From assembly GCA_016650295.1 (NCBI GenBank), contig JAENWA010000098.1, positions 1 to 64,000 on the forward strand: a stretch of DNA of 64,000 nucleotides, written 5' to 3'. The DNA is from Desulfuromonadales bacterium (GTDB lineage: Bacteria > Desulfobacterota > Desulfuromonadia > Geobacterales > Pseudopelobacteraceae). Below the pieces are notes generated by a model. The model had not been told where the DNA came from. It did no database searches and saw only the letters and a program-made list of their open reading frames with translations. The position numbers were made by a program, and so were the translations under genes. Shown in pieces: positions 1-64,000 of this stretch (within the stretch, counting starts at the first letter, position 1; every line of letters starts with the position of its first letter).

Positions 1-132
1 GTGCAATGGGCGGTAGAACGACTAAATCACAGACCACGTAAAGTATTAGGATTCAGGTCACCGCATGAGGTGTTATTCGGGGTGGAGATGTGTTACACCA
101 AACCACCACTGGCTGTTGCACTTCGAACTTGA
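1..132 (+). pseudogene. IS30-family transposase, C-terminal end (cut by window edge)
   Basis: The first 43 codons read in frame 1 to a TGA at 130-132. The translation contains VERLNHRPRKVLGFRSPHEV, the C-terminal signature of IS30-family DDE transposases (LNxRPRKxLGFxTPxEV). Only this tail lies in the window, so whether the element is intact cannot be told. No clear terminal inverted repeat could be assigned downstream. Family assignment is from the motif; activity is unknown. Confidence 0.85.
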
Positions 133-147
133 ATTCGCCTAGATAAC

Positions 148-348
148 TTACTTGCCTGATTGTTTTTTTTGTAAATCGGCAATACGTCTAACCTGTCTGC
201 AAGAAATACAAAAGGCATCACCTGATGACTTCCGTATATCAGCCTGTGATGACAAAAGCAAAGATAGACTATTCCCTTTTGGGGTAGTTATGAACAAATT
301 TGTTAGCACACTTGATCCACATGCTGCGCAGTAAAAACCCTTCCTCAT
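148..348 (-). CDS. small protein with two CxxC pairs (zinc-ribbon-like)
   Basis: This 66-residue frame has CAAC at residues 7-10 and CISC at about 47-50, an arrangement that often binds zinc in small treble-clef or ribbon proteins. An AAGGA sequence lies 7 bases before the ATG on the minus strand, which supports real translation. No family was recognised and no neighbour suggests a role. A different frame on the plus strand covers the same bases but lacks such features. Coding status is moderately supported, function unknown. Confidence 0.45.
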   Translation of the reverse strand: MRKGFYCAACGSSVLTNLFITTPKGNSLSLLLSSQADIRKSSGDAFCISCRQVRRIADLQKKQSGK

Positions 349-1046
349 ATGTCATCCTTTCAACTCTGTGATCATATAATTAAGTATAACTCAAAATCAT
401 AAGATCGCTATAGCAGCCCATTGAAACCTGCTGAATTTTGTCCCCTTTCCCGCCAGAAGATCTCGTTTTCAGTCAGGTTCGTCGACAGCGCCGTGTAGTT
501 GGCCGTTCTCGCAAAGTTTATTATGTAAATTACATTGAGAATGCCGGAATTATGGATGAATAAGGCACTGAAATGCCTGCTAAGCGTGATCCATCGCATA
601 TGGCGGCTTTGTTAAATGTGACGGAAACCGCCGGTGGCTTTCCCTTCACCCGCACATACATTTTTGATTTAACCTCGTATAAACGGAAGGTTGCTATTTT
701 TTGCCTGCAATATTACTGTGGTGCGTTAATTGCTCTTTCCAATGTAAAGGATGTTGCTGAACATCAGCGCTGCAGGGGGGGCGACAAAATAAAATCCATG
801 CTATTTATGGGGGCTTGGAATGATTGAATCTCAAGCAGGAATATGACGTTATTGATAGCCGGATTTCGTCACATTCGGATACCGAGATATCTATAATGAG
901 GTGAGTAAATCCGGATATACCCAGACTAGATTACCCCTGGTCTCCGTATAATGAATGTTTTTCACGGATTCACGTTCAGGAAACAAGGTGGTTGCTCATT
1001 TAAATAAATTTCTGATCAAATAAAAGCTGGTTCAAGAGGGAACACA
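349..1046. other. long gap with no convincing gene
   Basis: About 700 bases with no recognisable protein. The longest frame (573-827 +, 84 codons) has no family resemblance and only a weak ribosome site. A short inverted repeat, CCGGATTT at 859-866 against AAATCCGG at 907-914, could form a stem with a 40-base loop. Nothing else was seen. Confidence 0.4.
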
Positions 1047-1211
1047 ATGTCCTTAATAATTTATCTCATCGGTTTTGCTTTTGTCATTGGCGGCATTGCT
1101 TGGGCTCTGATTGTCGCGAAAGTAAGTGCCGTCTACGTGATGATCGCGGTTGTTATACTTATCGGCATCGCGATACTGACCGGAGTGACCCGGACCCGCT
1201 CCAGGGACTGA
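1047..1211 (+). CDS. small hydrophobic membrane protein
   Basis: A 54-codon gene opens at an ATG 7 bases after AGAGGG. The product begins MSLIIYLIGFAFVIGGIAWAL and continues with a second hydrophobic run (YVMIAVVILIGIAILTGV) and a basic tail ending TRTRSRD. Two membrane helices joined by a short VAKVSA turn are therefore likely. It resembles small uncharacterised inner-membrane proteins I recall from Geobacter genomes. Function unknown. It stands alone between the 349-1046 gap and the sigma-54-type promoter of the next gene. Confidence 0.65.
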   Translation: MSLIIYLIGFAFVIGGIAWALIVAKVSAVYVMIAVVILIGIAILTGVTRTRSRD

Positions 1212-1371
1212 CCCATTTTTTCCATTTGGATAAGATGTAGTACGATACTCGTTTCCGTTATACCTTGTTTGAGGTAGAGGAACATTGTTATCGGGTGTTT
1301 TTTAAGAGCCGCTAAAACATAAATATTTATTTATATGTTTAATATCGGTATGTTACGCAAATTAACGATTT

Positions 1372-1386
1372 TGGCATCTTTTGTGC
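1372..1386 (+). promoter_or_regulatory. sigma-54-type -24/-12 promoter for the Ala/Lys-rich protein gene
   Basis: TGGCATCTTTTGTGC keeps the GG and GC dinucleotides at the spacing required by sigma-54 (consensus TGGCAC-N5-TTGC) with two mismatches. It lies 44 bases before the ATG at 1431, leaving a normal leader with GGAGG at 1419-1423. Inferred from consensus only. Confidence 0.5.
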
Positions 1387-1430
1387 TCTATACAAACTAT
1401 CGATTCAAATCCCAACGGAGGTAATACCAC

Positions 1431-1769
1431 ATGAAAAAGATTTTTTCCGCAGTAATTGCAACTCTCGTAGCAATGTCCTTCACTGCAGTAGTTTTCGCCG
1501 CTGATGCCGCCAAACCTGCCGCACCTGTCGCACCTGCTGCCGCCACTGCTCCTGTCGCAGACGCCAAGAAAGATGTAAAAATAGCCAAAGCCGAAGAAAA
1601 AGCAGCCAAGGCAAAAGCAAAGGCAGAAGCCAAAGAAGCTAAAGCAAAGGCTAAAGCCGATGCAAAAGCAGCAAAAGCTAAAGCAAAAGCCGAAGCCAAA
1701 GACGCTAAAGCAAAGGCTAAAGCCGATGCAAAAGCAGCAAAAGACGCGGCTGCTCCTGCTGCCAAGTAA
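1431..1769 (+). CDS. exported Ala/Lys-rich repeat protein
   Basis: The 112-residue product starts with a classic Sec signal peptide (MKKIFSAVIATLVAMSFTAV, cleavage after VFAA), then an Ala/Pro stretch. The rest is built almost only of A, K, E and D in KAKAKAEAKEAKAKAKADA-type units. One 22-residue unit is present twice; at DNA level a 40-base stretch recurs exactly at 1638-1677 and 1704-1743, 66 bases apart. The repeat part is probably a charged helix or histone-H1-like polycation, located outside the cytoplasm. A hairpin terminator follows directly, so it is monocistronic. Function unknown; repeat number could change by slippage. Confidence 0.75.
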   Translation: MKKIFSAVIATLVAMSFTAVVFAADAAKPAAPVAPAAATAPVADAKKDVKIAKAEEKAAKAKAKAEAKEAKAKAKADAKAAKAKAKAEAKDAKAKAKADAKAAKDAAAPAAK

Positions 1770-1796
1770 TAAATCCGTCAGCAGTTACTATAGAAT

Positions 1797-1830
1797 GGGC
1801 ATATCCGGAGTACCGGGTATGCCCGTTTTT
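1797..1830 (+). terminator. rho-independent terminator
   Basis: GGGCATA at 1797-1803 pairs with TATGCCC at 1818-1824, with an inner CCGG/CCGG pair, followed by GTTTTTT. It sits 27 bases after the stop of the Ala/Lys-rich protein gene. Confidence 0.85.
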
Positions 1831-1865
1831 TGTAATGTGTTTTTCTCGCAAAGGTGGCCGTAATA

Positions 1866-3395
1866 CTATTGTGCCTTCCTGTCCAGGCTCCGGTACTGGA
1901 TTGCCTCGGCGATATGCTGCTCATGAATATTTATGCTGCCATCAAGGTCGGCAATGGTGCGGGCCACCTTGAGGATACGGTTGTAGGTGCGGGCCGAGAA
2001 ACCCAGGCGGTCGGTGACCAGCTCCAGCATGCGGTTGCCGGTGGCGTCCAGTTCGCAGTGTTTCTTGATGAAGCGCGGCGTCATCTGGGCGTTACAGTGG
2101 ATTTTGGTCCCCCGGTACCGCTCCAGTTGAATCTCCCGCGACCGTTCAACCCGCGCCGCGATGGCGGCGGAGCTTTCGGCTTCGCCCCGGTCGGACAGGT
2201 CGCGATACTTGACGGCCGGCACCTCGATGTGGATGTCGATGCGGTCGAGCAAAGGGCCGGAGATGCGTGAGCGGTAGCGGTGAATGGCGATGGGGGTGCA
2301 GGAGCAGGGGTGGATCGGGTCGGACAGATAGCCGCACGGGCAGGGGTTCATGGCGGCCACCAGCATCACCCGTGACGGATAGGTCAGCGACACCAGTGAG
2401 CGGGAGATGGTGACGTGGCCATCCTCCAGCGGCTGGCGCAGGACCTCCAGGACATTTTTTTTGAATTCCGGGAGCTCATCCAGAAACAGGACGCCGTTAT
2501 GGGCCAGGGAGACCTCGCCCGGTTTGGGCGTAGTGCCGCCGCCGATCAATCCGACGTCCGAGATGGTGTGGTGGGGGGAACGGAAGGGGCGCACCGCCAG
2601 CAGGGCGCGCTCTTTCTCCAGCATGCCGCTGACGCTGAAGATCTTGGTGGTTTCTATGGCCTCATCGAAGGACATCTGCGGGAGGATGGTTGGGATACGA
2701 CGGGCCAGCATGGTCTTGCCCGAACCGGGCGGCCCGATCATCAGGATGTTGTGTCCGCCGCTAGCCGCCACCTCCAGGGCTCTTTTGGTGTGCTCCTGAC
2801 CTTTGACCTCGCTGAAATCCTCACCATACTCGCAGCCGTTTGAAAACAGCTCCTGAAGGTCAACACAGCATGGTTCAATCCCCTCGCGCCCGCTCAGAAA
2901 CTCAACCACCTGCGACAGGGTTGAGGCGCCAATGATCTCGAGACCCAAGACTACCGCCGCCTCGGGTGCATTCTCCACCGGCAGGACAATGCCTTTTAAT
3001 CCGGCCCGTTTGGCGGCCACGGCCATGGAAAGCGCCCCGCGGATCGGTTTGAGACCGCCATCCAGGGAGAGTTCTCCCAACAGGGAGTAGTTTTGCAATA
3101 AGGTGGTTTTGACAACACCGGTGGCGGCCAGGATACCGATCGAGATGGGCAGATCGTAGGCGGCGCCCTCTTTTTTTATGTCGGCCGGTGCCAGGTTGGC
3201 GGTGATGCGGCGGGCGGGGAAATCGTAGCCGGAATTTTTCAGCGCAGCACGTACGCGATCCTTGCTCTCCTTGACAGCCCCATCCGGGAGTCCCACCGTG
3301 GCAAAGGCCGGCAGACCGGGAGCCAGGTCTACCTCCACGTCCACCAGGATGGCGTCGATACCGATCAGGGCACTGCTGAGGACTTTTGCAAGCAT
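1866..3395 (-). CDS. comM: ComM/YifB-family AAA+ ATPase (Mg-chelatase-like)
   Basis: This 509-residue protein has the layout of ComM/YifB: an N-terminal Lon-protease-like fold (roughly 1-175), an AAA+ domain with Walker A GPPGSGKT at 221-228 and Walker [10 protein letters not shown], and the C-terminal Mg-chelatase domain with a four-cysteine cluster ([16 protein letters not shown]). ComM of naturally competent bacteria is a hexameric helicase that drives branch migration during integration of transforming DNA; the family is broadly conserved in bacteria that are not known to be competent, so competence cannot be inferred. An AGAGG ribosome site precedes the ATG. It lies downstream of pgeF, separated by a palindromic repeat. 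Confidence 0.93.
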
Positions 3396-3414
3396 ATAAC
3401 ACCTCTAAGTTTAA

Positions 3415-3488
3415 TGAGTTATATGAGTTTGCTGAGTTTTTGAGTTAACACAATGAACTCATGGAACTCATAAAACTCATATAACTCA
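3415..3488. repeat. intergenic inverted repeat built of TGAGTT units
   Basis: The 16 bases at 3415-3430 (TGAGTTATATGAGTTT) are the exact reverse complement of 3473-3488. Between them more TGAGTT copies face more AACTCAT copies, so nearly the whole 74 bp can fold on itself. It fills the gap between the pgeF stop and the comM ribosome site. Both genes run leftward, so the hairpin would be transcribed. Confidence 0.85.
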
Positions 3489-3495
3489 ACGAACT

Positions 3496-4290
3496 CTACG
3501 TCAACATGATGAAACCCATCTGTCTCCCGGTCTCGCCTTCATCCCTGCGGTAGGAGAAAAACAGTTCGCGCTGACAGGAGACACACATGTCGGAGAGTTG
3601 TATCCCGGATGCCGGAAGGCCCGCTTCGATAAGAAGTTCACGATTGACCGCGGCCAGGTCGAGTCTCCATCTGTCAATGCCGATATGCTCCGTGCAGGAC
3701 TCCCACGGCACGTTGTTCTGTGTAAATGCCTGCCTGACCGGCGTGTCAACTTCGTAGCAGCATTTGCCGATGCACGGGCCGATAGCCGCCTGCACGTCTG
3801 CGGGATTGCAATCGAAGAGTGACTGCATGCCGGCCACAGCCTTTGAGACCAGTCGGGCTGCGGTCCCTTTCCATCCGGCGTGGACGGCTGCAATGATCTG
3901 TTTTTCCCGGTCCAGCAGCAGGATCGGGGCACAGTCGGCAACCGTGACGCCGATCATGACACCTGACTGGTTGGTGATAACGGCATCCCCCTCCAGGCCG
4001 AGAAAGTGGCTGTAATCCTCATTGGGCTCATCGATTACCAGGATATCAGTGCCATGTACCTGCTTAACAGTGACCAGCGTATCCTGGGTAATCCCGAAGG
4101 CGCGCGCCAGCAGGCTCCGGTTGCCCTCTACGTTATGGGGTTGGTCGAGGGTGCCGGTCCCCAGGTTAAGTGAATTGTAGGGCGCACGGGACACCCCCTC
4201 GTGGCGGGTTGTGAAACCCTGCACAGAGCAGGCTGGACCGCTGAACCCGGTCTCGATATAGTGAATACGTTCAATTCGCTTCATCTGCAT
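3496..4290 (-). CDS. pgeF: peptidoglycan editing factor / multicopper-oxidase-like (YfiH, DUF152)
   Basis: The 264-residue product carries the conserved PgeF metal-site motifs: KQVHGTDI (His79), TVADCAPILL (Cys120) and VHAGWKGT (His137). In E. coli PgeF removes mis-incorporated amino acids such as L-Ser from muropeptide precursors; purine-nucleoside hydrolase and laccase activities have also been reported for the family. A GGAGA lies 9 bases before the chosen ATG; a second Met two codons later is possible. It is upstream of comM on the same strand, with DedA further upstream. Confidence 0.92.
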   Translation of the reverse strand: MQMKRIERIHYIETGFSGPACSVQGFTTRHEGVSRAPYNSLNLGTGTLDQPHNVEGNRSLLARAFGITQDTLVTVKQVHGTDILVIDEPNEDYSHFLGLEGDAVITNQSGVMIGVTVADCAPILLLDREKQIIAAVHAGWKGTAARLVSKAVAGMQSLFDCNPADVQAAIGPCIGKCCYEVDTPVRQAFTQNNVPWESCTEHIGIDRWRLDLAAVNRELLIEAGLPASGIQLSDMCVSCQRELFFSYRRDEGETGRQMGFIMLT

Positions 4291-4338
4291 GGTAGTGATC
4301 TCCGAAAATACTTTTTGCCTTCTGTGGAGCTTTGCGCT

Positions 4339-4941
4339 TTAATGCGGGTGTCGTTGCCGTTGCCGCCAGACATAAACGGCCACCAGGACGCTGCTGAACA
4401 GGATTACCATGGCCAGCGCCTGGTGGGAGTATTGCATGATCAGGTTCTGATTCTCACCGATGGCATAACCGATCAAGGTCAGGATAGTACACCAGAGTCC
4501 TGCGCCGGCCAGGGTATAGAGCGAGAATTTGAGGTGATTCATGCCGGACAGGCCGGCCGGAATCGAGATCAGGTGCCGCACCACCGGCAGAAGCCTGCCG
4601 ATAAATGTTGAAATTTCGCCGTGGCGAAGGAAGAACTGTTCCACGCGCTCGAACTTGTCCGGCGGGATCAGGACATATTTGCCGTACTTGAGGATCAATG
4701 GCCGACCCAGGTAGTGGGAGACAAAGTAGTTGGCATAGGCCCCCGCCAGGCTGCCGAATGTACCGCACAGGATGGCGACGCCCATGTTCATTTTGCCCTG
4801 AAAGGCCAGATAACCGGCCGGCGGCATGACCAGCTCGCTTGGCACCGGGATGATGGAACTCTCCATCGCCATCAGCAGGACGATGCCGGGGTAGCCCATG
4901 GAACCGATGGTGTCCAGCAGCCATTGAATGATTGTATGCAT
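4339..4941 (-). CDS. DedA-family inner-membrane protein
   Basis: Starting at the ATG at 4941 (GGAG 6 bases upstream) gives a 200-residue protein beginning MHTIIQWLLDTIGSMGYPGI. It has DedA hallmarks: the ESSIIPVPSELVMPPAGYLA re-entrant segment, GTFGSLAGAYANY, and FIGRLLPVVRHLISIPAGLSGM. DedA proteins are multi-spanning; several are undecaprenyl-phosphate or phosphatidylserine/ethanolamine flippases affecting envelope homeostasis. A longer frame to 5064 is not favoured because it lacks a ribosome site. It is divergent from the metH/metF fusion gene. Confidence 0.92.
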   Translation of the reverse strand: MHTIIQWLLDTIGSMGYPGIVLLMAMESSIIPVPSELVMPPAGYLAFQGKMNMGVAILCGTFGSLAGAYANYFVSHYLGRPLILKYGKYVLIPPDKFERVEQFFLRHGEISTFIGRLLPVVRHLISIPAGLSGMNHLKFSLYTLAGAGLWCTILTLIGYAIGENQNLIMQYSHQALAMVILFSSVLVAVYVWRQRQRHPH

Positions 4942-5094
4942 TGAATACTCCAGTGAAGGTAAAAGACAGGAATGTACCTTATACCCCATCTTTAGAAAGT
5001 TAGAAAAGATTTTCTGTGCCGGGGCAACAGAAATATATTCAGTTTTCCTATGTACTACGTCCACGGGGCTGAAATCTCAGAACGGAAAGCCACT

Positions 5095-6924
5095 ATGAAT
5101 ATCATCGATCGACTAAAAACAGAGATTCTGACCGGTGACGGCGCCGTTGGCACCATGCTGTATGCCAAAGGGGTCAGCCTCGACAGCAACTTCGAACATC
5201 TGAACCTTGTTCGTCCCGACCTTGTGCTGGAACTGGCGACAGAATATGTTGCAGCGGGAGCGCAGGTGATCGAGACCAACACCTTTGGCGCCAATCGCAC
5301 CAAGCTCGCGGCCATCGGCCTTGGGCACAAGGTGTCTGAAATCAATTCTGCCGGCGCCCGCATCACCCGTCAGGCGGCGCCGCCTGGCAGCGGTGTGCTG
5401 GTGGCCGGCTCCGTCGGACCGCTCGTGCCGGTCAAGGGCGATGAGCGTGAGCTGTCCGGCGATGAAATGACGGATGTCTTCCGGGAACAGTGCCTGGCTC
5501 TGGCAGAGGCGGGCATAGACTTTTTCCTGTTGGAAACCTTTGCCTCACTGGTGCAGCTCTCGGCTGCCGTCCGGGCTGCCCGGGAAACCGGTCTGCCGGT
5601 GTGTGCCAGTATGGCCTTCCTGGAAGGTGGACGCAGTGGTGACGGCACATCGGTGGAGACCTTTTGCGCGGCCATGGAGCAGGCCGGAGCCGATATGCTG
5701 GGGGCCAACTGCGGTGCCGGGCCTCTGGAACTGGTCAAGGTCGTGCGCCGAATGGCAGGGCTGACGGTCAAGCCGATTGCCGCCTATGCCAACAGCGGAT
5801 TTCCCGAATACCACGAGGGGCGCTACATCTACCGCACCACCCCTGATTACTTTGCGGCCATGGCCAGGGAGATGGCAGATGCCGGCGCCAACCTGATCGG
5901 CGGCTGCTGCGGCACCACTCCCGAGCATATCTCCGCCATTGCCCGTGGACTGGCGGGGGCCCGCCCGCTACCGCGCCGGCCGGCAACGTCAGTCAGTATC
6001 TCAGAAAGCGCTGAACAGGAAGCCCCCGGTCGCACGTCGTTTCTTGACAGCTGGGGGAAACGCAAGGTTATCACCGTAGAGCTCGACCCACCCAAAGGGC
6101 TGGAGTGCGCCCGGATTATCGAAGGGAGCCGCAGGCTGAAGGAGGCCGGAGCCGACGCGATTAACCTGGCGGAAAATCCTCTGGCCCGCCCCAGGATGGG
6201 CAACATCGCCCTGGGAAGCCTGATTCAGCGCGAGGTGGGCATCGAGGTAATCATACACATCACCGGTCGCGACCGGAACCTGATCGGCATGCAATCCGAT
6301 CTGATGGGCGCCAGCCTGCTTGGGCTCCGCTCGGTTTTGGCGGTGACCGGCGATCCGGCCACCATGGGTGATCATGCCGGCGCTACGTCGGTCTTTGACC
6401 TGCACTCGTTTACCCTGATCAAGCTGCTGAATGATCTGAACCGCGGGGTTAACGCCATCGGCAATCCAATCGACAGCGGGACCGGCTTCACCGTCGGCGC
6501 GGCTTTCAATCCCAATACGCGGAACACAGCGCTGCAGGCCCAGCGTTTGCACAAAAAAATTGCCAACGGGGCCGTCTTTGCGCAGTGCCAGCCGATCTAT
6601 GACCCGGCTGTTTTCTTCGAGACATTGGATTTGACCCGTGACTGCAACATTCCAATCCTGCCGGGGGTCATGCCGCTGGTCAGCGAGCGTAACGCCGAGT
6701 ATCTGCACAACGAAGTGCCGGGCATATCCGTGCCGGAGGCTGTCCGCAACCGCATGAAAGGATTGGAAAAAGAGGCCGGAGTTCGCGAAGGTCTGAAAAT
6801 CGCCAAAGAGTTCATCCAGGCAACCTTTGATGCCGCCGGAGGGTACTACCTGATCCCCCCCTTCGGTAAATATGAGCTGGCAGTGGAATTGATCGACTAC
6901 ATTCAGTCACTGGAAAGGAAGTAA
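5095..6924 (+). CDS. bifunctional homocysteine S-methyltransferase / methylenetetrahydrofolate reductase
   Basis: From the ATG at 5095 the product is 609 residues with two enzymes in series. Residues 1-290 form a homocysteine S-methyltransferase barrel with the zinc ligands visible as Cys206 (GANCGAGP) and Cys271/272 (GGCCGTTPEH). From about residue 323 (RKVITVELDPPKG) it is a MetF-type FAD-dependent methylene-THF reductase. It lacks the cobalamin-binding domains of full MetH, like the YitJ type of Bacillus. Role: methionine synthesis and folate C1 metabolism in the cytoplasm. An earlier in-frame ATG at 5050 is less likely because AACGGAAAG precedes 5095. No SAM or cobalamin riboswitch was recognised in the 150-base divergent spacer. 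Confidence 0.92.
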   Translation: MNIIDRLKTEILTGDGAVGTMLYAKGVSLDSNFEHLNLVRPDLVLELATEYVAAGAQVIETNTFGANRTKLAAIGLGHKVSEINSAGARITRQAAPPGSGVLVAGSVGPLVPVKGDERELSGDEMTDVFREQCLALAEAGIDFFLLETFASLVQLSAAVRAARETGLPVCASMAFLEGGRSGDGTSVETFCAAMEQAGADMLGANCGAGPLELVKVVRRMAGLTVKPIAAYANSGFPEYHEGRYIYRTTPDYFAAMAREMADAGANLIGGCCGTTPEHISAIARGLAGARPLPRRPATSVSISESAEQEAPGRTSFLDSWGKRKVITVELDPPKGLECARIIEGSRRLKEAGADAINLAENPLARPRMGNIALGSLIQREVGIEVIIHITGRDRNLIGMQSDLMGASLLGLRSVLAVTGDPATMGDHAGATSVFDLHSFTLIKLLNDLNRGVNAIGNPIDSGTGFTVGAAFNPNTRNTALQAQRLHKKIANGAVFAQCQPIYDPAVFFETLDLTRDCNIPILPGVMPLVSERNAEYLHNEVPGISVPEAVRNRMKGLEKEAGVREGLKIAKEFIQATFDAAGGYYLIPPFGKYELAVELIDYIQSLERK

Positions 6925-6929
6925 CGCAA

Positions 6930-7352
6930 ATGAAACGATACTACCGGTACGTGGTCGCGGTCTGTTGTCTGATGGTCTGTTCGTGTGCCTACACGAAGGA
7001 GATCAAGATCCGTGAGGAGTTTGACCAGAGCGTGAAAGGCTACAACAAGATGCTGCGCTGGCGAGACATGGAGAGTGCCGGAATAATCTATATGGACCCG
7101 GAACTGCGGGACGCCTTTATGAAAACCGCCCAGGATATCAAGAAGCGGGGGGTCACTATCACCGGCTACCGCATCCTGACCACGGAATACACGCCGGAGA
7201 AAAACAGTGCCGAGGTGGTGGCCGAGTTCGATTACTACGCACTCCCTTCCAACCGTATCAAGACCCTGACCTATCGCCAGAACTGGAGCTACCTCGATAC
7301 GGAGGAAAAGAAAGGCTGGCAGCTGAAGTCCGGTCTTCCGGCTTTCGAGTAA
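6930..7352 (+). CDS. small lipoprotein, function unknown
   Basis: The 140-residue product starts MKRYYRYVVAVCCLMVCSCA, a signal peptide with a lipobox ending in Cys, so a lipid-anchored envelope protein is expected. The mature part is mixed alpha/beta (FDQSVKGYNKMLRWRDMESA...) and resembles NTF2-like or stress-response lipoproteins I recall in Geobacter, but no family is certain. It begins 5 bases after the methyltransferase/reductase stop and ends 6 bases before xerC, so the three form an operon. Confidence 0.8.
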   Translation: MKRYYRYVVAVCCLMVCSCAYTKEIKIREEFDQSVKGYNKMLRWRDMESAGIIYMDPELRDAFMKTAQDIKKRGVTITGYRILTTEYTPEKNSAEVVAEFDYYALPSNRIKTLTYRQNWSYLDTEEKKGWQLKSGLPAFE

Positions 7353-7358
7353 ACGACA

Positions 7359-8264
7359 ATGCCGGAACTGTCTGAACAGATAGCGGTTTTTTGCAGGTAT
7401 CTGGACACGGAACGGAATGTGTCACCTCACACCCTGGCGGCCTACCGCAGCGATCTGGAGCAGCTGACTGCCTTCGTCACCCGCGAAACGGGAACCGCCG
7501 CCAGGGTCGCGGATGTTGATCACCTCCTGTTGCGGCGGTATCTGGCCCAGTTGGGAAAACATTCCAGGAAAAGTTCCATTGGCAGGAAGCTGGCCGCCAT
7601 TCGCAGTTTTTTCCGTTTTCTGGTGCGTTCTGGTTATGTTGAAAAAAACCCGGCCGAACTGATTGCCACCCCCAAAAAGGAAAACCGACTGCCTTTCCAT
7701 CTGGATATTGACCAGGTCACCACCCTGGTGGAGGGTCCGCAGGATGATGACCCGTATGCACTGCGTGATCGCGCGATCCTGGAGTTGTTGTATTCCTGCG
7801 GTCTGCGGGTATCAGAGTTGACCGGTCTTGCGATCGGCGATCTTGATCTTTCGAGCGGGATGGTCCGGGTGCTGGGCAAGGGTGGTAAGGAACGAATTGT
7901 CCCGGTAGGCAGTCGCGCAGTAGAAGCTGTCCGAGCGTATCTGGCCGCACGGGGTGAGTTGGCCGGCATCGGTCCGCTTTTTCTGAATACACGGGATCAG
8001 CGTATCAACCGCCGCAGTGTGGCGCGTATCGTGGATGCATACGTGCTTCGTATCGCAGCCTTCAAGCGCATATCTCCGCACGTCCTGCGGCATACCTTTG
8101 CTACCCACATGCTGGAGGGGGGGGCAGACCTGCGCGCTATTCAGGAGTTGCTCGGACATGCCTCACTTTCCACCACCCAGAAGTACACCCACGTCGGGAT
8201 CGATCATCTGATGGAGGTCTATGACAAGGCTCATCCCAAAGCGCACACAAAAAAAGAGGGGTGA
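7359..8264 (+). CDS. xerC: tyrosine recombinase XerC (chromosome dimer resolution)
   Basis: The 301-residue protein has an N-terminal SAM-like core-binding domain (about 1-95) and a complete catalytic set: Arg150 (SCGLRVSEL), a lysine in the beta-hairpin GKGGKER, His241 and Arg244 (HVLRH), His267 ([11 protein letters not shown]) and nucleophile Tyr276 (QKYTHV). The end VYDKAHPKA is typical of XerC rather than XerD. XerC/XerD act at dif at the replication terminus; no dif-like site was identified here. Its 3' end overlaps the terminator of the convergent roadblock gene. Confidence 0.85.
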
Positions 8265-8280
8265 ATTCCGACACCCCTCT
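8247..8280 (-). terminator. rho-independent terminator of the roadblock operon
   Basis: On the minus strand AGAGGGGTG (8280-8272) pairs perfectly with its complement at 8263-8255, followed by seven T (8255-8249). It overlaps the last codons of xerC. On the plus strand the stem has no good U-tract, so it serves mainly the minus-strand genes. Confidence 0.85.
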
Positions 8281-8304
8281 CCTGAATCTTGATGACAGAC
8301 CGGA

Positions 8305-8982
8305 TTATCCGATCCGGATCTCGACCTTGTCCCCTTCACTCACCTGGAGTTTTTTCTCAATCCCCGGCCCGACAATAATTGTACCATCATACTGCGGATC
8401 GAGATCCTTCATGACCATAACCGGGAAGGTCCCGCTTGTGCCGGCAGCAGTGTTGGTTAGGATCAGCTTTTTGAACGCAGTTTTGTAAAACTCGCCTATG
8501 TATGAAGAGGTGGGTTGGCTGACGGCAATCATGCCAAGGGAGTCAAAGCTATTGCTGGCATCCTGATTGGCCAGGTGACTTATGCTCAATCGGAGAATGC
8601 TGCTGTCGACAGCTTCCTCAGCTGCCGTCGCTTCAGGTTCAACGGCATTCGGGAGCAATACTTCAAGCTTCTTCACCGCCAGATTGATTGTGATGGTAAG
8701 CACTTGCAGGTTGATGTTTTTGGTACACAATAGATACAGCAGGCCCCCTGGGAAGGACTTGACTATAATACGTCCCTCGGCATAACGGAGGTCAAGGATA
8801 TCAAGGGTCTGTGCAATCTGCAGCCCGTGGACACATTCAAGCGTCAGTCCTGCCGCTGCTTTTATGGAATTGGCATCAATGATTGGGGGAAATGCATGAA
8901 CCATAACCGCTCCCCGATCATTAAATACGGCGCTTCCGATAACCCCTTCAACACTGTTTATATAGCGCAGGATGTCCTGCAT
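8305..8982 (-). CDS. roadblock/LC7-domain protein
   Basis: This 225-residue protein opens with a roadblock/LC7 fold (residues 1-110: LRYINSVEGVIGSAVFNDRG..., GGLLYLLCTKNINLQVLTITIN). Such domains bind Ras-like GTPases; MglB, the GAP of the polarity GTPase MglA, is the best-known bacterial example. A linker and a C-terminal region of about 90 residues, ending in a small beta-rich segment (VGPGIEKKLQVSEGDKVEIRIG), have no clear assignment. It lies 12 bases downstream of a DUF4388/roadblock gene, forming a two-gene operon closed by a strong terminator. No MglA-like GTPase gene is adjacent. Confidence 0.8.
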   Translation of the reverse strand: MQDILRYINSVEGVIGSAVFNDRGAVMVHAFPPIIDANSIKAAAGLTLECVHGLQIAQTLDILDLRYAEGRIIVKSFPGGLLYLLCTKNINLQVLTITINLAVKKLEVLLPNAVEPEATAAEEAVDSSILRLSISHLANQDASNSFDSLGMIAVSQPTSSYIGEFYKTAFKKLILTNTAAGTSGTFPVMVMKDLDPQYDGTIIVGPGIEKKLQVSEGDKVEIRIG

Positions 8983-8994
8983 TAGTCCATCCTC

Positions 8995-9699
8995 CTATTT
9001 CCCGGGCATCAAGGCTGATTTGATCTCGCCTTCCAAGGTTTCCAGATTGAATTCCGGTTTGATGGCAATACTCAGGTAGTGTTGCTTGGAATCATACATC
9101 AGCAGATGGAAGTCGTGGGATTGAACAGCAGCGGCCTTGACATCTCCCAGTCCCATCAGTTCACCCAAGCGCGTGCCGGTTTTTGCCAGAAACAGTCCCT
9201 TTGTTGCCAGGGTCGTTGCCTCAAGACTGGTGTCCTGCAGCGGGGTGCCATCCTTGTCCAGAAGAACAGCGTAGGTTACGCCAGTTACATCCAGCAGGCG
9301 GGCTGCCACCTTGCTCATGGTCCGCCGCGGAGTGACCGAAGGTCCGGAACCGCCTCCCGGATCAGTGCCCCCGAACCGTTCTTCATCCAGCCGACGCAGG
9401 GCTTCCATCAGCAGAACATCGGTTCGGTAATGAATCGTGCAGACATTAGAGACCATCTCCGGATGGATGTTAAAGCTTCCTCCAGGCCATTTGATGATCT
9501 GGTAAATAGCCTCTTCTCCGGTCGTCTTGCCTTGTACGGCATGGATAATCTCGCCATCGGCGAAGTAGATGACACCTTCACTGTTGCCATATATGACAGT
9601 GATGCAGCCGGTGTATTTATTATGGCCCTTGAGCTGGATTACATCTGTAAGAGAGAGTCCAGCTACTGCACCCTGGAAGCCGTTGATGTTGTCAGCCAT
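8995..9699 (-). CDS. DUF4388 (PATAN) plus roadblock-like protein
   Basis: From the ATG at 9699 the product is 234 residues. The N-terminal 95 match DUF4388 (FQGAVAGLSLTDVIQLKGHNKYTGCI, VIYFADGEIIHA, GEEAIYQIIKWPGGSFNI), a module tied to signalling and gliding proteins in deltaproteobacteria. The C-terminal part (MSKVAARLLDVTGVTYAVLLDKDGTPLQ...) looks like a roadblock/LC7 fold. The frame extends to 9771, but those codons overlap an AT-rich promoter-like stretch, so the later start is preferred. It probably works with the downstream roadblock protein, perhaps as partner of a GTPase encoded elsewhere. Confidence 0.75.
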   Translation of the reverse strand: MADNINGFQGAVAGLSLTDVIQLKGHNKYTGCITVIYGNSEGVIYFADGEIIHAVQGKTTGEEAIYQIIKWPGGSFNIHPEMVSNVCTIHYRTDVLLMEALRRLDEERFGGTDPGGGSGPSVTPRRTMSKVAARLLDVTGVTYAVLLDKDGTPLQDTSLEATTLATKGLFLAKTGTRLGELMGLGDVKAAAVQSHDFHLLMYDSKQHYLSIAIKPEFNLETLEGEIKSALMPGK

Positions 9700-9811
9700 C
9701 TGTGTCAGCCTGTCTTCGGATGAATTATGCTCATCTGTATAAGTGAGCGAAGCGTAGTATATTAAACACAACTTAGTTATAAGTTCAAGTACGAAATCGA
9801 AGGCGGTTTAT

Positions 9812-9842
9812 AAAAAAACCCGCCGGGTTTCCGGCGGGGTTG
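9812..9842 (-). terminator. rho-independent terminator of the CoA-transferase gene
   Basis: Read leftward, AACCCCGCCGG pairs with CCGGCGGGTT across a four-base loop and is followed by seven T. It lies 25 bases beyond the CoA-transferase stop. Confidence 0.9.
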
Positions 9843-9866
9843 GAGTAACCAAAACCAGTATAAAAA

Positions 9867-11471
9867 CTACTCGCAGAGATCCAGTTTGATATCCCAGTTT
9901 TTGATCTTCATGGTGCCGTTTCTCTCAAGATTGAGGTGCATCTTGAAGGCGCGATCCCACAGCTGCGGCTCATGGGCTACCTTGCGGCGCAGGCAGTCCG
10001 CCAGGGCCATCTCGTAGTACTCGGTCAGAATCGGCTTGTAATCCGGATGGGCGCACTTCTCGATGATAACCTTGGCGCGGTCGCGTGGGCAGAGTCCGCG
10101 CAGGTCGGCCAGACCCTGCTCGGTGATCACGCAGTCCAGGTCGTGCTCGGTGTGGTCAATGTGCGAACAGTGCGGCACAACGCAGGAGATGCCGTTCGGG
10201 TCGGTCTTGCTGGGACGGCTGGACGGCGTGTGCATCATCTTCAGATAGCCGTTGCGCAGGAAGTCGCCTGAGCCGCCCAGGCCATTGATCATGCGGGTAC
10301 CGCCAACCAGGGTCGAGTTGGCATGAGCATACATGTCGATCTCGACGGGAGTGTTCATGGCGATACACCCCAGACGGCGGATCGGCTCAGGGGCGTTAGA
10401 GATGGAGAGCGGACGCAGGGTGATCTTGTCGAAATATTTGTCCATGTTGTCGAAGAACTTCGGGAAACCCGGAGTCGCCGAGAGCGAGAGCGAACAGGAA
10501 GAGGCGTGGTCCAGTTTGCCTGAGTCGAACAGATCAAGCATGGTGTCCTGCAAAACTTCGGTGTAGACCGACAGGTTGTAGAAGGGACCCTTGGCCAGGC
10601 CGCCGATGACGGCGTTGGCGATGGAGCCGACGCCCGACTGGAGCGGCAACAGGTTGTCCGGCAGGCGGCCCATTTTCACTTCATGGGTAAAGAATTCGAT
10701 GACGTGGTTGGCAATGGCTTCCGAGGTGTCGTCCTGCTCGGCGAAGGCGCGGCCCTGGTCACGAAGTTTGGACTCAACCACGGCGATGATCTTCTGGGGG
10801 TCGCAGGGGATCGAGGTGGAGCCGATGCGGGTACCGGCCTTGGTGATGCCCAGGACCTGACGGTTGGGTGGGGTGCCGCAGGAGACCAGGTCGTGGATGC
10901 CCTCAAAGGAAGGCTGGCCGGTGTTAACCTCGATGATGATCCTGTCGCACATCATCAGGATTTCCGGAATGACGCCGCAGGATGAGGTCGGGACCAGGCT
11001 GCCGTCTTCGGTGATGGCGGATACTTCGATGATGGCCAGGTCAAGCCTGCCGCTCTCGCTGTCTTTTGTATAAAAGCCGTAACCCAGATCCTGGGCGAAC
11101 AGGGAGAGGTGTTTGTCTCCCATGCGGATACGACCTTCGTTGATGCCGGCGGCGATGTTCTTACCGGTCTGGTACGGCCAACGGCGGTCGATCATGTCAT
11201 TTACAGCCCAACGGTCTTCGGTCTCGGCACCGACGGAGGCTCCAATGAACAGGTTGAACTTCCACTTGCCCTGAAGGTTGTTTTTTTCGACGTGCTCAGC
11301 CACTGCGATGGGCACCACTTTCGGGTAACCGGCGGGGGTGAAGCCGGACCAGCCCAGGTTCATGCCCGGTTTGAAAAACTGGACGGTCTCTTCGGCCGTC
11401 ATGACCTTGCTTAAAAGTGATTTGTGACGTACGCGGTCTTGCAGGGTACCGTAATTCTTCGTGTGTGGCAT
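9867..11471 (-). CDS. acetyl-CoA hydrolase/transferase family: succinyl-CoA:acetate CoA-transferase
   Basis: The 534-residue protein is a full-length member of the acetyl-CoA hydrolase/transferase family: N-terminal region with GMNLGWSGFTPAGYPKVVP, central QPSFEGIHD, and C-terminal GLGGSGDFLRNG plus VITEQGLADLRG motifs. In Geobacter such enzymes (called Ato) activate acetate with succinyl-CoA, closing the TCA cycle when acetate is the electron donor; hydrolase activity is the alternative. AAGGAGG precedes the start, and a strong terminator follows, so it is monocistronic. The 200-base AT-rich region upstream probably holds its promoter. Confidence 0.9.
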   Translation of the reverse strand: MPHTKNYGTLQDRVRHKSLLSKVMTAEETVQFFKPGMNLGWSGFTPAGYPKVVPIAVAEHVEKNNLQGKWKFNLFIGASVGAETEDRWAVNDMIDRRWPYQTGKNIAAGINEGRIRMGDKHLSLFAQDLGYGFYTKDSESGRLDLAIIEVSAITEDGSLVPTSSCGVIPEILMMCDRIIIEVNTGQPSFEGIHDLVSCGTPPNRQVLGITKAGTRIGSTSIPCDPQKIIAVVESKLRDQGRAFAEQDDTSEAIANHVIEFFTHEVKMGRLPDNLLPLQSGVGSIANAVIGGLAKGPFYNLSVYTEVLQDTMLDLFDSGKLDHASSCSLSLSATPGFPKFFDNMDKYFDKITLRPLSISNAPEPIRRLGCIAMNTPVEIDMYAHANSTLVGGTRMINGLGGSGDFLRNGYLKMMHTPSSRPSKTDPNGISCVVPHCSHIDHTEHDLDCVITEQGLADLRGLCPRDRAKVIIEKCAHPDYKPILTEYYEMALADCLRRKVAHEPQLWDRAFKMHLNLERNGTMKIKNWDIKLDLCE

Positions 11472-11678
11472 CTCCTACCTCCTTGTTTGTTTGTGGTGTC
11501 TACAGGCACATTCTGTCTTGAAAATCCTGTTGCGAAAAGAAACATTAATGGTAAAATATATAATTATTCCAACAAGTTTGATGCGAATTATTTGTTAATC
11601 AAACAAAGTAGAACCGGATTTTACTCATCCGACCCTGTTTAGTCAAGACAAAATGTATACAGAATACAAGGGGGCGCT

Positions 11679-11969
11679 TCAACTCTCGAAGTCAACTGCC
11701 GCAATAGAGGAGCAGACCGCTTTCATGTGCGGCACTACTTCTCCGGCGTGGTAGGGGTGTACCTGATACTCCTGAAGGTCGGCCAGGGAGTCAAATCGGG
11801 TTATGAGGGCGATATCGTAGGATCGTTCGGAACGGATAACATCGATGCCCGCTTCCAGATGACGCAACTGCGCAATCTGCCCTTGCATGCTCAATAGCTT
11901 GGCGTGCGTTGCCGCAAGGTTTTCCGTAGATGGATCGGATAATTTGAACAGAACGATATGTGTAACCAT
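11679..11969 (-). CDS. Dabb-domain (stress-responsive A/B barrel) protein
   Basis: The 96-residue product starts MVTHIVLFKLSDPSTEN and contains YDIALITRFDSLADLQEYQVHPYH, the typical Dabb ferredoxin-like barrel, which forms dimers. Members have varied or unknown functions, from plant stress proteins to small cyclases. AAGGAGA lies just before the ATG. It is alone between the CoA-transferase promoter region and a small membrane-protein gene. Confidence 0.88.
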   Translation of the reverse strand: MVTHIVLFKLSDPSTENLAATHAKLLSMQGQIAQLRHLEAGIDVIRSERSYDIALITRFDSLADLQEYQVHPYHAGEVVPHMKAVCSSIAAVDFES

Positions 11970-12080
11970 GGTGCGTGTCTCCTTGACTGGTCTGTTTGAT
12001 TGCGGTTTCTGAAGTTTCTGGTATACATCGGCATTCCGCTGCTGTCAATGCTGCCGAAAGCTGTCCGAAGACACAACTGA

Positions 12081-12422
12081 TTACCTGCCGGCTGTTTCGG
12101 GCGACTCTCCTTCATCACGGCCTTTCATGCAGTCGACAATCGCGAAAACCCACACCAGGGCAAAACCCGCCAGCAACATTTTACCAAGTCCGGCTACTCC
12201 GTGCAGTGCCGTCAGTACGTCAGTTGTGTTGATCCCGCCGGAGACGGCCTGGGCCGCAATAACAGGCGCCAGTCCTTTCAACAGAACAAACAGCGCCAGC
12301 AGCATGAGCAGATTGACCAGCATGATAATGGCGACGCCGGCCACCTTGCGCCCAAGGTAGAGGTGTCCCAGCCCGGGCAATACCAGGGCAGTGAGCAGCA
12401 GGGCGGTTTTCCTTCGATTCAT
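12081..12422 (-). CDS. small TM2-like membrane protein
   Basis: From the ATG at 12422 the product is 113 residues with three hydrophobic segments; the first ends in LPGLGHLYLGRKVAGVAI, which resembles the GxGxFYLG turn of TM2-type proteins. Start choice follows an ATGA overlap with the stop of the upstream inositol-phosphatase gene, indicating translational coupling. A longer frame to 12521 merely runs through that gene. Function unknown. Confidence 0.75.
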   Translation of the reverse strand: MNRRKTALLLTALVLPGLGHLYLGRKVAGVAIIMLVNLLMLLALFVLLKGLAPVIAAQAVSGGINTTDVLTALHGVAGLGKMLLAGFALVWVFAIVDCMKGRDEGESPETAGR

Positions 12423-13219
12423 TCGGCAGCCTCCCGGTTTGGTGTTGTCAGCATGGCAACCATGCTGTCGTGGATCAGGCCATTGCTGGCGACAATGCGG
12501 TGGTTGAAGATATCGTAGCACGATCCGTCAAAGGTTGTTACGACCCCGCCGGCCTCCCGGACCAGCAGCACACCTGCCGCCACATCCCAGGCTTTCAGCT
12601 TCAGCTCCCAGAATCCGTCAAGCCTGCCGGCGGCAACATAGGCCAGGTCCAGTGCGGCTGCACCGGCCCTGCGAATACCGCGGGCAGCCTTCTGAAAAGC
12701 GATGAAGTTGCTGAAGTTGTTGACCGGGTCGCTGGCACAATCATACGGGAAACCGGTTCCCAGCAGGGTGTCCCGCAGGGGAGAGCGGCTGGAGACGTGC
12801 AGACGGTTACCGTTTAAGAACGCGCCACCGCCGCTGGTTGCCGTGAAAAGCTCGTCGTGCATCGGATTATAGATTACGCCGGCCACCAGCTCTCCGGCCG
12901 ATTCAAGTCCGATCGACACGCAGAACCAAGGGAAGCCGTGGGCATAATTGGTCGTGCCATCCAGGGGGTCGATAATCCAGCGAAAGGAAGAACTGCCCGG
13001 CGGATATTCTCCCTCTTCGGCAACGATTCCGTGATCCGGGAAATTCCCGAGGATATGTTCGACGATCAAGCGTTCTGACTCCTGATCGACCTCAGTCACC
13101 AGGTTCTTGTCACCCTTCATCATCACATCCAGTGTCGATGCAAAACGGTACTGCTGGTATCTTCCTGCGATCCTGGCCGATTCAACGGCGGTGTCAAGGT
13201 ACTGCTGCCAACTGGACAT
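12419..13219 (-). CDS. suhB: inositol-1-monophosphatase family protein
   Basis: The 266-residue product (MSSWQQYLDT, GGAGG 5 bases upstream of 13219) contains the Mg-dependent phosphatase motifs: GIVAEEGEYPPG (metal Glu), WIIDPLDGTTNYAHG (Asp84 and Asp87) and the late LKAWDVAAGVLLVREAGG with metal-binding WD. The family dephosphorylates inositol-1-phosphate or related sugar phosphates; the E. coli SuhB member also acts in rRNA antitermination. The first start at 13231 lacks a ribosome site. Coupled to the downstream membrane-protein gene. Confidence 0.9.
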   Translation of the reverse strand: MSSWQQYLDTAVESARIAGRYQQYRFASTLDVMMKGDKNLVTEVDQESERLIVEHILGNFPDHGIVAEEGEYPPGSSSFRWIIDPLDGTTNYAHGFPWFCVSIGLESAGELVAGVIYNPMHDELFTATSGGGAFLNGNRLHVSSRSPLRDTLLGTGFPYDCASDPVNNFSNFIAFQKAARGIRRAGAAALDLAYVAAGRLDGFWELKLKAWDVAAGVLLVREAGGVVTTFDGSCYDIFNHRIVASNGLIHDSMVAMLTTPNREAAE

Positions 13220-13330
13220 GGAATCCTCCAAAACTCTAACTTAGATTATTCGTGGCACGCGTGTTCCATTAATCCTAGTAACGGGATTACGCCATTTCCT
13301 GCTCGATGGCAGACTGACAAATATTGAGGT

Positions 13331-16144
13331 TCAAATCTTCACGGTCTTGTATAGAAAATTCTTGAATTTGAACAACCGACGCGCCTGTTCCTGCCCGGCT
13401 CCGTCCCCGATGGCCTTCAGGTAGCGCGCTACAGCCGGCATGGTTTTGCCGGCCAGTTCCCTGGCCTTCTCGATCACCAGCCGGACCGTTTCCCGCGAGA
13501 TATCGCTGCGTGAAAACGGTTCATACACCTCGCCCCAGAAATTGCCGCCGCCCTTGATCCGATCCATGATATCAGCTGCCAGGCGCTCATCCAGATTGCG
13601 CGCAGCAGGCAGCTGCGTCGCCGGTTCAGCAGCGCCCGTTCCGGCAATGGCTAGACGGATTGAATCGGCGTTGATGATATTCTTGGTGCGAAAGAACAGC
13701 GCCCGCAGGAGGATGCTGCGCAGTTCCCGGATGTTGCCCTTGTAGTTATGCCGCATGAGAACATCCTTGGCCTCCATGGTCAGCGCAGGCGGCTTCTCGG
13801 CGGCTTCCTCCTCGCCGCGGTAGGTGCGATACAGCTTGCCCAGAAAGTGTACCGACAGGTCGGGGATATCCTCGCGGCGCTCGTTGAGAGACGGCAGGCG
13901 GATGGAGAGTTCCGACAAGCGGTGATACAGGTCTTCGCGGAAGCGTCCGGCCGCGATTTCATCCTGCAGGTTCTTGTTGGTGGCCGCCACCAGCAGCACG
14001 CGGCTGTAACGTTCGGCACTGTCTCCCAGGCGCATGAAGCCTCCGTTATCGAGGAAGCGCAGCAGCTGCACCTGTGTTTTGGGATCGGCGTCACCGATCT
14101 CGTCCAGAAAGACGATACCCCCCATGGTTTCTTCCAGAATCCCGCGCCGGTCACTGTAGGCCCCGGTATAGGCGCCCTTTTTGTGGCCGAACAGTTCCGA
14201 ATAGGTCAAATCGCCGGAATAGGCGGCGATATTGCACTTCTTGACCGGCAGTTCCCCGCCCGGATTGATGTCCCGGCGGTAAAATCCATTGAGCTTGTTG
14301 TAGAGGTTGTTGAAGAAGAACTCCTTGCCCGAGCCGGTCTGGCCGGTAACAAGAATCGAGGGGAGCCCGATGGTGGCCTCCTGGAGGATGTTGCGGGCCC
14401 AGTAGACAATGCGGTTGAAGAGCGGCGGCGAGATGGTGTTGATGAAATCGACCACTTCCTGGGATTTGGGGCTGTTGCCGATGATGTTGCCCAGAAGGTA
14501 GGAGGATACGTGGGGGTCCTTGTAGGCCACGTCGGTCGTCAGGCGGTTGACCTCACCCTGCAGGCGTTCGATGCGCTGCAGGTCGGAGATATGGCGGGCC
14601 GTCAGGGAGCCAATGATCTGCAGGATCCGGCGATGCTCCTCGCGGAAGTAGTCGTGACGCAGGGAATTGAGGCAGATCACGGCGATGACTTCATCGTCGC
14701 AGATTACCGGCACGGCGATCTCGCTCTTGAGCAGGTCGCTCATGGATCGATGGAACCCGCCCGATTGCTGTTCATCCTCGACCCGGGCAATAATTTTCGG
14801 CTGTTTGGTGGCGGCCACATAGCCGGTCAGGCTGCGCTCCTCCGCAGCAAGTTCCTCAGCGCCGACCGGGAAGGGGGGGATGTATTTCTTCAGCCACTCC
14901 TTGTTCTTGGCACCGATAATGGTGCCGTGCTCATCCTCCACCACCAGCCATTTCACACCGTCGCGTTCGGTCACAATGGCTATGCTGCCGGTATCGGCCC
15001 CGATCAGCTCCGTGGCCTTTGAAAGCACCCTGGTCAGAAACGGCTGCAGGCTCTCGGTGCTCTCGTTCAATAGCTCGGTGATCTCGGATAGTACCCTGAT
15101 CTCCAGGTGCTCGCCCCCCACCTCGCTGATGACCCGTTCAACCATTTCGGCATGGGTCTGGAGAAGTCCCATCTCGAAATCGGTAAAGCGATACAGTTCA
15201 CGGGAGAAGTAATTGACCAGACAGATAATCCGGCGGGTGGCCGGGTTGAAGCGCGGGACGACATACATGGAGCGCAGGGCCATGGATTCGGTCAGGGCCG
15301 GCTTTTGCAGGTTGTGCTTGGTCAGGTCGGCGATATACAGAGGCTTGAGCATGCGGTCATCGGCAATGATGGCCTGATCGTTGATATAGCGGGAGATCAG
15401 CGAGCTGCCCTTTTTCAGGGCGATGGTACCTTGCTGGTCGTAGAGGATCTTGAGCGTTTCGTCTTCAGAGTAACTGGCCAGCACCTCAAGCTCGCCCGAG
15501 CCGGATTCTCCGACCTGGGCCGGCACGAGCACCGATGCCAGCGAAAGTTTCTCGATCAGACGGACCGCCGACCGGACCATCATGTCGGCCGCTTCGCGGG
15601 CCTTGAACTCCTCCAGGCGCCGGGCCAGCTGCACCTGTTGATGATAAATGCGCGCCTGGTCAAGCCGGTCCGCCATGAAACCGGTAAAATCGGCCAGCAG
15701 CGACTTCTCCCCGGCTTTCAGTACCTCGCCGGGATGGTCCTGATCGATGCAGAGTACTCCGATGGATTTGCCCAGGCTGACTACCGGCATGATATAGCTG
15801 GCACGGAAACCGAAACGCTGCGAGAAGGGCCGGTCGGGCGAGTCCGTCTGTGCGGCGGCGACCCGGAAATCAGCCGGATACTGGCTGACAAAGACGCTGG
15901 ATACTATGGTTTCAGTGGAGATGATCGGAAAACTGTGTCGACGGATATCTTCAGCCAGATCCCCGGTGGCATGGACGCAGGAGAGCACCCCGCGGGTGAG
16001 GTCTTCCAGATAGATGCGAATCCGTTCGCTGCCGGAGAGCAGCCGGGCGCCCTCGGCCAGGGCATACAGCAGTTCGCCCTGATTCTCTTTACCGTAGGCG
16101 CCGATCTTGGCGCGCAGACGGGTGATGCGGGAATCGGTTGGCAT
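13331..16144 (-). CDS. large GAF-domain sigma-54 transcription activator
   Basis: This 937-residue protein has an N-terminal sensory half with probably three GAF modules (about 20-180, 190-345, 355-535), one with TTxSVF-like VSSVFVSQYPADFR and GVLCIDQ. It is followed by a sigma-54 AAA+ domain with Walker A GQTGSGKE, the sigma-54 loop as GAYTGA (usual GAFTGA), and FLDEIGD. The C-terminus (FWGEVYEPFSRSDISRETVRL...) lacks a canonical Fis helix-turn-helix and matches an alternative tail seen in some GAF activators. It may therefore bind DNA unusually or act without specific binding. Preceded by a dyad near the start and a GGTTGAA array. Confidence 0.85.
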   Translation of the reverse strand: MPTDSRITRLRAKIGAYGKENQGELLYALAEGARLLSGSERIRIYLEDLTRGVLSCVHATGDLAEDIRRHSFPIISTETIVSSVFVSQYPADFRVAAAQTDSPDRPFSQRFGFRASYIMPVVSLGKSIGVLCIDQDHPGEVLKAGEKSLLADFTGFMADRLDQARIYHQQVQLARRLEEFKAREAADMMVRSAVRLIEKLSLASVLVPAQVGESGSGELEVLASYSEDETLKILYDQQGTIALKKGSSLISRYINDQAIIADDRMLKPLYIADLTKHNLQKPALTESMALRSMYVVPRFNPATRRIICLVNYFSRELYRFTDFEMGLLQTHAEMVERVISEVGGEHLEIRVLSEITELLNESTESLQPFLTRVLSKATELIGADTGSIAIVTERDGVKWLVVEDEHGTIIGAKNKEWLKKYIPPFPVGAEELAAEERSLTGYVAATKQPKIIARVEDEQQSGGFHRSMSDLLKSEIAVPVICDDEVIAVICLNSLRHDYFREEHRRILQIIGSLTARHISDLQRIERLQGEVNRLTTDVAYKDPHVSSYLLGNIIGNSPKSQEVVDFINTISPPLFNRIVYWARNILQEATIGLPSILVTGQTGSGKEFFFNNLYNKLNGFYRRDINPGGELPVKKCNIAAYSGDLTYSELFGHKKGAYTGAYSDRRGILEETMGGIVFLDEIGDADPKTQVQLLRFLDNGGFMRLGDSAERYSRVLLVAATNKNLQDEIAAGRFREDLYHRLSELSIRLPSLNERREDIPDLSVHFLGKLYRTYRGEEEAAEKPPALTMEAKDVLMRHNYKGNIRELRSILLRALFFRTKNIINADSIRLAIAGTGAAEPATQLPAARNLDERLAADIMDRIKGGGNFWGEVYEPFSRSDISRETVRLVIEKARELAGKTMPAVARYLKAIGDGAGQEQARRLFKFKNFLYKTVKI

Positions 16145-16148
16145 AAAG

Positions 16149-16181
16149 ACACCTGTGTGTAGTTTAGTTACACACCAGTGT
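16149..16181. promoter_or_regulatory. dyad just upstream of the sigma-54 activator
   Basis: TGTGTA and TACACA half-sites, with matching outer ACAC/GTGT bases, face each other around a central TTTAG, about 5 bases from the activator ATG at 16144. The symmetry suggests an operator, possibly for autoregulation, but the distance to the start is short and it could be only an mRNA hairpin. Confidence 0.35.
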
Positions 16182-16208
16182 AGCGTTTGAGCCGGTGGGT
16201 GTCAATGG

Positions 16209-16354
16209 GAAGGTTGAAGGTTGAAGGTTGAAGGTTGAAGGTTGAAGGTTGAAGGTTGAAGGTTGAAGGTTGAAGGTTGAGGGTTGAAGGTTGAGGGATG
16301 AGGGATGAGGGATGTAGAAAGTGCGTGGTGCATCTCTCATCTCTCAACCCTCAT
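16209..16354. repeat. GAAGGTT heptamer array ending in an inverted repeat
   Basis: About ten uninterrupted GAAGGTT units run from 16209, then degenerate units (GAGGGTT, GAGGGAT three times) to about 16314. After a short spacer, CATCTCTCATCTCTCAACCC at 16331-16350 is nearly the reverse complement of the degenerate part. The array fills the gap between the 613-residue gene and the sigma-54 activator. No spacers of the CRISPR kind are present. Confidence 0.9.
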
Positions 16355-16360
16355 CTGGTG

Positions 16361-18202
16361 TTAATTAAGCCCCTTGCGGAACTGGTACAGGTCGGCCATA
16401 TCCAGATCGTTCTTTTCGTAGTATTCCCGCTCCAGTTCCTCGACATAGAAACGGTCCAGCCCCGAGTTTTCGAGGAAGTCCTCGCGCAGGCCGACATTTC
16501 GTTCGGCAATGATGGCGGGGAGCAGGGAATGAAGATACATGGCTTCTTTCTTGATGGTAAAGATGGTCTCGTTGAAAAGATGGATGGGGATGTCGCTCTT
16601 TATGCGTTTCTTGGTTTTGAGCTCTTCGTTGACCTCTCGCCGCAGGGCTTCCTGGTTGGTTTTGGTATTGAACTTGGAATAGAAATTACGGATACGGTCC
16701 CGCACATGCTCCAACAGGATGATGGATAAACGCTCCTCCTGATCGATCTCCATGAGCTTCTCGGTCAGCCGCTCTATGGAACCGGTATTGTTCTCGATAG
16801 CGGCCAGGCCATCCAGCAGAGTCATTACCTTGCGGCGCCCGAAACGCCCGAGATAGGCATTCTCAAACAATTCACGTATGAAAAGCTCTACAAAGCAGCC
16901 TTCCCTGAGATTTTCAAAGGCGGCCCGGTGTTCAAGCAGACCGTTCAGCATCTCCTCGGTGACCCGTACGTTCTCCATGAAGGCCAGCTGACCGACCAGA
17001 TTTGAGACGCTGTCAAAACGGTCCAGATAGGTAATTACATAGGAAAAACCATCCAGAAGCGCCGGGTCGGCGCCATCGCGGATCTTCTCGTCGCACACCT
17101 TGCTGGCGCTCAGCATCAGCTGGTCGAAGCCGTGATCACGGTTCTCCATGGCCTTCTTCTTTGCAGTAATCAGGGCCAGCATGTCATCGCGGTCAATCAG
17201 GCTTTCAATATCCTTCTCACGAAGAAAGATCCCTTCCATCACTTCACGGGTGGCAGAGATATAATCAAGCTCAGACTGACTGACCAGACTGAGCCCCTTT
17301 TTAAGCATCTCATCCAGTGTGTAAAAGAGGGCTCCAGGAATCTTGTTGCGAACCGAAAGCGTTTTCAGACGGGTCAGGCGGGCATTATCAACGTGACTGA
17401 TCTCGCCCTTGGCATTACAGGCAAGCAGAATGTTGCGGTACTCATCCACGATGCGCTTGTTGGCCGGGTGGCGGTACATGACATCTATACGCATGCGTTC
17501 CTGCTGGTAGCGATCGATTTGATAGCGGGCAGCCACGTTTGTCAGGAGGGTAAAATCCTCATCGCTGATCTTCTTGTTGCGGAAATACAGCTGGCGGAAC
17601 AGGTCGCGGTACTCCCGGTGACCGCGGTTGATCAGCTTGATGATGAAGAACTGGGCCTCATCGTCCTTGAGAAGCGGGAAAAGCTCGGAAATCAGCTCAT
17701 CATCTCGTTCCTCCCCAACAGCAACGGAACGCTTGATGACCTTGCCGATGCATTTGACCAGTTCTTCCTGCTGGTTTTTAAGTTTGCGGGGGAGTCGCTT
17801 GGAGTGGACGAAGAAGAAGTAGTTGCAGACCGCATTGCCCTCGAAAAATATATTTTCAAAACTTTCGCTGCCGGTGGTGCGGTCACTGAAGCGAACCGTG
17901 CCGGTCGCTTCGTCGGCGCGGGCGCCATACATTACCAGGCGGTTGATGATTTCCGGCTTTACCATGTCGGGCGAGGGCTGATCGACACCAAACATGTACT
18001 CGCAGAAATAACCGCCATTACCCTGGTAAGAGATCCCCTCCGGAGCGACAACGAAATCGTTGCCGGGGGAAAAGATGCGCAGGCGATCTTCCTCCTGGAC
18101 GATGTTGAAGAAATAGCGCTGGTAGGCCTCGGTTCCCACCACCATGGCAAAGTATTCGAGCAGGTCGCCGGTCTGTCCGTGGAGCCTGATGTCTTTATGC
18201 AT
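16361..18202 (-). CDS. conserved protein of unknown function (613 aa)
   Basis: The long product begins MHKDIRLHGQTGDLLEYFAM and is predominantly helical and charged, with no signal peptide and no recognised catalytic motif. An N-terminal beta-rich part (to about 140) precedes a helical body with leucine- and glutamate-rich segments. It recalls an uncharacterised Geobacter family, but I cannot name it with certainty. It follows the MBL hydrolase by 20 bases on the same strand and precedes the GAF/sigma-54 activator, suggesting a conserved signalling set. Function unknown. Confidence 0.7.
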   Translation of the reverse strand: MHKDIRLHGQTGDLLEYFAMVVGTEAYQRYFFNIVQEEDRLRIFSPGNDFVVAPEGISYQGNGGYFCEYMFGVDQPSPDMVKPEIINRLVMYGARADEATGTVRFSDRTTGSESFENIFFEGNAVCNYFFFVHSKRLPRKLKNQQEELVKCIGKVIKRSVAVGEERDDELISELFPLLKDDEAQFFIIKLINRGHREYRDLFRQLYFRNKKISDEDFTLLTNVAARYQIDRYQQERMRIDVMYRHPANKRIVDEYRNILLACNAKGEISHVDNARLTRLKTLSVRNKIPGALFYTLDEMLKKGLSLVSQSELDYISATREVMEGIFLREKDIESLIDRDDMLALITAKKKAMENRDHGFDQLMLSASKVCDEKIRDGADPALLDGFSYVITYLDRFDSVSNLVGQLAFMENVRVTEEMLNGLLEHRAAFENLREGCFVELFIRELFENAYLGRFGRRKVMTLLDGLAAIENNTGSIERLTEKLMEIDQEERLSIILLEHVRDRIRNFYSKFNTKTNQEALRREVNEELKTKKRIKSDIPIHLFNETIFTIKKEAMYLHSLLPAIIAERNVGLREDFLENSGLDRFYVEELEREYYEKNDLDMADLYQFRKGLN

Positions 18203-18222
18203 TACTGCCCTCCTGCCGTGCT

Positions 18223-18987
18223 TTAGGTGGTGCGGATATCAAATGTCATCCCGTCCCAGGCAAACTCGCAGCCCGGCGGAAGCCTTGCGCCATCGGCAAA
18301 GAGTACATCGTGAGAGAGATGGGTAAGAACGGTACGTGCCGGTTTCAGCGGTTGTGTCACGGCGATGGCCGATTCAATGTTGAAGTGGAACGGATGCGGG
18401 GTCCAGCGCAGTCCGTCGATAACCAGCACATCAAGCCCTTTCAACAGTGCCGGCGAAGGTTCGGGAATGCTGCTGCAGTCGGTCAGATATGCAAAATTAT
18501 CGATCCGGTATCCCAGCGACCGGGTCCTGCCATGCTCAAGGGGAACCGGGGTGATGGTCAGCCCGAACAGCTCGAATGATCCGTCAACTTCGATTGGTTG
18601 CAGTAAGGGAGTATATCCCGAACCGTCATGTTCATGAAAGATATATCCGAATCCGGCCTCAAGCGTCTCCAGAGTGGCACGGGACCCGAAGCAGGGGATA
18701 ATCTCTTTATGCAGAAAGTGAAAGCCGCGCAGATCATCGATTCCGTTGACATGGTCGGCGTGGGAGTGGGTGAAGAGTACTGCGTCGATCCGCTCGATGT
18801 CTTCGCGTAGCGCCTGGAAGCGCAGATCCGTCGAGGCGTCAATCAGGATGTTTCGTCCGTTGTGGCAAATAAGAAGAGAAGCCCGTGTCCGCTTGTCTTT
18901 CGGGTCATCCGAAGAGCAGACCCGGCAGCGGCATCCTACCATCGGCACACCGGTCGATGTCCCGCTACCAAGTATCGTGATCTTCAT
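18223..18987 (-). CDS. MBL-fold metallohydrolase (PhnP-like)
   Basis: The 254-residue protein has the metallo-beta-lactamase signature THSHADH (His74, His76, Asp78, His79), an early LGSGTSTGVPMVGCRC segment with CxCxxC cysteines typical of PhnP-type phosphodiesterases, and later LTDCSS and LTHLSHD motifs. The likely activity is hydrolysis of a cyclic phosphate or similar phosphodiester in the cytoplasm. It is the first gene of a leftward set with the 613-residue unknown. Confidence 0.88.
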   Translation of the reverse strand: MKITILGSGTSTGVPMVGCRCRVCSSDDPKDKRTRASLLICHNGRNILIDASTDLRFQALREDIERIDAVLFTHSHADHVNGIDDLRGFHFLHKEIIPCFGSRATLETLEAGFGYIFHEHDGSGYTPLLQPIEVDGSFELFGLTITPVPLEHGRTRSLGYRIDNFAYLTDCSSIPEPSPALLKGLDVLVIDGLRWTPHPFHFNIESAIAVTQPLKPARTVLTHLSHDVLFADGARLPPGCEFAWDGMTFDIRTT

Positions 18988-19336
18988 GAAATGCCTTTCC
19001 TTCAGCCAGCACAGTAATAGCAGAATCGACAGAGTCAGGCAAGACGGATTCTACGAGAAAAAACCCGGCAGGATAACATCCCGTCAGGTTTTTATAATAA
19101 TTTTGCCTGGTTCCAATGTTTGATTTTCAGCTATTCAAACCCAGTGTACCAATGAGTATCTTCAAGCTGCCCTGATCGTCATGAGTCCTGCTGAAACCCG
19201 CAACTCTTTGACGGGCAGCACCATCTCCACTCAATACACATCGTCAGCCACCGGCAGGGTGTCTATGCAATGTCTGATGCGTCACAGCCGTAACTCTTGC
19301 CCGATACTGTTTCCGGGACTAAACATCGATCTGCCA
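18988..19336. other. intergenic region downstream of the Wzi-like gene
   Basis: The 349 bases contain a leftward terminator at 19057-19093 and must hold the promoter of the MBL hydrolase gene near 19000-19050. No further gene was supported; the plus-strand frame at 19181-19834 is mostly antisense to the Wzi-like gene. Confidence 0.5.
19057..19093 (-). terminator. rho-independent terminator of the polysaccharide cluster
   Basis: Read leftward, AAAACC-TGACGGGAT pairs imperfectly with ATCCTGCCG-GGTTTT, followed by six T. It is about 245 bases after the Wzi-like stop and the last leftward stop of the cluster. Confidence 0.65.
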
Positions 19337-21043
19337 TCAATACCGATACCTGAGTTCAAACGAGACCAGCTGGTTTGTTCGTACTGCACCTTCAACCAGA
19401 TTCAGGTTGCTGATCTTTTCGACGCCATACAGCAACTGCCCATCAACATCGCCATGGATTGGAAGCGTCCAGGAGATACGTCCGGCATCCTTGTGTTCCA
19501 TGGCCTGCATGACACCGTTGATCGGATCGTACTGGCCGAGATTGTTAACCCGCACACGTCCCTCCTGCCCCCGGTCGGTATGAAAGTATTCCAGTGCGAC
19601 TCTGTTGCGTACCGAGAAGGAGTGGCTGTAACGGACGAAGAAATCCTGCGCGGCTCCACCCTGGGAATGGCCGGGAGACATGTTTTCATAGGTGTAACCG
19701 CGAGGAAACTTGAAATCTGTATACAACATGGGATTGCCCCAGAAAAATTCAAAACGCAGGTCATCGCGGCAGGCTGCCGTCAGACAGGGGGCATAGATGC
19801 CGGCTACGTAGCTTTCAACTATCGGCCAGAATGAGGCAGAGTCTTCGCCGGCATATTCGCCGTAGACCTCTGTATTGCGCAACCAGGGGATACGAAAACG
19901 CATATCCAGCCCAGCGATGCTGTTATTGTGATTGGTATAACCACCTCCAAAAATTTCATCCTTGAAGGTGGTTGATCCCGTAAAGCCCGGCCCCCCCTGC
20001 TGGCGCACAAAGTTAATGCCGTATTCAAACCAGCTGTATGGTTTTGCAGCCAGCTTGACCCCGACAAAATAGGGGCGGCGGCGTTCAGGGGTGCCGGCAT
20101 CGGTCTCATTGAATTGCGACACTATCAGCGCATATTTGACATCACCCAGCCAGCGTTTTACCCAAGCCACATCCAAGGGTTCGGGGCTTGAGAGTTTGAC
20201 CTGGTCAAAGTTTTTGGCATTGCTGGAAAGAGTCAAAGCTCCGCGATAACCCGGCCCGAACCAGTTTTCATCGCGCCCCGCCTCCAGTTCCAGACCGCCT
20301 CCTCCCAGCTTGATATACCCCCGATTCAGCAGAAAACGTGTGTCATCGGGAGAGTATTGCAGCATCGGCTCCAGCAGAGCAGATACCTTGTCGCTGATGT
20401 ATCCTTCGGCAGAGAGTCGCATCTCGACATTGTTGCCGCGTTTGTAAATAATGCCGTTGTTGTTTTCGACAAGCGGCGTTCCTTCGGTACCGGATTCATT
20501 TAGTACGCCGGCATCACTTTCAGGGCGAAGAGTGCCCCCGATAAAGCCGAACGCGGACTGCCCGCCACGAATGAAGACCGGACGATTGTAATCCCGAGGC
20601 ACCCCGTCCAGATACACGTAGCGCAGCTGCAGGCTCGACACCGGGTTGTAATCGATGAACCGCGGCTTTTTGTCAGGTGTCTCCCGCAGCGACACCTCCC
20701 GCGGGATGCTCTCCCGGATATTTTTTATCAGCTCCCCTGCGAAGGCCGGAGCAGCCGCATCCTGCAAGGCGAGGTTCTTTTGTGCTTCCAGCACCAGTCG
20801 GGCCGCTTCTGCTTTGGAATAGGGCCGCAGTCCTTTCACATCAGAGGTAATCAGCCCCATGCCGGCCAGCTTGTCAAGATAACCGTAGAGAGGACTGTTC
20901 AGGGGAATGTTGGCTGAGGAAAGCGCGTACACAGGTTCAACACACACCAGCATTGTCACAATTAGAGAGCTGAGCATACACAAGCGAATGTCGGGCAGTT
21001 TAAGTGATGTCAACATGTTCTCCATTTCCTTTATTGTCGTCAT
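19337..21043 (-). CDS. capsule assembly Wzi-family outer-membrane protein
   Basis: The 568-residue product has an N-terminal hydrophobic signal segment (LCMLSSLIVTMLVCVEPVYA), a short helical part (YGYLDKLAGMGLITSDVKGLRPYSKAEAARL) and then many alternating beta strands ending in an aromatic (LVSFELRYRY), as expected of an outer-membrane barrel. The content fits the Wzi capsule-assembly family, which anchors exported polysaccharide to the cell surface. It is the last gene of the leftward cluster, consistent with a role in surface attachment. The start may instead be the internal ATG at 21016, which has a better ribosome site. Confidence 0.8.
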   Translation of the reverse strand: MTTIKEMENMLTSLKLPDIRLCMLSSLIVTMLVCVEPVYALSSANIPLNSPLYGYLDKLAGMGLITSDVKGLRPYSKAEAARLVLEAQKNLALQDAAAPAFAGELIKNIRESIPREVSLRETPDKKPRFIDYNPVSSLQLRYVYLDGVPRDYNRPVFIRGGQSAFGFIGGTLRPESDAGVLNESGTEGTPLVENNNGIIYKRGNNVEMRLSAEGYISDKVSALLEPMLQYSPDDTRFLLNRGYIKLGGGGLELEAGRDENWFGPGYRGALTLSSNAKNFDQVKLSSPEPLDVAWVKRWLGDVKYALIVSQFNETDAGTPERRRPYFVGVKLAAKPYSWFEYGINFVRQQGGPGFTGSTTFKDEIFGGGYTNHNNSIAGLDMRFRIPWLRNTEVYGEYAGEDSASFWPIVESYVAGIYAPCLTAACRDDLRFEFFWGNPMLYTDFKFPRGYTYENMSPGHSQGGAAQDFFVRYSHSFSVRNRVALEYFHTDRGQEGRVRVNNLGQYDPINGVMQAMEHKDAGRISWTLPIHGDVDGQLLYGVEKISNLNLVEGAVRTNQLVSFELRYRY

Positions 21044-21235
21044 CGCATTCCATTCACTAACGAATAAAAGTTTACGCGGTTCGTAGCGTAGCCACCGTAT
21101 AAACTGGTGTTAAACTAACTCGCTTGAGCCCTCACGGGCTACTTGGATATTTATCTTGATTTTGGTGTTTCTGCGCGTGGATAGTATGGCTTTTATGAAT
21201 GGAATTCAATAGAGATTATGGATGGATAAGGCCTT

Positions 21236-22207
21236 TTACACAAACCCGCCCGTCGGATCATCCTTTATCCTGCGCTTCAGGCCTTCTTCTAAATTGGTGC
21301 GGTACGAATAGCCACGCTTGATAAGTTCTTTAGGCGTGATGTTCGTCGAACGCACCAGCTTATACATTCTAGCAGGGTGAATACCATTTTTTATGCCAAT
21401 TGCATTGAGAAACTGGAAAGGCCGAGAGGCGTTAACCATCAACGAAAGCGAAATCTTTCCGAGAGGTCGGCGGAAGCCTGCAACTTTTGCAAATGCTTCG
21501 CAAATATCCTTTATAGTGTACTGACAAGAATAACAGAAATTGTACAGCACTGATTGTTCCGGTTGTTCATTCATGAAAAACAGACTGCCAATCAGGTCTT
21601 CCACATAACCGCAGTCTTTGATTGTATCCGTTCGACCCGGATACACAAACAAACCATGTCTCAGTACCTTGGCCAACTTGGTGAAATTGCCGTTTTCGCC
21701 CCTGCCAAAAACTACTGCGGGGCGGACAATAACTAGCTTATTGCCGCCATCTTTTTGAGCCCAAATCTGGTGAATCCTCTCTGCTTCAAGTTTTGATTTA
21801 CCATAGGCAGAATTTGGTAAAAGCTCAGATCCCTCGTGCTTTGGCTCTTCAGTCGGGCCATAGGCAGCGATGGAACTGGTAAGCCAAAGGGTTGTTGAAC
21901 CGCTCCCTTCACAGAATTGTGTTATTGATTGCACCAGTTACGTTGGTTTCAAAATATTCGTGATCGAGATGGCCAGGGGTACGGTGGGCAGCCGCCAGGT
22001 TTACTATACAACCGCTGGACTCGTTATGATCTTGGCTGGAATCGACTGTCGCACGTCACAGCGCACAAAGCGGGTCCCAGTAAACATATTACTCGATAGT
22101 TCAACAATATCGGCAATGGTGATGTCAGTTATACCGCGCTGTTTCAACTCGCGAACAAGGTGGCTGCCAATGAAACCGGAACCACCGAAGATGATAAATC
22201 TATTCAT
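21236..22207 (-). pseudogene. NAD-dependent sugar-nucleotide epimerase/dehydratase, frameshifted
   Basis: The first 67 codons (22207-22004) give a Rossmann start, MNRFIIFGGSGFIGSHLVRE, ending SPAVV at a TAG. The expected continuation NLAAAHRTPGHLDHEYFETN lies in another frame (about 22000-21930), and from about 21934 a third frame continues ITQFCEGSGSTTLWLTSSIAAYGPTEE with YGKSK (catalytic Tyr/Lys) to the natural end. Two frameshifts thus break an otherwise complete extended SDR of the RmlD/GalE type. It overlaps the upstream GT2 gene by 8 bases, so it once belonged to the operon. Sequencing error would be an alternative explanation. Confidence 0.8.
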
Positions 22208-23114
22208 TTTTCCAGAATCCTTTATTCATACTCAATTTCCGTTTTATCCACAAAGGCATAACCTGTTCACGCTGTCCCAGTTTGTAGCCAATCAACTTTA
22301 GTCCGGTACGAACAACGGCAGACGGGATCAGCCATGGAGCATGTTGGAGCAAATAACGCATTTCTGATATAACAAACTTCTTCCCTTCTTCTTCAGGCTT
22401 ACCGAACGATTTAATAATCCATTCCTCACGAGAGTGAAAGACGCCTATATCAAAATAGCGTCGAAATTCTTCAACTATATTGTAATTATGCGAATGATAA
22501 CAAATGGCTTCCGCACAGTAGGCAACTGTCCAGCCTGCTAATAGCATTTTTGCGGCAACATAGTTATCTTCACTACAAATCACATCAGAAGGAAAACCTC
22601 CAACTTCCATGAGAGCTAAGCGACGATACGCTGTAAAAGAATTAGATATAAACGCTGCTTTAATTCCGATACCCTGAATATCATTCTTAGATTTTAATAC
22701 TGATTTTTCTGGGTAGTTAAATTTACGAGCATGGCTTGCAATAGGAGAGGCATCAAAGTGTGGTAATTGACGACCACAAACTGCCCCAATTTTATTATCT
22801 TCAAAATATGACAGAATTTTTATAATGGAATCTGGAGATGCCAGAATTGAATCTTGTGTCATATAGATTAGAAATTCAGCTTCAGGACATAGACTTAAGG
22901 CGAGCTGACGGGTTGCACCATGGTTAAAAGAAGTTTTTGAAATAGTATGTACACTGCAACCTAACTCCTTGAATATTTTCTCAGTATCATCTGTCGAATC
23001 AGAATCAATTATTTGTACTCCGAGATCAATCCAAGTTTGATCTTTTATTGCTTTAACTAAAATATTTGCTGTTCTAGCAGCATTTAACGTTGGAATGCAT
23101 AGAATTACTTTCAT
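22200..23114 (-). CDS. glycosyltransferase family 2 (rhamnosyltransferase-like)
   Basis: The product of about 304 residues starts at an ATG overlapping the upstream stop (TGATG). It shows a GT-A fold: KVILCIPTLNAARTANILVK, VQIIDSDSTDDTEKI, GATRQLALSLCPEAEFLIYMTQDSIL (metal-binding region as TQD), and VICSEDNYVAAKMLLAGW. The sequence is close to dTDP-rhamnosyl transferases (RfbF type). It should add a sugar to the lipid-linked repeat unit on the cytoplasmic face. Confidence 0.85.
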   Translation of the reverse strand: MKVILCIPTLNAARTANILVKAIKDQTWIDLGVQIIDSDSTDDTEKIFKELGCSVHTISKTSFNHGATRQLALSLCPEAEFLIYMTQDSILASPDSIIKILSYFEDNKIGAVCGRQLPHFDASPIASHARKFNYPEKSVLKSKNDIQGIGIKAAFISNSFTAYRRLALMEVGGFPSDVICSEDNYVAAKMLLAGWTVAYCAEAICYHSHNYNIVEEFRRYFDIGVFHSREEWIIKSFGKPEEEGKKFVISEMRYLLQHAPWLIPSAVVRTGLKLIGYKLGQREQVMPLWIKRKLSMNKGFWKNE

Positions 23115-24346
23115 CAAATAGCTCGATAGTTAGATGCCAATATGTCTTTGTAACAACAAATTAGTTCTGAAACATGTCGTTCTAATGTACAAGGTTCTGT
23201 CCAATACCCTTTATAAGCGGCTTTACCCAGAGATTCAATTAGATTGTCATCTGAATTGAGCAACAATAATTTAGAAGCAAGGTCTTTGACGTTACCTGCA
23301 CGAAATAGCAGGCCGGTTTTGCCATCAATAATATTATCTCGAGCCGCACAACCATCAGAAACTATTGAAGGCACTCCAAGCGCCGCAGCTTCTGATACAA
23401 CCAATCCTTGAGTTTCATGCGTTCGTGATGGAAAAACAATTGCCCTGCTTGATCGAATTTCCTGAATAACGCCAGAACGATCTTGCCAACCCCGAAGACC
23501 AGCATTTGGATTTATTTCGTTTATAGTCTTTTCCTCAGGGCCTGAACCAACAAAAACTGATTTTATATTTAATTTTAGAGCAGCTGCGGCAAAAAGAGTG
23601 GCGCCTTTTTCTGGCGACAAGCGACCTATAAAGGTGAATTTATTATTGAATGAGGGGGTTGCCGGGGTCATTTTCCCGATGTCTATGGGATTGCTAACTC
23701 GATAATACTTTACATTTTCTGGCAGCCATCTTCGAAGTATCGCTTCCGAATAGTCTGAAATTATGATGAAATTAATAACTCCGTCTGGGATGTGTCCAAA
23801 TTTACGCTGTATTGTGTGCCGTGCTATACGCCATAATTTATGACTATAACTACGCGAATCACAATGCACAGAAATGCAGCTAAGCGACATAGGAGCCAAA
23901 TCACATTGATGCAATTGCTGATAATTGTAAAAAGCTCCATTAGGACATACAGTAAAATAATCGTGAAGGGTGCAGACTAGCTTAAACTTGCGATTGATAG
24001 CTTCTCGCACAACACTTGATGATAGCGATTTCACCCAAGTATGCAGATGAATAATCGTATCCGCTGGATCAAAATCATTCAATAATTCACCGAAACGTTT
24101 TGCACAACGATGATCCCAAATACCACAAAAGGCAGCATTTACTCTCGAAGGGTTGTTTAATAGGTCATTGAAACCAAAATTGACAACTTTAATCGTATCT
24201 CGGTTAATACTTGAGTCAACCGGCCCGACACTTGAAACAAATGTAACATCAAAGCCAGCATCTGCCAGAGCGTTCGAGCTGGCTATGGCAACTTGAGCTG
24301 CACCACCATTGCTATGACCGTAATCATTCAAAACGATTATGCGCAT
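23114..24346 (-). CDS. glycosyltransferase family 4
   Basis: The 410-residue product has a GT-B fold: N-terminal MRIIVLNDYGHSNGGAAQVA and C-terminal FTFIGRLSPEKGATLFAAAA with PSRTHETQGLVVSEAAALGVP, the E-x7-E donor-binding region of GT4 enzymes. It transfers a sugar from a nucleotide donor during polysaccharide repeat-unit assembly; donor and acceptor cannot be read from the sequence. It is coupled to the next GT2 gene by a one-base overlap. Confidence 0.88.
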   Translation of the reverse strand: MRIIVLNDYGHSNGGAAQVAIASSNALADAGFDVTFVSSVGPVDSSINRDTIKVVNFGFNDLLNNPSRVNAAFCGIWDHRCAKRFGELLNDFDPADTIIHLHTWVKSLSSSVVREAINRKFKLVCTLHDYFTVCPNGAFYNYQQLHQCDLAPMSLSCISVHCDSRSYSHKLWRIARHTIQRKFGHIPDGVINFIIISDYSEAILRRWLPENVKYYRVSNPIDIGKMTPATPSFNNKFTFIGRLSPEKGATLFAAAALKLNIKSVFVGSGPEEKTINEINPNAGLRGWQDRSGVIQEIRSSRAIVFPSRTHETQGLVVSEAAALGVPSIVSDGCAARDNIIDGKTGLLFRAGNVKDLASKLLLLNSDDNLIESLGKAAYKGYWTEPCTLERHVSELICCYKDILASNYRAI

Positions 24347-24364
24347 ACATAGTATCCGTTCACT

Positions 24365-25780
24365 TTATATGGCATCAGCGACTCTCTTATATTTTTTCAA
24401 AGGTACCGAGCGCGCTTGACGTTCTGCACATAACAAAGCGAACATAATGATAGCAACCACCTCAATTTCAATAATAAACAAACATAGGAGGATAAACGAG
24501 TAAAAATTACGTTCGAATTTCTTAGCCTTGATCCCAGTCAAGCACATCCATATTACCATAAATACAATTATTCCAAACTCTGCAATATAAAAAAGCCAAC
24601 GCATATTCATATGGTTCGGCACATTATTTTCCGACCTAAGTGCATAATTCCATTCACCAATCCAGTATTTTGAAGGGATATAAGCGCTATTAGCCGGACC
24701 GTAGCCAGTGAGAAACATCCACGGATGATCCACAAGATAGTTAATTACTGGAGCCTCTAAATCTCTTTGTAGTGGGATTCCAAAAAGGTTCTTAATCGTA
24801 GTATCATCGCTATCGGTAAATCTATTTACAGCACGATCAAAAAGTATATTTTGAATTATACTACCATTTTTACCCAAAAACGAATCAATAAATAAAGTAC
24901 TAAAAGAAAATAATATCTGAAAAAAAATAATAAAAGTCACTAGTGAACTAATAAGATTTAAACGAACTGTCGATAATCGTGCAAAGATAAGCATGGTAAG
25001 TACTGCTATAAGTAACATTGTGGGAAATGTTTGTCCTAAAGTCATTATTGCAAGAATACTAGCAATAAGTGCGTAAATATAGCGCCCGTTTCTCAGTAGC
25101 AAAGGTATTGATAATGCTAATAAAGCAGAGAAGTTTTTAGGTTCTGTGCAGAAAGCCTGAATCCGCACAAAATCAATTCCATGAAATTGAAATATGTAGC
25201 GGTTTTTCAAACCGATCAACTGATCAATAAATTGGTTGCCAATACTATAATGAATAAAATATTGAGCTATTGCTATATAACACGAGAATATTGCAGTTTT
25301 TTTTAGCGTATCATAAAAGTGATTAATCGAGAATTTCGGAGCCTCGCGATATATCTTTGAGGCTATTGCAAAAAGGGGGAGATATTGTTTTAAGTAGAAG
25401 AAAAATGGTTTTATTATAATTCCAATTTGGTTGGATTTGAATTCAAAAAAACTATTGTTAAAAATGAACACAGTGCTGACTATAATAACAGAAAATAGCG
25501 GCACTATCAGAAGAGCCACTGTTCTCGAACTAAATTTAATTCCCTTTGTTACGAAAATACGAATTTCATCCAAAAGAAATATAAACGAAATTATATAAAA
25601 AGCACTTATGGATGGACCAATCAAGTCAATTGAATAGGTTTGCGATGCAAAACCATACAATAACGTCTCAATGGTACTTATTTTTTTATTGTAATACAAT
25701 GTTAATAAAACAAGAACTATACATCCTGTGATTAAAGAAATTATTATTTGTATAGTTATGCTCTGATCATCAATTATCAT
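24365..25780 (-). CDS. O-antigen/capsule polymerase (Wzy-like)
   Basis: This 471-residue protein is almost entirely hydrophobic with about ten predicted membrane helices and a larger extracytoplasmic loop around residues 290-375 (NRFTDSDDTTIKN...GYGPANSAYIPSKY). That layout is typical of Wzy polymerases, which are otherwise poorly conserved. In a Wzx/Wzy pathway it would link repeat units in the periplasm. Base composition here is very AT-rich. It overlaps the upstream GT2 gene by 4 bases (ATGA). Confidence 0.75.
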   Translation of the reverse strand: MIIDDQSITIQIIISLITGCIVLVLLTLYYNKKISTIETLLYGFASQTYSIDLIGPSISAFYIISFIFLLDEIRIFVTKGIKFSSRTVALLIVPLFSVIIVSTVFIFNNSFFEFKSNQIGIIIKPFFFYLKQYLPLFAIASKIYREAPKFSINHFYDTLKKTAIFSCYIAIAQYFIHYSIGNQFIDQLIGLKNRYIFQFHGIDFVRIQAFCTEPKNFSALLALSIPLLLRNGRYIYALIASILAIMTLGQTFPTMLLIAVLTMLIFARLSTVRLNLISSLVTFIIFFQILFSFSTLFIDSFLGKNGSIIQNILFDRAVNRFTDSDDTTIKNLFGIPLQRDLEAPVINYLVDHPWMFLTGYGPANSAYIPSKYWIGEWNYALRSENNVPNHMNMRWLFYIAEFGIIVFMVIWMCLTGIKAKKFERNFYSFILLCLFIIEIEVVAIIMFALLCAERQARSVPLKKYKRVADAI

Positions 25781-26595
25781 GGATTTTTTAAAGACTTTCC
25801 AGGCCTACACCACATTAATAATCTACTCGGCAAAAAAGATTCTAAGACAATTCGTGTTGAAATCTTTAAAATAGAATACATATAAAAATACCAGGCAAGT
25901 ATAGCATGGCCACCTCGATTAACTGCAATTCTCCGTTGCTCTTCCAGGGTTTTTCGCCAATTTGAAGAAGCCCCTCCATCTCTCATATATGTACGAACAT
26001 CTGGACAATAGATTCCAAAACCGCCTGCATTATGAATACGCAATAGCCAATCATAGTCCATGGCAATTTTCCACGAACCGTCGTATAGTCCATGTGCTTG
26101 ATATGCAGATGCTCTTACAAGCATTGTTGTATGGTTAAGGCGGGGCATTCCGTAAGTAATCTTGCTGGAATATAAAGGGTCTCCGGCAATCTTCATAATT
26201 AAGCCTTCGACAGTTGTAAAAAACACATCTCCAAACACATAGCTTGCAGTATTGTCCTGTTTTAAAGCCTGCACCGATAATTCTATTTTATCTGGCGGCA
26301 TAGAATCATCGGCATTAAGCAGTTGTATGTATGCACCGCTAGCTCTGCATATCCCTTTATTAAAGGCATCTGCTATGCCACGATCTGGTTCACTAATGAA
26401 TATGTCTATCATATCTGCATATTCATTAATTATGTCCTGTGTACCATCTGACGAGCCACCATCGCAAATTATATATTCAATATTATTGTATGTTTGCGAA
26501 GAAACGCTCTCAATCGTCTGACGGATTGTGTCTTTTGCATTCAGACAGATTGTTATGATACTAACCAGTTCTGTTGTTGTGCAATCTTTAATCAA
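25777..26595 (-). CDS. glycosyltransferase family 2
   Basis: The 272-residue product has a clear GT-A start (ELVSIITICLNAKDTIRQTIES, YNNIEYIICDGGSSDGTQDII), the DRGIADAFNKGI segment and the metal-binding LNADDSMPP. It matches WcaA/WfgS-like enzymes of O-antigen clusters. Coupled to the polymerase gene by an ATGA overlap; the 276-base AT-rich gap upstream may hold a promoter. Confidence 0.88.
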   Translation of the reverse strand: MIKDCTTTELVSIITICLNAKDTIRQTIESVSSQTYNNIEYIICDGGSSDGTQDIINEYADMIDIFISEPDRGIADAFNKGICRASGAYIQLLNADDSMPPDKIELSVQALKQDNTASYVFGDVFFTTVEGLIMKIAGDPLYSSKITYGMPRLNHTTMLVRASAYQAHGLYDGSWKIAMDYDWLLRIHNAGGFGIYCPDVRTYMRDGGASSNWRKTLEEQRRIAVNRGGHAILAWYFYMYSILKISTRIVLESFLPSRLLMWCRPGKSLKNP

Positions 26596-26871
26596 TTTAT
26601 CACCAAATTATTCAGGTTTAGACAAAAAACATTGCATAGCAATAAATTGGAATCCATCAGTGTTGTAATATTCCATCGATATGCTACCGAAAGCTCAATA
26701 CCAAATTATTTATTAATACATTATATTGATACGCCATTTCGAAGGATGGCAACTTTCTATTGTTATTATATAACTGGCTAATTATAAAAGAAAAAAGTAA
26801 TTACAAATAATTGTGGTTTAAAATCTAGTAATCTTTTGACTCCATTCGGAGTGATTCACCTGTTTGTTATT

Positions 26872-27576
26872 TCAAATAAATCGATATTTTTTGTAAATTA
26901 TAAATATCAATTTGTTTATTTGATATTTAAGCATTTTTCTAAAGTTAATTGCTCGTAATTTTCCAGTTGAACCGCATATGCATGAGATTAGTGGCATTGC
27001 TTTAAATGTTCTGAAACAATCAAGTTTCTGAATTCTTTCCCGTATGACATGCTCAATAAATTTGTCATTTGAATCATCACAATATTGATATGCACCAAGA
27101 AAAAAGTTGCGATAATAAGAAGATTCTACAAAAAAAAGATCAGTATGTGCTATTTTGCTGGGTGAGATGCGCTGTTCAATGATAAGGCTGAATCTATTGT
27201 TGTTAAGACAGTCTTGGAATATATCACTAAAATTAACGACAATATAGCGGCCTGTTATCTTTATCCAGCGAGCAGGTAGTGAGATCTCTGTATTAAACCA
27301 ACCATCCAACATTTCAAATTCTTGATACCCTTTTCCTTTGTGATAATTACTCGAAATTGGGAATTTTCGTATGTGAACATTTTTAAATTGAAAAAAATCT
27401 TTGTCTGCCATGATATCATATGAAGAATTTTCCAAAAAATATATAGTAGCAAATTCATGATAGTACTCGATTGCTCGTAAATATTCCTCCCTCCTTCTCT
27501 GGAAATCTGTATGTTCAACCTGTATAGCATTAGGAATAATTGTAGCGGTCAAAACAATTGAAAGGTTGTAATCCAT
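26872..27576 (-). CDS. putative polysaccharide biosynthesis protein, WavE/sialyltransferase-like in outline
   Basis: From the ATG at 27576 (AGGA 5 bases upstream) the product is 234 residues, beginning MDYNLSIVLTATIIPNA. A WIKITGRYIVVNFSDIF segment recalls glycosyltransferases that act on capsule or LPS, where KxTGRY is common, but no family can be named. It is very AT-rich and has a basic C-terminus (KYQINKLIFIIYKKYRFI). Its place among glycosyltransferases and methyltransferases suggests sugar transfer. The upstream gap to the next gene is 60 bases. Confidence 0.55.
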   Translation of the reverse strand: MDYNLSIVLTATIIPNAIQVEHTDFQRRREEYLRAIEYYHEFATIYFLENSSYDIMADKDFFQFKNVHIRKFPISSNYHKGKGYQEFEMLDGWFNTEISLPARWIKITGRYIVVNFSDIFQDCLNNNRFSLIIEQRISPSKIAHTDLFFVESSYYRNFFLGAYQYCDDSNDKFIEHVIRERIQKLDCFRTFKAMPLISCICGSTGKLRAINFRKMLKYQINKLIFIIYKKYRFI

Positions 27577-27636
27577 TTTCATCCTAATCCAAGTCATCAC
27601 AATTTACTGTAGTTAAAATAGGTTCGTAAAAGATTT

Positions 27637-28704
27637 TTATTTTTTAATTGCAACTAGTAATAACTCTTCTCCGCGGTTCGACAAAAAGGCTTGGATTAGT
27701 CTTCCCAATAGTTGCCTTGCGAGCCCACCGCAACTCAGCATCCGAATGTGCGATTTAGCGGTCCGACTGCCACAATAACGAGCTTTTCGTATACTGGTAC
27801 TCATACCCAAAATATACCAAGCACCGCGATTAGTGGTGCGGGCAATTTTCAACTCAAAACCATAATCGGTAACGATCTTTGAAAGATTCCTCAGGTTAAA
27901 AAGCTGCAAATGTCTCGGTGGCTCCAGTCCGCGCCAATCACGATTAAAATACATATGCCCGAAACTTGCGGCATTGGGAGTCAAGACAACAAAATACCCT
28001 CCAGTTTTAAGAACACGAGAGCACTCCTTAACAAAACTAACTGGATCAAATACATGTTCTATAACGTTACCTGCATAAATGGCATTAAATGATTCGCTTG
28101 GATACTGCTGTTCTCGGATATCTCCAAGACTGCATCGTAATCCTAGTATCTCAACCAACTTTTTACACTTTGGATCGTACTCAAGTCCCTCAACTTCCCA
28201 ACCAAGCTCACGCATTAGTTTGAGCATGTTTCCATTACCACACCCCACTTCAAGCAACCGCCGTGGTTGATCTATGGCGGGCAAAAGCATTCCCTCTATT
28301 GCCAAGGAGTCTGAACCCGAAGGAAGAAGCTGCGCGAGTAATTCCATCAAAAAAATACGCACAAATCCAGCATGAATATAACCAAAACGACACTTAATGT
28401 AAGACTTAACAAAAACTCGTTTACAGCGGCTTAGAAAAAAGCGTATTCCTTTTCGTTCTCGAAGTTCACCATCGTCATGCGTATAGTAGGATCGATACGC
28501 CTTGTGCAGGTCGACGATAGTCGGCCGTTGGGACAACCAAAGGAGTTGGCACTCAGACGAAGAACACTGCACGACCGACCATTCTCCTTTGGATTCAAAA
28601 ACAAGGTCGTGAAGTGTGTTATAAAGTTTAATTCCTGATGATCCACACAATGGGCACGTTCGTACAATTTCCGTTTCGATAGTTTCAAAGGGGTCTATTG
28701 TCAT
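27637..28704 (-). CDS. class I SAM-dependent methyltransferase
   Basis: The 355-residue product begins with a cysteine-bearing segment (CPLCGSSGIKLYNTLHDLVF, a possible zinc-binding methyltransferase N-terminus) and carries motif I LLEVGCGNGNMLKLM, acidic VEGLEYDPKC, and FNAIYAGNVIEHVFDP, the methyltransf-11/23 pattern. The C-terminal part is variable. It probably methylates a sugar or a lipid-linked intermediate. It follows the GT10 gene by 2 bases. Confidence 0.88.
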   Translation of the reverse strand: MTIDPFETIETEIVRTCPLCGSSGIKLYNTLHDLVFESKGEWSVVQCSSSECQLLWLSQRPTIVDLHKAYRSYYTHDDGELRERKGIRFFLSRCKRVFVKSYIKCRFGYIHAGFVRIFLMELLAQLLPSGSDSLAIEGMLLPAIDQPRRLLEVGCGNGNMLKLMRELGWEVEGLEYDPKCKKLVEILGLRCSLGDIREQQYPSESFNAIYAGNVIEHVFDPVSFVKECSRVLKTGGYFVVLTPNAASFGHMYFNRDWRGLEPPRHLQLFNLRNLSKIVTDYGFELKIARTTNRGAWYILGMSTSIRKARYCGSRTAKSHIRMLSCGGLARQLLGRLIQAFLSNRGEELLLVAIKK

Positions 28705-28706
28705 TA

Positions 28707-29747
28707 TTAACGGAGCCTATCTAATTCACGGTCAAGAAAAGCATAAATATTCTCTTTCTCTAATAGCAAGAGTCGAGCCGCTTTAATTGCCGGTATTCGA
28801 TCATTATATGGATCTGCTTTCAAAATATCGCGGATATGTTCCATACAATCCAATTCATTTATATTGATTTGTATAAAACTGTCAGCAGGAAAAAATTGTC
28901 CTAGATTTGGGCAACCATAGTATAGTGGCAAAGAATAAGCTAGTAAAGCATCGGCGACCTTTTCGCTCCAGTACCAAGGTGAAACACTATTTTCAATTAC
29001 GATCGAGTAACGACAGATCGATTGCGCGTCCCACTTACTTAAAGCAAAACCACGGTAATTGCGGAAGCGTTTCAAGCCATCACCACGGCCCCAAATCGCA
29101 CAATCAATACCTGATTCGTCGATCTCTTCTAAAAAACGTATACGAGCCTTATGGCCTTCGAGATGATTTAGATCAGAGACAATGATTCCAAGTGTTATTA
29201 ATTTACGTGGCGGTTGCACAATTGAGAGATAATCCCAGTCTTTTCCTGTCAAAAAATTTACATATGGTGGACTCGGCTGATAAATACCGCCTTTTGCAAG
29301 CAGCGATTCGCTGCTGGTATAAAAACGTGAACAGAGAGAATGTTCTTCATATGTATCATAGCCCAATTGGCGTATGTAAGCCTCCGGCTCCATATGAAGG
29401 CCCCATACACGATACGGTTTTGGTAAGTTGATTTTAGGCAAGAAAAGGTTGTCAGGTGAATGATAAATGGAATTAAGTATCACATAATGATCTGCCTCTC
29501 CATCAGCGACAAAGAGCGTGTTTCCAAACTGACAACACCCTTTAGGGGTTTGCTCAAAAGTACGTTGCCACAAACCAGGAAAATTCGAAAGTAGACGAAC
29601 AGTACGCTTAATTCCACGATATGACTTTTCATGCTGAGAAAGTGACAATATTTTTCTGATTTTTAGAATGTACCATATGTCATAAAATTTCATACGCCAG
29701 AGTCTAAGTAATATGCGGTTTCGAGCTTTGAGGAGTGTGCTTATCAT
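28707..29747 (-). CDS. glycosyltransferase family 10 (alpha-fucosyltransferase-like)
   Basis: Using the ATG that overlaps the upstream stop (ATGA), the product is 346 residues. The C-terminal half has the GT10 fucosyltransferase signature SIVIENSVSPWYWSEKVADALLAYSLPLYYGCPN, binding GDP-fucose. It ends with basic/leucine-rich residues. A GDP-fucose donor would need Gmd and Fcl; the only gmd-like sequence nearby is a broken fragment at 32038-32249, so the donor must come from elsewhere or differ. Confidence 0.82.
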   Translation of the reverse strand: MISTLLKARNRILLRLWRMKFYDIWYILKIRKILSLSQHEKSYRGIKRTVRLLSNFPGLWQRTFEQTPKGCCQFGNTLFVADGEADHYVILNSIYHSPDNLFLPKINLPKPYRVWGLHMEPEAYIRQLGYDTYEEHSLCSRFYTSSESLLAKGGIYQPSPPYVNFLTGKDWDYLSIVQPPRKLITLGIIVSDLNHLEGHKARIRFLEEIDESGIDCAIWGRGDGLKRFRNYRGFALSKWDAQSICRYSIVIENSVSPWYWSEKVADALLAYSLPLYYGCPNLGQFFPADSFIQININELDCMEHIRDILKADPYNDRIPAIKAARLLLLEKENIYAFLDRELDRLR

Positions 29748-30460
29748 TTCCATGCACAAAGAAACAAAGATGAAGATAGACACTTAATGTGCTCGCGAGT
29801 TGCCAGTCTTAATAACGTTCGTAAAATCTGTTGAGCCATCCAAGCTAGTGGAACTCGTAGCCAACGTTGCTTTTGGATACACGCTAGAGTGTCGTCCTTA
29901 AACTCGGTGTGAGTGAAGCCGGACATCATCAGTACGGCGTTAAAGGCAGTGGTTGTGAGTGCCCAATAGTGGGTTATATCATTGTAAAGAGCACGACCTA
30001 GTAAAGGACTGTCACCATTCGGTCCCCGCAAAATCAGCCGACCGCCCGAGCGTAAAACTCGTTCGGCTTCATAGAGAAAATCAAGAAGCATTTCTTTTGG
30101 TAGATGTTCGTAGAAATCAAGTCCCACCAAACAGTCAAATGATCCTGATGGGTACGAACGTAAATCCTCGATCGCGTCCGCTAGCGTAACTGCCAGTCCC
30201 CCCGCTTTGGCCAATATTATTTGAACATCCGAAGAATCACTACCCATAGTATTCGTATAACCATGCCTTTTAAGCCAATGCAAAAAAATGCCAGGGCCAC
30301 AGGCTACTTCATAAATGATTGCATCACGTTCTTTTGGGAGCCATGGCAATACTACTTTGTCGTAGAGCAAGGTATTTTGTACTACAATGCTCATTACATC
30401 CTCTAGTGAATATAAACCACGAGCTTTTGCCTGATATGAGTAGTAGGTAGAAATGTCCAT
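29744..30460 (-). CDS. class I SAM-dependent methyltransferase
   Basis: The 238-residue product carries motif I IYEVACGPGIFLHWLKRHGY, TMGSDSSDVQIILAK and FDCLVGLDFYEHLPKEMLLDFL, followed by RVLRSGGRLILRGPNGD, the methyltransf-23/11 pattern. It sits next to the GT10 gene with a 4-base overlap and may modify the same sugar unit. Confidence 0.87.
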   Translation of the reverse strand: MDISTYYSYQAKARGLYSLEDVMSIVVQNTLLYDKVVLPWLPKERDAIIYEVACGPGIFLHWLKRHGYTNTMGSDSSDVQIILAKAGGLAVTLADAIEDLRSYPSGSFDCLVGLDFYEHLPKEMLLDFLYEAERVLRSGGRLILRGPNGDSPLLGRALYNDITHYWALTTTAFNAVLMMSGFTHTEFKDDTLACIQKQRWLRVPLAWMAQQILRTLLRLATREHIKCLSSSLFLCAWK

Positions 30461-30529
30461 TATATTTCAGTACTCCCTTTTTGTTTCAAAACCGTACTGG
30501 TGTCACATAAAATCTACAAAGCCATCTCA

Positions 30530-31930
30530 TCATACGTGTTGGCTTGGCAAGACATTTTGTTTTGATAGATTGTCAAAACGGCACAAAATTTGCCAAGTCC
30601 TCCACGCCTCAAGTGGATTTAACCATAAATTTGTCAAAATTATTGCAACGAGACCCGCAAGTGGGACTCCCAAAAGACCAATTTTGGGACACACAACTAT
30701 CATTCCACCGATGGTTATTATGCCGTGCATGAGCGTTGACAAGGCAAACGGATTTCGACCACTTGCCAGGACAAATTGCGCCGGCAGTCCGGCCAGGCAG
30801 GTTATCGCATAGTTTACTGAAAATGCGAATAAAACCATGCCTCCTATGTAGTGGTTAGGTCCAACCCACAATTCTACAAGTTTTGGAGAGCCAAAGAACA
30901 AGAAGAAAGCCATAAGTATCTGAAGAACCCCACCAATAGCAAGGGTTTGCAACATTCGTTTTTTTGCAAGTGACCAATGGCCTTGTGCACATTGCTGAGT
31001 AAAGGATGGCAATTGCGCAGTTGTAATCTGCAAAACAGTTGCGTTAAATACCTGACTAATCTTAACTGCAAGATATATTGGAGCTATAACCGTAGGACCG
31101 AGAAGAACGCCGAGTAATGGTACTTGAGCTGCTCCAACGAGGTAAACTCCCGAGTTCACTAAACCGAATGGTACAGCTACTTTCCAAAGTTCACTAATCA
31201 GCGGGCGAGTATCCCCAAAGTCAGCAACTAATCGAACCGGCGAAATCTGCATTAATGTAGAGTGCATTGCCCAAAGCTGCACCAAAGACCCAATGAATAG
31301 TACAACTGCCAAGCCAACTAACCCAAAGCCAAATTTCAACACGACTATGGAAAAAATACCACACAATAACTGATAACTGCCTGAAATTAACCGACTTACA
31401 TACATATATCCCAAGCCTTCGAGAAACGATTGACTGAGTCTAGCCATAAAAATCGAAGCAAATGATCCAGCAAGTAAATACCAAACCAATGTAATATCAG
31501 TTGTTCGGTGCTGAAAAAGATTTGTCCATGGCAATATTAACTCATAAGTTAAAACAAAAAGAATAATTGACACAGCCAATACACGTACAAATATAGTTTT
31601 GCTAGCCGTATACAAAGCTCCTATACCATTCCATCCTGAACAAGTATTTATTAGATCAGTTGAAGGCAGGTTGATATTATGGTTAAGGTTTAAAGAATGT
31701 GCTACTTGTCGACTAATTGCCATACTAAAACCAAAATCAGAAAGTCCAAATATTGCGATAAATCCTTGCAATGAAAACCAAATACCTGCCACTTCATTTC
31801 CAAGCGTACCTATGACTACAGGAACTATTAAAAATGCACTTCCGGTAGAACATAATTGCTGATACCAGCCTGTTAGTGTTGCAGCACGAGCAGGGTATAA
31901 ACGAGCCCACTTGTTAATTTTTAAAATCAT
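30530..31930 (-). CDS. polysaccharide flippase (Wzx/MATE-like)
   Basis: The product of about 466 residues is a multi-spanning membrane protein with 12-14 helices and the polysaccharide-synthesis flippase pattern (ARLYPARAATLTGWYQQLCSTG at the start, then long hydrophobic blocks). It would move lipid-linked repeat units across the inner membrane. The start is uncertain: GTG at 31942 and ATG at 31930 are both possible and neither has a strong ribosome site. Confidence 0.82.
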   Translation of the reverse strand: MILKINKWARLYPARAATLTGWYQQLCSTGSAFLIVPVVIGTLGNEVAGIWFSLQGFIAIFGLSDFGFSMAISRQVAHSLNLNHNINLPSTDLINTCSGWNGIGALYTASKTIFVRVLAVSIILFVLTYELILPWTNLFQHRTTDITLVWYLLAGSFASIFMARLSQSFLEGLGYMYVSRLISGSYQLLCGIFSIVVLKFGFGLVGLAVVLFIGSLVQLWAMHSTLMQISPVRLVADFGDTRPLISELWKVAVPFGLVNSGVYLVGAAQVPLLGVLLGPTVIAPIYLAVKISQVFNATVLQITTAQLPSFTQQCAQGHWSLAKKRMLQTLAIGGVLQILMAFFLFFGSPKLVELWVGPNHYIGGMVLFAFSVNYAITCLAGLPAQFVLASGRNPFALSTLMHGIITIGGMIVVCPKIGLLGVPLAGLVAIILTNLWLNPLEAWRTWQILCRFDNLSKQNVLPSQHV

Positions 31931-32037
31931 ATATTCACACACGGCTGTCCGGTTAATTTTGCGTAAATATTTGTAAATGACTGATTTAGTTTATAGTTTA
32001 ACATAAAGAAGAGGATCAGTGGCTTGGTTCGACCTAT

Positions 32038-32249
32038 TTAAACATCTGAAGAACGACGAAAGTCATTAAGTGCCATCGTGTGAAAAGTTATGCGGTACTT
32101 GATGCCAATTTGTTGAAGATAATAAAAAAAGTTGCCACCCGTGAGTTACGAGCTGTGTCATAGACCTGATGCCTTTTTTCAATTAAAAAACGCGAAGTGT
32201 AGGCTCCATCCTGGCCTGATATACCAAATATGATGGCTCGGTTGGTCAT
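32038..32249 (-). pseudogene. gmd fragment (GDP-mannose 4,6-dehydratase-like), frameshifted and truncated
   Basis: From an ATG at 32249 the frame reads MTNRAIIFGISGQDGAYTSR, the N-terminal NAD-binding start of GDP-mannose dehydratase, then VATF before it loses homology at a run of seven T. In the next frame the match resumes as LQQIGIKYRITFHTMALNDF and then ends at a stop. Only about 70 codons of a normally 340-350 residue enzyme survive. It is a decayed relic at the head of the AT-rich section. Confidence 0.78.
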
Positions 32250-32669
32250 TGATTCCCGCTTGTTTGATTCCTGTGACAGGTGTAAGAAATATCCACAGAT
32301 TGAAAGCAGAACTGATAACACATGCCGGGATGTGGTAACGAATTATCTTTGGTTGATCTGATAAGACTTCCGGATCGGTTGGCAGTTAACTTCCGGAGGC
32401 TGGAATATGTAATGTAAATAGGTCGCATGAGAATTTTAAATAATAACGAAATACGAGATGATAAGCAACGAATATAGTGTAGCAATTCTTGTTAGAAGTT
32501 AATCCACAAGGCGGCGGCTCCAATCAGAACCGTTATCGGAAGCAGGTTGATAATTTCCTGAAGTATGTATTGAGAAAGGGATTTGAATGCAACACAGGCT
32601 TAATATGCAAAGCTATCATTGCGTCCAGAAAACAGGATCCGGAGCGAACTGCCGCTGAAGAGACTATAA
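32250..32669. other. intergenic gap at the AT-rich/GC-rich boundary
   Basis: About 420 bases between the gmd relic and the GT9 gene. Small frames on both strands lack resemblance to known proteins. Two similar ACTTCCGGA segments occur near 32368 and 32390. No promoter or terminator could be named with confidence. Confidence 0.4.
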
Positions 32670-33878
32670 TCAGGTGACGATGACGGGACGTTTTTGTGTC
32701 CCGCACCGATGTTCTGTCAGGAGAGTGTCCATAGCAGTCACTGCCTGTTCGACTGAAATATTTTCTATGCAACTGACACGCTTCTGCGTGCAGATCCAGT
32801 CGCAGTTATAGCAATCGGTTTTGTGCGTTACTGCCACCGTTAGCGAATTTTCGGGATAAGGGTAGAATCGCCCGTAATGGCCGCCCCCCAGTATACAGAC
32901 GGCAGGCACACTCATGGCAGCGGCAAGATGGGCACCCATTGATTCACTGCCAAGATACAAGACTGCATCCTTGATAACCAATGCAGCTTCTCGCAGGCTC
33001 GTTGTGCCAGCCAGTGAAACTGCATTGATGGAGTGATTCTGTAAGGCCTTCACAATATCGACACATAGTCCGGATTCGCCGGCATCCCCGCATACGATCC
33101 AATTCAATTGATGTTTACTGTTAATAGATACGATCGCCTCGACGTAGTTATGGCCGTACCAGATTCTTATTTGATCTTGTGCACCTGGGAACAAGACGGC
33201 ATAGGCGGTAGTACCAAGTGGAGCCAAAAGACCAGAGACAACCTTCTCGTCGATTAGTGATGTCCAGACGGTCGTCTGTGTTTCCGTTTTTCCCGCATAC
33301 CCCAGGAAGCGCAACAGGATGAAGTTGCGCTCCATTTCGAAAATGCCCCTGCCGCTCTCGGGGACAAAGTCTGTATAATAAAGCGTATAATTGTTTCTAT
33401 AAACCTTCCGGGAGGTCAGGCACTCGAAGGCTATCCGCTTCGGAGCGACACTCCAGCCTGTCAGGCACTCAACGGGACTGGGGATGTGCGGGGAATAGAC
33501 CGCATTTATGGCAATGTCGAATCCATGCCCAGCGATTTTCCGGTACCAGTTGTAGCGTTCATACCAGCTATACTGGAAGTTCGCTTTATCTATGCTCCAT
33601 ACGGAATCAACATGCGGGCACATTTCTGCCAGATTCAGAACTGCATCGCTTACCAGCAGCGTGATTTCATACTCTGGAAAGTGCTCTCGATAATGTACAA
33701 GGCATGGAGAAAACAGAATGAAATCGCCGATCGAATCCGTTCTTACAAGCAGTAAACGCTTTTTATCCTGCTGTTTCCTGAAAAAGCGCTGCACAAGCGC
33801 CGCCAGGAACAGCAGGCGATTGAAAAGCTCTCCGCTAAGCCTCATAAATCCGTTTTTCAATCTTGGGGAAAAGCGCAT
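32670..33878 (-). CDS. glycosyltransferase family 9 (heptosyltransferase-like)
   Basis: The product of 402 residues has a GT-B layout: LLLVRTDSIGDFILFSPCLVHY near the start (ADP-heptose transferase motif), and LYLGSESMGAHLAAAMSVPAVCILGGGHYGRF late (the donor-binding GxxxxH region). It carries a C-terminal cysteine cluster. GT9 enzymes add heptose to LPS core or act on related surface glycans. An AGG lies 8 bases before the ATG at 33878. Confidence 0.87.
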   Translation of the reverse strand: MRFSPRLKNGFMRLSGELFNRLLFLAALVQRFFRKQQDKKRLLLVRTDSIGDFILFSPCLVHYREHFPEYEITLLVSDAVLNLAEMCPHVDSVWSIDKANFQYSWYERYNWYRKIAGHGFDIAINAVYSPHIPSPVECLTGWSVAPKRIAFECLTSRKVYRNNYTLYYTDFVPESGRGIFEMERNFILLRFLGYAGKTETQTTVWTSLIDEKVVSGLLAPLGTTAYAVLFPGAQDQIRIWYGHNYVEAIVSINSKHQLNWIVCGDAGESGLCVDIVKALQNHSINAVSLAGTTSLREAALVIKDAVLYLGSESMGAHLAAAMSVPAVCILGGGHYGRFYPYPENSLTVAVTHKTDCYNCDWICTQKRVSCIENISVEQAVTAMDTLLTEHRCGTQKRPVIVT

Positions 33879-33903
33879 CAAGTGACCTTAGTCAGCAACA
33901 ATA

Positions 33904-35040
33904 CTACCGGAAGCAGTCCTTCAGCGAAAGCAGATCCTGGTAGCTATTGTATGCCATATTCCGAATATTCCTGAAACAGTCGTCGTATTCCTTCCAGGTC
34001 CGGTTCAAACGATCCGCAGCATCCAGCAGCACATCCGGACTTGTATCACTTACAAAAACATTCTGAAGACCAATCTGCTCTGTCATACGTGCCCGGGTGT
34101 CGCTGCCTACGATGAAGGCCGGGCGGCCGAAACTCGCAGTCGCGAAGGCCCCATGAACCCTGCAGCCAATGAAATACCTGGCTCGGGAATAGACCTCCAG
34201 ATAATCACGTGCTGATTGTCCGATAAAGCGCGGTGCCCCCGGGGCAATTCGATGAACATGTGCATATTCCCGTGTGTCATGGCAGACAAAAAGAACTCGC
34301 TCCCGACAGCTGACAGAACGATAGAAGTCAGCAAAGGTTTTCTCCCACATGGCGGAAGAAATCGCTTGTCCAAAGTCGTAATGTCCTCCGAGCGGCATGA
34401 AGTTCAGGACAATATATTCCGGAATCTTCGGGTCAACCTTCAGGTTGTCTCGTGCAAAGATCGACGGGCAGGGCAGAACGGGTGCATCCAACCCCAATCG
34501 ATTCAGTATGGAGTGAGAAAGCGAATCGCGAAGCGTTGTGACCGTGCTGAGGGCGTGCAACTCCCGGATGTAAGCCGTGCACTCAGGATCGGACAGGATT
34601 TCAGAACCTTCGCTATGATAGGGCAGACACGTCCCCGCCCCGATATTAAGAAACGGGACGTTTCGCGTGATGGCGCAATACCGATTGCGGATCAGCGGCT
34701 CGAACCATTCATTGGTGTGTGCCCCTTTCCAATAGACCGGGGCACCGCTCTGCACAAGAAGATCAGCAGTCAGGATTTTGTCTGTTGCGGCATTACAGGG
34801 TAACCTGTCGATCAGCCGCGACCAGAACAATCCCTTTGCCCGCGGCAATCTGTCCAGCAGGCGCGACAGGCCGGAAAGGTAGTACCACTCCCATTCCGGG
34901 CGCACTGTCAAGGGGATATGTTTGTGGATCAAGGAAAAGTTGCTGCATCCGAAGGCTTGCCTCAAGAGGAACTGAATACCTTCTCTGACAAAATCATCGC
35001 CTACATTGTGGTTTATGGTTGTAATTATTGAGGTTTTCAT
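33904..35040 (-). CDS. polysaccharide pyruvyl transferase family protein
   Basis: The 378-residue product matches the polysaccharide pyruvyl transferase family (CsaB-like): TSIITTINHNVGDDFVREGI at the N-terminus, and IGCRVHGAFATASFGRPAFIVGSDTRARMT near the C-terminus, containing the conserved RVHG motif. It would add a pyruvyl ketal to a sugar using phosphoenolpyruvate, making the polymer acidic. The start overlaps the upstream sulfatase-like gene by 4 bases (ATGA). Confidence 0.85.
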   Translation of the reverse strand: MKTSIITTINHNVGDDFVREGIQFLLRQAFGCSNFSLIHKHIPLTVRPEWEWYYLSGLSRLLDRLPRAKGLFWSRLIDRLPCNAATDKILTADLLVQSGAPVYWKGAHTNEWFEPLIRNRYCAITRNVPFLNIGAGTCLPYHSEGSEILSDPECTAYIRELHALSTVTTLRDSLSHSILNRLGLDAPVLPCPSIFARDNLKVDPKIPEYIVLNFMPLGGHYDFGQAISSAMWEKTFADFYRSVSCRERVLFVCHDTREYAHVHRIAPGAPRFIGQSARDYLEVYSRARYFIGCRVHGAFATASFGRPAFIVGSDTRARMTEQIGLQNVFVSDTSPDVLLDAADRLNRTWKEYDDCFRNIRNMAYNSYQDLLSLKDCFR

Positions 35041-36728
35041 CGCCCTTGCGATGCGGACCGCTTCACGTCCGCTGACGTGTTATTGTTGAACACGACCCAT
35101 TTTTGCAAAGGTTTGCCATCGACAGCGGCTATGTATAGCGGACTGTTGGGTACCGGTACATATGACTCGTTTTTTTCTTTGCCGGACAGGACAGTGTCAT
35201 TGCCACTCAATACCGCGAAAACGTATCTGAAGAGATTGACCGGTGTAATAACCGTGTTGTCAAAACGTTTGTCGTAAATGTCCGGATAGCGGATTGCCAT
35301 CAGGATACCGAACAGGTCCATACTCAGATCAGATGCTGCAATTCCGTTCCGGTTTTCACCCCCCTTGGTTTTCATCCAGAGATTCCCGTATCTGTATGGC
35401 CCGTGGTCTCCCATGACGATGATGAATGCTCCCGGGTCTTTCGCAATAATCAGATCTAGCATGGCGATTGCGGCTGCATTGGCTGACTTGATCCTGAGCG
35501 GGTACTCCTGTTCAAAAAAATTCAGCTTGTTATAGGGTAGCGCCGGGGCATGGCCCGGATTAAAAGTGTGAATATACATGAAAAACGGTCCGCCGGATTG
35601 TATGGCGACATCAATATCTTTTAAACGCTGAGTCTGACTCTTAAAGGTGTTTACGGTTTTATCGCCGCTGGCCAGGTGCGCCTTGATTGTTACCCGCAGT
35701 GCATTGAATTCCTCGAAGAGGAGATACAGCAGCGGGTCGGAGCGGTAGCAGGTGAAATAGTCGAGCGCTTTCCCGTGCTTCGGGCATTCGTAGTTAGTGT
35801 CGTGTATGTAGCGGGTAGTGTAGCCATTCCGCTTGAAAATCTCCAGTACAGGATTATAAGTGGTGGCGCTAATAATCCCCCGCGCCACAAGCGAATCAAA
35901 AACTCCGGCAGCCTGCTTGTAGTAATGGTGCTGCATCGAGAATGCCGACTGCATGCTGGGAAGCGTACCGGCATAGTTGGAGTAGGCATCGTCGTAGAAT
36001 CGGAATCCCTTATTCTGCAGTTCATTTCTGAACGTGCTGTTATCGGTCCTGAATATTTTCTTCAGAGCGGCATTGTTCGTATAGGCATCAAGTAAAATCA
36101 GATAGACATTCGGTTTGTTCGATGCCGGGATTGAGACATTTTCCACCCCGGCAGGCGGCAGACCGGTTGTGTTTTGCGCCGCAGACGATTTCATCTCCAG
36201 ATTAAAAATCAATTCTGTTGTTGCGAACATCACGAGGGCAATGAAGATGATGTTTAAATATCTTGTGCCGGCCCGTCGAGCGTAAATGACCAATAGAGGG
36301 ACCGCCACAACACAGATAATCAAGAAAATATTCCGGTACCTGAGGACTTCGCCGGTAATCAGCATAACGACATTCTTTATTGCAACATCCAGAAAAAGGA
36401 TCATACAGGCAGTTGCTGCGATCATGCATAGCGTGGTTTTGATCCCCTCGGTATCGTTTAAAAATCTGAATTTCAGGCCGGCCTTCCCAAGAACAGCTTT
36501 CAATAGGATAGCACTGCCGTATAAACACACAGCAGTGCTCAATGCAATCAGCGGTGGAATGGCGAAAAGGGCTACGATCTGGCTCGGTGGAGCATCCTGC
36601 AGCAGAAACCAGTTTTTGCTAGACTTGAAGGCAACGGGGTAGAGGCCTGAAAGGAAGGCAAACAGGAATGGACTCTTAAGAAAATCAGAAATCCAGTTGG
36701 TCAGATTTTTTCCAGAAGATAAAGGCAT
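35037..36728 (-). CDS. membrane-bound sulfatase-superfamily protein (LtaS/EptA-like)
   Basis: The 563-residue product has five or so N-terminal membrane helices (to about residue 180) and a periplasmic alkaline-phosphatase-superfamily domain: NVYLILLDAYTNNAALKKIF, SNYAGTLPSMQSAFS (probable Thr nucleophile) and IIVMGDHGPYRYG (metal-binding DHG). Members transfer phosphoethanolamine, phosphoglycerol or hydrolyse sulfate esters; here decoration of the polysaccharide or lipid A is likely. It overlaps the upstream methyltransferase gene by 28 bases. Confidence 0.82.
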   Translation of the reverse strand: MPLSSGKNLTNWISDFLKSPFLFAFLSGLYPVAFKSSKNWFLLQDAPPSQIVALFAIPPLIALSTAVCLYGSAILLKAVLGKAGLKFRFLNDTEGIKTTLCMIAATACMILFLDVAIKNVVMLITGEVLRYRNIFLIICVVAVPLLVIYARRAGTRYLNIIFIALVMFATTELIFNLEMKSSAAQNTTGLPPAGVENVSIPASNKPNVYLILLDAYTNNAALKKIFRTDNSTFRNELQNKGFRFYDDAYSNYAGTLPSMQSAFSMQHHYYKQAAGVFDSLVARGIISATTYNPVLEIFKRNGYTTRYIHDTNYECPKHGKALDYFTCYRSDPLLYLLFEEFNALRVTIKAHLASGDKTVNTFKSQTQRLKDIDVAIQSGGPFFMYIHTFNPGHAPALPYNKLNFFEQEYPLRIKSANAAAIAMLDLIIAKDPGAFIIVMGDHGPYRYGNLWMKTKGGENRNGIAASDLSMDLFGILMAIRYPDIYDKRFDNTVITPVNLFRYVFAVLSGNDTVLSGKEKNESYVPVPNSPLYIAAVDGKPLQKWVVFNNNTSADVKRSASQGR

Positions 36729-38143
36729 CTGTGTGTAACTCCGGCTGATGAGACGTTGACAATCTTGAAAAACTCCGACAAAGCACTTTCAAACACATCC
36801 CTGTTATACCAGGAGAACAGGTCTTGCCTGCCCTTGCACAATCCTATGAACATCGGGTCATCCTTGCCGACAAACTCTATCAAAAGCAGTTTTATGGTCA
36901 GATCTGCCGCAAGCTTCAGTATTTCCCGGAGCGGGATACGCTCGGTTACCAGCAGATGGTGTACGATGGCAAGCATCAGAACCGCTTCAAACTTACCTTC
37001 TGAACGTTTGATGAACGGGAGAGTTTCTCCGTTGCGCCAGCCGGTAGCAGGTGTCGGACAGGCCAGGTTGACGACAAGTGGCAGGATATCAAGGTCCTCT
37101 TTCAGCGCACTGTTCCAGAGTCTTCCGACCACAACCGGGTCACGGTCAATGGCTACGACCCTGGCACCGCTTTTTGCTGCCAGGCGGCTGAACTTTCCTG
37201 TGTTGCAGCCGATATCAAGCACTGTCCGGGGAGTATATATATGCATCAAGTTTTCAACGCATGCATACTTTGCATCTGCTTCAGAAACAGCATACGAATT
37301 GCTGGTTTCATAGTCCGACCAAGCCGAACGTTGCGACGAGCTGTCCGGTGCCGCACGCTTCAACAGGCGCCGCATACGCTTGAATGTGTACTCGAGGATG
37401 AATCCTGCTTTTTCGGGGTCCTGCAAGTGGTGTTCGGCATACATGGATGCATCGCGAGCCATACGTTTTGAACCGAGCAGCGTCGGTAATGTCGCCAGGC
37501 TGAAGAACGGCGGCGTGATGCGTCTTAGTATTGAGCAGAAGGCATACAGTGCTTCCGGCTCCATGCCGTCCCGTGACGTCAGAAATATCTGAGCCAGACT
37601 GACCCGAAAATACCGATTTGCGAGCAGAGGGAGCAGAAACGTGCGTTCAAACTGCGCCTGCGCCTTCCAGAGCGGATCACACGGATTCCTTTTCTCGATC
37701 GAGAGAACATCAACGAAGACCGGCCTGTGTCCCTCGAACATAATGTTATGGGGGGTTGCATCTTTTAGCCCCAGCCCCTCAGCACGATAGCCTGCAACCA
37801 TATCAAGGGTCAGCTTTGCAGCTGCATGGAGCATTTCTGGTGGCCATTCTGCGGGGTAGGTAGGGAAGAAGATTAACGGGTGCTCCAGTATGATGCATGC
37901 TCCAGAGGCAAAATTCCTCTGATGTACAGTAGCTGGGAACTGACTCGCATCCAGGATACGGGTGCCGACAATACACCCCTGCTCCATCAGTTTGTTGGAA
38001 AAGGAGGAGTGGAGAAACGTCTCAACGTCGTTCAGCCCTTCCGCAAAAACCTTGCGGATGACCCTGCCATCTGCAATCAGCAACTGTCCCCCTGGGTCAC
38101 GAAACGATATGCTGACGTCATTTGGAGTTGTTCTGAGGGTCAT
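36701..38143 (-). CDS. SAM methyltransferase with N-terminal kinase-like domain
   Basis: From the ATG at 38143 the product is about 480 residues. The C-terminal part has methyltransferase motif I TVLDIGCNTGKFSRLAA and VVAIDRDPVVVGRLW. The N-terminal half contains GLGLKDATPHNIMFEGHRPVFVDV, resembling the catalytic D-x4-N and DV of kinase/APH-like folds. It therefore looks like a fused kinase-like plus methyltransferase protein, as in some NoeA-like polysaccharide proteins. Upstream codons to 38224 overlap a small membrane gene and are less likely to be coding. Confidence 0.72.
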   Translation of the reverse strand: MTLRTTPNDVSISFRDPGGQLLIADGRVIRKVFAEGLNDVETFLHSSFSNKLMEQGCIVGTRILDASQFPATVHQRNFASGACIILEHPLIFFPTYPAEWPPEMLHAAAKLTLDMVAGYRAEGLGLKDATPHNIMFEGHRPVFVDVLSIEKRNPCDPLWKAQAQFERTFLLPLLANRYFRVSLAQIFLTSRDGMEPEALYAFCSILRRITPPFFSLATLPTLLGSKRMARDASMYAEHHLQDPEKAGFILEYTFKRMRRLLKRAAPDSSSQRSAWSDYETSNSYAVSEADAKYACVENLMHIYTPRTVLDIGCNTGKFSRLAAKSGARVVAIDRDPVVVGRLWNSALKEDLDILPLVVNLACPTPATGWRNGETLPFIKRSEGKFEAVLMLAIVHHLLVTERIPLREILKLAADLTIKLLLIEFVGKDDPMFIGLCKGRQDLFSWYNRDVFESALSEFFKIVNVSSAGVTHRCLYLLEKI

Positions 38144-38339
38144 CTTTGTCTTTGCGGCGGAAAAGGGAGCATAGCGAGTGGAAAGCCTTGCGGAAATAGA
38201 AGAGTGCTCCAACGACTCCTGCAATAAGCATTTGGAGAATCAGTGAACCGGAGCCTGGGTCCACATACGCCATGGCATTACCTGCCGATGCAATTGTTAT
38301 CAACAGTACCGCTGAAAATATGCTGAATGATCTGTTCAT
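38118..38339 (-). CDS. small membrane protein with YVDPGSGS motif
   Basis: The 73-residue product has a signal-like start MNRSFSIFSAVLLITIASAG, then AYVDPGSGSLILQMLIAGVV and a basic tail rich in K, D and R. Short proteins with exactly this DPGSGS-plus-helix pattern recur beside exopolysaccharide genes in Geobacter-type genomes. It probably sits in the inner membrane with the polysaccharide machinery. It overlaps the next gene by about 26 bases. Confidence 0.72.
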   Translation of the reverse strand: MNRSFSIFSAVLLITIASAGNAMAYVDPGSGSLILQMLIAGVVGALFYFRKAFHSLCSLFRRKDKDDPQNNSK

Positions 38340-38358
38340 ATCAAACTCTCTGCCAAAA

Positions 38359-38877
38359 TTATTTTATTGCAATACTTACAACGTTTGTCCCCGCAGATGT
38401 AAATGATACCTTGCTGAATCCTGCAATTGAAAGATCTTTTTTCAGTCGATCCTTGGTCCAGCCATATTTATGACAAAATAACTGCGGGTATTTGCGTCGT
38501 GAAAACCTCATATCCTCACAACCATCTTGCTCAACATCCTGTCCGCCGAACAATAATATTAATTTTTCTTCAGTGGAGAGTCGCCATGATTTTATGATCT
38601 TGCTGCAATCAGGGACGCGAATTTCGCATTTCCCCCCCGGCTTCAGTATCGCATGGAAGTCCTTGAGAAGATTGAGTGCTTCCCAATGAAAGTGATGTTC
38701 AATGAAATCATTGGCAACAATGAAATCAATACTGTCATTACAGAAATGATGGCAAAGTGATTCAACCGAGAGATCAATAACTTTATCGACATTTGAGAGA
38801 ACGTCACTGGCGTCGATATTTATAAACCCTGGTCGATAATCCGCCCCGCAACCAATATTCAGTTTAATGTCACTCAA
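38359..38877 (-). CDS. SAM-dependent methyltransferase, short
   Basis: The 172-residue product begins with TTG (AAGGTG ribosome site 7 bases away) as MSDIKLNIGCGADYRPGFIN, the motif I of class I methyltransferases, and continues with VIDLSVESLCHHF, ANDFIEHHFHW and KPGGKCEIRVPD. It is short for the fold but complete. Probably modifies a polysaccharide component. Confidence 0.85.
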   Translation of the reverse strand: MSDIKLNIGCGADYRPGFINIDASDVLSNVDKVIDLSVESLCHHFCNDSIDFIVANDFIEHHFHWEALNLLKDFHAILKPGGKCEIRVPDCSKIIKSWRLSTEEKLILLFGGQDVEQDGCEDMRFSRRKYPQLFCHKYGWTKDRLKKDLSIAGFSKVSFTSAGTNVVSIAIK

Positions 38878-38889
38878 TGTAACACCTTG

Positions 38890-40257
38890 TCAAGAAGCAG
38901 TGTAGTGGTTTTGCCGAAAACCGCTGAACGGCCAGAATGACCTTATGATCATGAGAGCGCATTGTCGTGTCCGCGCAAAAAATAACAATGAAACCACAAC
39001 AGAGGCATAAGAAATCAAAGTACTATACGCAGCCCCGAGTATTCCAAATTGAGGGATCATGAATATATTCAGGATGACATTCACGACACAACCGATTGCA
39101 GCTCTGTAAAGGCTGTATAGCTGAAGATTCTCTGCCATTAACCAACTGCCGGATGCAATGATCTGGAAGACAAATATACCCGACCAGATATGCAGAGACA
39201 GAATATCAGCCGCAGGCGTGAATTTTGCCCCATACAACAACTGGATAAGATCATGACTGAAGAACGTTACGATAATCGCCGCACACAAGCCCAGCATGGT
39301 CAGCACCGTGTACATCATCTGCAGCCTGATGCTGTAGAGAACCTCGTCATTCATCTTAAGAGTCATGATGGCCGGAAATGCTGAACCAACTATCGCGGTC
39401 GGAATAAAATACCAAACTTCGCTGATCCGTACGGCGGCTGAAAAAATCCCAACCTCCTTATCACCAAGCATTTGTCCGATCATAATCTGGTCAATACGCA
39501 TATAGACCATTGCCGTCAGACTCGTAAGCAATAACGGCCAGCCTGCCTTCAGCAGCCAGCGGGTGGTCGTTATTACAGGGTGCCATAAATCGCGTAATGA
39601 ACCAATCCGTACATAAAAAAATATCAGCCCGGCCGCACCCAAGACTGTTTCGGTAAGGGCAACACAGGCAAATGCTGCCAATGGAGCCTTGCTCAGAACA
39701 AGTACCACTTTTAACGCCGCACTGATTATAAATGCTGCGTTCTTTGCAAAGACAGAATATTTGGACTGCACTTGTGACCGGAACCACAGATCGATAACGT
39801 CGAAGGATTGAAACAGAAGGCCGGCGCCAATAATACCTACAAGCCATGCCGATTGATAATCGGCAGGCCTCATTAGCACGATTGATAACATAAGCAAAAA
39901 GATAGACAGAATACTTGCGCTGAGCCTCAATGCAAATGCAGAGGAAAGGATAACCGTTGTCAGTGCAGGAGTGCGCACGATCTCGCGTACGACTATCCCT
40001 TCAAGCCCAAGCGAAGCAAATGCCCCGAACATGCTCACCAATGCTGTTACATAATTAAGAGTCCCGAACTGCTCTGGTCCGAGATATCTCGCTACCCACA
40101 CACCGATAAACAGCCCGACGCATAATCGAAGCGCTCTGTCGAGTAAAAGCCAGGATGTATTGGCAATCATCTGCTGAAAAACTAGTCTGCCCTCTAGTCT
40201 GCTGCGAAGGATAAAAGGGAGGTATGAGACCCAGTGCCTGTTCAAAAATGGCTCCAC
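38890..40257 (-). CDS. oligosaccharide flippase (Wzx-like)
   Basis: The product of about 455 residues is multi-spanning and matches polysaccharide-synthase flippases: LRLCVGLFIGVWVARYLGPEQFGTLNYVTALVSMFG. The GTG start at 40257 has a poor ribosome site; an ATG at 40170 (MIANTSWLLLDRALR) is the usual family start and may be correct. This is a second flippase beside the one at 30530-31930, so the cluster may assemble two polymers or has been rearranged. Confidence 0.82.
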   Translation of the reverse strand: MEPFLNRHWVSYLPFILRSRLEGRLVFQQMIANTSWLLLDRALRLCVGLFIGVWVARYLGPEQFGTLNYVTALVSMFGAFASLGLEGIVVREIVRTPALTTVILSSAFALRLSASILSIFLLMLSIVLMRPADYQSAWLVGIIGAGLLFQSFDVIDLWFRSQVQSKYSVFAKNAAFIISAALKVVLVLSKAPLAAFACVALTETVLGAAGLIFFYVRIGSLRDLWHPVITTTRWLLKAGWPLLLTSLTAMVYMRIDQIMIGQMLGDKEVGIFSAAVRISEVWYFIPTAIVGSAFPAIMTLKMNDEVLYSIRLQMMYTVLTMLGLCAAIIVTFFSHDLIQLLYGAKFTPAADILSLHIWSGIFVFQIIASGSWLMAENLQLYSLYRAAIGCVVNVILNIFMIPQFGILGAAYSTLISYASVVVSLLFFARTRQCALMIIRSFWPFSGFRQNHYTAS

Positions 40258-40492
40258 AGAGAAATGACGGTGTGACCAATGCCAAAGTTCAAGTCACAAT
40301 CCTTCCTGGAAACTGTTCCGGGTCCCTTGACATATTGGATGAAGTGGTATCGAAGGGAGCGGGGTACAAAGTTCGCATTGCCGGGGAATACAAAATTAAA
40401 TCCACTCCGGCCCTCCCGTGCAAGTACATGCGACTTTTCAAGACCTCTCCCCTGTCTTTCCACAGAACAACTGAGAATTATCAGTGGTAACA
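40258..40492. other. gap between flippase and exported protein gene
   Basis: No gene is supported here; the plus-strand frames lack any family match. The promoter of the polysaccharide cluster most likely lies here, but I could not pin down a consensus -35/-10 or -24/-12 site. Confidence 0.35.
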
Positions 40493-40529
40493 CAAAATAA
40501 GGGGTGAGCTACTATGCAGCTCACCCCCC
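40493..40529 (-). terminator. rho-independent terminator of the exported-protein gene
   Basis: GGGGTGAGCT at 40501-40510 pairs perfectly with AGCTCACCCC at 40518-40527 across a seven-base loop. Read leftward the stem is followed by TTATTTTG. It lies 35 bases after the stop of the exported-protein gene. Confidence 0.8.
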
Positions 40530-40563
40530 ATTACTGTTACAAAAAGAAAATTATTAACAAAAA

Positions 40564-41331
40564 CTAGAAAACCGTCTGCAGCACATAGAGGTCAGCAGCA
40601 TTCTTAATGCAAACAGACAAGGTGTCAGCAACGCCGGCACCGCCTTGAGTAATCCACATCATACCACGGGTTGCAGCAGCACAGGTGGTCGGATTTGCGC
40701 CACCGGTCGAATTCAGACGGATGGCGCCATTTACATCAAGTTTAGTCGCCGGGGGAGTATTGAGTGCGCCGGTACCTGAAGCACTGAAATTGCCTATACC
40801 GATATTGCCCGTCGAATCAATCCTGATCCTTTCAACGCGAGCAACTGCACCAACTGGTGTGGATTCAAACGTAAAGAAAGACGGGGCAGAAGTTTGTGTC
40901 CATGTGGCTGCTGCTTTAGCAGTTAACCCAGCAACGTTACGGACAACCCTGGCACCCGTTGAGTAGTCGAAACCACCAAACAGCATATACCCCAACCGGT
41001 CATTGGCATTCGGCAGGACATAATCAGTGGCTGGATTGCCTGTAGGTGAAGCAATCAGGTTATTGTGATAGCCGATAAAACCGCCTCCACCGCTGGCATT
41101 GGTCCCTACAAATTGGTTGATGAACTGAGTCGCGACTGAGCTGTTGCCGACCGCATTGAGTGCTGCCAATGGGGTGGGAACTCCAATCCCGATAAAACCT
41201 TGATCCGTTACCACCATCTTGTCATTTGCAGGTATTGCTGAATCCTGCACCGCAAACATCGTTGCTGCCTGTGCCGAACCGGCCAACACCATTGTCAACA
41301 TTCCTGCCACAACCAATAAATTCTTTTTCAT
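40564..41331 (-). CDS. secreted protein with tail-fibre-like IGIG repeats
   Basis: The 255-residue product has a Sec signal peptide (MKKNLLVVAGMLTMVLAGSA, cleavage after QAA). The mature part has tail-fibre/collar-like phrases: VTDQGFIGIGVPTPLAALNAVG and IDSTGNIGIGNFS...PPATKLDVNGAIRLN. These are typical of bacteriophage fibre and secreted adhesin-like proteins. GGAGGAATAACTA precedes the ATG. It is a single gene closed by a strong hairpin and lies between the polysaccharide and hydrogenase clusters. Function unknown, a surface structure is likely. Confidence 0.7.
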   Translation of the reverse strand: MKKNLLVVAGMLTMVLAGSAQAATMFAVQDSAIPANDKMVVTDQGFIGIGVPTPLAALNAVGNSSVATQFINQFVGTNASGGGGFIGYHNNLIASPTGNPATDYVLPNANDRLGYMLFGGFDYSTGARVVRNVAGLTAKAAATWTQTSAPSFFTFESTPVGAVARVERIRIDSTGNIGIGNFSASGTGALNTPPATKLDVNGAIRLNSTGGANPTTCAAATRGMMWITQGGAGVADTLSVCIKNAADLYVLQTVF

Positions 41332-41835
41332 TAGTTATTCCTCCTTTTTTGTTTTCTCTGACTGACCCTATAATCCCATTGGGAACGGAATTGCCTATCT
41401 TAACCCGTTCAGCACCAAACTCAATTCAAGATACGATGTCTTTGTAAGATATAATATCTGGCAAGAATTATAAATGCAATTGAAATATATGCAAGCCCTG
41501 TCGTCAACAACTTTATGCCAATCTGGAAAAATTGCTGCATTTTAAGCCGTTTGCCGGAGCAGTTCTTAATAATGATATGTAATAGTTACATGGTAGGCAC
41601 AATCTTGAAATAAAAAAACATCAATAAATAGGTGTTTTGAATAGTGTGGCTATGTGTTCATGCTGAAAATGAATTTGGTGCAATATGAGCTGGAGATGGA
41701 CAATACTCAACTAAACCTTGCTGGTGAGGTGAAGTCTTTCATGTGCATGGCGGGGGAATAATGGGGGTCGGTCTTTTCCTTTATGTGGTCTGACTCAGCC
41801 AGGGAGCGACGCTTCAAGCAGCTGATTGAATGTAC
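41332..41835. other. 504-base gap with no gene
   Basis: No frame with family resemblance was found. The part beside 41331 (about 41335-41500) is AT-rich and must include the promoter of the exported-protein gene. The rest, to the hydrogenase protease stop at 41836, holds nothing I could identify. Confidence 0.4.
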
Positions 41836-42321
41836 CTATTTGTTTATTCTCATAACAATATGCCCTGCCGCAGTCAACTCCCCGATGATCAACTCTGCCA
41901 GTCCCGGCAGTTTCCCCGCCAGAAGGTGTGACAGTTCCACACCCGCCTCATAGGATGACGGTATCACGCCGAAAAGGCTGACCCGTTGCGGGCAACGGTC
42001 ACGCATGTCCGAGAGGGTCAGCACTTCCTGGATGCCGATCTGGTGCGGCGACATTTTGATCGGCAGCTTGCCGAGCATGAAGTCCTCTTTTTCGTAACGG
42101 TAGATATCGCCCGGTTCTCCCTTGGCCTCGATCACGTCCACCAGATAGACATGGTCCGCATCTTCCAGCATGTGGGTAACCATGATGCCAAGTGTCCCGC
42201 CGTCGTACAGCTCCACGTCTTCGGGAAAGACATAATTGTCCTGCAGGTAGTTGATGAAATGCACGCCGAAGCCTTCATCGGTCAGGAGCAGGTTGCCGGC
42301 GCCAAAAATAAGTATTTTCAT
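41836..42321 (-). CDS. hybP: [NiFe]-hydrogenase maturation protease
   Basis: The 161-residue product matches HybD/HyaD-type endopeptidases: MKILIFGAGNLLLTDEGFGV, ELYDGGTLGIMVTHMLEDADHVYLVDVIEA (nickel-binding Glu/Asp) and SPHQIGIQEVL (nickel-binding His). The protease trims the C-terminal tail of the large subunit after nickel insertion, here the tail after DPCIACAVH in HybL. It is the last gene of the hyb operon, as in Geobacter sulfurreducens. Confidence 0.92.
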   Translation of the reverse strand: MKILIFGAGNLLLTDEGFGVHFINYLQDNYVFPEDVELYDGGTLGIMVTHMLEDADHVYLVDVIEAKGEPGDIYRYEKEDFMLGKLPIKMSPHQIGIQEVLTLSDMRDRCPQRVSLFGVIPSSYEAGVELSHLLAGKLPGLAELIIGELTAAGHIVMRINK

Positions 42322-42334
42322 TTTTATAACCTTT

Positions 42335-42484
42335 TCACCGCAGAGGACGCGGAGTAGCGCAGAGGAAATTCAAAATAATTAAGAGGTACATCAAAGTCAG
42401 AAAGAAAAAAACTTTATGGGTGAAACAAAGGCTTTCAGGTTTACCCGTTATTTCCTCCGCGTACCTCTGCGTACTCTGCGGTGA
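42335..42484. repeat. imperfect inverted repeat built of CTCTGCG-type units
   Basis: The 35 bases at 42335-42369 (starting TCACCGCAGAGGACGCGGAG) are about 83% complementary to 42450-42484. Each arm contains three degenerate copies of CTCTGCG or CTCCGCG at 8-9 base spacing. The 80-base loop is AT-rich. It lies inside the hyb operon, between hybL and hybP. Confidence 0.85.
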
Positions 42485-42498
42485 GTCATTTTAAGATG

Positions 42499-44178
42499 TT
42501 ACATCACTTTTACGTTGGTTATTTCTTTCCCTTCCGGGTCGATAGTATGCACCGCGCAGGCGATGCAGGGATCGAAGGAGTGAATCGTGCGCAGGACCTC
42601 CAGCGGCTTGTCGCTTTGAGCCACCGGATTGCCGATCAGCGAGGCTTCATAGGGTCCCAGGGCACCTTTTTCATCACGGGGTGAGGCATTCCAGGTTGAG
42701 GGGACCACCGCCTGGTAGTTCTTGATCTTTTGCTTCTCGATTACGATCCAGTGCGAGAGCGTGCCGCGCGGCGCCTCGTGGAAACCGACCCCTTTGTACT
42801 CGCCCTTGGGAATTTCGGTGGGATTGGCATAGGCCTTGTCCCCCTTGGCAATGTTTTCCACCAGCTTGTCCAGATACTCCAGCGAATAGTCGGCCATCAG
42901 GTGGGCGCGGATAGCGCGGGCACCCAGGCGACCCATGGTTGAGTGCAGATCGCCTACCCCTACGCCGATTTTGGCGCAGCTGTCGTCAACCAGCTTCTTG
43001 ACCTTCTGGTTCCCTCCGGCATAGGCGGCGAACAGCTGGGCCGGCGGGCCGACCTGGACCGCCTTTCCGGCCAGACGGGGCGCCTTGCACCAGGAATACT
43101 TGCCGCTTTCCTGGAAATCGGTGTAGTTCGGTTTTGTCTCCTCTTCCCAAGGGTGCAGGCTCTTGTCCCCTTCATACCAGGCATGGGCGACGTTTTCCTT
43201 GATATTGGCGATCAGGTCCAGATCCTGATGATTGGTGATGATCCGGGCACCCTTGATGTTGCCGTCGTTGATAATGGCGCCCGGCAGGGCGAACCTGGTA
43301 TTTTTGGTGTCTTCCGGCATCTCCGGCACGGCCAGGTAGTTGACCACGCCACGACCGTACTTGAACCACTCCTTGTAGGCCGAGGCGATGGCGATCATAT
43401 CCGGATAATAGACCTTTTGGACAAACTCGCGGGTCTCCTCCATCAGGGCTCGCAAGGCCGCGATTTTTTCCATGTTGATGGTCGCCAGGTTATCCATATT
43501 GATCGCCGTGGTAACCCCACCGACACACAGGTTCTGGATGTGCGGGTTCTTGCCCCCCAGGATGGCGCCGACCTGGGCCGCTTTGCGCTGATAATCCAGC
43601 GCCTTCAGGTAGTGGGCCACGGCCATCAGGTTGGCTTCGGGCGGCAGCTTCATGGCCGGGTGTCCCCAGTAGCCGGAAGAGAAGATCCCCAGACGTCCGG
43701 TCTCGACGAAGGATTTCAGCTTGGACTGGACCGCCTTGAATTCCGTCTCGCTGTTGCCCGACCAGTCCGAGATGCTCTGGGCCAGCTGGGCGGTCTTCTT
43801 CGGATCGGCCTTGAGGGCCGAGACCACATCCACCCAGTCCAGGGCCGAGAGATGGTAGAAATGCACGATGTGGTCCTGCACCGAGTGCTGGGCCATGATC
43901 ATATTGCGGATATACTGGGCGTTGAGCGGAACCTCGACCTTGAGGGCGTTCTCCACCGAGCGGATCGAGGAGATGGCATGGACCGTGGTGCAGACGCCGC
44001 AGAAACGCTGGGCATAGATCCAGGCATCCTGGGGGGGACGCCCCTGCAGGATCGTTTCAATGCCCCGCCACATCTGGGCCGAAGACCAGGCATTGGTAAC
44101 TGCGCCGCCGTTGACTTCAACATCGATGCGCAGATGTCCTTCGATGCGGGTGATGGGATCAAGAGTAATGCGAGCCAT
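42499..44178 (-). CDS. hybL: [NiFe]-hydrogenase large subunit
   Basis: The 559-residue protein has both nickel-binding motifs: RFCGVC (Cys60, Cys63) and DPCIACAVH (Cys538, Cys541, His544), followed by a 15-residue tail TIDPEGKEITNVKVM to be removed by HybP. This matches the periplasm-facing membrane-bound uptake hydrogenase of group 1. It forms the active dimer with HybS and oxidises H2. GGAGG precedes the ATG. Palindromic repeats separate it from hybB and hybP in the operon. Confidence 0.96.
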   Translation of the reverse strand: MARITLDPITRIEGHLRIDVEVNGGAVTNAWSSAQMWRGIETILQGRPPQDAWIYAQRFCGVCTTVHAISSIRSVENALKVEVPLNAQYIRNMIMAQHSVQDHIVHFYHLSALDWVDVVSALKADPKKTAQLAQSISDWSGNSETEFKAVQSKLKSFVETGRLGIFSSGYWGHPAMKLPPEANLMAVAHYLKALDYQRKAAQVGAILGGKNPHIQNLCVGGVTTAINMDNLATINMEKIAALRALMEETREFVQKVYYPDMIAIASAYKEWFKYGRGVVNYLAVPEMPEDTKNTRFALPGAIINDGNIKGARIITNHQDLDLIANIKENVAHAWYEGDKSLHPWEEETKPNYTDFQESGKYSWCKAPRLAGKAVQVGPPAQLFAAYAGGNQKVKKLVDDSCAKIGVGVGDLHSTMGRLGARAIRAHLMADYSLEYLDKLVENIAKGDKAYANPTEIPKGEYKGVGFHEAPRGTLSHWIVIEKQKIKNYQAVVPSTWNASPRDEKGALGPYEASLIGNPVAQSDKPLEVLRTIHSFDPCIACAVHTIDPEGKEITNVKVM

Positions 44179-44212
44179 ATGTTACCTCCGGTGATAAATA
44201 TTTAGTATTGTG

Positions 44213-44297
44213 AACCTCCCCCCTCCCAACCTCCCCCCGCTGGGGGAAGGAGCTTAACTCCCTCCCCAGGAGGGGGAGGGTTGGGGAGGGGGAGGTT
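44213..44297. repeat. inverted repeat of CCTCCCC-type units between hybB and hybL
   Basis: AACCTCCCCCCTCCCAACC at 44213-44231 faces AGGGGGAGGGTTGGGGAGGG near 44271-44290, with an inner smaller stem (GGGGGAAGGAG / CTCCCTCCCC). The right arm ends inside the hybB stop codon. It occupies the whole spacer between hybB and the hybL ribosome site. Confidence 0.85.
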
Positions 44298-45585
44298 ACG
44301 CCTTCTCCGCCACGCCGTGTTCCGCATCAAGCTGTTGCCGGGTGTGCAGCCTCGGCAGGACCGGCAGGATCTTGACCAGCACTTGGTAGCCCAGAATTTC
44401 GAAGGCCACGATGCCGACCGTGATCAGCAGCTCGGCCAGGGCCGGGAAGTAATGCCAGCCCTTGCCGGGGTTGAAGCCGATCAGGTAGACGTTGAAGCGG
44501 TACAGCGCCCCGCCCAGCACGATCAGGACAGCCGAAACGAACAGCCAGCGGATCGACTCGCGCTTTTTGCCGCTGAACATCAGCAGCGAACCGCCCGCCA
44601 CCAGGCAGAACTCCAGCAGGAAGAAACCGGAGTAGAAATCCAGGGCCAGTGCAGCCCCGATCTGTCCGCGCCAGGCCAGGTCTCCGATCACGACGCTCAG
44701 CCAGATCACCGTCAGCCAGGGGATGATCCGGGCCATGCCGGACAGTTCCTTGGTCTCGAAGGGGCGCTTGAAGGCATAGCAGGAGATGACCGATTCCAGG
44801 ATGGCGATGGAGTAGCCTATGAACATGCAGTTGATCAGGAACAAAAGCGGCAGAAAACCGGTATACCAGAGCGGGTGCAGTTTTGTGGAGGCGATCAGCA
44901 GCAGCGAGCCGAGTGAGGACTGATGCATGGTCGGCAGGGTGATGCCCAGCACGATGATGAAGATCAGTACCTTGTCCAGGCGCGGCTTGAGCCAGGCAGC
45001 CAGATCCTTGACCTTGTCCAGACGGTCGCCGATCCGTTCCGGACGTTCCATCCCCATGCGGGAATAAAGTATGTCAAGCAACAGCTGGAGAGTTTTCCAC
45101 TCCGTTTTCTCCAGCGTTGTCAGAACAGCCGGCAGGAACTCCAGCAGCAGCACGGTGGTATAGGCCATGACGCACAGGGCCACCTCGAACATGGCCGAGT
45201 TGACCTGCCACTTGGAGGGGATGAAGAAGTTGTAGGCGTTCCAGGGGCGCCCCACATCCACCATGACCGAAAATCCGGCCAGGCCGTAGCCGAACATGCT
45301 GGTCAGGATCGCCGAACGGATCATGGGATGATAATGCATGCGGTTACGGATATAGATCAGGATCGCCATGGCATAGCCACCGCAGGCGATGGCCGTGCCG
45401 GTGGCCACGTCGTAGGTGATCCAGATGCCCCAGGGGTAGCCGTCACTCATATTGGAAACCGCGCCGATGCCTTTTATGAAGCGCACCGCAATCAGGGCGA
45501 AGCCGATCAGGGTAAAGGCCAGCAGAACAATGAAGGACGGGGTCAGAATCTTTGCGTCATACCGTTGATATTCATCATGGCTCAT
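44296..45585 (-). CDS. hybB: Hyb-type hydrogenase membrane subunit (NrfD/HybB family)
   Basis: From the ATG at 45585 (MSHDEYQRYDAKILTPSF, GGGGAG 8 bases before) the product is 429 residues with about ten membrane helices and NrfD-family sequence (AIACGGYAMAILIYIRNR). It would pass electrons from HybA to menaquinone in the inner membrane. The longer frame to 45636 lies inside hybA, and the chosen start overlaps the hybA stop by 11 bases. Confidence 0.9.
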   Translation of the reverse strand: MSHDEYQRYDAKILTPSFIVLLAFTLIGFALIAVRFIKGIGAVSNMSDGYPWGIWITYDVATGTAIACGGYAMAILIYIRNRMHYHPMIRSAILTSMFGYGLAGFSVMVDVGRPWNAYNFFIPSKWQVNSAMFEVALCVMAYTTVLLLEFLPAVLTTLEKTEWKTLQLLLDILYSRMGMERPERIGDRLDKVKDLAAWLKPRLDKVLIFIIVLGITLPTMHQSSLGSLLLIASTKLHPLWYTGFLPLLFLINCMFIGYSIAILESVISCYAFKRPFETKELSGMARIIPWLTVIWLSVVIGDLAWRGQIGAALALDFYSGFFLLEFCLVAGGSLLMFSGKKRESIRWLFVSAVLIVLGGALYRFNVYLIGFNPGKGWHYFPALAELLITVGIVAFEILGYQVLVKILPVLPRLHTRQQLDAEHGVAEKA

Positions 45586-46522
45586 TGGTCTTCTCCCCTT
45601 TTTTCTCATGTTCGGCCGTTTTTTTATCGGCGTCATTATTCCCCTTCATGTTCTTGATGGCTATGAAGCAGAGCGTGCTGTACAGCGCCACCGGGGCGAT
45701 GAAGCCCTTGTAGATGGTATGCTGGATCTTCTCGGAGAATTCGGCCGGGGCCTCGTCCTTGAGCACCGGCAGCCCCAGTTTGTTGAACTCCATGCCGGAC
45801 AGGTAGAGGTGATTGGTGCCGCCGACCTCCTTTTCGCCGTAGATGCGGTTGATATATTTACCCGGATTCTCCCGCAGCCGGTTGTTGGCCTCGGCCAGCA
45901 GATCCTTGCGCTTGCCGAAGGTGATCGCACCGACCGGACAGGTTTCGGCACAGGCGGTGATCCCCTTGTTCAACAGGTTGGTGTTCTTGCACAGGTCGCA
46001 CTTGACGATCTGCGGGATGGCCTTGTTCCACTGGAACTTGGGAATGCTGAAGGCACAGGCGATCTGGCAGTATCGACAGCCGATACAGGTGTCTTTGTTG
46101 TAATCCACGGTCCCGGTGAGCTTGTCGCGGGTCATGGCGCTGACCGGACAGACCGAGACGCAGGAGGGTTTCTGGCAGTGCATGCAGGAATATTTGACAT
46201 AGGACCACTGCTTGTCGGATTCCTTGAAGAGCTTGATCAAGGTGCGGGTACTGCCGGACAGATCCTGGGGAGCATCCCAGAGACCATCCGTGTCAAACGT
46301 GGCCCGCTCGTACGAGAGGCTGCCGTAATCACTGTTGACCCGCTTGCAGGCCGCCATGCAGGCCTTGCAACCGACACATCTGGTGGCATCGTAGAGCATG
46401 CCGATGGTTTCGTTGTTGACTTGGTGTGCCTCGGATGCTGTTGCCTCACCCCGGCCCGCCAGAAGCGCCGCGCCGCTAGCACCGATAATCTTGAGAAAAT
46501 CGCGTCTACTCGGTTTTCCCAT
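45575..46522 (-). CDS. hybA: Tat-exported 4Fe-4S ferredoxin subunit of uptake hydrogenase
   Basis: The product of 315 residues begins with a Tat signal (SRRDFLK at residues 5-11). It carries four cysteine clusters for iron-sulfur centres, such as CVGCKACMAACKRVN, CMHCQKPSCVSVCPVSAM, CIGCRYCQIACAF and CDLCKNTNLLNKG...CAETCPVGAI. A C-terminal hydrophobic segment (GFIAPVALYSTLCFIAIKN) anchors it. It relays electrons from HybS to HybB on the periplasmic side. The start is set by GGGGG, 6 bases upstream of 46522. Confidence 0.93.
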   Translation of the reverse strand: MGKPSRRDFLKIIGASGAALLAGRGEATASEAHQVNNETIGMLYDATRCVGCKACMAACKRVNSDYGSLSYERATFDTDGLWDAPQDLSGSTRTLIKLFKESDKQWSYVKYSCMHCQKPSCVSVCPVSAMTRDKLTGTVDYNKDTCIGCRYCQIACAFSIPKFQWNKAIPQIVKCDLCKNTNLLNKGITACAETCPVGAITFGKRKDLLAEANNRLRENPGKYINRIYGEKEVGGTNHLYLSGMEFNKLGLPVLKDEAPAEFSEKIQHTIYKGFIAPVALYSTLCFIAIKNMKGNNDADKKTAEHEKKGEKTNEP

Positions 46523-47618
46523 GGTCATCCCCCTTTTCCGGCCCGTCCGGCAGCTTTTTGGCCATCATCACACCCGCGCCGATGGCAGCGCCGGCAGCAA
46601 GACCGATAAAGCCGGTGGTCAACGGATCAGGCCCTTTGCCCTTGTCTTTCAGGTCGACCGGTGCATAGCTGTCAAAAGGCGTCGGCTCGTGGATCTGGAC
46701 CTTGTCGGCAATGGCGGTCTTGAAGAGCAGATCCGGCTCGGTGCAGCCGATGCAGGGGTGACCGATGCCAACCGGCCAGGCCACGCCGTCGTTGAAGCGG
46801 AGCACGGAACAGTTGGCGTAGGTGGCCGGTCCTTTGCAGCCCAGCTTGAAGAGACAGTATCCTTCGGCGTGGGTCGGATCACCATAGGCCTTGGCAAAGC
46901 GGCCGGCATCAAAATGCGCCCGACGCTCGCAATGTTCGTGGATCTTGCGGCCATAAGCGAATTTCGGTCGCCCCATTTGATCCAGCTCGGGCAGTTTTTT
47001 GAAGGTCACGTAATACAGAACCGTGGAGAGGAAGTTGTAGGGGTTGGGGGGACAGCCGGGGATGTTGATGATCGGCTTGTCCTTGACGATGTCGCGCACG
47101 CCGACTGCTCCGGTGGGATTGGGGCTGACGGACTGGATGCCGCCGTAACTGGCGCAGGTGCCGATGGAGATGATCGCGGCTGCGCCTTCGGCGGCCTTGC
47201 GAAGGGACTCCAGGGCGGTCTTGCCGGAAACCTTGCAGAAGATGCCGTTGTCCTTGGTCGGAATAGCACCTTCAATCACCAGGATGTAGTTGCCCTTGTT
47301 GGCCTCCATGGAATCGTGCAGCGATTTCTCGGCCTGGTAGCCGGAGCCGGCCATGAGGGTCTCGTGGTAGTCCAGCGAGATCATGTCCAGGATCAGGTTT
47401 GAAATGGTCGGATGCGAAGAACGCAAGAGCGACTCCGAGCAGCCGGTACACTCCTGGAAATGCAGCCAGATCACCGCCGGACGGTTATCGCTTTTCCGGG
47501 CCGCAGCCGCTACCTTGCTGACCATGCTGAACGGCAGCCCCAACATAGCCGAAACCGTCACACACGTCTTGATGAAATCCCGCCGATTTACCCCGGGAAA
47601 CAACGCATCCTTACCCAT
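46506..47618 (-). CDS. hybS: [NiFe]-hydrogenase small subunit, Tat-exported
   Basis: From the ATG at 47618 (GGAGG 6 bases before) the product is 370 residues with a Tat motif NRRDFIK (residues 11-17), the proximal-cluster region QECTGCSESLLR, and C-terminal medial/distal cluster cysteines (CKGPATYANCSVLRFNDGVAW, HPCIGCTEPD). It ends with a membrane anchor (TGFIGLAAGAAIGAGVMMA). It is the first gene of the hyb operon, downstream of a sigma-54-type promoter; the frame to 47780 has no ribosome site. Confidence 0.95.
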   Translation of the reverse strand: MGKDALFPGVNRRDFIKTCVTVSAMLGLPFSMVSKVAAAARKSDNRPAVIWLHFQECTGCSESLLRSSHPTISNLILDMISLDYHETLMAGSGYQAEKSLHDSMEANKGNYILVIEGAIPTKDNGIFCKVSGKTALESLRKAAEGAAAIISIGTCASYGGIQSVSPNPTGAVGVRDIVKDKPIINIPGCPPNPYNFLSTVLYYVTFKKLPELDQMGRPKFAYGRKIHEHCERRAHFDAGRFAKAYGDPTHAEGYCLFKLGCKGPATYANCSVLRFNDGVAWPVGIGHPCIGCTEPDLLFKTAIADKVQIHEPTPFDSYAPVDLKDKGKGPDPLTTGFIGLAAGAAIGAGVMMAKKLPDGPEKGDDHGKTE

Positions 47619-47673
47619 ACTATCCTCCAGGTTCTCATTATATTCTGGTGCTCGGCAAACCATGTCGTATACG

Positions 47674-47688
47674 GCAACTCGCGTGCCA
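47674..47688 (-). promoter_or_regulatory. sigma-54 -24/-12 promoter of the hyb operon
   Basis: Read leftward, TGGCACGCGAGTTGC matches the sigma-54 consensus TGGCAC-N5-TTGC exactly. Transcription would start about 12 bases further left, near 47662, 44 bases before the hybS ATG. This agrees with hydrogenase control by an enhancer-binding protein. An activator site upstream (towards 47760-47900) could not be identified. Confidence 0.75.
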
Positions 47689-47864
47689 AACGGGCTCCCT
47701 GCAGAACTGTTTTGTAACTGACTGTAATAATGGAATTGTTCGTCGGTGCCGCTGGATGGGTATACGGTAGAACAAAACAAACGTTGCTTCTTTTTGGCCG
47801 GATGTGTATCTTTTTGTCCTGGCTATGTCAGGATTTTTGTAACCATAAACACGCCGGAAGCCTC

Positions 47865-47918
47865 CTGGTGCTTGACGGAAACGATGCGCAGGGGGTGAGC
47901 GGGACGGATGGGGAGTGA
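47865..47918 (+). repeat. relic of the dinD 3' end (copy 1)
   Basis: The bases encode LLVLDGNDAQGVSGTDGE followed by TGA, nearly the same as the end of the dinD gene at 49544 (LLELDGNDAQGLGGTDGE). The DNA match continues past the stop into GACGGG. No upstream dinD sequence remains, so this is a fragment. Confidence 0.8.
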
Positions 47919-47978
47919 CGGGTGTCTGACGGGTGACTGACTGAATCTGCTCGGTACCGAATGATTGTTTTATGGCAA

Positions 47979-48006
47979 TTGACAACATAATAATCAAATG
48001 TATATA
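47979..48006 (+). promoter_or_regulatory. sigma-70-type promoter of brnTA
   Basis: A perfect -35 TTGACA (47979-47984) is followed after 16 bases by TATATA (48001-48006), 24 bases before the brnT ATG. The match is close to consensus. Confidence 0.65.
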
Positions 48007-48020
48007 TTGGTAGTATACAT
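47998..48020. promoter_or_regulatory. dyad overlapping the brnTA -10 element, probable operator
   Basis: ATGTATA (47998-48004) and TATACAT (48014-48020) are inverted around a 9-base spacer and cover the -10 region and transcription start. BrnA-type antitoxins repress their own promoter, so this is a natural binding site. Confidence 0.5.
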
Positions 48021-48029
48021 GGAGCTGTA

Positions 48030-48344
48030 ATGGGTAAGTTGGATATCATTGCCGGTTTTGAATGGGATGCCGAAAACATCGATAAGAATTGGGTCAAACA
48101 TGGCGTTAGCAATGCGGAGTGTGAAGAGGTGCTTTTCAACATACCGCTGCTGATTCGACCGGACATTTCCCATTCCCGGGAGGAAGTCCGCAATGCGGCT
48201 TTTGGGAGAACAGATGCTGAGAGGCCGCTGTTCGTTGTCTTTTTGGTCAGAAATAATTACATCCGGGTCATTTCAGCACGGGATATGACAGACAAAGAAT
48301 TGGAGGTATATCGTGACCGCCTTAAAAAAAGTTCCAAAATTTAA
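48030..48344 (+). CDS. brnT: BrnT-family toxin (DUF497)
   Basis: The 104-residue product begins MGKLDIIAGFEWDAENIDKN, the standard BrnT/DUF497 start, and has the family core NWVKHGVSNAECEEVLFN, RPLFVVFLVRNNYIRVISARDMTDKE. BrnT is a RelE-fold ribonuclease that blocks translation. GGAG lies 5 bases before the ATG. The antitoxin gene overlaps its end by 32 bases, typical of type II modules. Confidence 0.88.
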   Translation: MGKLDIIAGFEWDAENIDKNWVKHGVSNAECEEVLFNIPLLIRPDISHSREEVRNAAFGRTDAERPLFVVFLVRNNYIRVISARDMTDKELEVYRDRLKKSSKI

Positions 48345-48591
48345 TTCAGAGGACGATGAGCGGGATTTCTGGGCAACACACGATGCGACGGACTATCTGG
48401 ACTTTTCACAGGCCGAAGAAGCTGTATTTCCCAACCTGAAACCATCAACCAGGGCAATTTCGCTTCGTCTGCCGGTAGCGTTGATTGATCGGCTTAAAAT
48501 GCTCGCCAATAAAAAGGACGTTCCCTACCAATCGCTATTGAAAGTTCTTCTGGCTGAAAAGGTTGATGAAGTCCTGCATCATGCGAAATGA
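48313..48591 (+). CDS. brnA: BrnA/CopG-type antitoxin
   Basis: From a GTG with GGAGG upstream (MTALKKVPKFNSEDDERDFW) the product is 92 residues. The second half RAISLRLPVALIDRLKMLAN is a ribbon-helix-helix (CopG antitoxin) domain that binds DNA and the toxin. It partners with BrnT. The N-terminal 45 residues would mask the toxin. Confidence 0.85.
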   Translation: MTALKKVPKFNSEDDERDFWATHDATDYLDFSQAEEAVFPNLKPSTRAISLRLPVALIDRLKMLANKKDVPYQSLLKVLLAEKVDEVLHHAK

Positions 48592-48671
48592 CATGAACGA
48601 CTGCGACACGCTCCTCCAGTCATTTATGCGTATGAAAGCAATACATATTTTCAACAAACAGGTGGTGCCAG

Positions 48672-49544
48672 ATGATAGACAGATCATTGCCGGTAAGCGG
48701 TCCCGTCACATTTGAAGAACTGAAAAAGACGAACGAACATGGTGCGGAATACTGGAGCGCCAGGGAGCTCCAGCCCTTGCTGGGGTATAGCCAGTGGCGG
48801 CGTTTTGAAGATGCAATTAACAGAGCTATGACTTCATGCGGACAGTCGGGAAATAATCCCGATTATCATTTTGCCGGCGCCGGCAAAATGATCGCAACCG
48901 GCAAAGGGGCGCTTCGTGAAGTTACGGATTTCCATCTTTCACGTTTTGCCTGCTATCTGATTGCCCAGAACGGCGACCCGCGCAAGCAGGAAATTGCCGC
49001 TGCGCAGAAGTATTTTGCGATACAGGCCCGCCGTCAGGAGATGTCTGATGCCCTGGCGGCTGATCTTGAACGGCTGGAGATCAGGAAACAGACCAGCGAG
49101 GAGTTCAAGGCGCTTTCCGGAGCCGCACGCGAGGCTGGCGTACAGGACAGGATGTTCGGTATTTTTCACGATGCCGGTTACAAGGGATTGTATGGAGGAC
49201 TTGGAAATGAAGGGATCAAACAGCGCAAGGGTATTCCGAAAAAGGACAACCTGATGGACCGGATGGATACCACCGAACTTGCCGCCAATCAGTTCCGCAT
49301 GACGCAGACGCGCGACAAACTCGCCCGTACACCGGTGAAAGACCAGCAGCAGGCAATCCGGACTCATGAAGCGGTCGGCAGGGAGGTTCGCGAGGCAATC
49401 AAGCGTATCGGCGGTGCCATGCCGGAGAATATCCCGCCTGCCGAGCATATCAGCCAGGTTGAGAAGCGAATCAAGACCACGCCGCCGTTGCTTGAGCTTG
49501 ACGGCAATGATGCGCAAGGGTTGGGCGGGACGGATGGGGAGTGA
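48672..49544 (+). CDS. dinD: DinD-like DNA-damage-inducible protein, copy 1
   Basis: The 290-residue product aligns along its length with E. coli DinD as I remember it: YWSARELQPLLGYSQWRRF, SRFACYLIAQNGDPRKQEIA, YFAIQARRQEMSDAL, GYKGLYGGLGNEGIKQRKGI and TTELAANQFRMTQTRDKL. E. coli DinD is a LexA-regulated inhibitor of RecA-promoted strand exchange. No LexA-like box was seen upstream. Residues HFAGAGKMI are encoded by a 28-bp perfect palindrome. The C-terminal LELDGNDAQGLGGTDGE recurs at two nearby relics. Confidence 0.88.
   Translation: MIDRSLPVSGPVTFEELKKTNEHGAEYWSARELQPLLGYSQWRRFEDAINRAMTSCGQSGNNPDYHFAGAGKMIATGKGALREVTDFHLSRFACYLIAQNGDPRKQEIAAAQKYFAIQARRQEMSDALAADLERLEIRKQTSEEFKALSGAAREAGVQDRMFGIFHDAGYKGLYGGLGNEGIKQRKGIPKKDNLMDRMDTTELAANQFRMTQTRDKLARTPVKDQQQAIRTHEAVGREVREAIKRIGGAMPENIPPAEHISQVEKRIKTTPPLLELDGNDAQGLGGTDGE
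48865..48892. repeat. 28-bp perfect palindrome inside dinD copy 1
   Basis: The sequence reads the same on both strands, centred between 48878 and 48879 (core GCCGGCGCCGGC). It encodes the YHFAGAGKM segment of the protein. Its outer part CATTTT/AAAATG is shared with palindromes at 50134 and 50371. Confidence 0.95.
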
Positions 49545-49648
49545 CGGGGTGATTTGATAATAATCCGGATGCGGTAATGTTATTACAGCGAATCTGCCAT
49601 CGCACTGCCATTGATTATTAAGTATATGGGAACGTTTCATAACATTTA

Positions 49649-49680
49649 TTTTAAATCCCTCGAATTCGAGGGATTTAAAA
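49649..49680. repeat. 32-bp perfect palindrome downstream of dinD copy 1
   Basis: Every base from 49649 to 49680 is symmetric about the centre between 49664 and 49665 (GAATTC, flanked by CCCTC/GAGGG and TTTAAA arms). It lies 105 bases after the dinD stop and 67 before the next ATG. It could be a bidirectional terminator hairpin (A/T-rich ends) or a protein-binding operator. Confidence 0.95.
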
Positions 49681-49746
49681 ACTGCGCGGGGCACAACAGC
49701 TTTGGCAACCGTCATCGGGAGCAGTCTTTTAACTCTTGAGGAAAAC

Positions 49747-50196
49747 ATGACAAAACAGGTTAAACCGTATAGTTCAGAATTCCCTGAAGTCCTCACTATT
49801 ATCAAGGATGGGCGTTCCCGTGCTTTCCAGGCCGTAAATATCGCGCTGATAGAAACCTACTGGGCTGTTGGCGATTATCTGTCACGTAAGGTTGCCACGT
49901 CCGGTTGGGGAAAGGGCGTCGTCCGCGAACTGGCTGATTGGCTGCTGGTCAATGCTCCGGATGCAAAAGGTTTTTCAGCTCCCAACCTCTGGCGGATGAT
50001 GCAGCTTTATGACACATATGCCGGTAATGAAAGACTCGCACCACTGGTGCGAGCATTAAGGGATGGATTGAATATTGTTTTAAAGTGCTCACGTATGGAG
50101 CCTGTTTCAAATGAGGACAAATCTTCAACGACAGACCATTTTCCCGGCGCCGGGAAAATGGTCCGAGAGACAAACCAATGGATAATCATCAGATAA
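49747..50196 (+). CDS. DUF1016 (YhcG) N-terminal domain protein, truncated
   Basis: From the ATG at 49747 (GAGGAAAAC before it) the product is 149 residues. The first 105 match the DUF1016 N-terminal DNA-binding part (IEKTYWAVGDYLS-type IETYWAVGDYLSRKV, GWGKGVVRELADWL, FSAPNLWRMMQLYDTY, LAPLVRAL). The usual C-terminal PD-(D/E)xK nuclease is missing. From about residue 106 the sequence becomes unrelated, including DHFPGAGKMV from the palindrome at 50134, so a rearrangement has replaced the end. Probably inactive as a nuclease. Confidence 0.75.
   Translation: MTKQVKPYSSEFPEVLTIIKDGRSRAFQAVNIALIETYWAVGDYLSRKVATSGWGKGVVRELADWLLVNAPDAKGFSAPNLWRMMQLYDTYAGNERLAPLVRALRDGLNIVLKCSRMEPVSNEDKSSTTDHFPGAGKMVRETNQWIIIR
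50134..50163. repeat. 30-bp perfect palindrome before dinD copy 2
   Basis: Symmetric about the centre between 50148 and 50149 (core CCCGGCGCCGGG, outer CATTTT/AAAATG). In the truncated DUF1016 frame it spells DHFPGAGKMV, the same motif as in DinD, and it ends 14 bases before the dinD copy 2 ATG. Confidence 0.95.
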
Positions 50197-51032
50197 TTAA
50201 AATGAAAACCCATTTTGACGGCTTAAGCCACACCATCCCTGATGAAAATGTTGAGTTCTGGTTCGCCAGAGAGCTTCAGGAACCACTTGGTTATGTTAAA
50301 TGGGAGCGCTTCAACGATGCCATACAAAGGGCAATAGTCTCCTGCGAAACATCGGGTACAGATCCGAACAACCATTTTCGTGGCGTCACGAAAATGGTCA
50401 AGTTGGGAAGTGGTGCTGAGCGTGCCATCGAAGATTATATGCTCACCCGCTACGCTTCCTACCTCATCGCTCAAAACGGTGACCCACGCAAGGAAGCCAT
50501 TGCTTTTGCCCAAAGCTATTTCGCCATTCAGACCCGCAAGCAGGAGTTGATTGAAGACAGAATGCGCCTGCAAGCCCGATTGGAAGCTCGGGAACGTCTC
50601 AGGGAATCAGAGAAGACACTCTCCCAGAACATATACGAACGTGGGGTCGATGATGCCGGGTTTGGACGGATTCGTTCCAAGGGCGATGCAGCTCTATTCG
50701 GAGGCAACACAACCCAAGACATGAAAAGCAAATTCGGGATTACCCAAACCCGTCCGCTGGCTGATTTCCTGCCAACGCTGACTATTGCTGCTAAAAACCT
50801 TGCAACGGAAATGACCAACCATAATGTTCAGCAGGACGAGAAGTTATACGGTGAGTCCACTATTACCCGTGAGCATGTTCAAAATAATCAGAGCGTCCGC
50901 GATATGCTTGGTCAACGGGGGATTCAGCCGGAACGGCTGCCGCCTGAAGAGGACATCAAAAAGCTGGAACGAAGGGTGAAGTCAGACGAGAAGAAACTGG
51001 AAAAGCAATCCGGTAAGCTGCCAGACAACTGA
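50178..51032 (+). CDS. DinD-like protein, copy 2
   Basis: The 284-residue product is a second full-length DinD relative: FWFARELQEPLGYVKWERF, NHFRGVTKMVKLGSGAERAI, MLTRYASYLIAQNGDPRKEA, FAQSYFAIQTRKQELI. The middle and C-terminus differ more from copy 1, ending EKKLEKQSGKLPDN. It starts inside the 3' end of the DUF1016 frame. The HFRGVTKM residues are encoded by a near-palindrome at 50371. It is probably another RecA-modulating or antirepressor-like protein; function unproven. Confidence 0.85.
   Translation: MDNHQIIKMKTHFDGLSHTIPDENVEFWFARELQEPLGYVKWERFNDAIQRAIVSCETSGTDPNNHFRGVTKMVKLGSGAERAIEDYMLTRYASYLIAQNGDPRKEAIAFAQSYFAIQTRKQELIEDRMRLQARLEARERLRESEKTLSQNIYERGVDDAGFGRIRSKGDAALFGGNTTQDMKSKFGITQTRPLADFLPTLTIAAKNLATEMTNHNVQQDEKLYGESTITREHVQNNQSVRDMLGQRGIQPERLPPEEDIKKLERRVKSDEKKLEKQSGKLPDN
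50371..50398. repeat. 28-bp near-perfect palindrome inside dinD copy 2
   Basis: Arms ACCATTTTCGTG and CACGAAAATGGT are perfect inverted repeats around GCGT. Only one pair near the centre (G-T) breaks the symmetry. It encodes HFRGVTKM at the same position as the palindrome of copy 1. Confidence 0.93.
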
Positions 51033-51066
51033 TAGTTGAGCCATGAACTCAGATGAATTCTATAGT

Positions 51067-51192
51067 ATGACGGAGAATATTCCGCCAGCCGAGCATATCA
51101 GCAAGGTTGAAAAGCGGATCAAGAACCCGCCGCCGCTGCTTGAGCTTGACGGAAGCGATGCGCAAGGGTTGGGCGGGACGGATGGGGAGTGA
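51067..51192 (+). pseudogene. relic of dinD 3' end (copy 3)
   Basis: This 41-codon frame, ATG to TGA, reads MTENIPPAEHISKVEKRIKN then LLELDGSDAQGLGGTDGE, nearly identical to the last 41 residues of dinD copy 1. It has no ribosome site and lies between dinD copy 2 and the helicase gene. It is a duplicated tail of dinD, not an independent gene. Confidence 0.85.
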
Positions 51193-51243
51193 CGGGATGG
51201 TGTTAATCCCGCAAAATCGCTTTACGGAATGTGAGGCATCAAT

Positions 51244-53646
51244 TTGATAAATCGTGTCACCCCCGGCATCTATGAAGCACTTATCGATGAATTTCTCCGC
51301 GATGCTCTGGCTCTGCGACCTGAATTAAGGACAGTATTTGGAAAGATCGATCCGGAGGAACAGCCCGCCAAATATGCATCATTTGTTTCAAATGTGCTTG
51401 AGCAAGCCTTGCGGGAAGAGTCCGATTCAGAAAAACGGCTGGCACTCTGCAATTGGATTCTTCGTCACGTTGCCAACGAACCGGGCAGAGGACACCTCGA
51501 AAAGTATCGTTTGGTCACGCAACAAAAGCCAATCCTCCTTGAAATTACCCCCCCAAATTACGGCACATCGGGTATCCCGCGCCCCCACACTCCTCTGGCA
51601 GAAAGCAGCCTCTTTACCGGTTCGCCCCAGGAACCACAACTGGCCCATGAACTCCATGAAGAGATGCGTTCCGCTGACGCGGTAGAGATCCTGGTGTCAT
51701 TCATCAAATGGTCTGGACTGCGCCTTTTGATGCCTGCGTTTGAGGATTTGCGCGATCGGCATGTGCCGGTGCGCCTGATCACAACTTCCTACATGGGGGC
51801 CTCTGATGCACCGGCTGTCGAGTGGCTGGCGCGGATGCCGAATGTTGAGGCTCGTATCTCCTACGATACCGAGCGGACCAGACTGCACGCCAAGGCGTAC
51901 CACTTCCGGCGCAACAGCGGCTTCTCCACGGCCTATATTGGTTCGGCCAATATGTCCCATGCGGCCATAACCAGCGGCCTGGAATGGAATCTTAAGGTCA
52001 CGGCCCAGGACATGGGACATATCCTCGAAAAGTTTACGGTCGAGTTTGAGACCTACTGGAACAGCCGTGAGTTTGTTCCGTTTGATCCTGCAAATCCGAC
52101 TTTCTTTCGGACCGCCATTGATCGCGCCCGCAATCCCCAGAAGAACGGCCCGGCAGTATTCTTCGACCTGCGGCCGCACCCGTTTCAGGAACGAATCCTT
52201 GAGGCGCTAGATCGGGAACGGAGCGCACATGACCGCTGGCGCAATCTTGTGATAGCCGCTACTGGTACCGGCAAGACCGTGGTTGCCGCCTTTGACTTCA
52301 AACAGTTCTATGAGAAGAAACAACGGCAGGCCCGGATTCTGTTTGTAGCTCACCGACTGGAAATTCTCCAGCAGGCACAAGGTACCTTTCGCAATGTTCT
52401 TCGTGACCAGAACTTTGGTGAGTTACTGGTTGGTCAATTTCAGGCTAATCGCCTGGAGCATCTGTTCTGTTCCGTAGGGATGCTGGCGAGCCGGCGCCTG
52501 TGGGATCAGGTTGGCAGAGACTTCTACGACTATATTGTAATCGATGAAGCCCATCATGGCACCGCGTCCAGCTATCGTCCGATCTTCGACAACTTTGCCC
52601 CGCAGATACTCCTAGGCCTGACTGCCACACCGGAGCGAATGGACGGTGACAATGTAGCGGCAGATTTCGGCAACCGTTTTGCTGCCGAGATTCGTTTGCC
52701 AGAGGCATTGGAGGAAAAGCTTCTCTGCCCCTTTCACTATTTCGGCGTGGCCGATCCGATTGCCATTAGTGGCGAACAGTTCTGGCGCAACGGCAAGTAT
52801 GATGCCTCCGTACTGGAAAACGTCTATGTGCTGGATCATGCCCGGGCCAAACAGCGCGTTGATGCCATTATCGCGGCGCTTACCCGCTATGAACCTGACC
52901 TGACCGTCATCAAGGGGATCGGGTTCTGCGTTACTATCAGGCATGCCGTCTTTATGGCGGAGCAGTTTACCCATCGGGGGATACCGTCCGGCGCCTTTGT
53001 CTCCGGCGTTGAAGATGTCCGCTGTCAAGAGCTGCTAGAGGACCTGAAGACGGGACGGCTCACGTTCCTCTTTACCGTCGACAAACTGAGCGAAGGTGTT
53101 GATGTCCCGGAGGTGAACACAGTTCTCTTCCTGCGTCCTACAGAGAGCCTGACTGTCTTTCTGCAACAGTTGGGGCGCGGCCTGCGACATGCACCGGGGA
53201 AGGATTGTCTCACAGTGATTGACCTCGTCGGCCAGGCCCACCGACGCTACCGGGCAGACACCAAACTCAAAGCTCTTATGCCCCGACACCGTTACTCCGT
53301 CGACAAAGAAGTAGAGCTTGACTTCCCCCATCTCCCCGCCGGCTGTTCAATTCAGCTCGACCGCCTCTCCCGGCAGTACGTCCTGGAGAACATCCGCGAG
53401 AACTTCGGCAGGTTGGCCGTGCAGGTACCCGACCGGCTCCAGACCTTCACCAGCGAGACCGGACAGGAACTGACCTTCGGCAACTTCATTCGATACCACG
53501 ATTACGAACCGGAAGTGCTACTTCTAAAAGAATCATGGTCGGAGTGGAAAGCAAAGGCGCAACTGGGACCGATTCCCATTGATCCTGATCTGGCGCGACT
53601 TAAGAAAACCCTGCTGCGGGCGGCATTCATTAACGGGCCGCAGTAA
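51244..53646 (+). CDS. PLD-nuclease/SF2 helicase, N-terminal part (interrupted by in-frame TAA)
   Basis: From TTG at 51244 the 800-residue product has a phospholipase-D-like nuclease domain (HAK at 215-217, GSANMS at 233-238), then an SF2 helicase with Walker A ATGTGKT (339-345), DEAHH Walker B and late HQLGRGLRH-type QQLGRGLRHAPGKD motif VI. After the TAA at 53644-53646 the same frame continues into a typical DUF3427 C-terminus. PLD-helicase-DUF3427 proteins are common in defence islands and are presumed to cut foreign DNA. Activity here may be lost unless the stop is read through or an error. Confidence 0.82.
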   Translation: MINRVTPGIYEALIDEFLRDALALRPELRTVFGKIDPEEQPAKYASFVSNVLEQALREESDSEKRLALCNWILRHVANEPGRGHLEKYRLVTQQKPILLEITPPNYGTSGIPRPHTPLAESSLFTGSPQEPQLAHELHEEMRSADAVEILVSFIKWSGLRLLMPAFEDLRDRHVPVRLITTSYMGASDAPAVEWLARMPNVEARISYDTERTRLHAKAYHFRRNSGFSTAYIGSANMSHAAITSGLEWNLKVTAQDMGHILEKFTVEFETYWNSREFVPFDPANPTFFRTAIDRARNPQKNGPAVFFDLRPHPFQERILEALDRERSAHDRWRNLVIAATGTGKTVVAAFDFKQFYEKKQRQARILFVAHRLEILQQAQGTFRNVLRDQNFGELLVGQFQANRLEHLFCSVGMLASRRLWDQVGRDFYDYIVIDEAHHGTASSYRPIFDNFAPQILLGLTATPERMDGDNVAADFGNRFAAEIRLPEALEEKLLCPFHYFGVADPIAISGEQFWRNGKYDASVLENVYVLDHARAKQRVDAIIAALTRYEPDLTVIKGIGFCVTIRHAVFMAEQFTHRGIPSGAFVSGVEDVRCQELLEDLKTGRLTFLFTVDKLSEGVDVPEVNTVLFLRPTESLTVFLQQLGRGLRHAPGKDCLTVIDLVGQAHRRYRADTKLKALMPRHRYSVDKEVELDFPHLPAGCSIQLDRLSRQYVLENIRENFGRLAVQVPDRLQTFTSETGQELTFGNFIRYHDYEPEVLLLKESWSEWKAKAQLGPIPIDPDLARLKKTLLRAAFINGPQ

Positions 53647-54375
53647 ATAGCCTTGTTGCGCGCGGTTCTTGATAAGGTTTCCCAAGGGGCAAATGATGAA
53701 GCGTTCTCCCTTGCTGGTGATTCTGTCATGTCCATCTACTATCGGATCTGGGGTGCCACGGGGAACAATCTTGGCATTACCTCCCTTGAGGATGCGTTCC
53801 GACGGCTGGCCATAAATCCGTCTATCCTTGCCGATCTGGATGAAATCTTACGTTGGTCACTCGACTCGACGGAGGTCAGCGGACAGAGACCGGCATTGCC
53901 ATTTGCCTATCCGCTTGAAATGCATGCCCATTACGGCGGTAAAGAGATCCAGGCTGTGTTTGGCAAGGCTACCCTTGAAACCGCTGGGCAAACTGGAGTT
54001 GGTTTGTTTCATTTCGCTGCAGTAAAGACTTATGCTTTACTTGTCACCTTTCAGAAAACTGAAAAAGAGTTCTCGCCGAGTACAATGTATGCCGATTACC
54101 CGATCAGTAGGGAGTTGCTGCATTGGGAATCACAGGCGAATACCGCGCAACATCACAATGACGGGCAGAATCTGATTCACCATTTAGAGCGGGGCTATAA
54201 GATATTGGTTTTTGCCAGAAGCCTGAAAAAGCGGAACGGGGTTACTGTGCCGTTCACCTATCTTGGGCCGGTGAAGCGAGTCAGTTACGAGAGCGAGCGG
54301 CCGATCAAGATGGTGTGGAAGTTACAGCATCAGATGTCTGTTGAGATGTTTGAAGATAATCGGAGAGGTGGGTAA
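53647..54375 (+). pseudogene. DUF3427 C-terminal part of the split helicase
   Basis: Directly after the TAA the same frame stays open for 242 codons: LLRAVLDKVSQGANDEAFSL, then the DUF3427-typical PFAYPLEMHAHYGGKEIQAVF, FSPSTMYADYPISRELLHWE, HHLERGYKILVFARS and PFTYLGPVKRVSYESERPI. No convincing start with a ribosome site lies at its beginning (a TTG at 53653 is possible). It is the missing last quarter of the PLD-helicase, separated by one stop codon. Confidence 0.75.
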
Positions 54376-54533
54376 CATGAGTATTCATACCGTCAATCTT
54401 CATTATTCTGTCGAGTAGCAAAGACATTCGAGCGGTTCGAATCCGATGCCAGAAACAAACCGGTTGTAAATGTCGGGCGGGGTTCGGCATATCCGCGCAT
54501 TCTTCCGCTGCGGGATGTGCTGAAGGCGAGACT
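54376..54533 (+). other. short gene remnant of unknown family
   Basis: One frame after the helicase tail, ending TGA at 54535-54537, reads ARNKPVVNVGRGSAYPRIL and then PLRDVLKARL. It looks like a coding C-terminus but lacks a start, and a stop cuts it upstream in the other frames. No family was recognised; it abuts the Vsr-like remnant. Confidence 0.3.
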
Positions 54534-54674
54534 TTGAACAGGATTCGTGAGCAGCGGGTCAAAACCGAACTTGAGCGGTCGGGCTGGCGGGTGATGACGG
54601 TGTGGAAATGCGAACTGCGGACACCGGGACAACTGACAGGGCGGTTGAAAGACATCTTGAGGCGGGGCAACTGA
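54534..54674 (+). pseudogene. Vsr-like (very short patch repair) endonuclease remnant
   Basis: A 46-codon frame reads NRIREQRVKTELERSGWRVM, then TVWKCELRT and TGRLKDILRRGN to a TGA. The RSGWRVMTVWKCEL part is the C-terminal motif of Vsr/DUF559-type endonucleases (GWxVxxVWECEL). The N-terminal catalytic part is absent. Vsr genes pair with C5 methyltransferases; a C5 methyltransferase lies 6 kb to the right. Confidence 0.6.
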
Positions 54675-54711
54675 CGGAAGAGGCGATTGACAGTGTGAAA
54701 GGAGATCTGCC

Positions 54712-55197
54712 GTGACTGCAAAGGAAATCATCAAGTTGGCTGTATTTCAGGGAAAGCAGATTCGCAAAATAATCCATGATGGTGAGTGGTGGTTTGCAGT
54801 TATAGATGTAGTCGAGGTACTGACTGAATCTCCCACACCGCGGCAATATTGGGGGAAAATAAAGAAGCGGGAGTTTACCGATCTCCAGTTGTCCCCAGTT
54901 TGGGTACAACTGAAACTTGTTGCAGTGGATGGCAAGAAATACGCAACCGATTGTGCCAATACAAAAGGACTGTTCCGCATTATCCAGTCCATTCCCTCTC
55001 CCAAAGCAGACCCATTCAAGCAATGGCTGGCTCAGGTGGGGTATGAGCGAATTCAGGAGATAGAAAACCCCGAACTTGCTCAGGAGCGAATGAAACAACT
55101 GTACGAGTTGAAAGGGTATCCGGGGCGCGGCGCGCCAAAATCTCTGTTCCCACGCGCTGCGTGGGAACAAGGAACTAAATTCATCCGCTTAAAATAA
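54712..55197 (+). CDS. BRO-N domain protein with a repeat-derived tail
   Basis: From GTG at 54712 the product is 161 residues. The first 110 are a BRO-N (phage antirepressor-like) domain: IRKIIHDGEWWFAVIDVVEV, RQYWGKIKKREF, GLFRIIQSIPSPKADPFKQW. Relatives continue with ELxxERMKxLYExKGYP and about 40 more residues. Here after KGYP the text is GRGAPKSLFPRAAWEQGTKF, which is the translation of a GTTCCCACGC palindrome. The gene has therefore lost its natural 3' end to a repeat element. DNA-binding role presumed. Confidence 0.75.
   Translation: MTAKEIIKLAVFQGKQIRKIIHDGEWWFAVIDVVEVLTESPTPRQYWGKIKKREFTDLQLSPVWVQLKLVAVDGKKYATDCANTKGLFRIIQSIPSPKADPFKQWLAQVGYERIQEIENPELAQERMKQLYELKGYPGRGAPKSLFPRAAWEQGTKFIRLK
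55146..55168. repeat. GTTCCCACGC palindromic repeat in the 3' end of the BRO-N gene
   Basis: GTTCCCACGC (55146-55155) and GCGTGGGAAC (55159-55168) form a perfect 10-bp stem with a 3-base loop. Near-identical hairpins are a widespread dispersed repeat in bacteria. Here it is translated as LFPRAAWEQ. Confidence 0.9.
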
Positions 55198-55219
55198 TAC
55201 ACTTAAGGAAAGTCACCCC

Positions 55220-56575
55220 ATGCCAACCATATTCATCTGTGACGACGAAACGGAAATCCTGCGCTATCTGGACAAACTACTGCAAGCCAGCGGCTACAAG
55301 GTCGAAACCTTCTCCCGGGGCCTGGATATGCTCGCACGCCTCACTGCGGCGGAGTCCGCGCCGTGTGATGCGATCCTGCAGGATGTGCGCATGCCGGACA
55401 TGGACGGCCTGCAGATACTCGACAACATAACCAAACGCTGGCCCGAGCTGCCGGTCGTAATCATGACCGCCCACGGCACGATCGATGACGCCATCAATGC
55501 CATCAAACAGGGGGCCTACGATTACATCACCAAGCCCTTCCCCAAGGAAAAACTGCTGGGGATGCTGGAGCGCGTACTGGACCACCAGCGTCTGGCACAG
55601 GAAAACCGGCAGCTGCGCGAGGAGCTGCATCGCGGCGCGGCCGGAAGCGATGACATCGTTTTTCGCAGCGAAGCATTCCGCAAGGTCTATGACCTGACCC
55701 TGCAGGTGGCGGAGAGCGACGCCAACATCCTGGTCATGGGAGAATCGGGCACCGGCAAGGAGCTGATTGCCGCAGCCCTGCACCGTAACAGTCCCCGCCG
55801 GAACAAGCCGTTTGTCTCTCTCAACTGCGCAGCCCTGTCCGACACCCTGCTGGAGAGCCAGCTGTTCGGCCATATCCGGGGAGCCTTCACCGGAGCGGTC
55901 ATGAACCAGAAGGGGCTGCTGGAAGAGGCCGACGGCGGCACCCTCTTTCTGGACGAAATCGGCGACGTCTCCCCGGCGGTGCAGGCCAAGCTCCTGCGGG
56001 TCACCCAGGAAAAGGATTTCATCGTGCTGGGTTCAACGCGGACCCGCAAGGTGGATGTGCGTTTCGTGGCAGCCACCAACAAGGATCTGATGAACGAGGT
56101 CAAGGAGGGGCGTTTCCGGGAGGATCTCTACTATCGCCTGAACGTGATCTCCATTACCCTGCCTCCACTGCGGGAACGACGCGAGGACATCGAACCGCTG
56201 GCCCGCCACTTTCTGGCGCTGACCACCCGTCGCATGAAAAAGGATGTGCGCGATATCGACGAGGCTGCCCTGCAGACACTCCTGCAGTACGACTGGCCGG
56301 GCAATGTGCGGGAACTGGAAAATGTCATGGAGCGGGCGGTCATTCTGGCCCGGACCAATACCATCACCCCCGCCCTGCTGCCGCTCGGCACACGTCGGGA
56401 TACAGTCGCCGCCACCCCGGAGCCGACTCCGCTGGTAGCGCTGGATGAGATCGAACGCCGGCACATCACCTCCGTTCTGAAGGAAACCGGCTTTAATAAA
56501 AGCCGGGCGGCGGCAATCCTGGGAATTTCCCGCAAGACCCTGGACCGCAAAATCGCCGAATACGGGCTGACATGA
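55220..56575 (+). CDS. NtrC-family sigma-54 response regulator
   Basis: The 451-residue protein has a receiver domain (acidic Asp8/9, phospho-acceptor Asp55 in LQDVRMPDMDG), a sigma-54 AAA+ domain with GESGTGKE, GAFTGA and FLDEIGD, and a C-terminal Fis-type helix-turn-helix (NKSRAAAILGISRKTLDRKI). It is translationally coupled to the sensor kinase gene by a 4-base overlap. It would activate sigma-54 promoters; its targets are not evident, the hyb promoter 7.5 kb to the left being only a possibility. Confidence 0.93.
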   Translation: MPTIFICDDETEILRYLDKLLQASGYKVETFSRGLDMLARLTAAESAPCDAILQDVRMPDMDGLQILDNITKRWPELPVVIMTAHGTIDDAINAIKQGAYDYITKPFPKEKLLGMLERVLDHQRLAQENRQLREELHRGAAGSDDIVFRSEAFRKVYDLTLQVAESDANILVMGESGTGKELIAAALHRNSPRRNKPFVSLNCAALSDTLLESQLFGHIRGAFTGAVMNQKGLLEEADGGTLFLDEIGDVSPAVQAKLLRVTQEKDFIVLGSTRTRKVDVRFVAATNKDLMNEVKEGRFREDLYYRLNVISITLPPLRERREDIEPLARHFLALTTRRMKKDVRDIDEAALQTLLQYDWPGNVRELENVMERAVILARTNTITPALLPLGTRRDTVAATPEPTPLVALDEIERRHITSVLKETGFNKSRAAAILGISRKTLDRKIAEYGLT

Positions 56576-58593
56576 ATCGTCTCCGCTCCTCCATACGGGC
56601 CAAACTGACGGTGGCCACCCTGCTGCCCCTGGTAACCGCCATCGGCGTCTGCTGGCTGGTGGGTATTTCGATCATCGCCACCCGTTTTGCCGATCAGGCC
56701 CAGCAGTCCGTAGAAACCAACCTCAATTCCGCCCACGAGATCTTTCTGGGTGAACTGGCCCGGCTCTCCGATATCATCCGCCTGAACGGTCAAACGGCGT
56801 CATTCTCCTCGGTATTGAGCAGTTCAGACAAGCCGTCCGTCATCCTCCCGCTGCACCTGACGCTTCACAACGAGCGTCTCAGTTTTCTGACGCTGGTGGA
56901 TCGCTACGGCTTTGTGCGTTACCGGGCCGGTAATCCCGGCAATACGGGAGATTCTCAGAAAAACGAAAAGCTGATCGCCGATGCCCTCAAGGGCGTTGTC
57001 ACCAGCGGCATCATGCTGCTTTCCGAGGAGCAGGCCGCCCGGGAAAACCCGCAGCTGCCGCAGCAGATCGCCATCACGATCAAGGCCACGCCACATGCCC
57101 GGCCGTACTTCAAACAGATCGAGAATCGCGGCATGTTCCTGGTGGCGGCCTCTCCGGTCCTGACTGCCGACGGCAGCGTGGCCGGTGTGCTGTATGGCGG
57201 CGTGCTGCTGAACCGGGACAATCACCTGATTGACCGCATCAACAGGGTCGTTTTCCGGCAGTCCGAATCAAAAGAGCCGGAGCATGAATCCGGCAGCGCA
57301 ACACTGTTCATGGATGATGTCAGAATCGCCACTACTGTCCTGGATGAGAAGCGGCAGCGGGCCATCGGCAGCCTGATGTCGAGCGAGGTGTATGAGACCG
57401 TCAGCCGCGGCAGAACCTGGGTCGGCAAGGCCTACGTACTCGACCGGCAGAATTTCACCGCCTACGAACCGCTGCGCGATTATCGCGGCAATCTCATCGG
57501 CTCACTCTACGTCGGCGTACCGGAGTTACCGTATCTGCAGCTTCGTTCAAGGATCAATGCCGTATTTTCCGGGGTGCTGGTCTTTGTCACCCTGATTGGA
57601 ATCGGCCTGTCCGCCTGGATCAGCCGGCGTTTGTCACGTCCGGTCAAGGCGCTGGAGGAAGAGGTCCGCAGGATTGCCGCCGGCGAAACGCTGCCCGACA
57701 TTTTCGTGGAAAGCCACGATGAAATTGCAGCGCTGGCCAAGGAATTCAACATCATGAAGCACCGTCTGGCAGCCCGGGAGACAGAGAATCTCACGCTTAA
57801 CAGAACCCTGGAAGACAAGGTTGTGGAGCGGACCAGGCAGCTGGAGGAGAAGAGCCGGCAGTTGCTGAACACCCAAAAGGAGCTGGCCCAGTCGGAACGG
57901 CTGGCCGGCATCGGCCTGTTGGCCTCCGGCGTGGCCCACGAGATCAACAACCCGTTGGCTATCATCCGCGGCAATGCCGAGCTGCTGGAGATGTCGAAAC
58001 GCCTGAATGATTCGGATCAGTCGGAGGTGGAAACCATAATCCGCTCGGTCGGCCGGGTGGAGCGGATCGTCTCCAACCTGCTGACTTTTGCCCGGACGAA
58101 GAAAAAAGTCATCCGCCCCTTTCGGATCGAAGCGCTGCTGGACGACATCCTGGACCAGATCGGCCACCAGATCCCTTTGGACAGCTTCACCATCGAACGG
58201 CGCTATCAGGCGGCAGGGCTTGAGATCGAAGGTGACGAGGACCAGCTGCGCCAGGTTTTCAACAACCTGATCGTCAACGGACTGCAGGCCATGGAAGGGG
58301 GCGGGGAACTGACCGTCGGTACGGAAGTCCGTGAGTCTGAGGGTCTATGCCGGATCACGATCACCGACAGCGGCGTCGGGATCGGCAGGGAACTGCAGGA
58401 GAAGCTCTTCAACCCCTTCTTCACCACCAAGGCACATGGCACCGGACTGGGTCTGGCGGTCTCCTACGGCATCGTCAAGGACCACGGCGGCGACATCCGG
58501 GTTGAGAGCGAAGCAGGGCAGGGGGCCGTTTTTATTGTGGTGTTGCCGGTGTGGTCATTGGCAACCCCCGGAAACGGTCAGTGTGCGGGATAA
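56572..58593 (+). CDS. sensor histidine kinase with periplasmic Cache domain
   Basis: The 673-residue protein has an N-terminal membrane helix (LTVATLLPLVTAIGVCWLVG), a periplasmic region of about 280 residues with Cache-like sequence (RYGFVRYRAGNPGNTGDS, GMFLVAASPVLTADGSVAGV), a second helix (VFSGVLVFVTLIGIGLSAWI), HAMP, a HisKA box SGVAHEINNPLAIIRGNAEL (phospho-His) and a HATPase domain (VGIGRELQEKLFNPFFTTKA, GTGLGLAVSYGIVKDHGG). It senses an extracellular small molecule and phosphorylates the response regulator just upstream. Confidence 0.93.
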   Translation: MNRLRSSIRAKLTVATLLPLVTAIGVCWLVGISIIATRFADQAQQSVETNLNSAHEIFLGELARLSDIIRLNGQTASFSSVLSSSDKPSVILPLHLTLHNERLSFLTLVDRYGFVRYRAGNPGNTGDSQKNEKLIADALKGVVTSGIMLLSEEQAARENPQLPQQIAITIKATPHARPYFKQIENRGMFLVAASPVLTADGSVAGVLYGGVLLNRDNHLIDRINRVVFRQSESKEPEHESGSATLFMDDVRIATTVLDEKRQRAIGSLMSSEVYETVSRGRTWVGKAYVLDRQNFTAYEPLRDYRGNLIGSLYVGVPELPYLQLRSRINAVFSGVLVFVTLIGIGLSAWISRRLSRPVKALEEEVRRIAAGETLPDIFVESHDEIAALAKEFNIMKHRLAARETENLTLNRTLEDKVVERTRQLEEKSRQLLNTQKELAQSERLAGIGLLASGVAHEINNPLAIIRGNAELLEMSKRLNDSDQSEVETIIRSVGRVERIVSNLLTFARTKKKVIRPFRIEALLDDILDQIGHQIPLDSFTIERRYQAAGLEIEGDEDQLRQVFNNLIVNGLQAMEGGGELTVGTEVRESEGLCRITITDSGVGIGRELQEKLFNPFFTTKAHGTGLGLAVSYGIVKDHGGDIRVESEAGQGAVFIVVLPVWSLATPGNGQCAG

Positions 58594-58685
58594 TGGTGGT
58601 ACAGGCAGCAAGGTGTGGTGTATAGAGTGGATGGAGATGTATCCCGTCACATCGATATGAGATTCGCATTTGGAGGGAATCAATC

Positions 58686-59087
58686 ATGAAACTGGATTTC
58701 GGTTCTTACGAAAAGGCTTTAACCTCGCTGCAGCGGGTGCTGGAACGCAGCAGTACGGTTCCGGGAGACGAAGACATTCGCGATGCCTGCATCCAGCGTT
58801 TCAAATACACCTATGAACTGGCCTATAAGATGCTCAAGCGCCAACTGGAGCAGGAATTACCATCCCGCGAGGAACTTGATCAGCTCCCTTTCAAGGAGCT
58901 GATCCGGGTCGGCGCGGAGCGTGGTCTTATCAGCGTTCCCGAACGTTGGTTCGACTACCGCGACAAGCGCAACATCACCTCACACACCTACGACGAAGAA
59001 AAGGCCAGAGAGGTCTTTGCCGTCCTGGCAGATTTTGCGGCCGATGCCGCCGACCTGCTGGCCCGCCTGAAGACCCGCCATGCTTGA
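58686..59087 (+). CDS. HEPN-family partner of nucleotidyltransferase (HepT-like)
   Basis: The 133-residue all-helical protein (MKLDFGSYEKALTSLQRVLE) is a HI0074/HEPN-type protein with the R-x4-H motif in RDKRNITSHTYDEE. HEPN proteins are RNases in MNT/HEPN toxin-antitoxin modules, where the MNT partner adds AMP to block the HEPN toxin. It overlaps the MNT gene by 8 bases. Here the HEPN gene comes first. Confidence 0.85.
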   Translation: MKLDFGSYEKALTSLQRVLERSSTVPGDEDIRDACIQRFKYTYELAYKMLKRQLEQELPSREELDQLPFKELIRVGAERGLISVPERWFDYRDKRNITSHTYDEEKAREVFAVLADFAADAADLLARLKTRHA

Positions 59088-59385
59088 CCTGACACCGGAA
59101 CACCTGGTCGAGGTCCGCCGCATCCTGCAACTCCACGTCCCCGGCCGCACGGTGCGCGCCTTCGGCTCCCGCGTGCAGGGAACCGCCAAGCCCTTTTCAG
59201 ATCTCGATTTGGCAATTTTGGGCGAAACCCCGCTCGACTTCCGGCAACTGGCCGCCCTGAAGGACGCCTTTGTTGAATCGAATCTCCCCTTTCGGGTGGA
59301 TGTGGTGGATTGGGCGACGACCAGCGAGGCGTTTCGGGGGATTATTGAGGGGGCGTTTGAGGTTGTTGTGGTAGGGAATTGTTGA
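59080..59385 (+). CDS. MNT-type minimal nucleotidyltransferase
   Basis: The 101-residue product has the nucleotidyltransferase motif GSRVQGTAKPFSDLDLAI, with GSR and the DxD metal-binding pair. Minimal nucleotidyltransferases of this kind (MntA) act as antitoxins by AMPylating HEPN toxins. It overlaps the HEPN gene and probably neutralises it. The GC-rich composition fits the host. Confidence 0.87.
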   Translation: MLDLTPEHLVEVRRILQLHVPGRTVRAFGSRVQGTAKPFSDLDLAILGETPLDFRQLAALKDAFVESNLPFRVDVVDWATTSEAFRGIIEGAFEVVVVGNC

Positions 59386-59477
59386 GATTTGTTACCATAA
59401 GCAGCCTGTTTATTCGATAATATTGTCTGGACGTGATGTGTAAAGTTACCGGAAATGTGTACGACGGGGATGCGACG

Positions 59478-59891
59478 ATGAAGATAAAAAAAGTTAAAGC
59501 ATCGAACGCCACATTCCGCGACTGGGCGCCGGATATTGACGAATGGCCGAGTTCATGGATGGGTGTCAAGGAAGATCTCGAATACGGCAGGAAGATCCTC
59601 CCCTATTTTGAGCATTTTCTCCAGGAGTTGTTTGAAGAAGGTCTTTCCAGGAAAACCTTTGTCCAGTATCGGGATAACCTCTGGCTTCTTGGCGGATCGA
59701 TCATCACGGGGGTCTCTAATTTCGAGGAATACAATGAGGACCCGCTTGACAAGCTGTATGATTCCGTAGTGTCTGATGGTATCCTCCCTGATCATTATGA
59801 TGATATGAGCGAAACCGAAATGAATGCCTTTGTCAGGATGTGTCGCAGGTTTGAAAAGTTTCTTCATCAGCACTATGGGTCGCTTTTATGA
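59478..59891 (+). CDS. conserved protein of unknown function (137 aa)
   Basis: From the ATG at 59478 (MKIKKVKASNATFRDWAPDI) the product is acidic and soluble, with FEHFLQELFEEGLSRKTFVQ and LYDSVVSDGILPDHYDDMSE. Helical, no motif recognised, and no signal peptide. It precedes the TPR-like gene by 16 bases and is probably co-transcribed with it. Function unknown. Confidence 0.6.
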   Translation: MKIKKVKASNATFRDWAPDIDEWPSSWMGVKEDLEYGRKILPYFEHFLQELFEEGLSRKTFVQYRDNLWLLGGSIITGVSNFEEYNEDPLDKLYDSVVSDGILPDHYDDMSETEMNAFVRMCRRFEKFLHQHYGSLL

Positions 59892-59907
59892 AGAACCGGA
59901 GAGGGAC

Positions 59908-60762
59908 ATGAAGATGAAAAAGACCGCAAAAAACGCCCGTACAAACAACATGGCAGTTATTGAAGAAGTCGGCAACCAGGAGTGGCGATTCGCGGAGATT
60001 CCGTATGAAACGGAGATGAAGTTCAACGACCTGCTCGAAGCGCGGGATTATGGCAACGTCTCCCCGGCGGAGATGGAGCGGCAACTCAGGGAACTGCTGC
60101 ATGAGGCCCCCAACTTTATTGACGTGTATCATCACCTGGCGATGCTTCTCGATCAGCGCGGGAAGGGTCAGGAGGCCCAATTGCTGTGGCAGCAGGCGGT
60201 GAACATCGGCATGCAGTGTTTTATTGAACAGTTCAGCGCCGCCGGTAACAAGCTGGAATGGGGCTGGCTCGAAAATCGACCCTTTCTGCGAGCCTACCAT
60301 TCCCTTGGTCTTCAACACATGGAAAGCGGCAATACCGAGATGGCGCTGTCCATATTCAGAACGATCATGTCTCTGAATCCGGGCGACAACCAGGGTGTCC
60401 GTGCACTCGTGGTTGATTGCTGTCTGAAGCTGAAGATGTACAAAGATGTCCTGACAGTATGCAAGGATTCGCAAGATGACCACATGGCTGAAACAGTGTA
60501 CGGCCGCGTCCTGGCACTTTTCGCACTCAAGCGGATGACCTCGGCGGAAAAGGCGCTCAGACAGGCGCTTACTGTTTTGCCGCTGGTGGCGGCAGAAATC
60601 GTGAAAGCCCGTCACCCGCGACCCAAGAATATGGATGAGGGGCGTTATACCGTCGGCGGCGCCGACCAAGCCTGGTACTACTGGCAGGAAGCGGGAGAGT
60701 ACTGGGTGCAGGTGCCGGGGGCGATTGAGTTTGTCAGGGAGGTATTGAAGGGTCGGGGGTAG
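59908..60762 (+). CDS. tetratricopeptide-like repeat protein
   Basis: From the ATG at 59908 (GGAGAGGG before it) the product is 284 residues. It begins with a lysine-rich segment and then helical repeats (NFIDVYHHLAMLLDQRGKGQ, AYHSLGLQHMESGNTEMALS, NPGDNQGVRALVVDCCLKL, YGRVLALFALKRMTSAEKAL) typical of TPR scaffolds. No enzymatic domain. It lies directly upstream of a C5 methyltransferase/MORC pair and follows an unknown gene. Confidence 0.72.
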   Translation: MKMKKTAKNARTNNMAVIEEVGNQEWRFAEIPYETEMKFNDLLEARDYGNVSPAEMERQLRELLHEAPNFIDVYHHLAMLLDQRGKGQEAQLLWQQAVNIGMQCFIEQFSAAGNKLEWGWLENRPFLRAYHSLGLQHMESGNTEMALSIFRTIMSLNPGDNQGVRALVVDCCLKLKMYKDVLTVCKDSQDDHMAETVYGRVLALFALKRMTSAEKALRQALTVLPLVAAEIVKARHPRPKNMDEGRYTVGGADQAWYYWQEAGEYWVQVPGAIEFVREVLKGRG

Positions 60763-60883
60763 ACGTGATCAAACATGTGGCTTTATTTGTTGAAAATTCT
60801 TGGAATACGACTACAATCACTCGATATTTTCAAGCTCGTCTGAATGTGAAATTGATGTTATTAACGGAGACATAATCCCCAGT

Positions 60884-61999
60884 ATGCCAATCAGAGTTTT
60901 CGACTTTTTTTCAGGATGTGGCGGAACCAGCGCAGGGTTCAGAAATGCAGGTATGCTTAATACCTTTGCGCTGGATATTGACGCCGACTCTGCGAAAACT
61001 TTTAGTACAAACTTTCCTGGCGTACCTTTTCTTCGACAAGATATTTCCCAAGTCTCAACTGAGTACATTCGTCCATTAGTTGAAGCATGCGGTAACGATC
61101 CGCTGCTTTTTTGCGGATGTGCTCCCTGTCAGCCTTTTACCAAACAACGAACAAGTCCAAAACAAGACGATGTAAGAGTGCCGTTATTAGGCGAATTCCA
61201 GCGGTTTGTCGGACACTATAGCCCCGAATATGTATTTGTCGAGAATGTTCCGGGAATGCAAAAGGTTTGGAAGTCGGATGGAATTTTTCAAAAATTCACT
61301 GATTTCTTGAAGACATCAGGGTATTCAGTGGATTTTGGAATTGTTGCATCTCAAGGCTATGGAGTCCCACAGCAAAGAAGACGTTTGGTCCTGATTGCCA
61401 GCCGTGTAGGCGAAATAAGTCATCCTGAAAAAACTCACGGTCCGGGAACCAATAATCTTCGCTTCTCTTCCGTTAGGGATTGGATCGGGCACCTTCCGCC
61501 AATAACTGCCGGTGAAGAACACGCCACTGTTTCTAATCACAGAGCTGCTTGTTTGTCTCAAGACAATATTGAGCGTATTGCTATGACGCCGCCGGGCTGC
61601 GGGCGTGAAAGCTGGTTACCTCATTTACAGCTTAAATGCCATAAAACCCATAATGGTCATACTGACGTATACGGTCGCATGCGATGGGATGAACCGGCCA
61701 GCGGACTAACCACACGTTGCATAAGCCTGTCAAACGGTAGATTCGGGCATCCGGAACAAAACCGTGCCATCAGTGTGCGAGAAGCAGCTTGTTTGCAGAC
61801 ATTCCCTGAGAGTTTCGTTTTTCACGGAAACCTGAATTCCAAGGCGCGGCAGATTGGCAATGCTGTTCCGGTGAAATTGGCCGAAGTTTTCGGAAGACAT
61901 TTTGTTGAGCATTTGCAACAGAATGTGAATAGGGTGACCAATATGCAGTCCCTCTATAATGTCGAGCAAACAGAAGGCGGTATCTATGGCGCGGTTTAA
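60884..61999 (+). CDS. C5 cytosine-specific DNA methyltransferase
   Basis: From the ATG at 60884 the product is 371 residues and contains all C5-methyltransferase motifs: I DFFSGCGGTSAGF (7-19), IV GCAPCQPF with catalytic Cys82, VI VENVPGM (Glu120), VIII QQRRRLVLIASR, and X RQIGNAVPVKLAEV. It methylates cytosine at an unknown site. The target-recognition region (about 190-270) is short. An in-frame TTG at 60800 would add 28 residues with no ribosome site. The stop overlaps the following GHKL ATPase gene by 14 bases. Confidence 0.92.
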   Translation: MPIRVFDFFSGCGGTSAGFRNAGMLNTFALDIDADSAKTFSTNFPGVPFLRQDISQVSTEYIRPLVEACGNDPLLFCGCAPCQPFTKQRTSPKQDDVRVPLLGEFQRFVGHYSPEYVFVENVPGMQKVWKSDGIFQKFTDFLKTSGYSVDFGIVASQGYGVPQQRRRLVLIASRVGEISHPEKTHGPGTNNLRFSSVRDWIGHLPPITAGEEHATVSNHRAACLSQDNIERIAMTPPGCGRESWLPHLQLKCHKTHNGHTDVYGRMRWDEPASGLTTRCISLSNGRFGHPEQNRAISVREAACLQTFPESFVFHGNLNSKARQIGNAVPVKLAEVFGRHFVEHLQQNVNRVTNMQSLYNVEQTEGGIYGAV

Positions 62000-64000
62000 G
62001 ACACGGGCCAGAGCGCTTGACATGCTGGGCCGCCAACAGATTGCCGGTATTCCCAATGCAATCAACGAGCTATTCAAAAATGCCCATGATGCCTATGCTG
62101 AGTGTGTCGTTGTAGACTATTTCCGTCAAACTCGCCTGTTTGTTTTACGTGATGACGGCATCGGCATGAGCGAAGATGACTTCCGCAACAAATGGCTTAC
62201 ACTTGGCACTGAAAGCAAAGTTCTTGAGTCCCAGTATGTACCCCCTAATCGCACCCCGCGACCTGTTTTGGGTGAGAAGGGAATCGGTCGCCTTTCCATA
62301 GCCGCAATCGGCAGTCAAGTGCTTGTTCTCACGAGAGCTTGTCGCAACGAAACATATTACGATCTGGTATGTGCTTACATCCACTGGGGGATTTTCGAAT
62401 GTCCCGGCATTGATCTCGATGAGATTGAAATTCCAGTCAGAACATTTCCCGAAGGGCAGATTCCTACAAAGGCTGATATTGACGAAATGGTATCGGAGTT
62501 TGCGGCAAATGCTTCGAGCCTGAGTACGCGAAACTCCACTACTGGAAAGATCGTTGATCGTATTCAGTCGGACATTGCCCTATTGCTGGGAAACATTGAT
62601 CCGGCTAGGTTCTCAGTTGGTAATTTGTCTCTGAAAGATAATGGGCAAGGTACTCACTTTTATATCATGCCTACGGATGAATCGTTGGATGCTGCTATTG
62701 ATGAAAGAATGCCTGGAATGGGTGCCCAAGACCGGCTTCCTCCTCTTCAAAGCTACCTACTTGGCTTTTCAAATACGATGAAAAAGGCAATTGGAAATGA
62801 TGTAATCAAAGCATCCTTTTTTGACCACGAGATAGATAGCTCTGTTAAGGACTTAATTGGGGGAGATGAGTTCTTTTCGCACGAAGAATTTGCAGTAGCT
62901 GATCACCATATTGAAGGACAGTTTGACGAATACGGACAGTTCAAAGGCAGCATCAATATTTTTGGTCAAAAAGAACACAAAAACCACATTATAACTTGGT
63001 TAAACAAAACCGGTCAGCCTACGGAATGTGGTCCATTCAAAATCAGTCTCGCAATAATCCAACCAGAACGAAAAACAACAAATGTACCTGAAGAGCTTCA
63101 CTCAATGCTTTCCGCAAAAGCTACTCGACTTGGTGGAGTCTATATTTATAAGGATGATATTAGAATTTTGCCTTACGGAAGTTTTGACTATGATTGGTTA
63201 GGCATTGAATATCGCCGCACCAAGAAAGCAAGCTACTATTACTTTTCGCATCGTAATCTTTTCGGTTATGTAGACATTTCTCAAAAATTTAACGGTAATC
63301 TCAAAGAGAAAGCTGGTCGTGAAGGTTTTCGTGAAAATAGGGCTTATCGTCAACTTCGCGATATGTTGACCAATTTCATATTGCAAGTGACAGCTGATTT
63401 CTTTCGTGAAGATTCACTAAATCCTGAATGGCGTGATTATGCAGAAGCAAATGCACGTCGTTACAAAACATTACAGCAAAGAGAACAGCGCCTCAAAGGT
63501 TCCAAAGAACAATTTATTAAAGATCTCGACAGTGTTTTTGTACGCCTGGATAAAGGAGAGCCACTAAGGGAAGCAAATGAGTTATTGACTAATATTGCTG
63601 ATAATTATCGCCGTGCCTTTCGTAGCAAAGAAACAAACAGTACCGTGGTTGCATTTGTCGAGGCGGAACGAAATGCAAATGCTGAATTTGATAAATGGCG
63701 TTCTTCCTATGAAATAAAACGACCAAAGGATGCTGCGTTTAAAAAAGGGATAGAGGCGGAATGGGAAAAGTATCAGAAGCTGTTTGCTGAACTTGATGCG
63801 CATCTTTTTCAGTCTACGCGGCAACAATTAAAACAAGTGGCTATGGACGCTCAAAGAACCTGTGCAGTTCTCATTGACCAACGGCAAAGTTTTGAAGCGA
63901 GCCTGAATGATTTGATTCGACTTAAAGAACAGGAGTCTACTACAGAGGGTCGTACAGTACGCAAAACCGTCTTAGAATTCCAAAGGAAAGTATCCAAAGT
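61986..64000 (+). CDS. MORC/MutL-like GHKL ATPase (cut by window edge)
   Basis: The frame opens at an ATG overlapping the methyltransferase stop (AGAAGG upstream) and stays open to the window end, giving 671 residues so far. It has the GHKL ATPase motifs: NAINELFKNAHDA (Glu28, Asn32), DDGIGM (Asp57-Gly-Ile-Gly) and GEKGIGRLS (Gly96-x2-Gly99-x-Gly101). A second alpha/beta domain follows (about 330-480) and then a charged coiled-coil-like region. This matches bacterial MORC-type ATPases that accompany C5 methyltransferases in restriction-modification-like modules (Iyer, Abhiman and Aravind). The 3' end is outside. Confidence 0.85.
   Translation, partial: MARFKTRARALDMLGRQQIAGIPNAINELFKNAHDAYAECVVVDYFRQTRLFVLRDDGIGMSEDDFRNKWLTLGTESKVLESQYVPPNRTPRPVLGEKGIGRLSIAAIGSQVLVLTRACRNETYYDLVCAYIHWGIFECPGIDLDEIEIPVRTFPEGQIPTKADIDEMVSEFAANASSLSTRNSTTGKIVDRIQSDIALLLGNIDPARFSVGNLSLKDNGQGTHFYIMPTDESLDAAIDERMPGMGAQDRLPPLQSYLLGFSNTMKKAIGNDVIKASFFDHEIDSSVKDLIGGDEFFSHEEFAVADHHIEGQFDEYGQFKGSINIFGQKEHKNHIITWLNKTGQPTECGPFKISLAIIQPERKTTNVPEELHSMLSAKATRLGGVYIYKDDIRILPYGSFDYDWLGIEYRRTKKASYYYFSHRNLFGYVDISQKFNGNLKEKAGREGFRENRAYRQLRDMLTNFILQVTADFFREDSLNPEWRDYAEANARRYKTLQQREQRLKGSKEQFIKDLDSVFVRLDKGEPLREANELLTNIADNYRRAFRSKETNSTVVAFVEAERNANAEFDKWRSSYEIKRPKDAAFKKGIEAEWEKYQKLFAELDAHLFQSTRQQLKQVAMDAQRTCAVLIDQRQSFEASLNDLIRLKEQESTTEGRTVRKTVLEFQRKVSK

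Follow-up and report, generated by a model that had tools for sequence, protein, structure and literature searches.

The right edge of the analysed stretch of DNA (the window: the first 64,000 nucleotides, 1-64000, of a 149,177-bp contig from a 4.07-Mb source genome) raises the question of what is formed by a C5-cytosine DNA methyltransferase gene overlapping a GHKL ATPase gene that runs off the end. The original prediction read the pair as part of a restriction-modification (R-M) type module, in which the methyltransferase marks self DNA and a MORC-like ATPase, with a nuclease further right, acts on unmarked DNA.

Composition of the operon

The contig was read past the window edge. The operon comprises four genes, all on the + strand, encoding the methyltransferase (MT), an ATPase/histidine kinase (HK), a response regulator (RR) and a Vsr endonuclease, with successive overlaps of 14, 4 and 14 bp. 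Read to its end, the predicted R-M-type module includes Vsr as a further gene to the right; helicase genes, which had also been looked for rightwards, are absent from the operon. The prediction was to fall if housekeeping genes stood directly behind the ATPase or if the latter had no S5 part. What was found is an S5-like part, followed by the regulator and Vsr; an MFS transporter gene and then more ordinary genes lie 3' of Vsr. There is hardly any doubt about the identity of these parts, which are arranged as follows.

58594 to about 67121 (58594..64000 inside the window), no strand: 8.5-kb insertion, from comparison with congeners
60884..61999, +: C5-cytosine DNA methyltransferase, 371 aa; Pfam DNA_methylase, E 2.9e-53
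61986..64955 (L002:1986-4955), +: HEF_HK paraMORC-type ATPase/histidine kinase, 989 aa, the first 671 aa inside the window to 64000
62055..62381, +: N-terminal GHKL domain (HATPase_c_3, residues 24-132), from Pfam; its catalytic Glu28 and motifs are the same in all 82 kinases
62793..63275, +: S5/transducer-like region (about residues 270-430), from alignment, AF2 secondary structure and Foldseek
63339..64000, +: beginning of the long helical and coiled-coil part (from residue 452), seen in AF2 secondary structure; runs into the HEF_HK helices past the window
64299-64499, +: HEF_HK domain (residues 772-838) with His782-Glu783; PF19191, 93 bits (cut-off 24.1), E 1.5e-26
64647-64928, +: C-terminal HATPase_c (residues 888-981); PF02518, 56.4 bits (cut-off 26.4)
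64952-66562 (L002:4952-6562), +: Response_reg_2 regulator, 536 aa
66549-67019 (L002:6549-7019), +: Vsr endonuclease, 156 aa

The methyltransferase matches the NCBIfam dcm family above its cut-off (TIGR00675), and its motif IV (PCQ) and motif VI (ENV) are intact. It is the single PF00145 match in the source genome (G000) and hence the sole C5 methyltransferase found there. An alternative in-frame TTG at 60800 would give a protein of 399 aa. An Rfam search of the operon returned no match, and a promoter and terminator scan of it gave nothing above chance level.

An accessory insertion at a site lacking the module in congeners

The operon lies within an insertion flanked by a two-component gene ending at 58593 and the MFS gene at 67122. 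In the congeneric genomes G001 and G003, the aligned ends of these flanking genes are separated by 58 and 87 bp. In a third congener, G002, which also lacks the module, the site holds about 1.9 kb of different accessory DNA, encoding a transposase-like protein and one related to the nucleotidyltransferase encoded at 59080-59385 in the window. The GC content of the operon is 0.418, against 0.51 to its left and 0.56 to its right. Because the module is missing at the site in all three congeners, it represents a low-GC accessory insertion. We read the operon as mobile and horizontally acquired.

A low-GC insertion with empty sites in congeners would also suit a selfish addiction element, in which Vsr or the kinase and regulator harm the host once the methyltransferase is lost, and protection against phage is incidental; VsrA provides a precedent (PMC12907096). 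The conserved relay and ATPase parts exceed what an addiction pair needs, and this explanation is considered improbable.

The ATPase is a paraMORC with a complete histidine-kinase core

A contig scan gave 361 relatives, of which the best 80 by similarity to the source-genome kinase were retained; residue counts refer to alignments of 82 kinases and 81 regulators. The three GHKL motifs originally read in the ATPase (ELFKN, DDGIGM and GEKGIGR) are all present, and the HMM search proposed for its 671-residue frame, a partial protein, yielded HATPase_c_3 (E 1.2e-13); the kinase scores 56.1 bits against PF13589 (cut-off 25). In the N-terminal ATP site, Glu28, Lys31, Asn32, Asp56 and the G-boxes are invariant across the 82 kinases. 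The S5-like region carries two conserved motifs, GGxYIYxDxIRILPYG and EKAGREG, and the long coiled-coil part that had been predicted is recovered from residue 452 in the AF2 secondary structure.

The AF2 model of the kinase (pLDDT 81.5) divides into two halves. By Foldseek, the N-terminal half resembles Hsp90 and the ATPase module of SMCHD1, with alignments of about 500 columns, and the C-terminal half resembles HK853-type histidine-kinase cores, at E values of about 1e-8 to 1e-9. The sequence profile shows the same two halves, the N-terminus leading to MutL and HtpG, and histidine-kinase families of NCBIfam match the C-terminus. His782 and Glu783 of the HEF_HK helix are conserved in 82/82 kinases, as is each of Asn891, Asn895 and Gly924 in the C-terminal ATP site.

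The original label of a MORC-like GHKL ATPase holds in part. GHKL motifs with the catalytic Glu, one of the marks of MORC proteins, occur in all 82 kinases, and the S5-like transducer is supported by AF2 and Foldseek. Strict MORC identity is ruled out by the S5 motif GhXhhpXXRhl (Iyer 2008), which is found in 0/82 kinases; a form longer by one residue occurs in 71/82 and reads GVYIYKDDIRIL in the source-genome kinase. The kinase does fit the broad paraMORC description, which asks for a GHKL domain and S5 part, no MORC motif, and an operon that also encodes a DNA methylase or nuclease. Rather than a strict MORC, the ATPase is an HEF_HK paraMORC that also contains a full histidine-kinase core. 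What the predicted module lacked was its phosphorelay half, namely this core (HEF_HK and HATPase_c) and a partner regulator, and because of these the mechanism proposed here differs from the one first put forward. PADLOC contained no model for the full kinase and gave a weak match of its N-terminus to a restriction-enzyme model.

The regulator combines a conserved receiver with an unmatched C-terminal domain

Response_reg_2 spans residues 15-159 of the regulator (PF19192, 61 bits, cut-off 27, E 2.2e-16). Receiver residues are strongly conserved: D23 and D116 in 81/81 sequences, T or S154 in 80/81 and K178 in 79/81. The AF2 model (pLDDT 88.2) retrieves receiver domains in Foldseek with TM 0.63-0.65 by target, at formally weak E values of 4e-3 to 8e-3. 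The features of a two-component system are present in the pair, with a phospho-accepting His and kinase boxes on one side and, on the other, a receiver that has the Asp pocket as well as the Thr/Ser and the Lys. A phosphorelay is likely to operate between the two proteins.

The C-terminal domain of the regulator (about residues 386-536) retains C407 and C412 in 81/81 sequences and D413 and R416 in 78/81. It matches no fold by sequence or by Foldseek search of the AF2 model, which was built for this domain and the receiver together, and it has no recognisable nuclease motif. The regulator as a whole matched no known DNA-binding output domain and is without a PADLOC model. There is also no sign that it carries sequence specificity: covariation with the target-recognition region of the methyltransferase is no higher for the regulator (rho 0.29-0.39) than for the kinase (0.38-0.60). 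At loci L013 and L050, 82% of the methyltransferase target-recognition region is shared, and the regulators are 23-29% identical.

An obligatory trio with a facultative Vsr

A family-level search of 76 genomes detected HEF_HK in 9, whereas none of 14 controls had it. The best 80 of the 361 relatives come from many bacterial phyla and include four loci in archaeal-labelled bins (L024, L027, L032 and L080). The gene order MT-HK-RR is nearly constant among the relatives, and the genes touch or overlap. Among the 45 loci with full flanks, tblastn detected the methyltransferase in 45/45, the regulator in 45/45 and Vsr in 28/45. Presence was counted by tblastn, as ORF calling loses genes to antisense ORFs in GC-rich loci; the methyltransferase genes of L031, L055 and L056 and the Vsr gene of L064, which greedy ORF calling had missed, were recovered in this way. 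MT-HK-RR is an obligatory trio and Vsr is facultative.

This conservation bears on the 14-bp overlap in the source operon (methyltransferase end at 61999, ATPase ATG at 61986), for which both open reading frames were found as originally predicted. The ATG start at 61986 is supported by conservation of the N-terminus in relatives, and the overlap is not due to chance, given that the methyltransferase is universal among the full-flank loci and the order MT-HK is nearly always retained.

At several Vsr-less loci, the nearest neighbours encode non-nuclease proteins such as PheS (L049), a Kelch/fn3 protein (L080) and an integrase (L087). From such trio relatives, we conclude that a dedicated nuclease gene is not obligatory within the locus, although an unlinked one may exist. 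L049 also carries a second methylase, of the N6/N4 type, upstream.

Defence genes adjoin the trio at several loci, which were picked by hand and are not a random sample. At L030, the trio lies between DISARM DrmMI and DrmA/DrmB. An HmaB-like gene is found in L085, a type III methylase in L039 and Snf2-type helicases at other loci, and McrBC-like, SIR2, AAA_15 and HNH_2 genes adjoin the trio at further loci. At the limits used, no regulator relative was found on viral contigs and no kinase relative in phages and plasmids; regulator relatives in the plasmid and phage search were confined to two plasmids.

These surroundings help to weigh a purely regulatory explanation, in which the proteins form a cytoplasmic two-component system, the regulator controls how either the methyltransferase or host genes are transcribed, the methyltransferase itself is epigenetic or an orphan, and no DNA is attacked. 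The invariant relay His and Asp are consistent with it, as are trios with no recognised nuclease alongside (e.g. L080 and L087), and signalling that controls R-M systems has been proposed for the family (PMC8011034). It is nevertheless judged unlikely: no match to a known DNA-binding output domain was obtained for the regulator, gene regulation would rarely be expected to use a MORC/Hsp90-like clamp as its sensor, and both the obligate methyltransferase linkage and the DISARM, Hma and McrBC neighbours fit defence better. That defence is the purpose of the operon is on balance probable.

Vsr as a probable accessory repair enzyme

Vsr is a T:G mismatch nicking enzyme. The operon's Vsr scores 149.8 bits against TIGR00632 (cut-off 97.85), with a Pfam E of 1.9e-30. 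Aligned to 1cw0, it retains Glu32, Asp58, His71 and His76, which we take to correspond to E25, D51, H64 and H69 of E. coli Vsr. It is the one intact Vsr of the source genome and shares its operon with the sole C5 methyltransferase, an arrangement that fits a cognate methylation and repair pair.

Among relatives, the position of the Vsr gene varies: it can be downstream, placed between MT and HK, located upstream of MT or encoded on the opposite strand. Its presence requires 12 changes on the kinase tree, a quick maximum-likelihood tree with long branches, compared with 13.8 +/- 1.6 for shuffled labels; a count this low was reached in 113 of 500 shuffles. Being facultative, mobile in position and scattered on the tree, Vsr looks, from these sequence comparisons, like an accessory 5mC-repair enzyme and not an obligatory restriction nuclease.

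The original prediction implied a classical R-M arrangement in which Vsr would cut unmarked DNA with the aid of the MORC-like ATPase. The gene itself is there, intact and translationally coupled in the source operon; cooperation of this kind between ATPase and nuclease has been predicted (Iyer 2008, PMC2292703), and a Caulobacter Vsr-like protein damages DNA in cells lacking the matching methyltransferase (PMC12907096). An attack by Vsr on unmarked DNA is nonetheless quite improbable. The enzyme is absent near 17/45 relatives, its position and strand vary and it is not tied to kinase lineage, which also disfavours Vsr as an obligatory nuclease; in the source genome, one C5 methyltransferase and one intact Vsr fit an ordinary Dcm/Vsr repair pairing.

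Relation to published systems

The HEF_HK (PF19191) and Response_reg_2 (PF19192) domains were defined by Bellieny-Rabelo et al. 2021 (PMC8011034), who found kinase and regulator linked in 91.6% of 644 regions. C5 methyltransferases lay upstream, and the commonest place for Vsr was immediately after the regulator. Carriers in that study include Geobacter lovleyi, and Geobacter is among the genera with Vsr. The remainder of the regulator was without a known domain, and function was proposed without experiment; a search of the open-access literature found no experimental paper on HEF_HK/Response_reg_2 systems. The source-genome operon does not differ in kind from these systems: its three-domain kinase (HATPase_c_3, HEF_HK and HATPase_c) corresponds to their group 1, a Response_reg_2 gene adjoins the kinase, a C5 methyltransferase lies upstream and Vsr directly follows the regulator. 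The operon is a further member of this published family, whose description builds on the paraMORCs of Iyer.

Iyer, Abhiman and Aravind 2008 (PMC2292703) described wider paraMORC GHKL families in operons with C5 methylases and Vsr. The source-genome ATPase shares with them the N-terminal GHKL domain, the S5-like part, the operon partners and the absence of the strict MORC motif; it differs by adding a kinase core and a regulator partner, in an operon without an SF2 helicase. The Shedu-type protein VcSduA (paraMORC3; PMC12137116) likewise has a GHKL ATPase domain in a defence protein, and its ATPase Glu is required. VcSduA ends in a PD-(D/E)xK (DUF4263) nuclease, whereas the source operon has no DUF4263 match at E<=1.

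The N-terminal ~110 residues of the ATPase match the BbrUII/HgiDII restriction enzymes (NCBIfam NF050001) at 67 bits, far under the family cut-off of 550 bits and with no match past residue 118. As in E. coli Dcm/Vsr, a Vsr with the catalytic residues of 1cw0 stands beside a C5 methyltransferase; in the source genome, in contrast, both are joined to a kinase and regulator in one operon. A Type II R-M system has a restriction endonuclease gene with its methyltransferase. The operon does not qualify as one, since kinase and regulator are without a nuclease match and only Vsr is recognisable.

Proposed mechanism

Our preferred account, held with slightly less than even confidence, is that the operon is a defence unit of a restriction-like kind, driven by its own phosphorelay, with an accessory Vsr. 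In this account, the methyltransferase would mark self DNA, and the N-terminal Hsp90/MORC-like GHKL and S5 part may, by analogy, serve as an ATP-gated clamp that senses DNA without the mark. Clamp closure would be transmitted along the coiled coil of 300 residues and reach the HEF_HK helices; there, the C-terminal ATPase would phosphorylate His782, and the phosphate would pass from His782 to Asp116 of the regulator. The C-terminal domain of the regulator would then perform or trigger the anti-invader action, and Vsr would repair the T:G mismatches that arise when 5mC made by the methyltransferase is deaminated. In mechanism, the kinase N-terminus finds its closest parallel in ATP-gated clamps of the MutL/Hsp90 type, and its C-terminus in ordinary two-component relays. 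Taken with all its steps, the chain is more tentative than the general account.

The effector step is reached by elimination, the C-terminal domain having no recognisable nuclease motif; the optional nature of Vsr makes the regulator the effector candidate. PorX sets a precedent here: according to PMC12839542, it is a response regulator whose output is enzymatic. That this domain is an undescribed effector activated by phosphorylation of Asp116, which would make the MT-HK-RR trio a complete restriction system, is a doubtful proposal. Other defence genes near more than one locus could be the real effectors.

Significance

The analysis adds to the published description of the family (PMC8011034) the scattered distribution of Vsr across the kinase tree, the archaeal-binned loci, the empty-site comparison and the AF2 model of the regulator. 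The family is widespread, in bacteria and in loci binned as archaea, and an obligatory MT-HK-RR trio with an optional Vsr turns a vague association with R-M into a testable three-gene hypothesis.

We know of no other system in which a self-marking methyltransferase occurs together with both a MORC/Hsp90-like clamp and a two-component phosphorelay. If the proposal is true, a His-Asp relay, triggered by a MORC-like DNA clamp, would stand in for the usual restriction enzyme. Eukaryotic MORC proteins likewise act with DNA methylation, and the HEF_HK family offers a bacterial comparison for them.

Genomic surroundings of the module

The methyltransferase of the module (60884-61999) was compared with solved structures; the best matches were to eukaryotic DNMT1 (E = 2.8e-34), with M.HaeIII and M.HhaI ranking lower. 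Several further genes of the window lie to its left:

48672-49544 and 50178-51032: two adjacent genes with a DNA-damage-inducible DinD/BRO-type likeness, by reading of the sequence
within 51244-54375, ending at 53646: PLD-like/SF2 helicase ORF, 800 aa, function by reading of the sequence
within 51244-54375, directly after the helicase ORF: separate DUF3427 ORF, 240 aa (Pfam, 1e-21)
58686-59385: nucleotidyltransferase and substrate-binding partner, an MNT/HEPN-type toxin-antitoxin pair

The helicase and DUF3427 ORFs read as if a single defence-type helicase gene had been broken by a stop or frame break. Together with the DinD/BRO-type genes and the module, they give the 48-67 kb stretch the look of an accessory region interrupted by core genes. 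The toxin-antitoxin pair lies inside the 8.5-kb insertion that holds the module, and the congeneric genome G002 carries a nucleotidyltransferase relative at the matching site. At the corresponding insertion site in this congener (L115; G002:C52:2600-5600), a transposase-like gene has a GC-rich repeat on either side, the two copies being almost identical; this arrangement hints at a way in which the site gains genes.

Gene context of the relatives

In some loci carrying relatives of the kinase, other genes accompany the trio of methyltransferase, kinase and regulator. An AAA_15/AAA_21 ATPase (~600 aa, OLD-like), a possible additional effector, adjoins the regulator gene in L059, L061, L071, L077, L084, L090, L094 and L099, mostly immediately downstream and chiefly in Bacteroidota. 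Locus L013 encodes a second C5 methyltransferase (4960-6216) and a Vsr gene (3955-4419) a few genes past the trio, and this Vsr may therefore be the partner of either C5 methyltransferase.

A DISARM-like locus encloses the trio in L030 (1554-18933), with DrmMI on one side and DrmA/DrmB on the other; L034 shows the same arrangement, and L033 is similar. This placement suggests that the trio can substitute for, or supplement, the DISARM C5 methylase.
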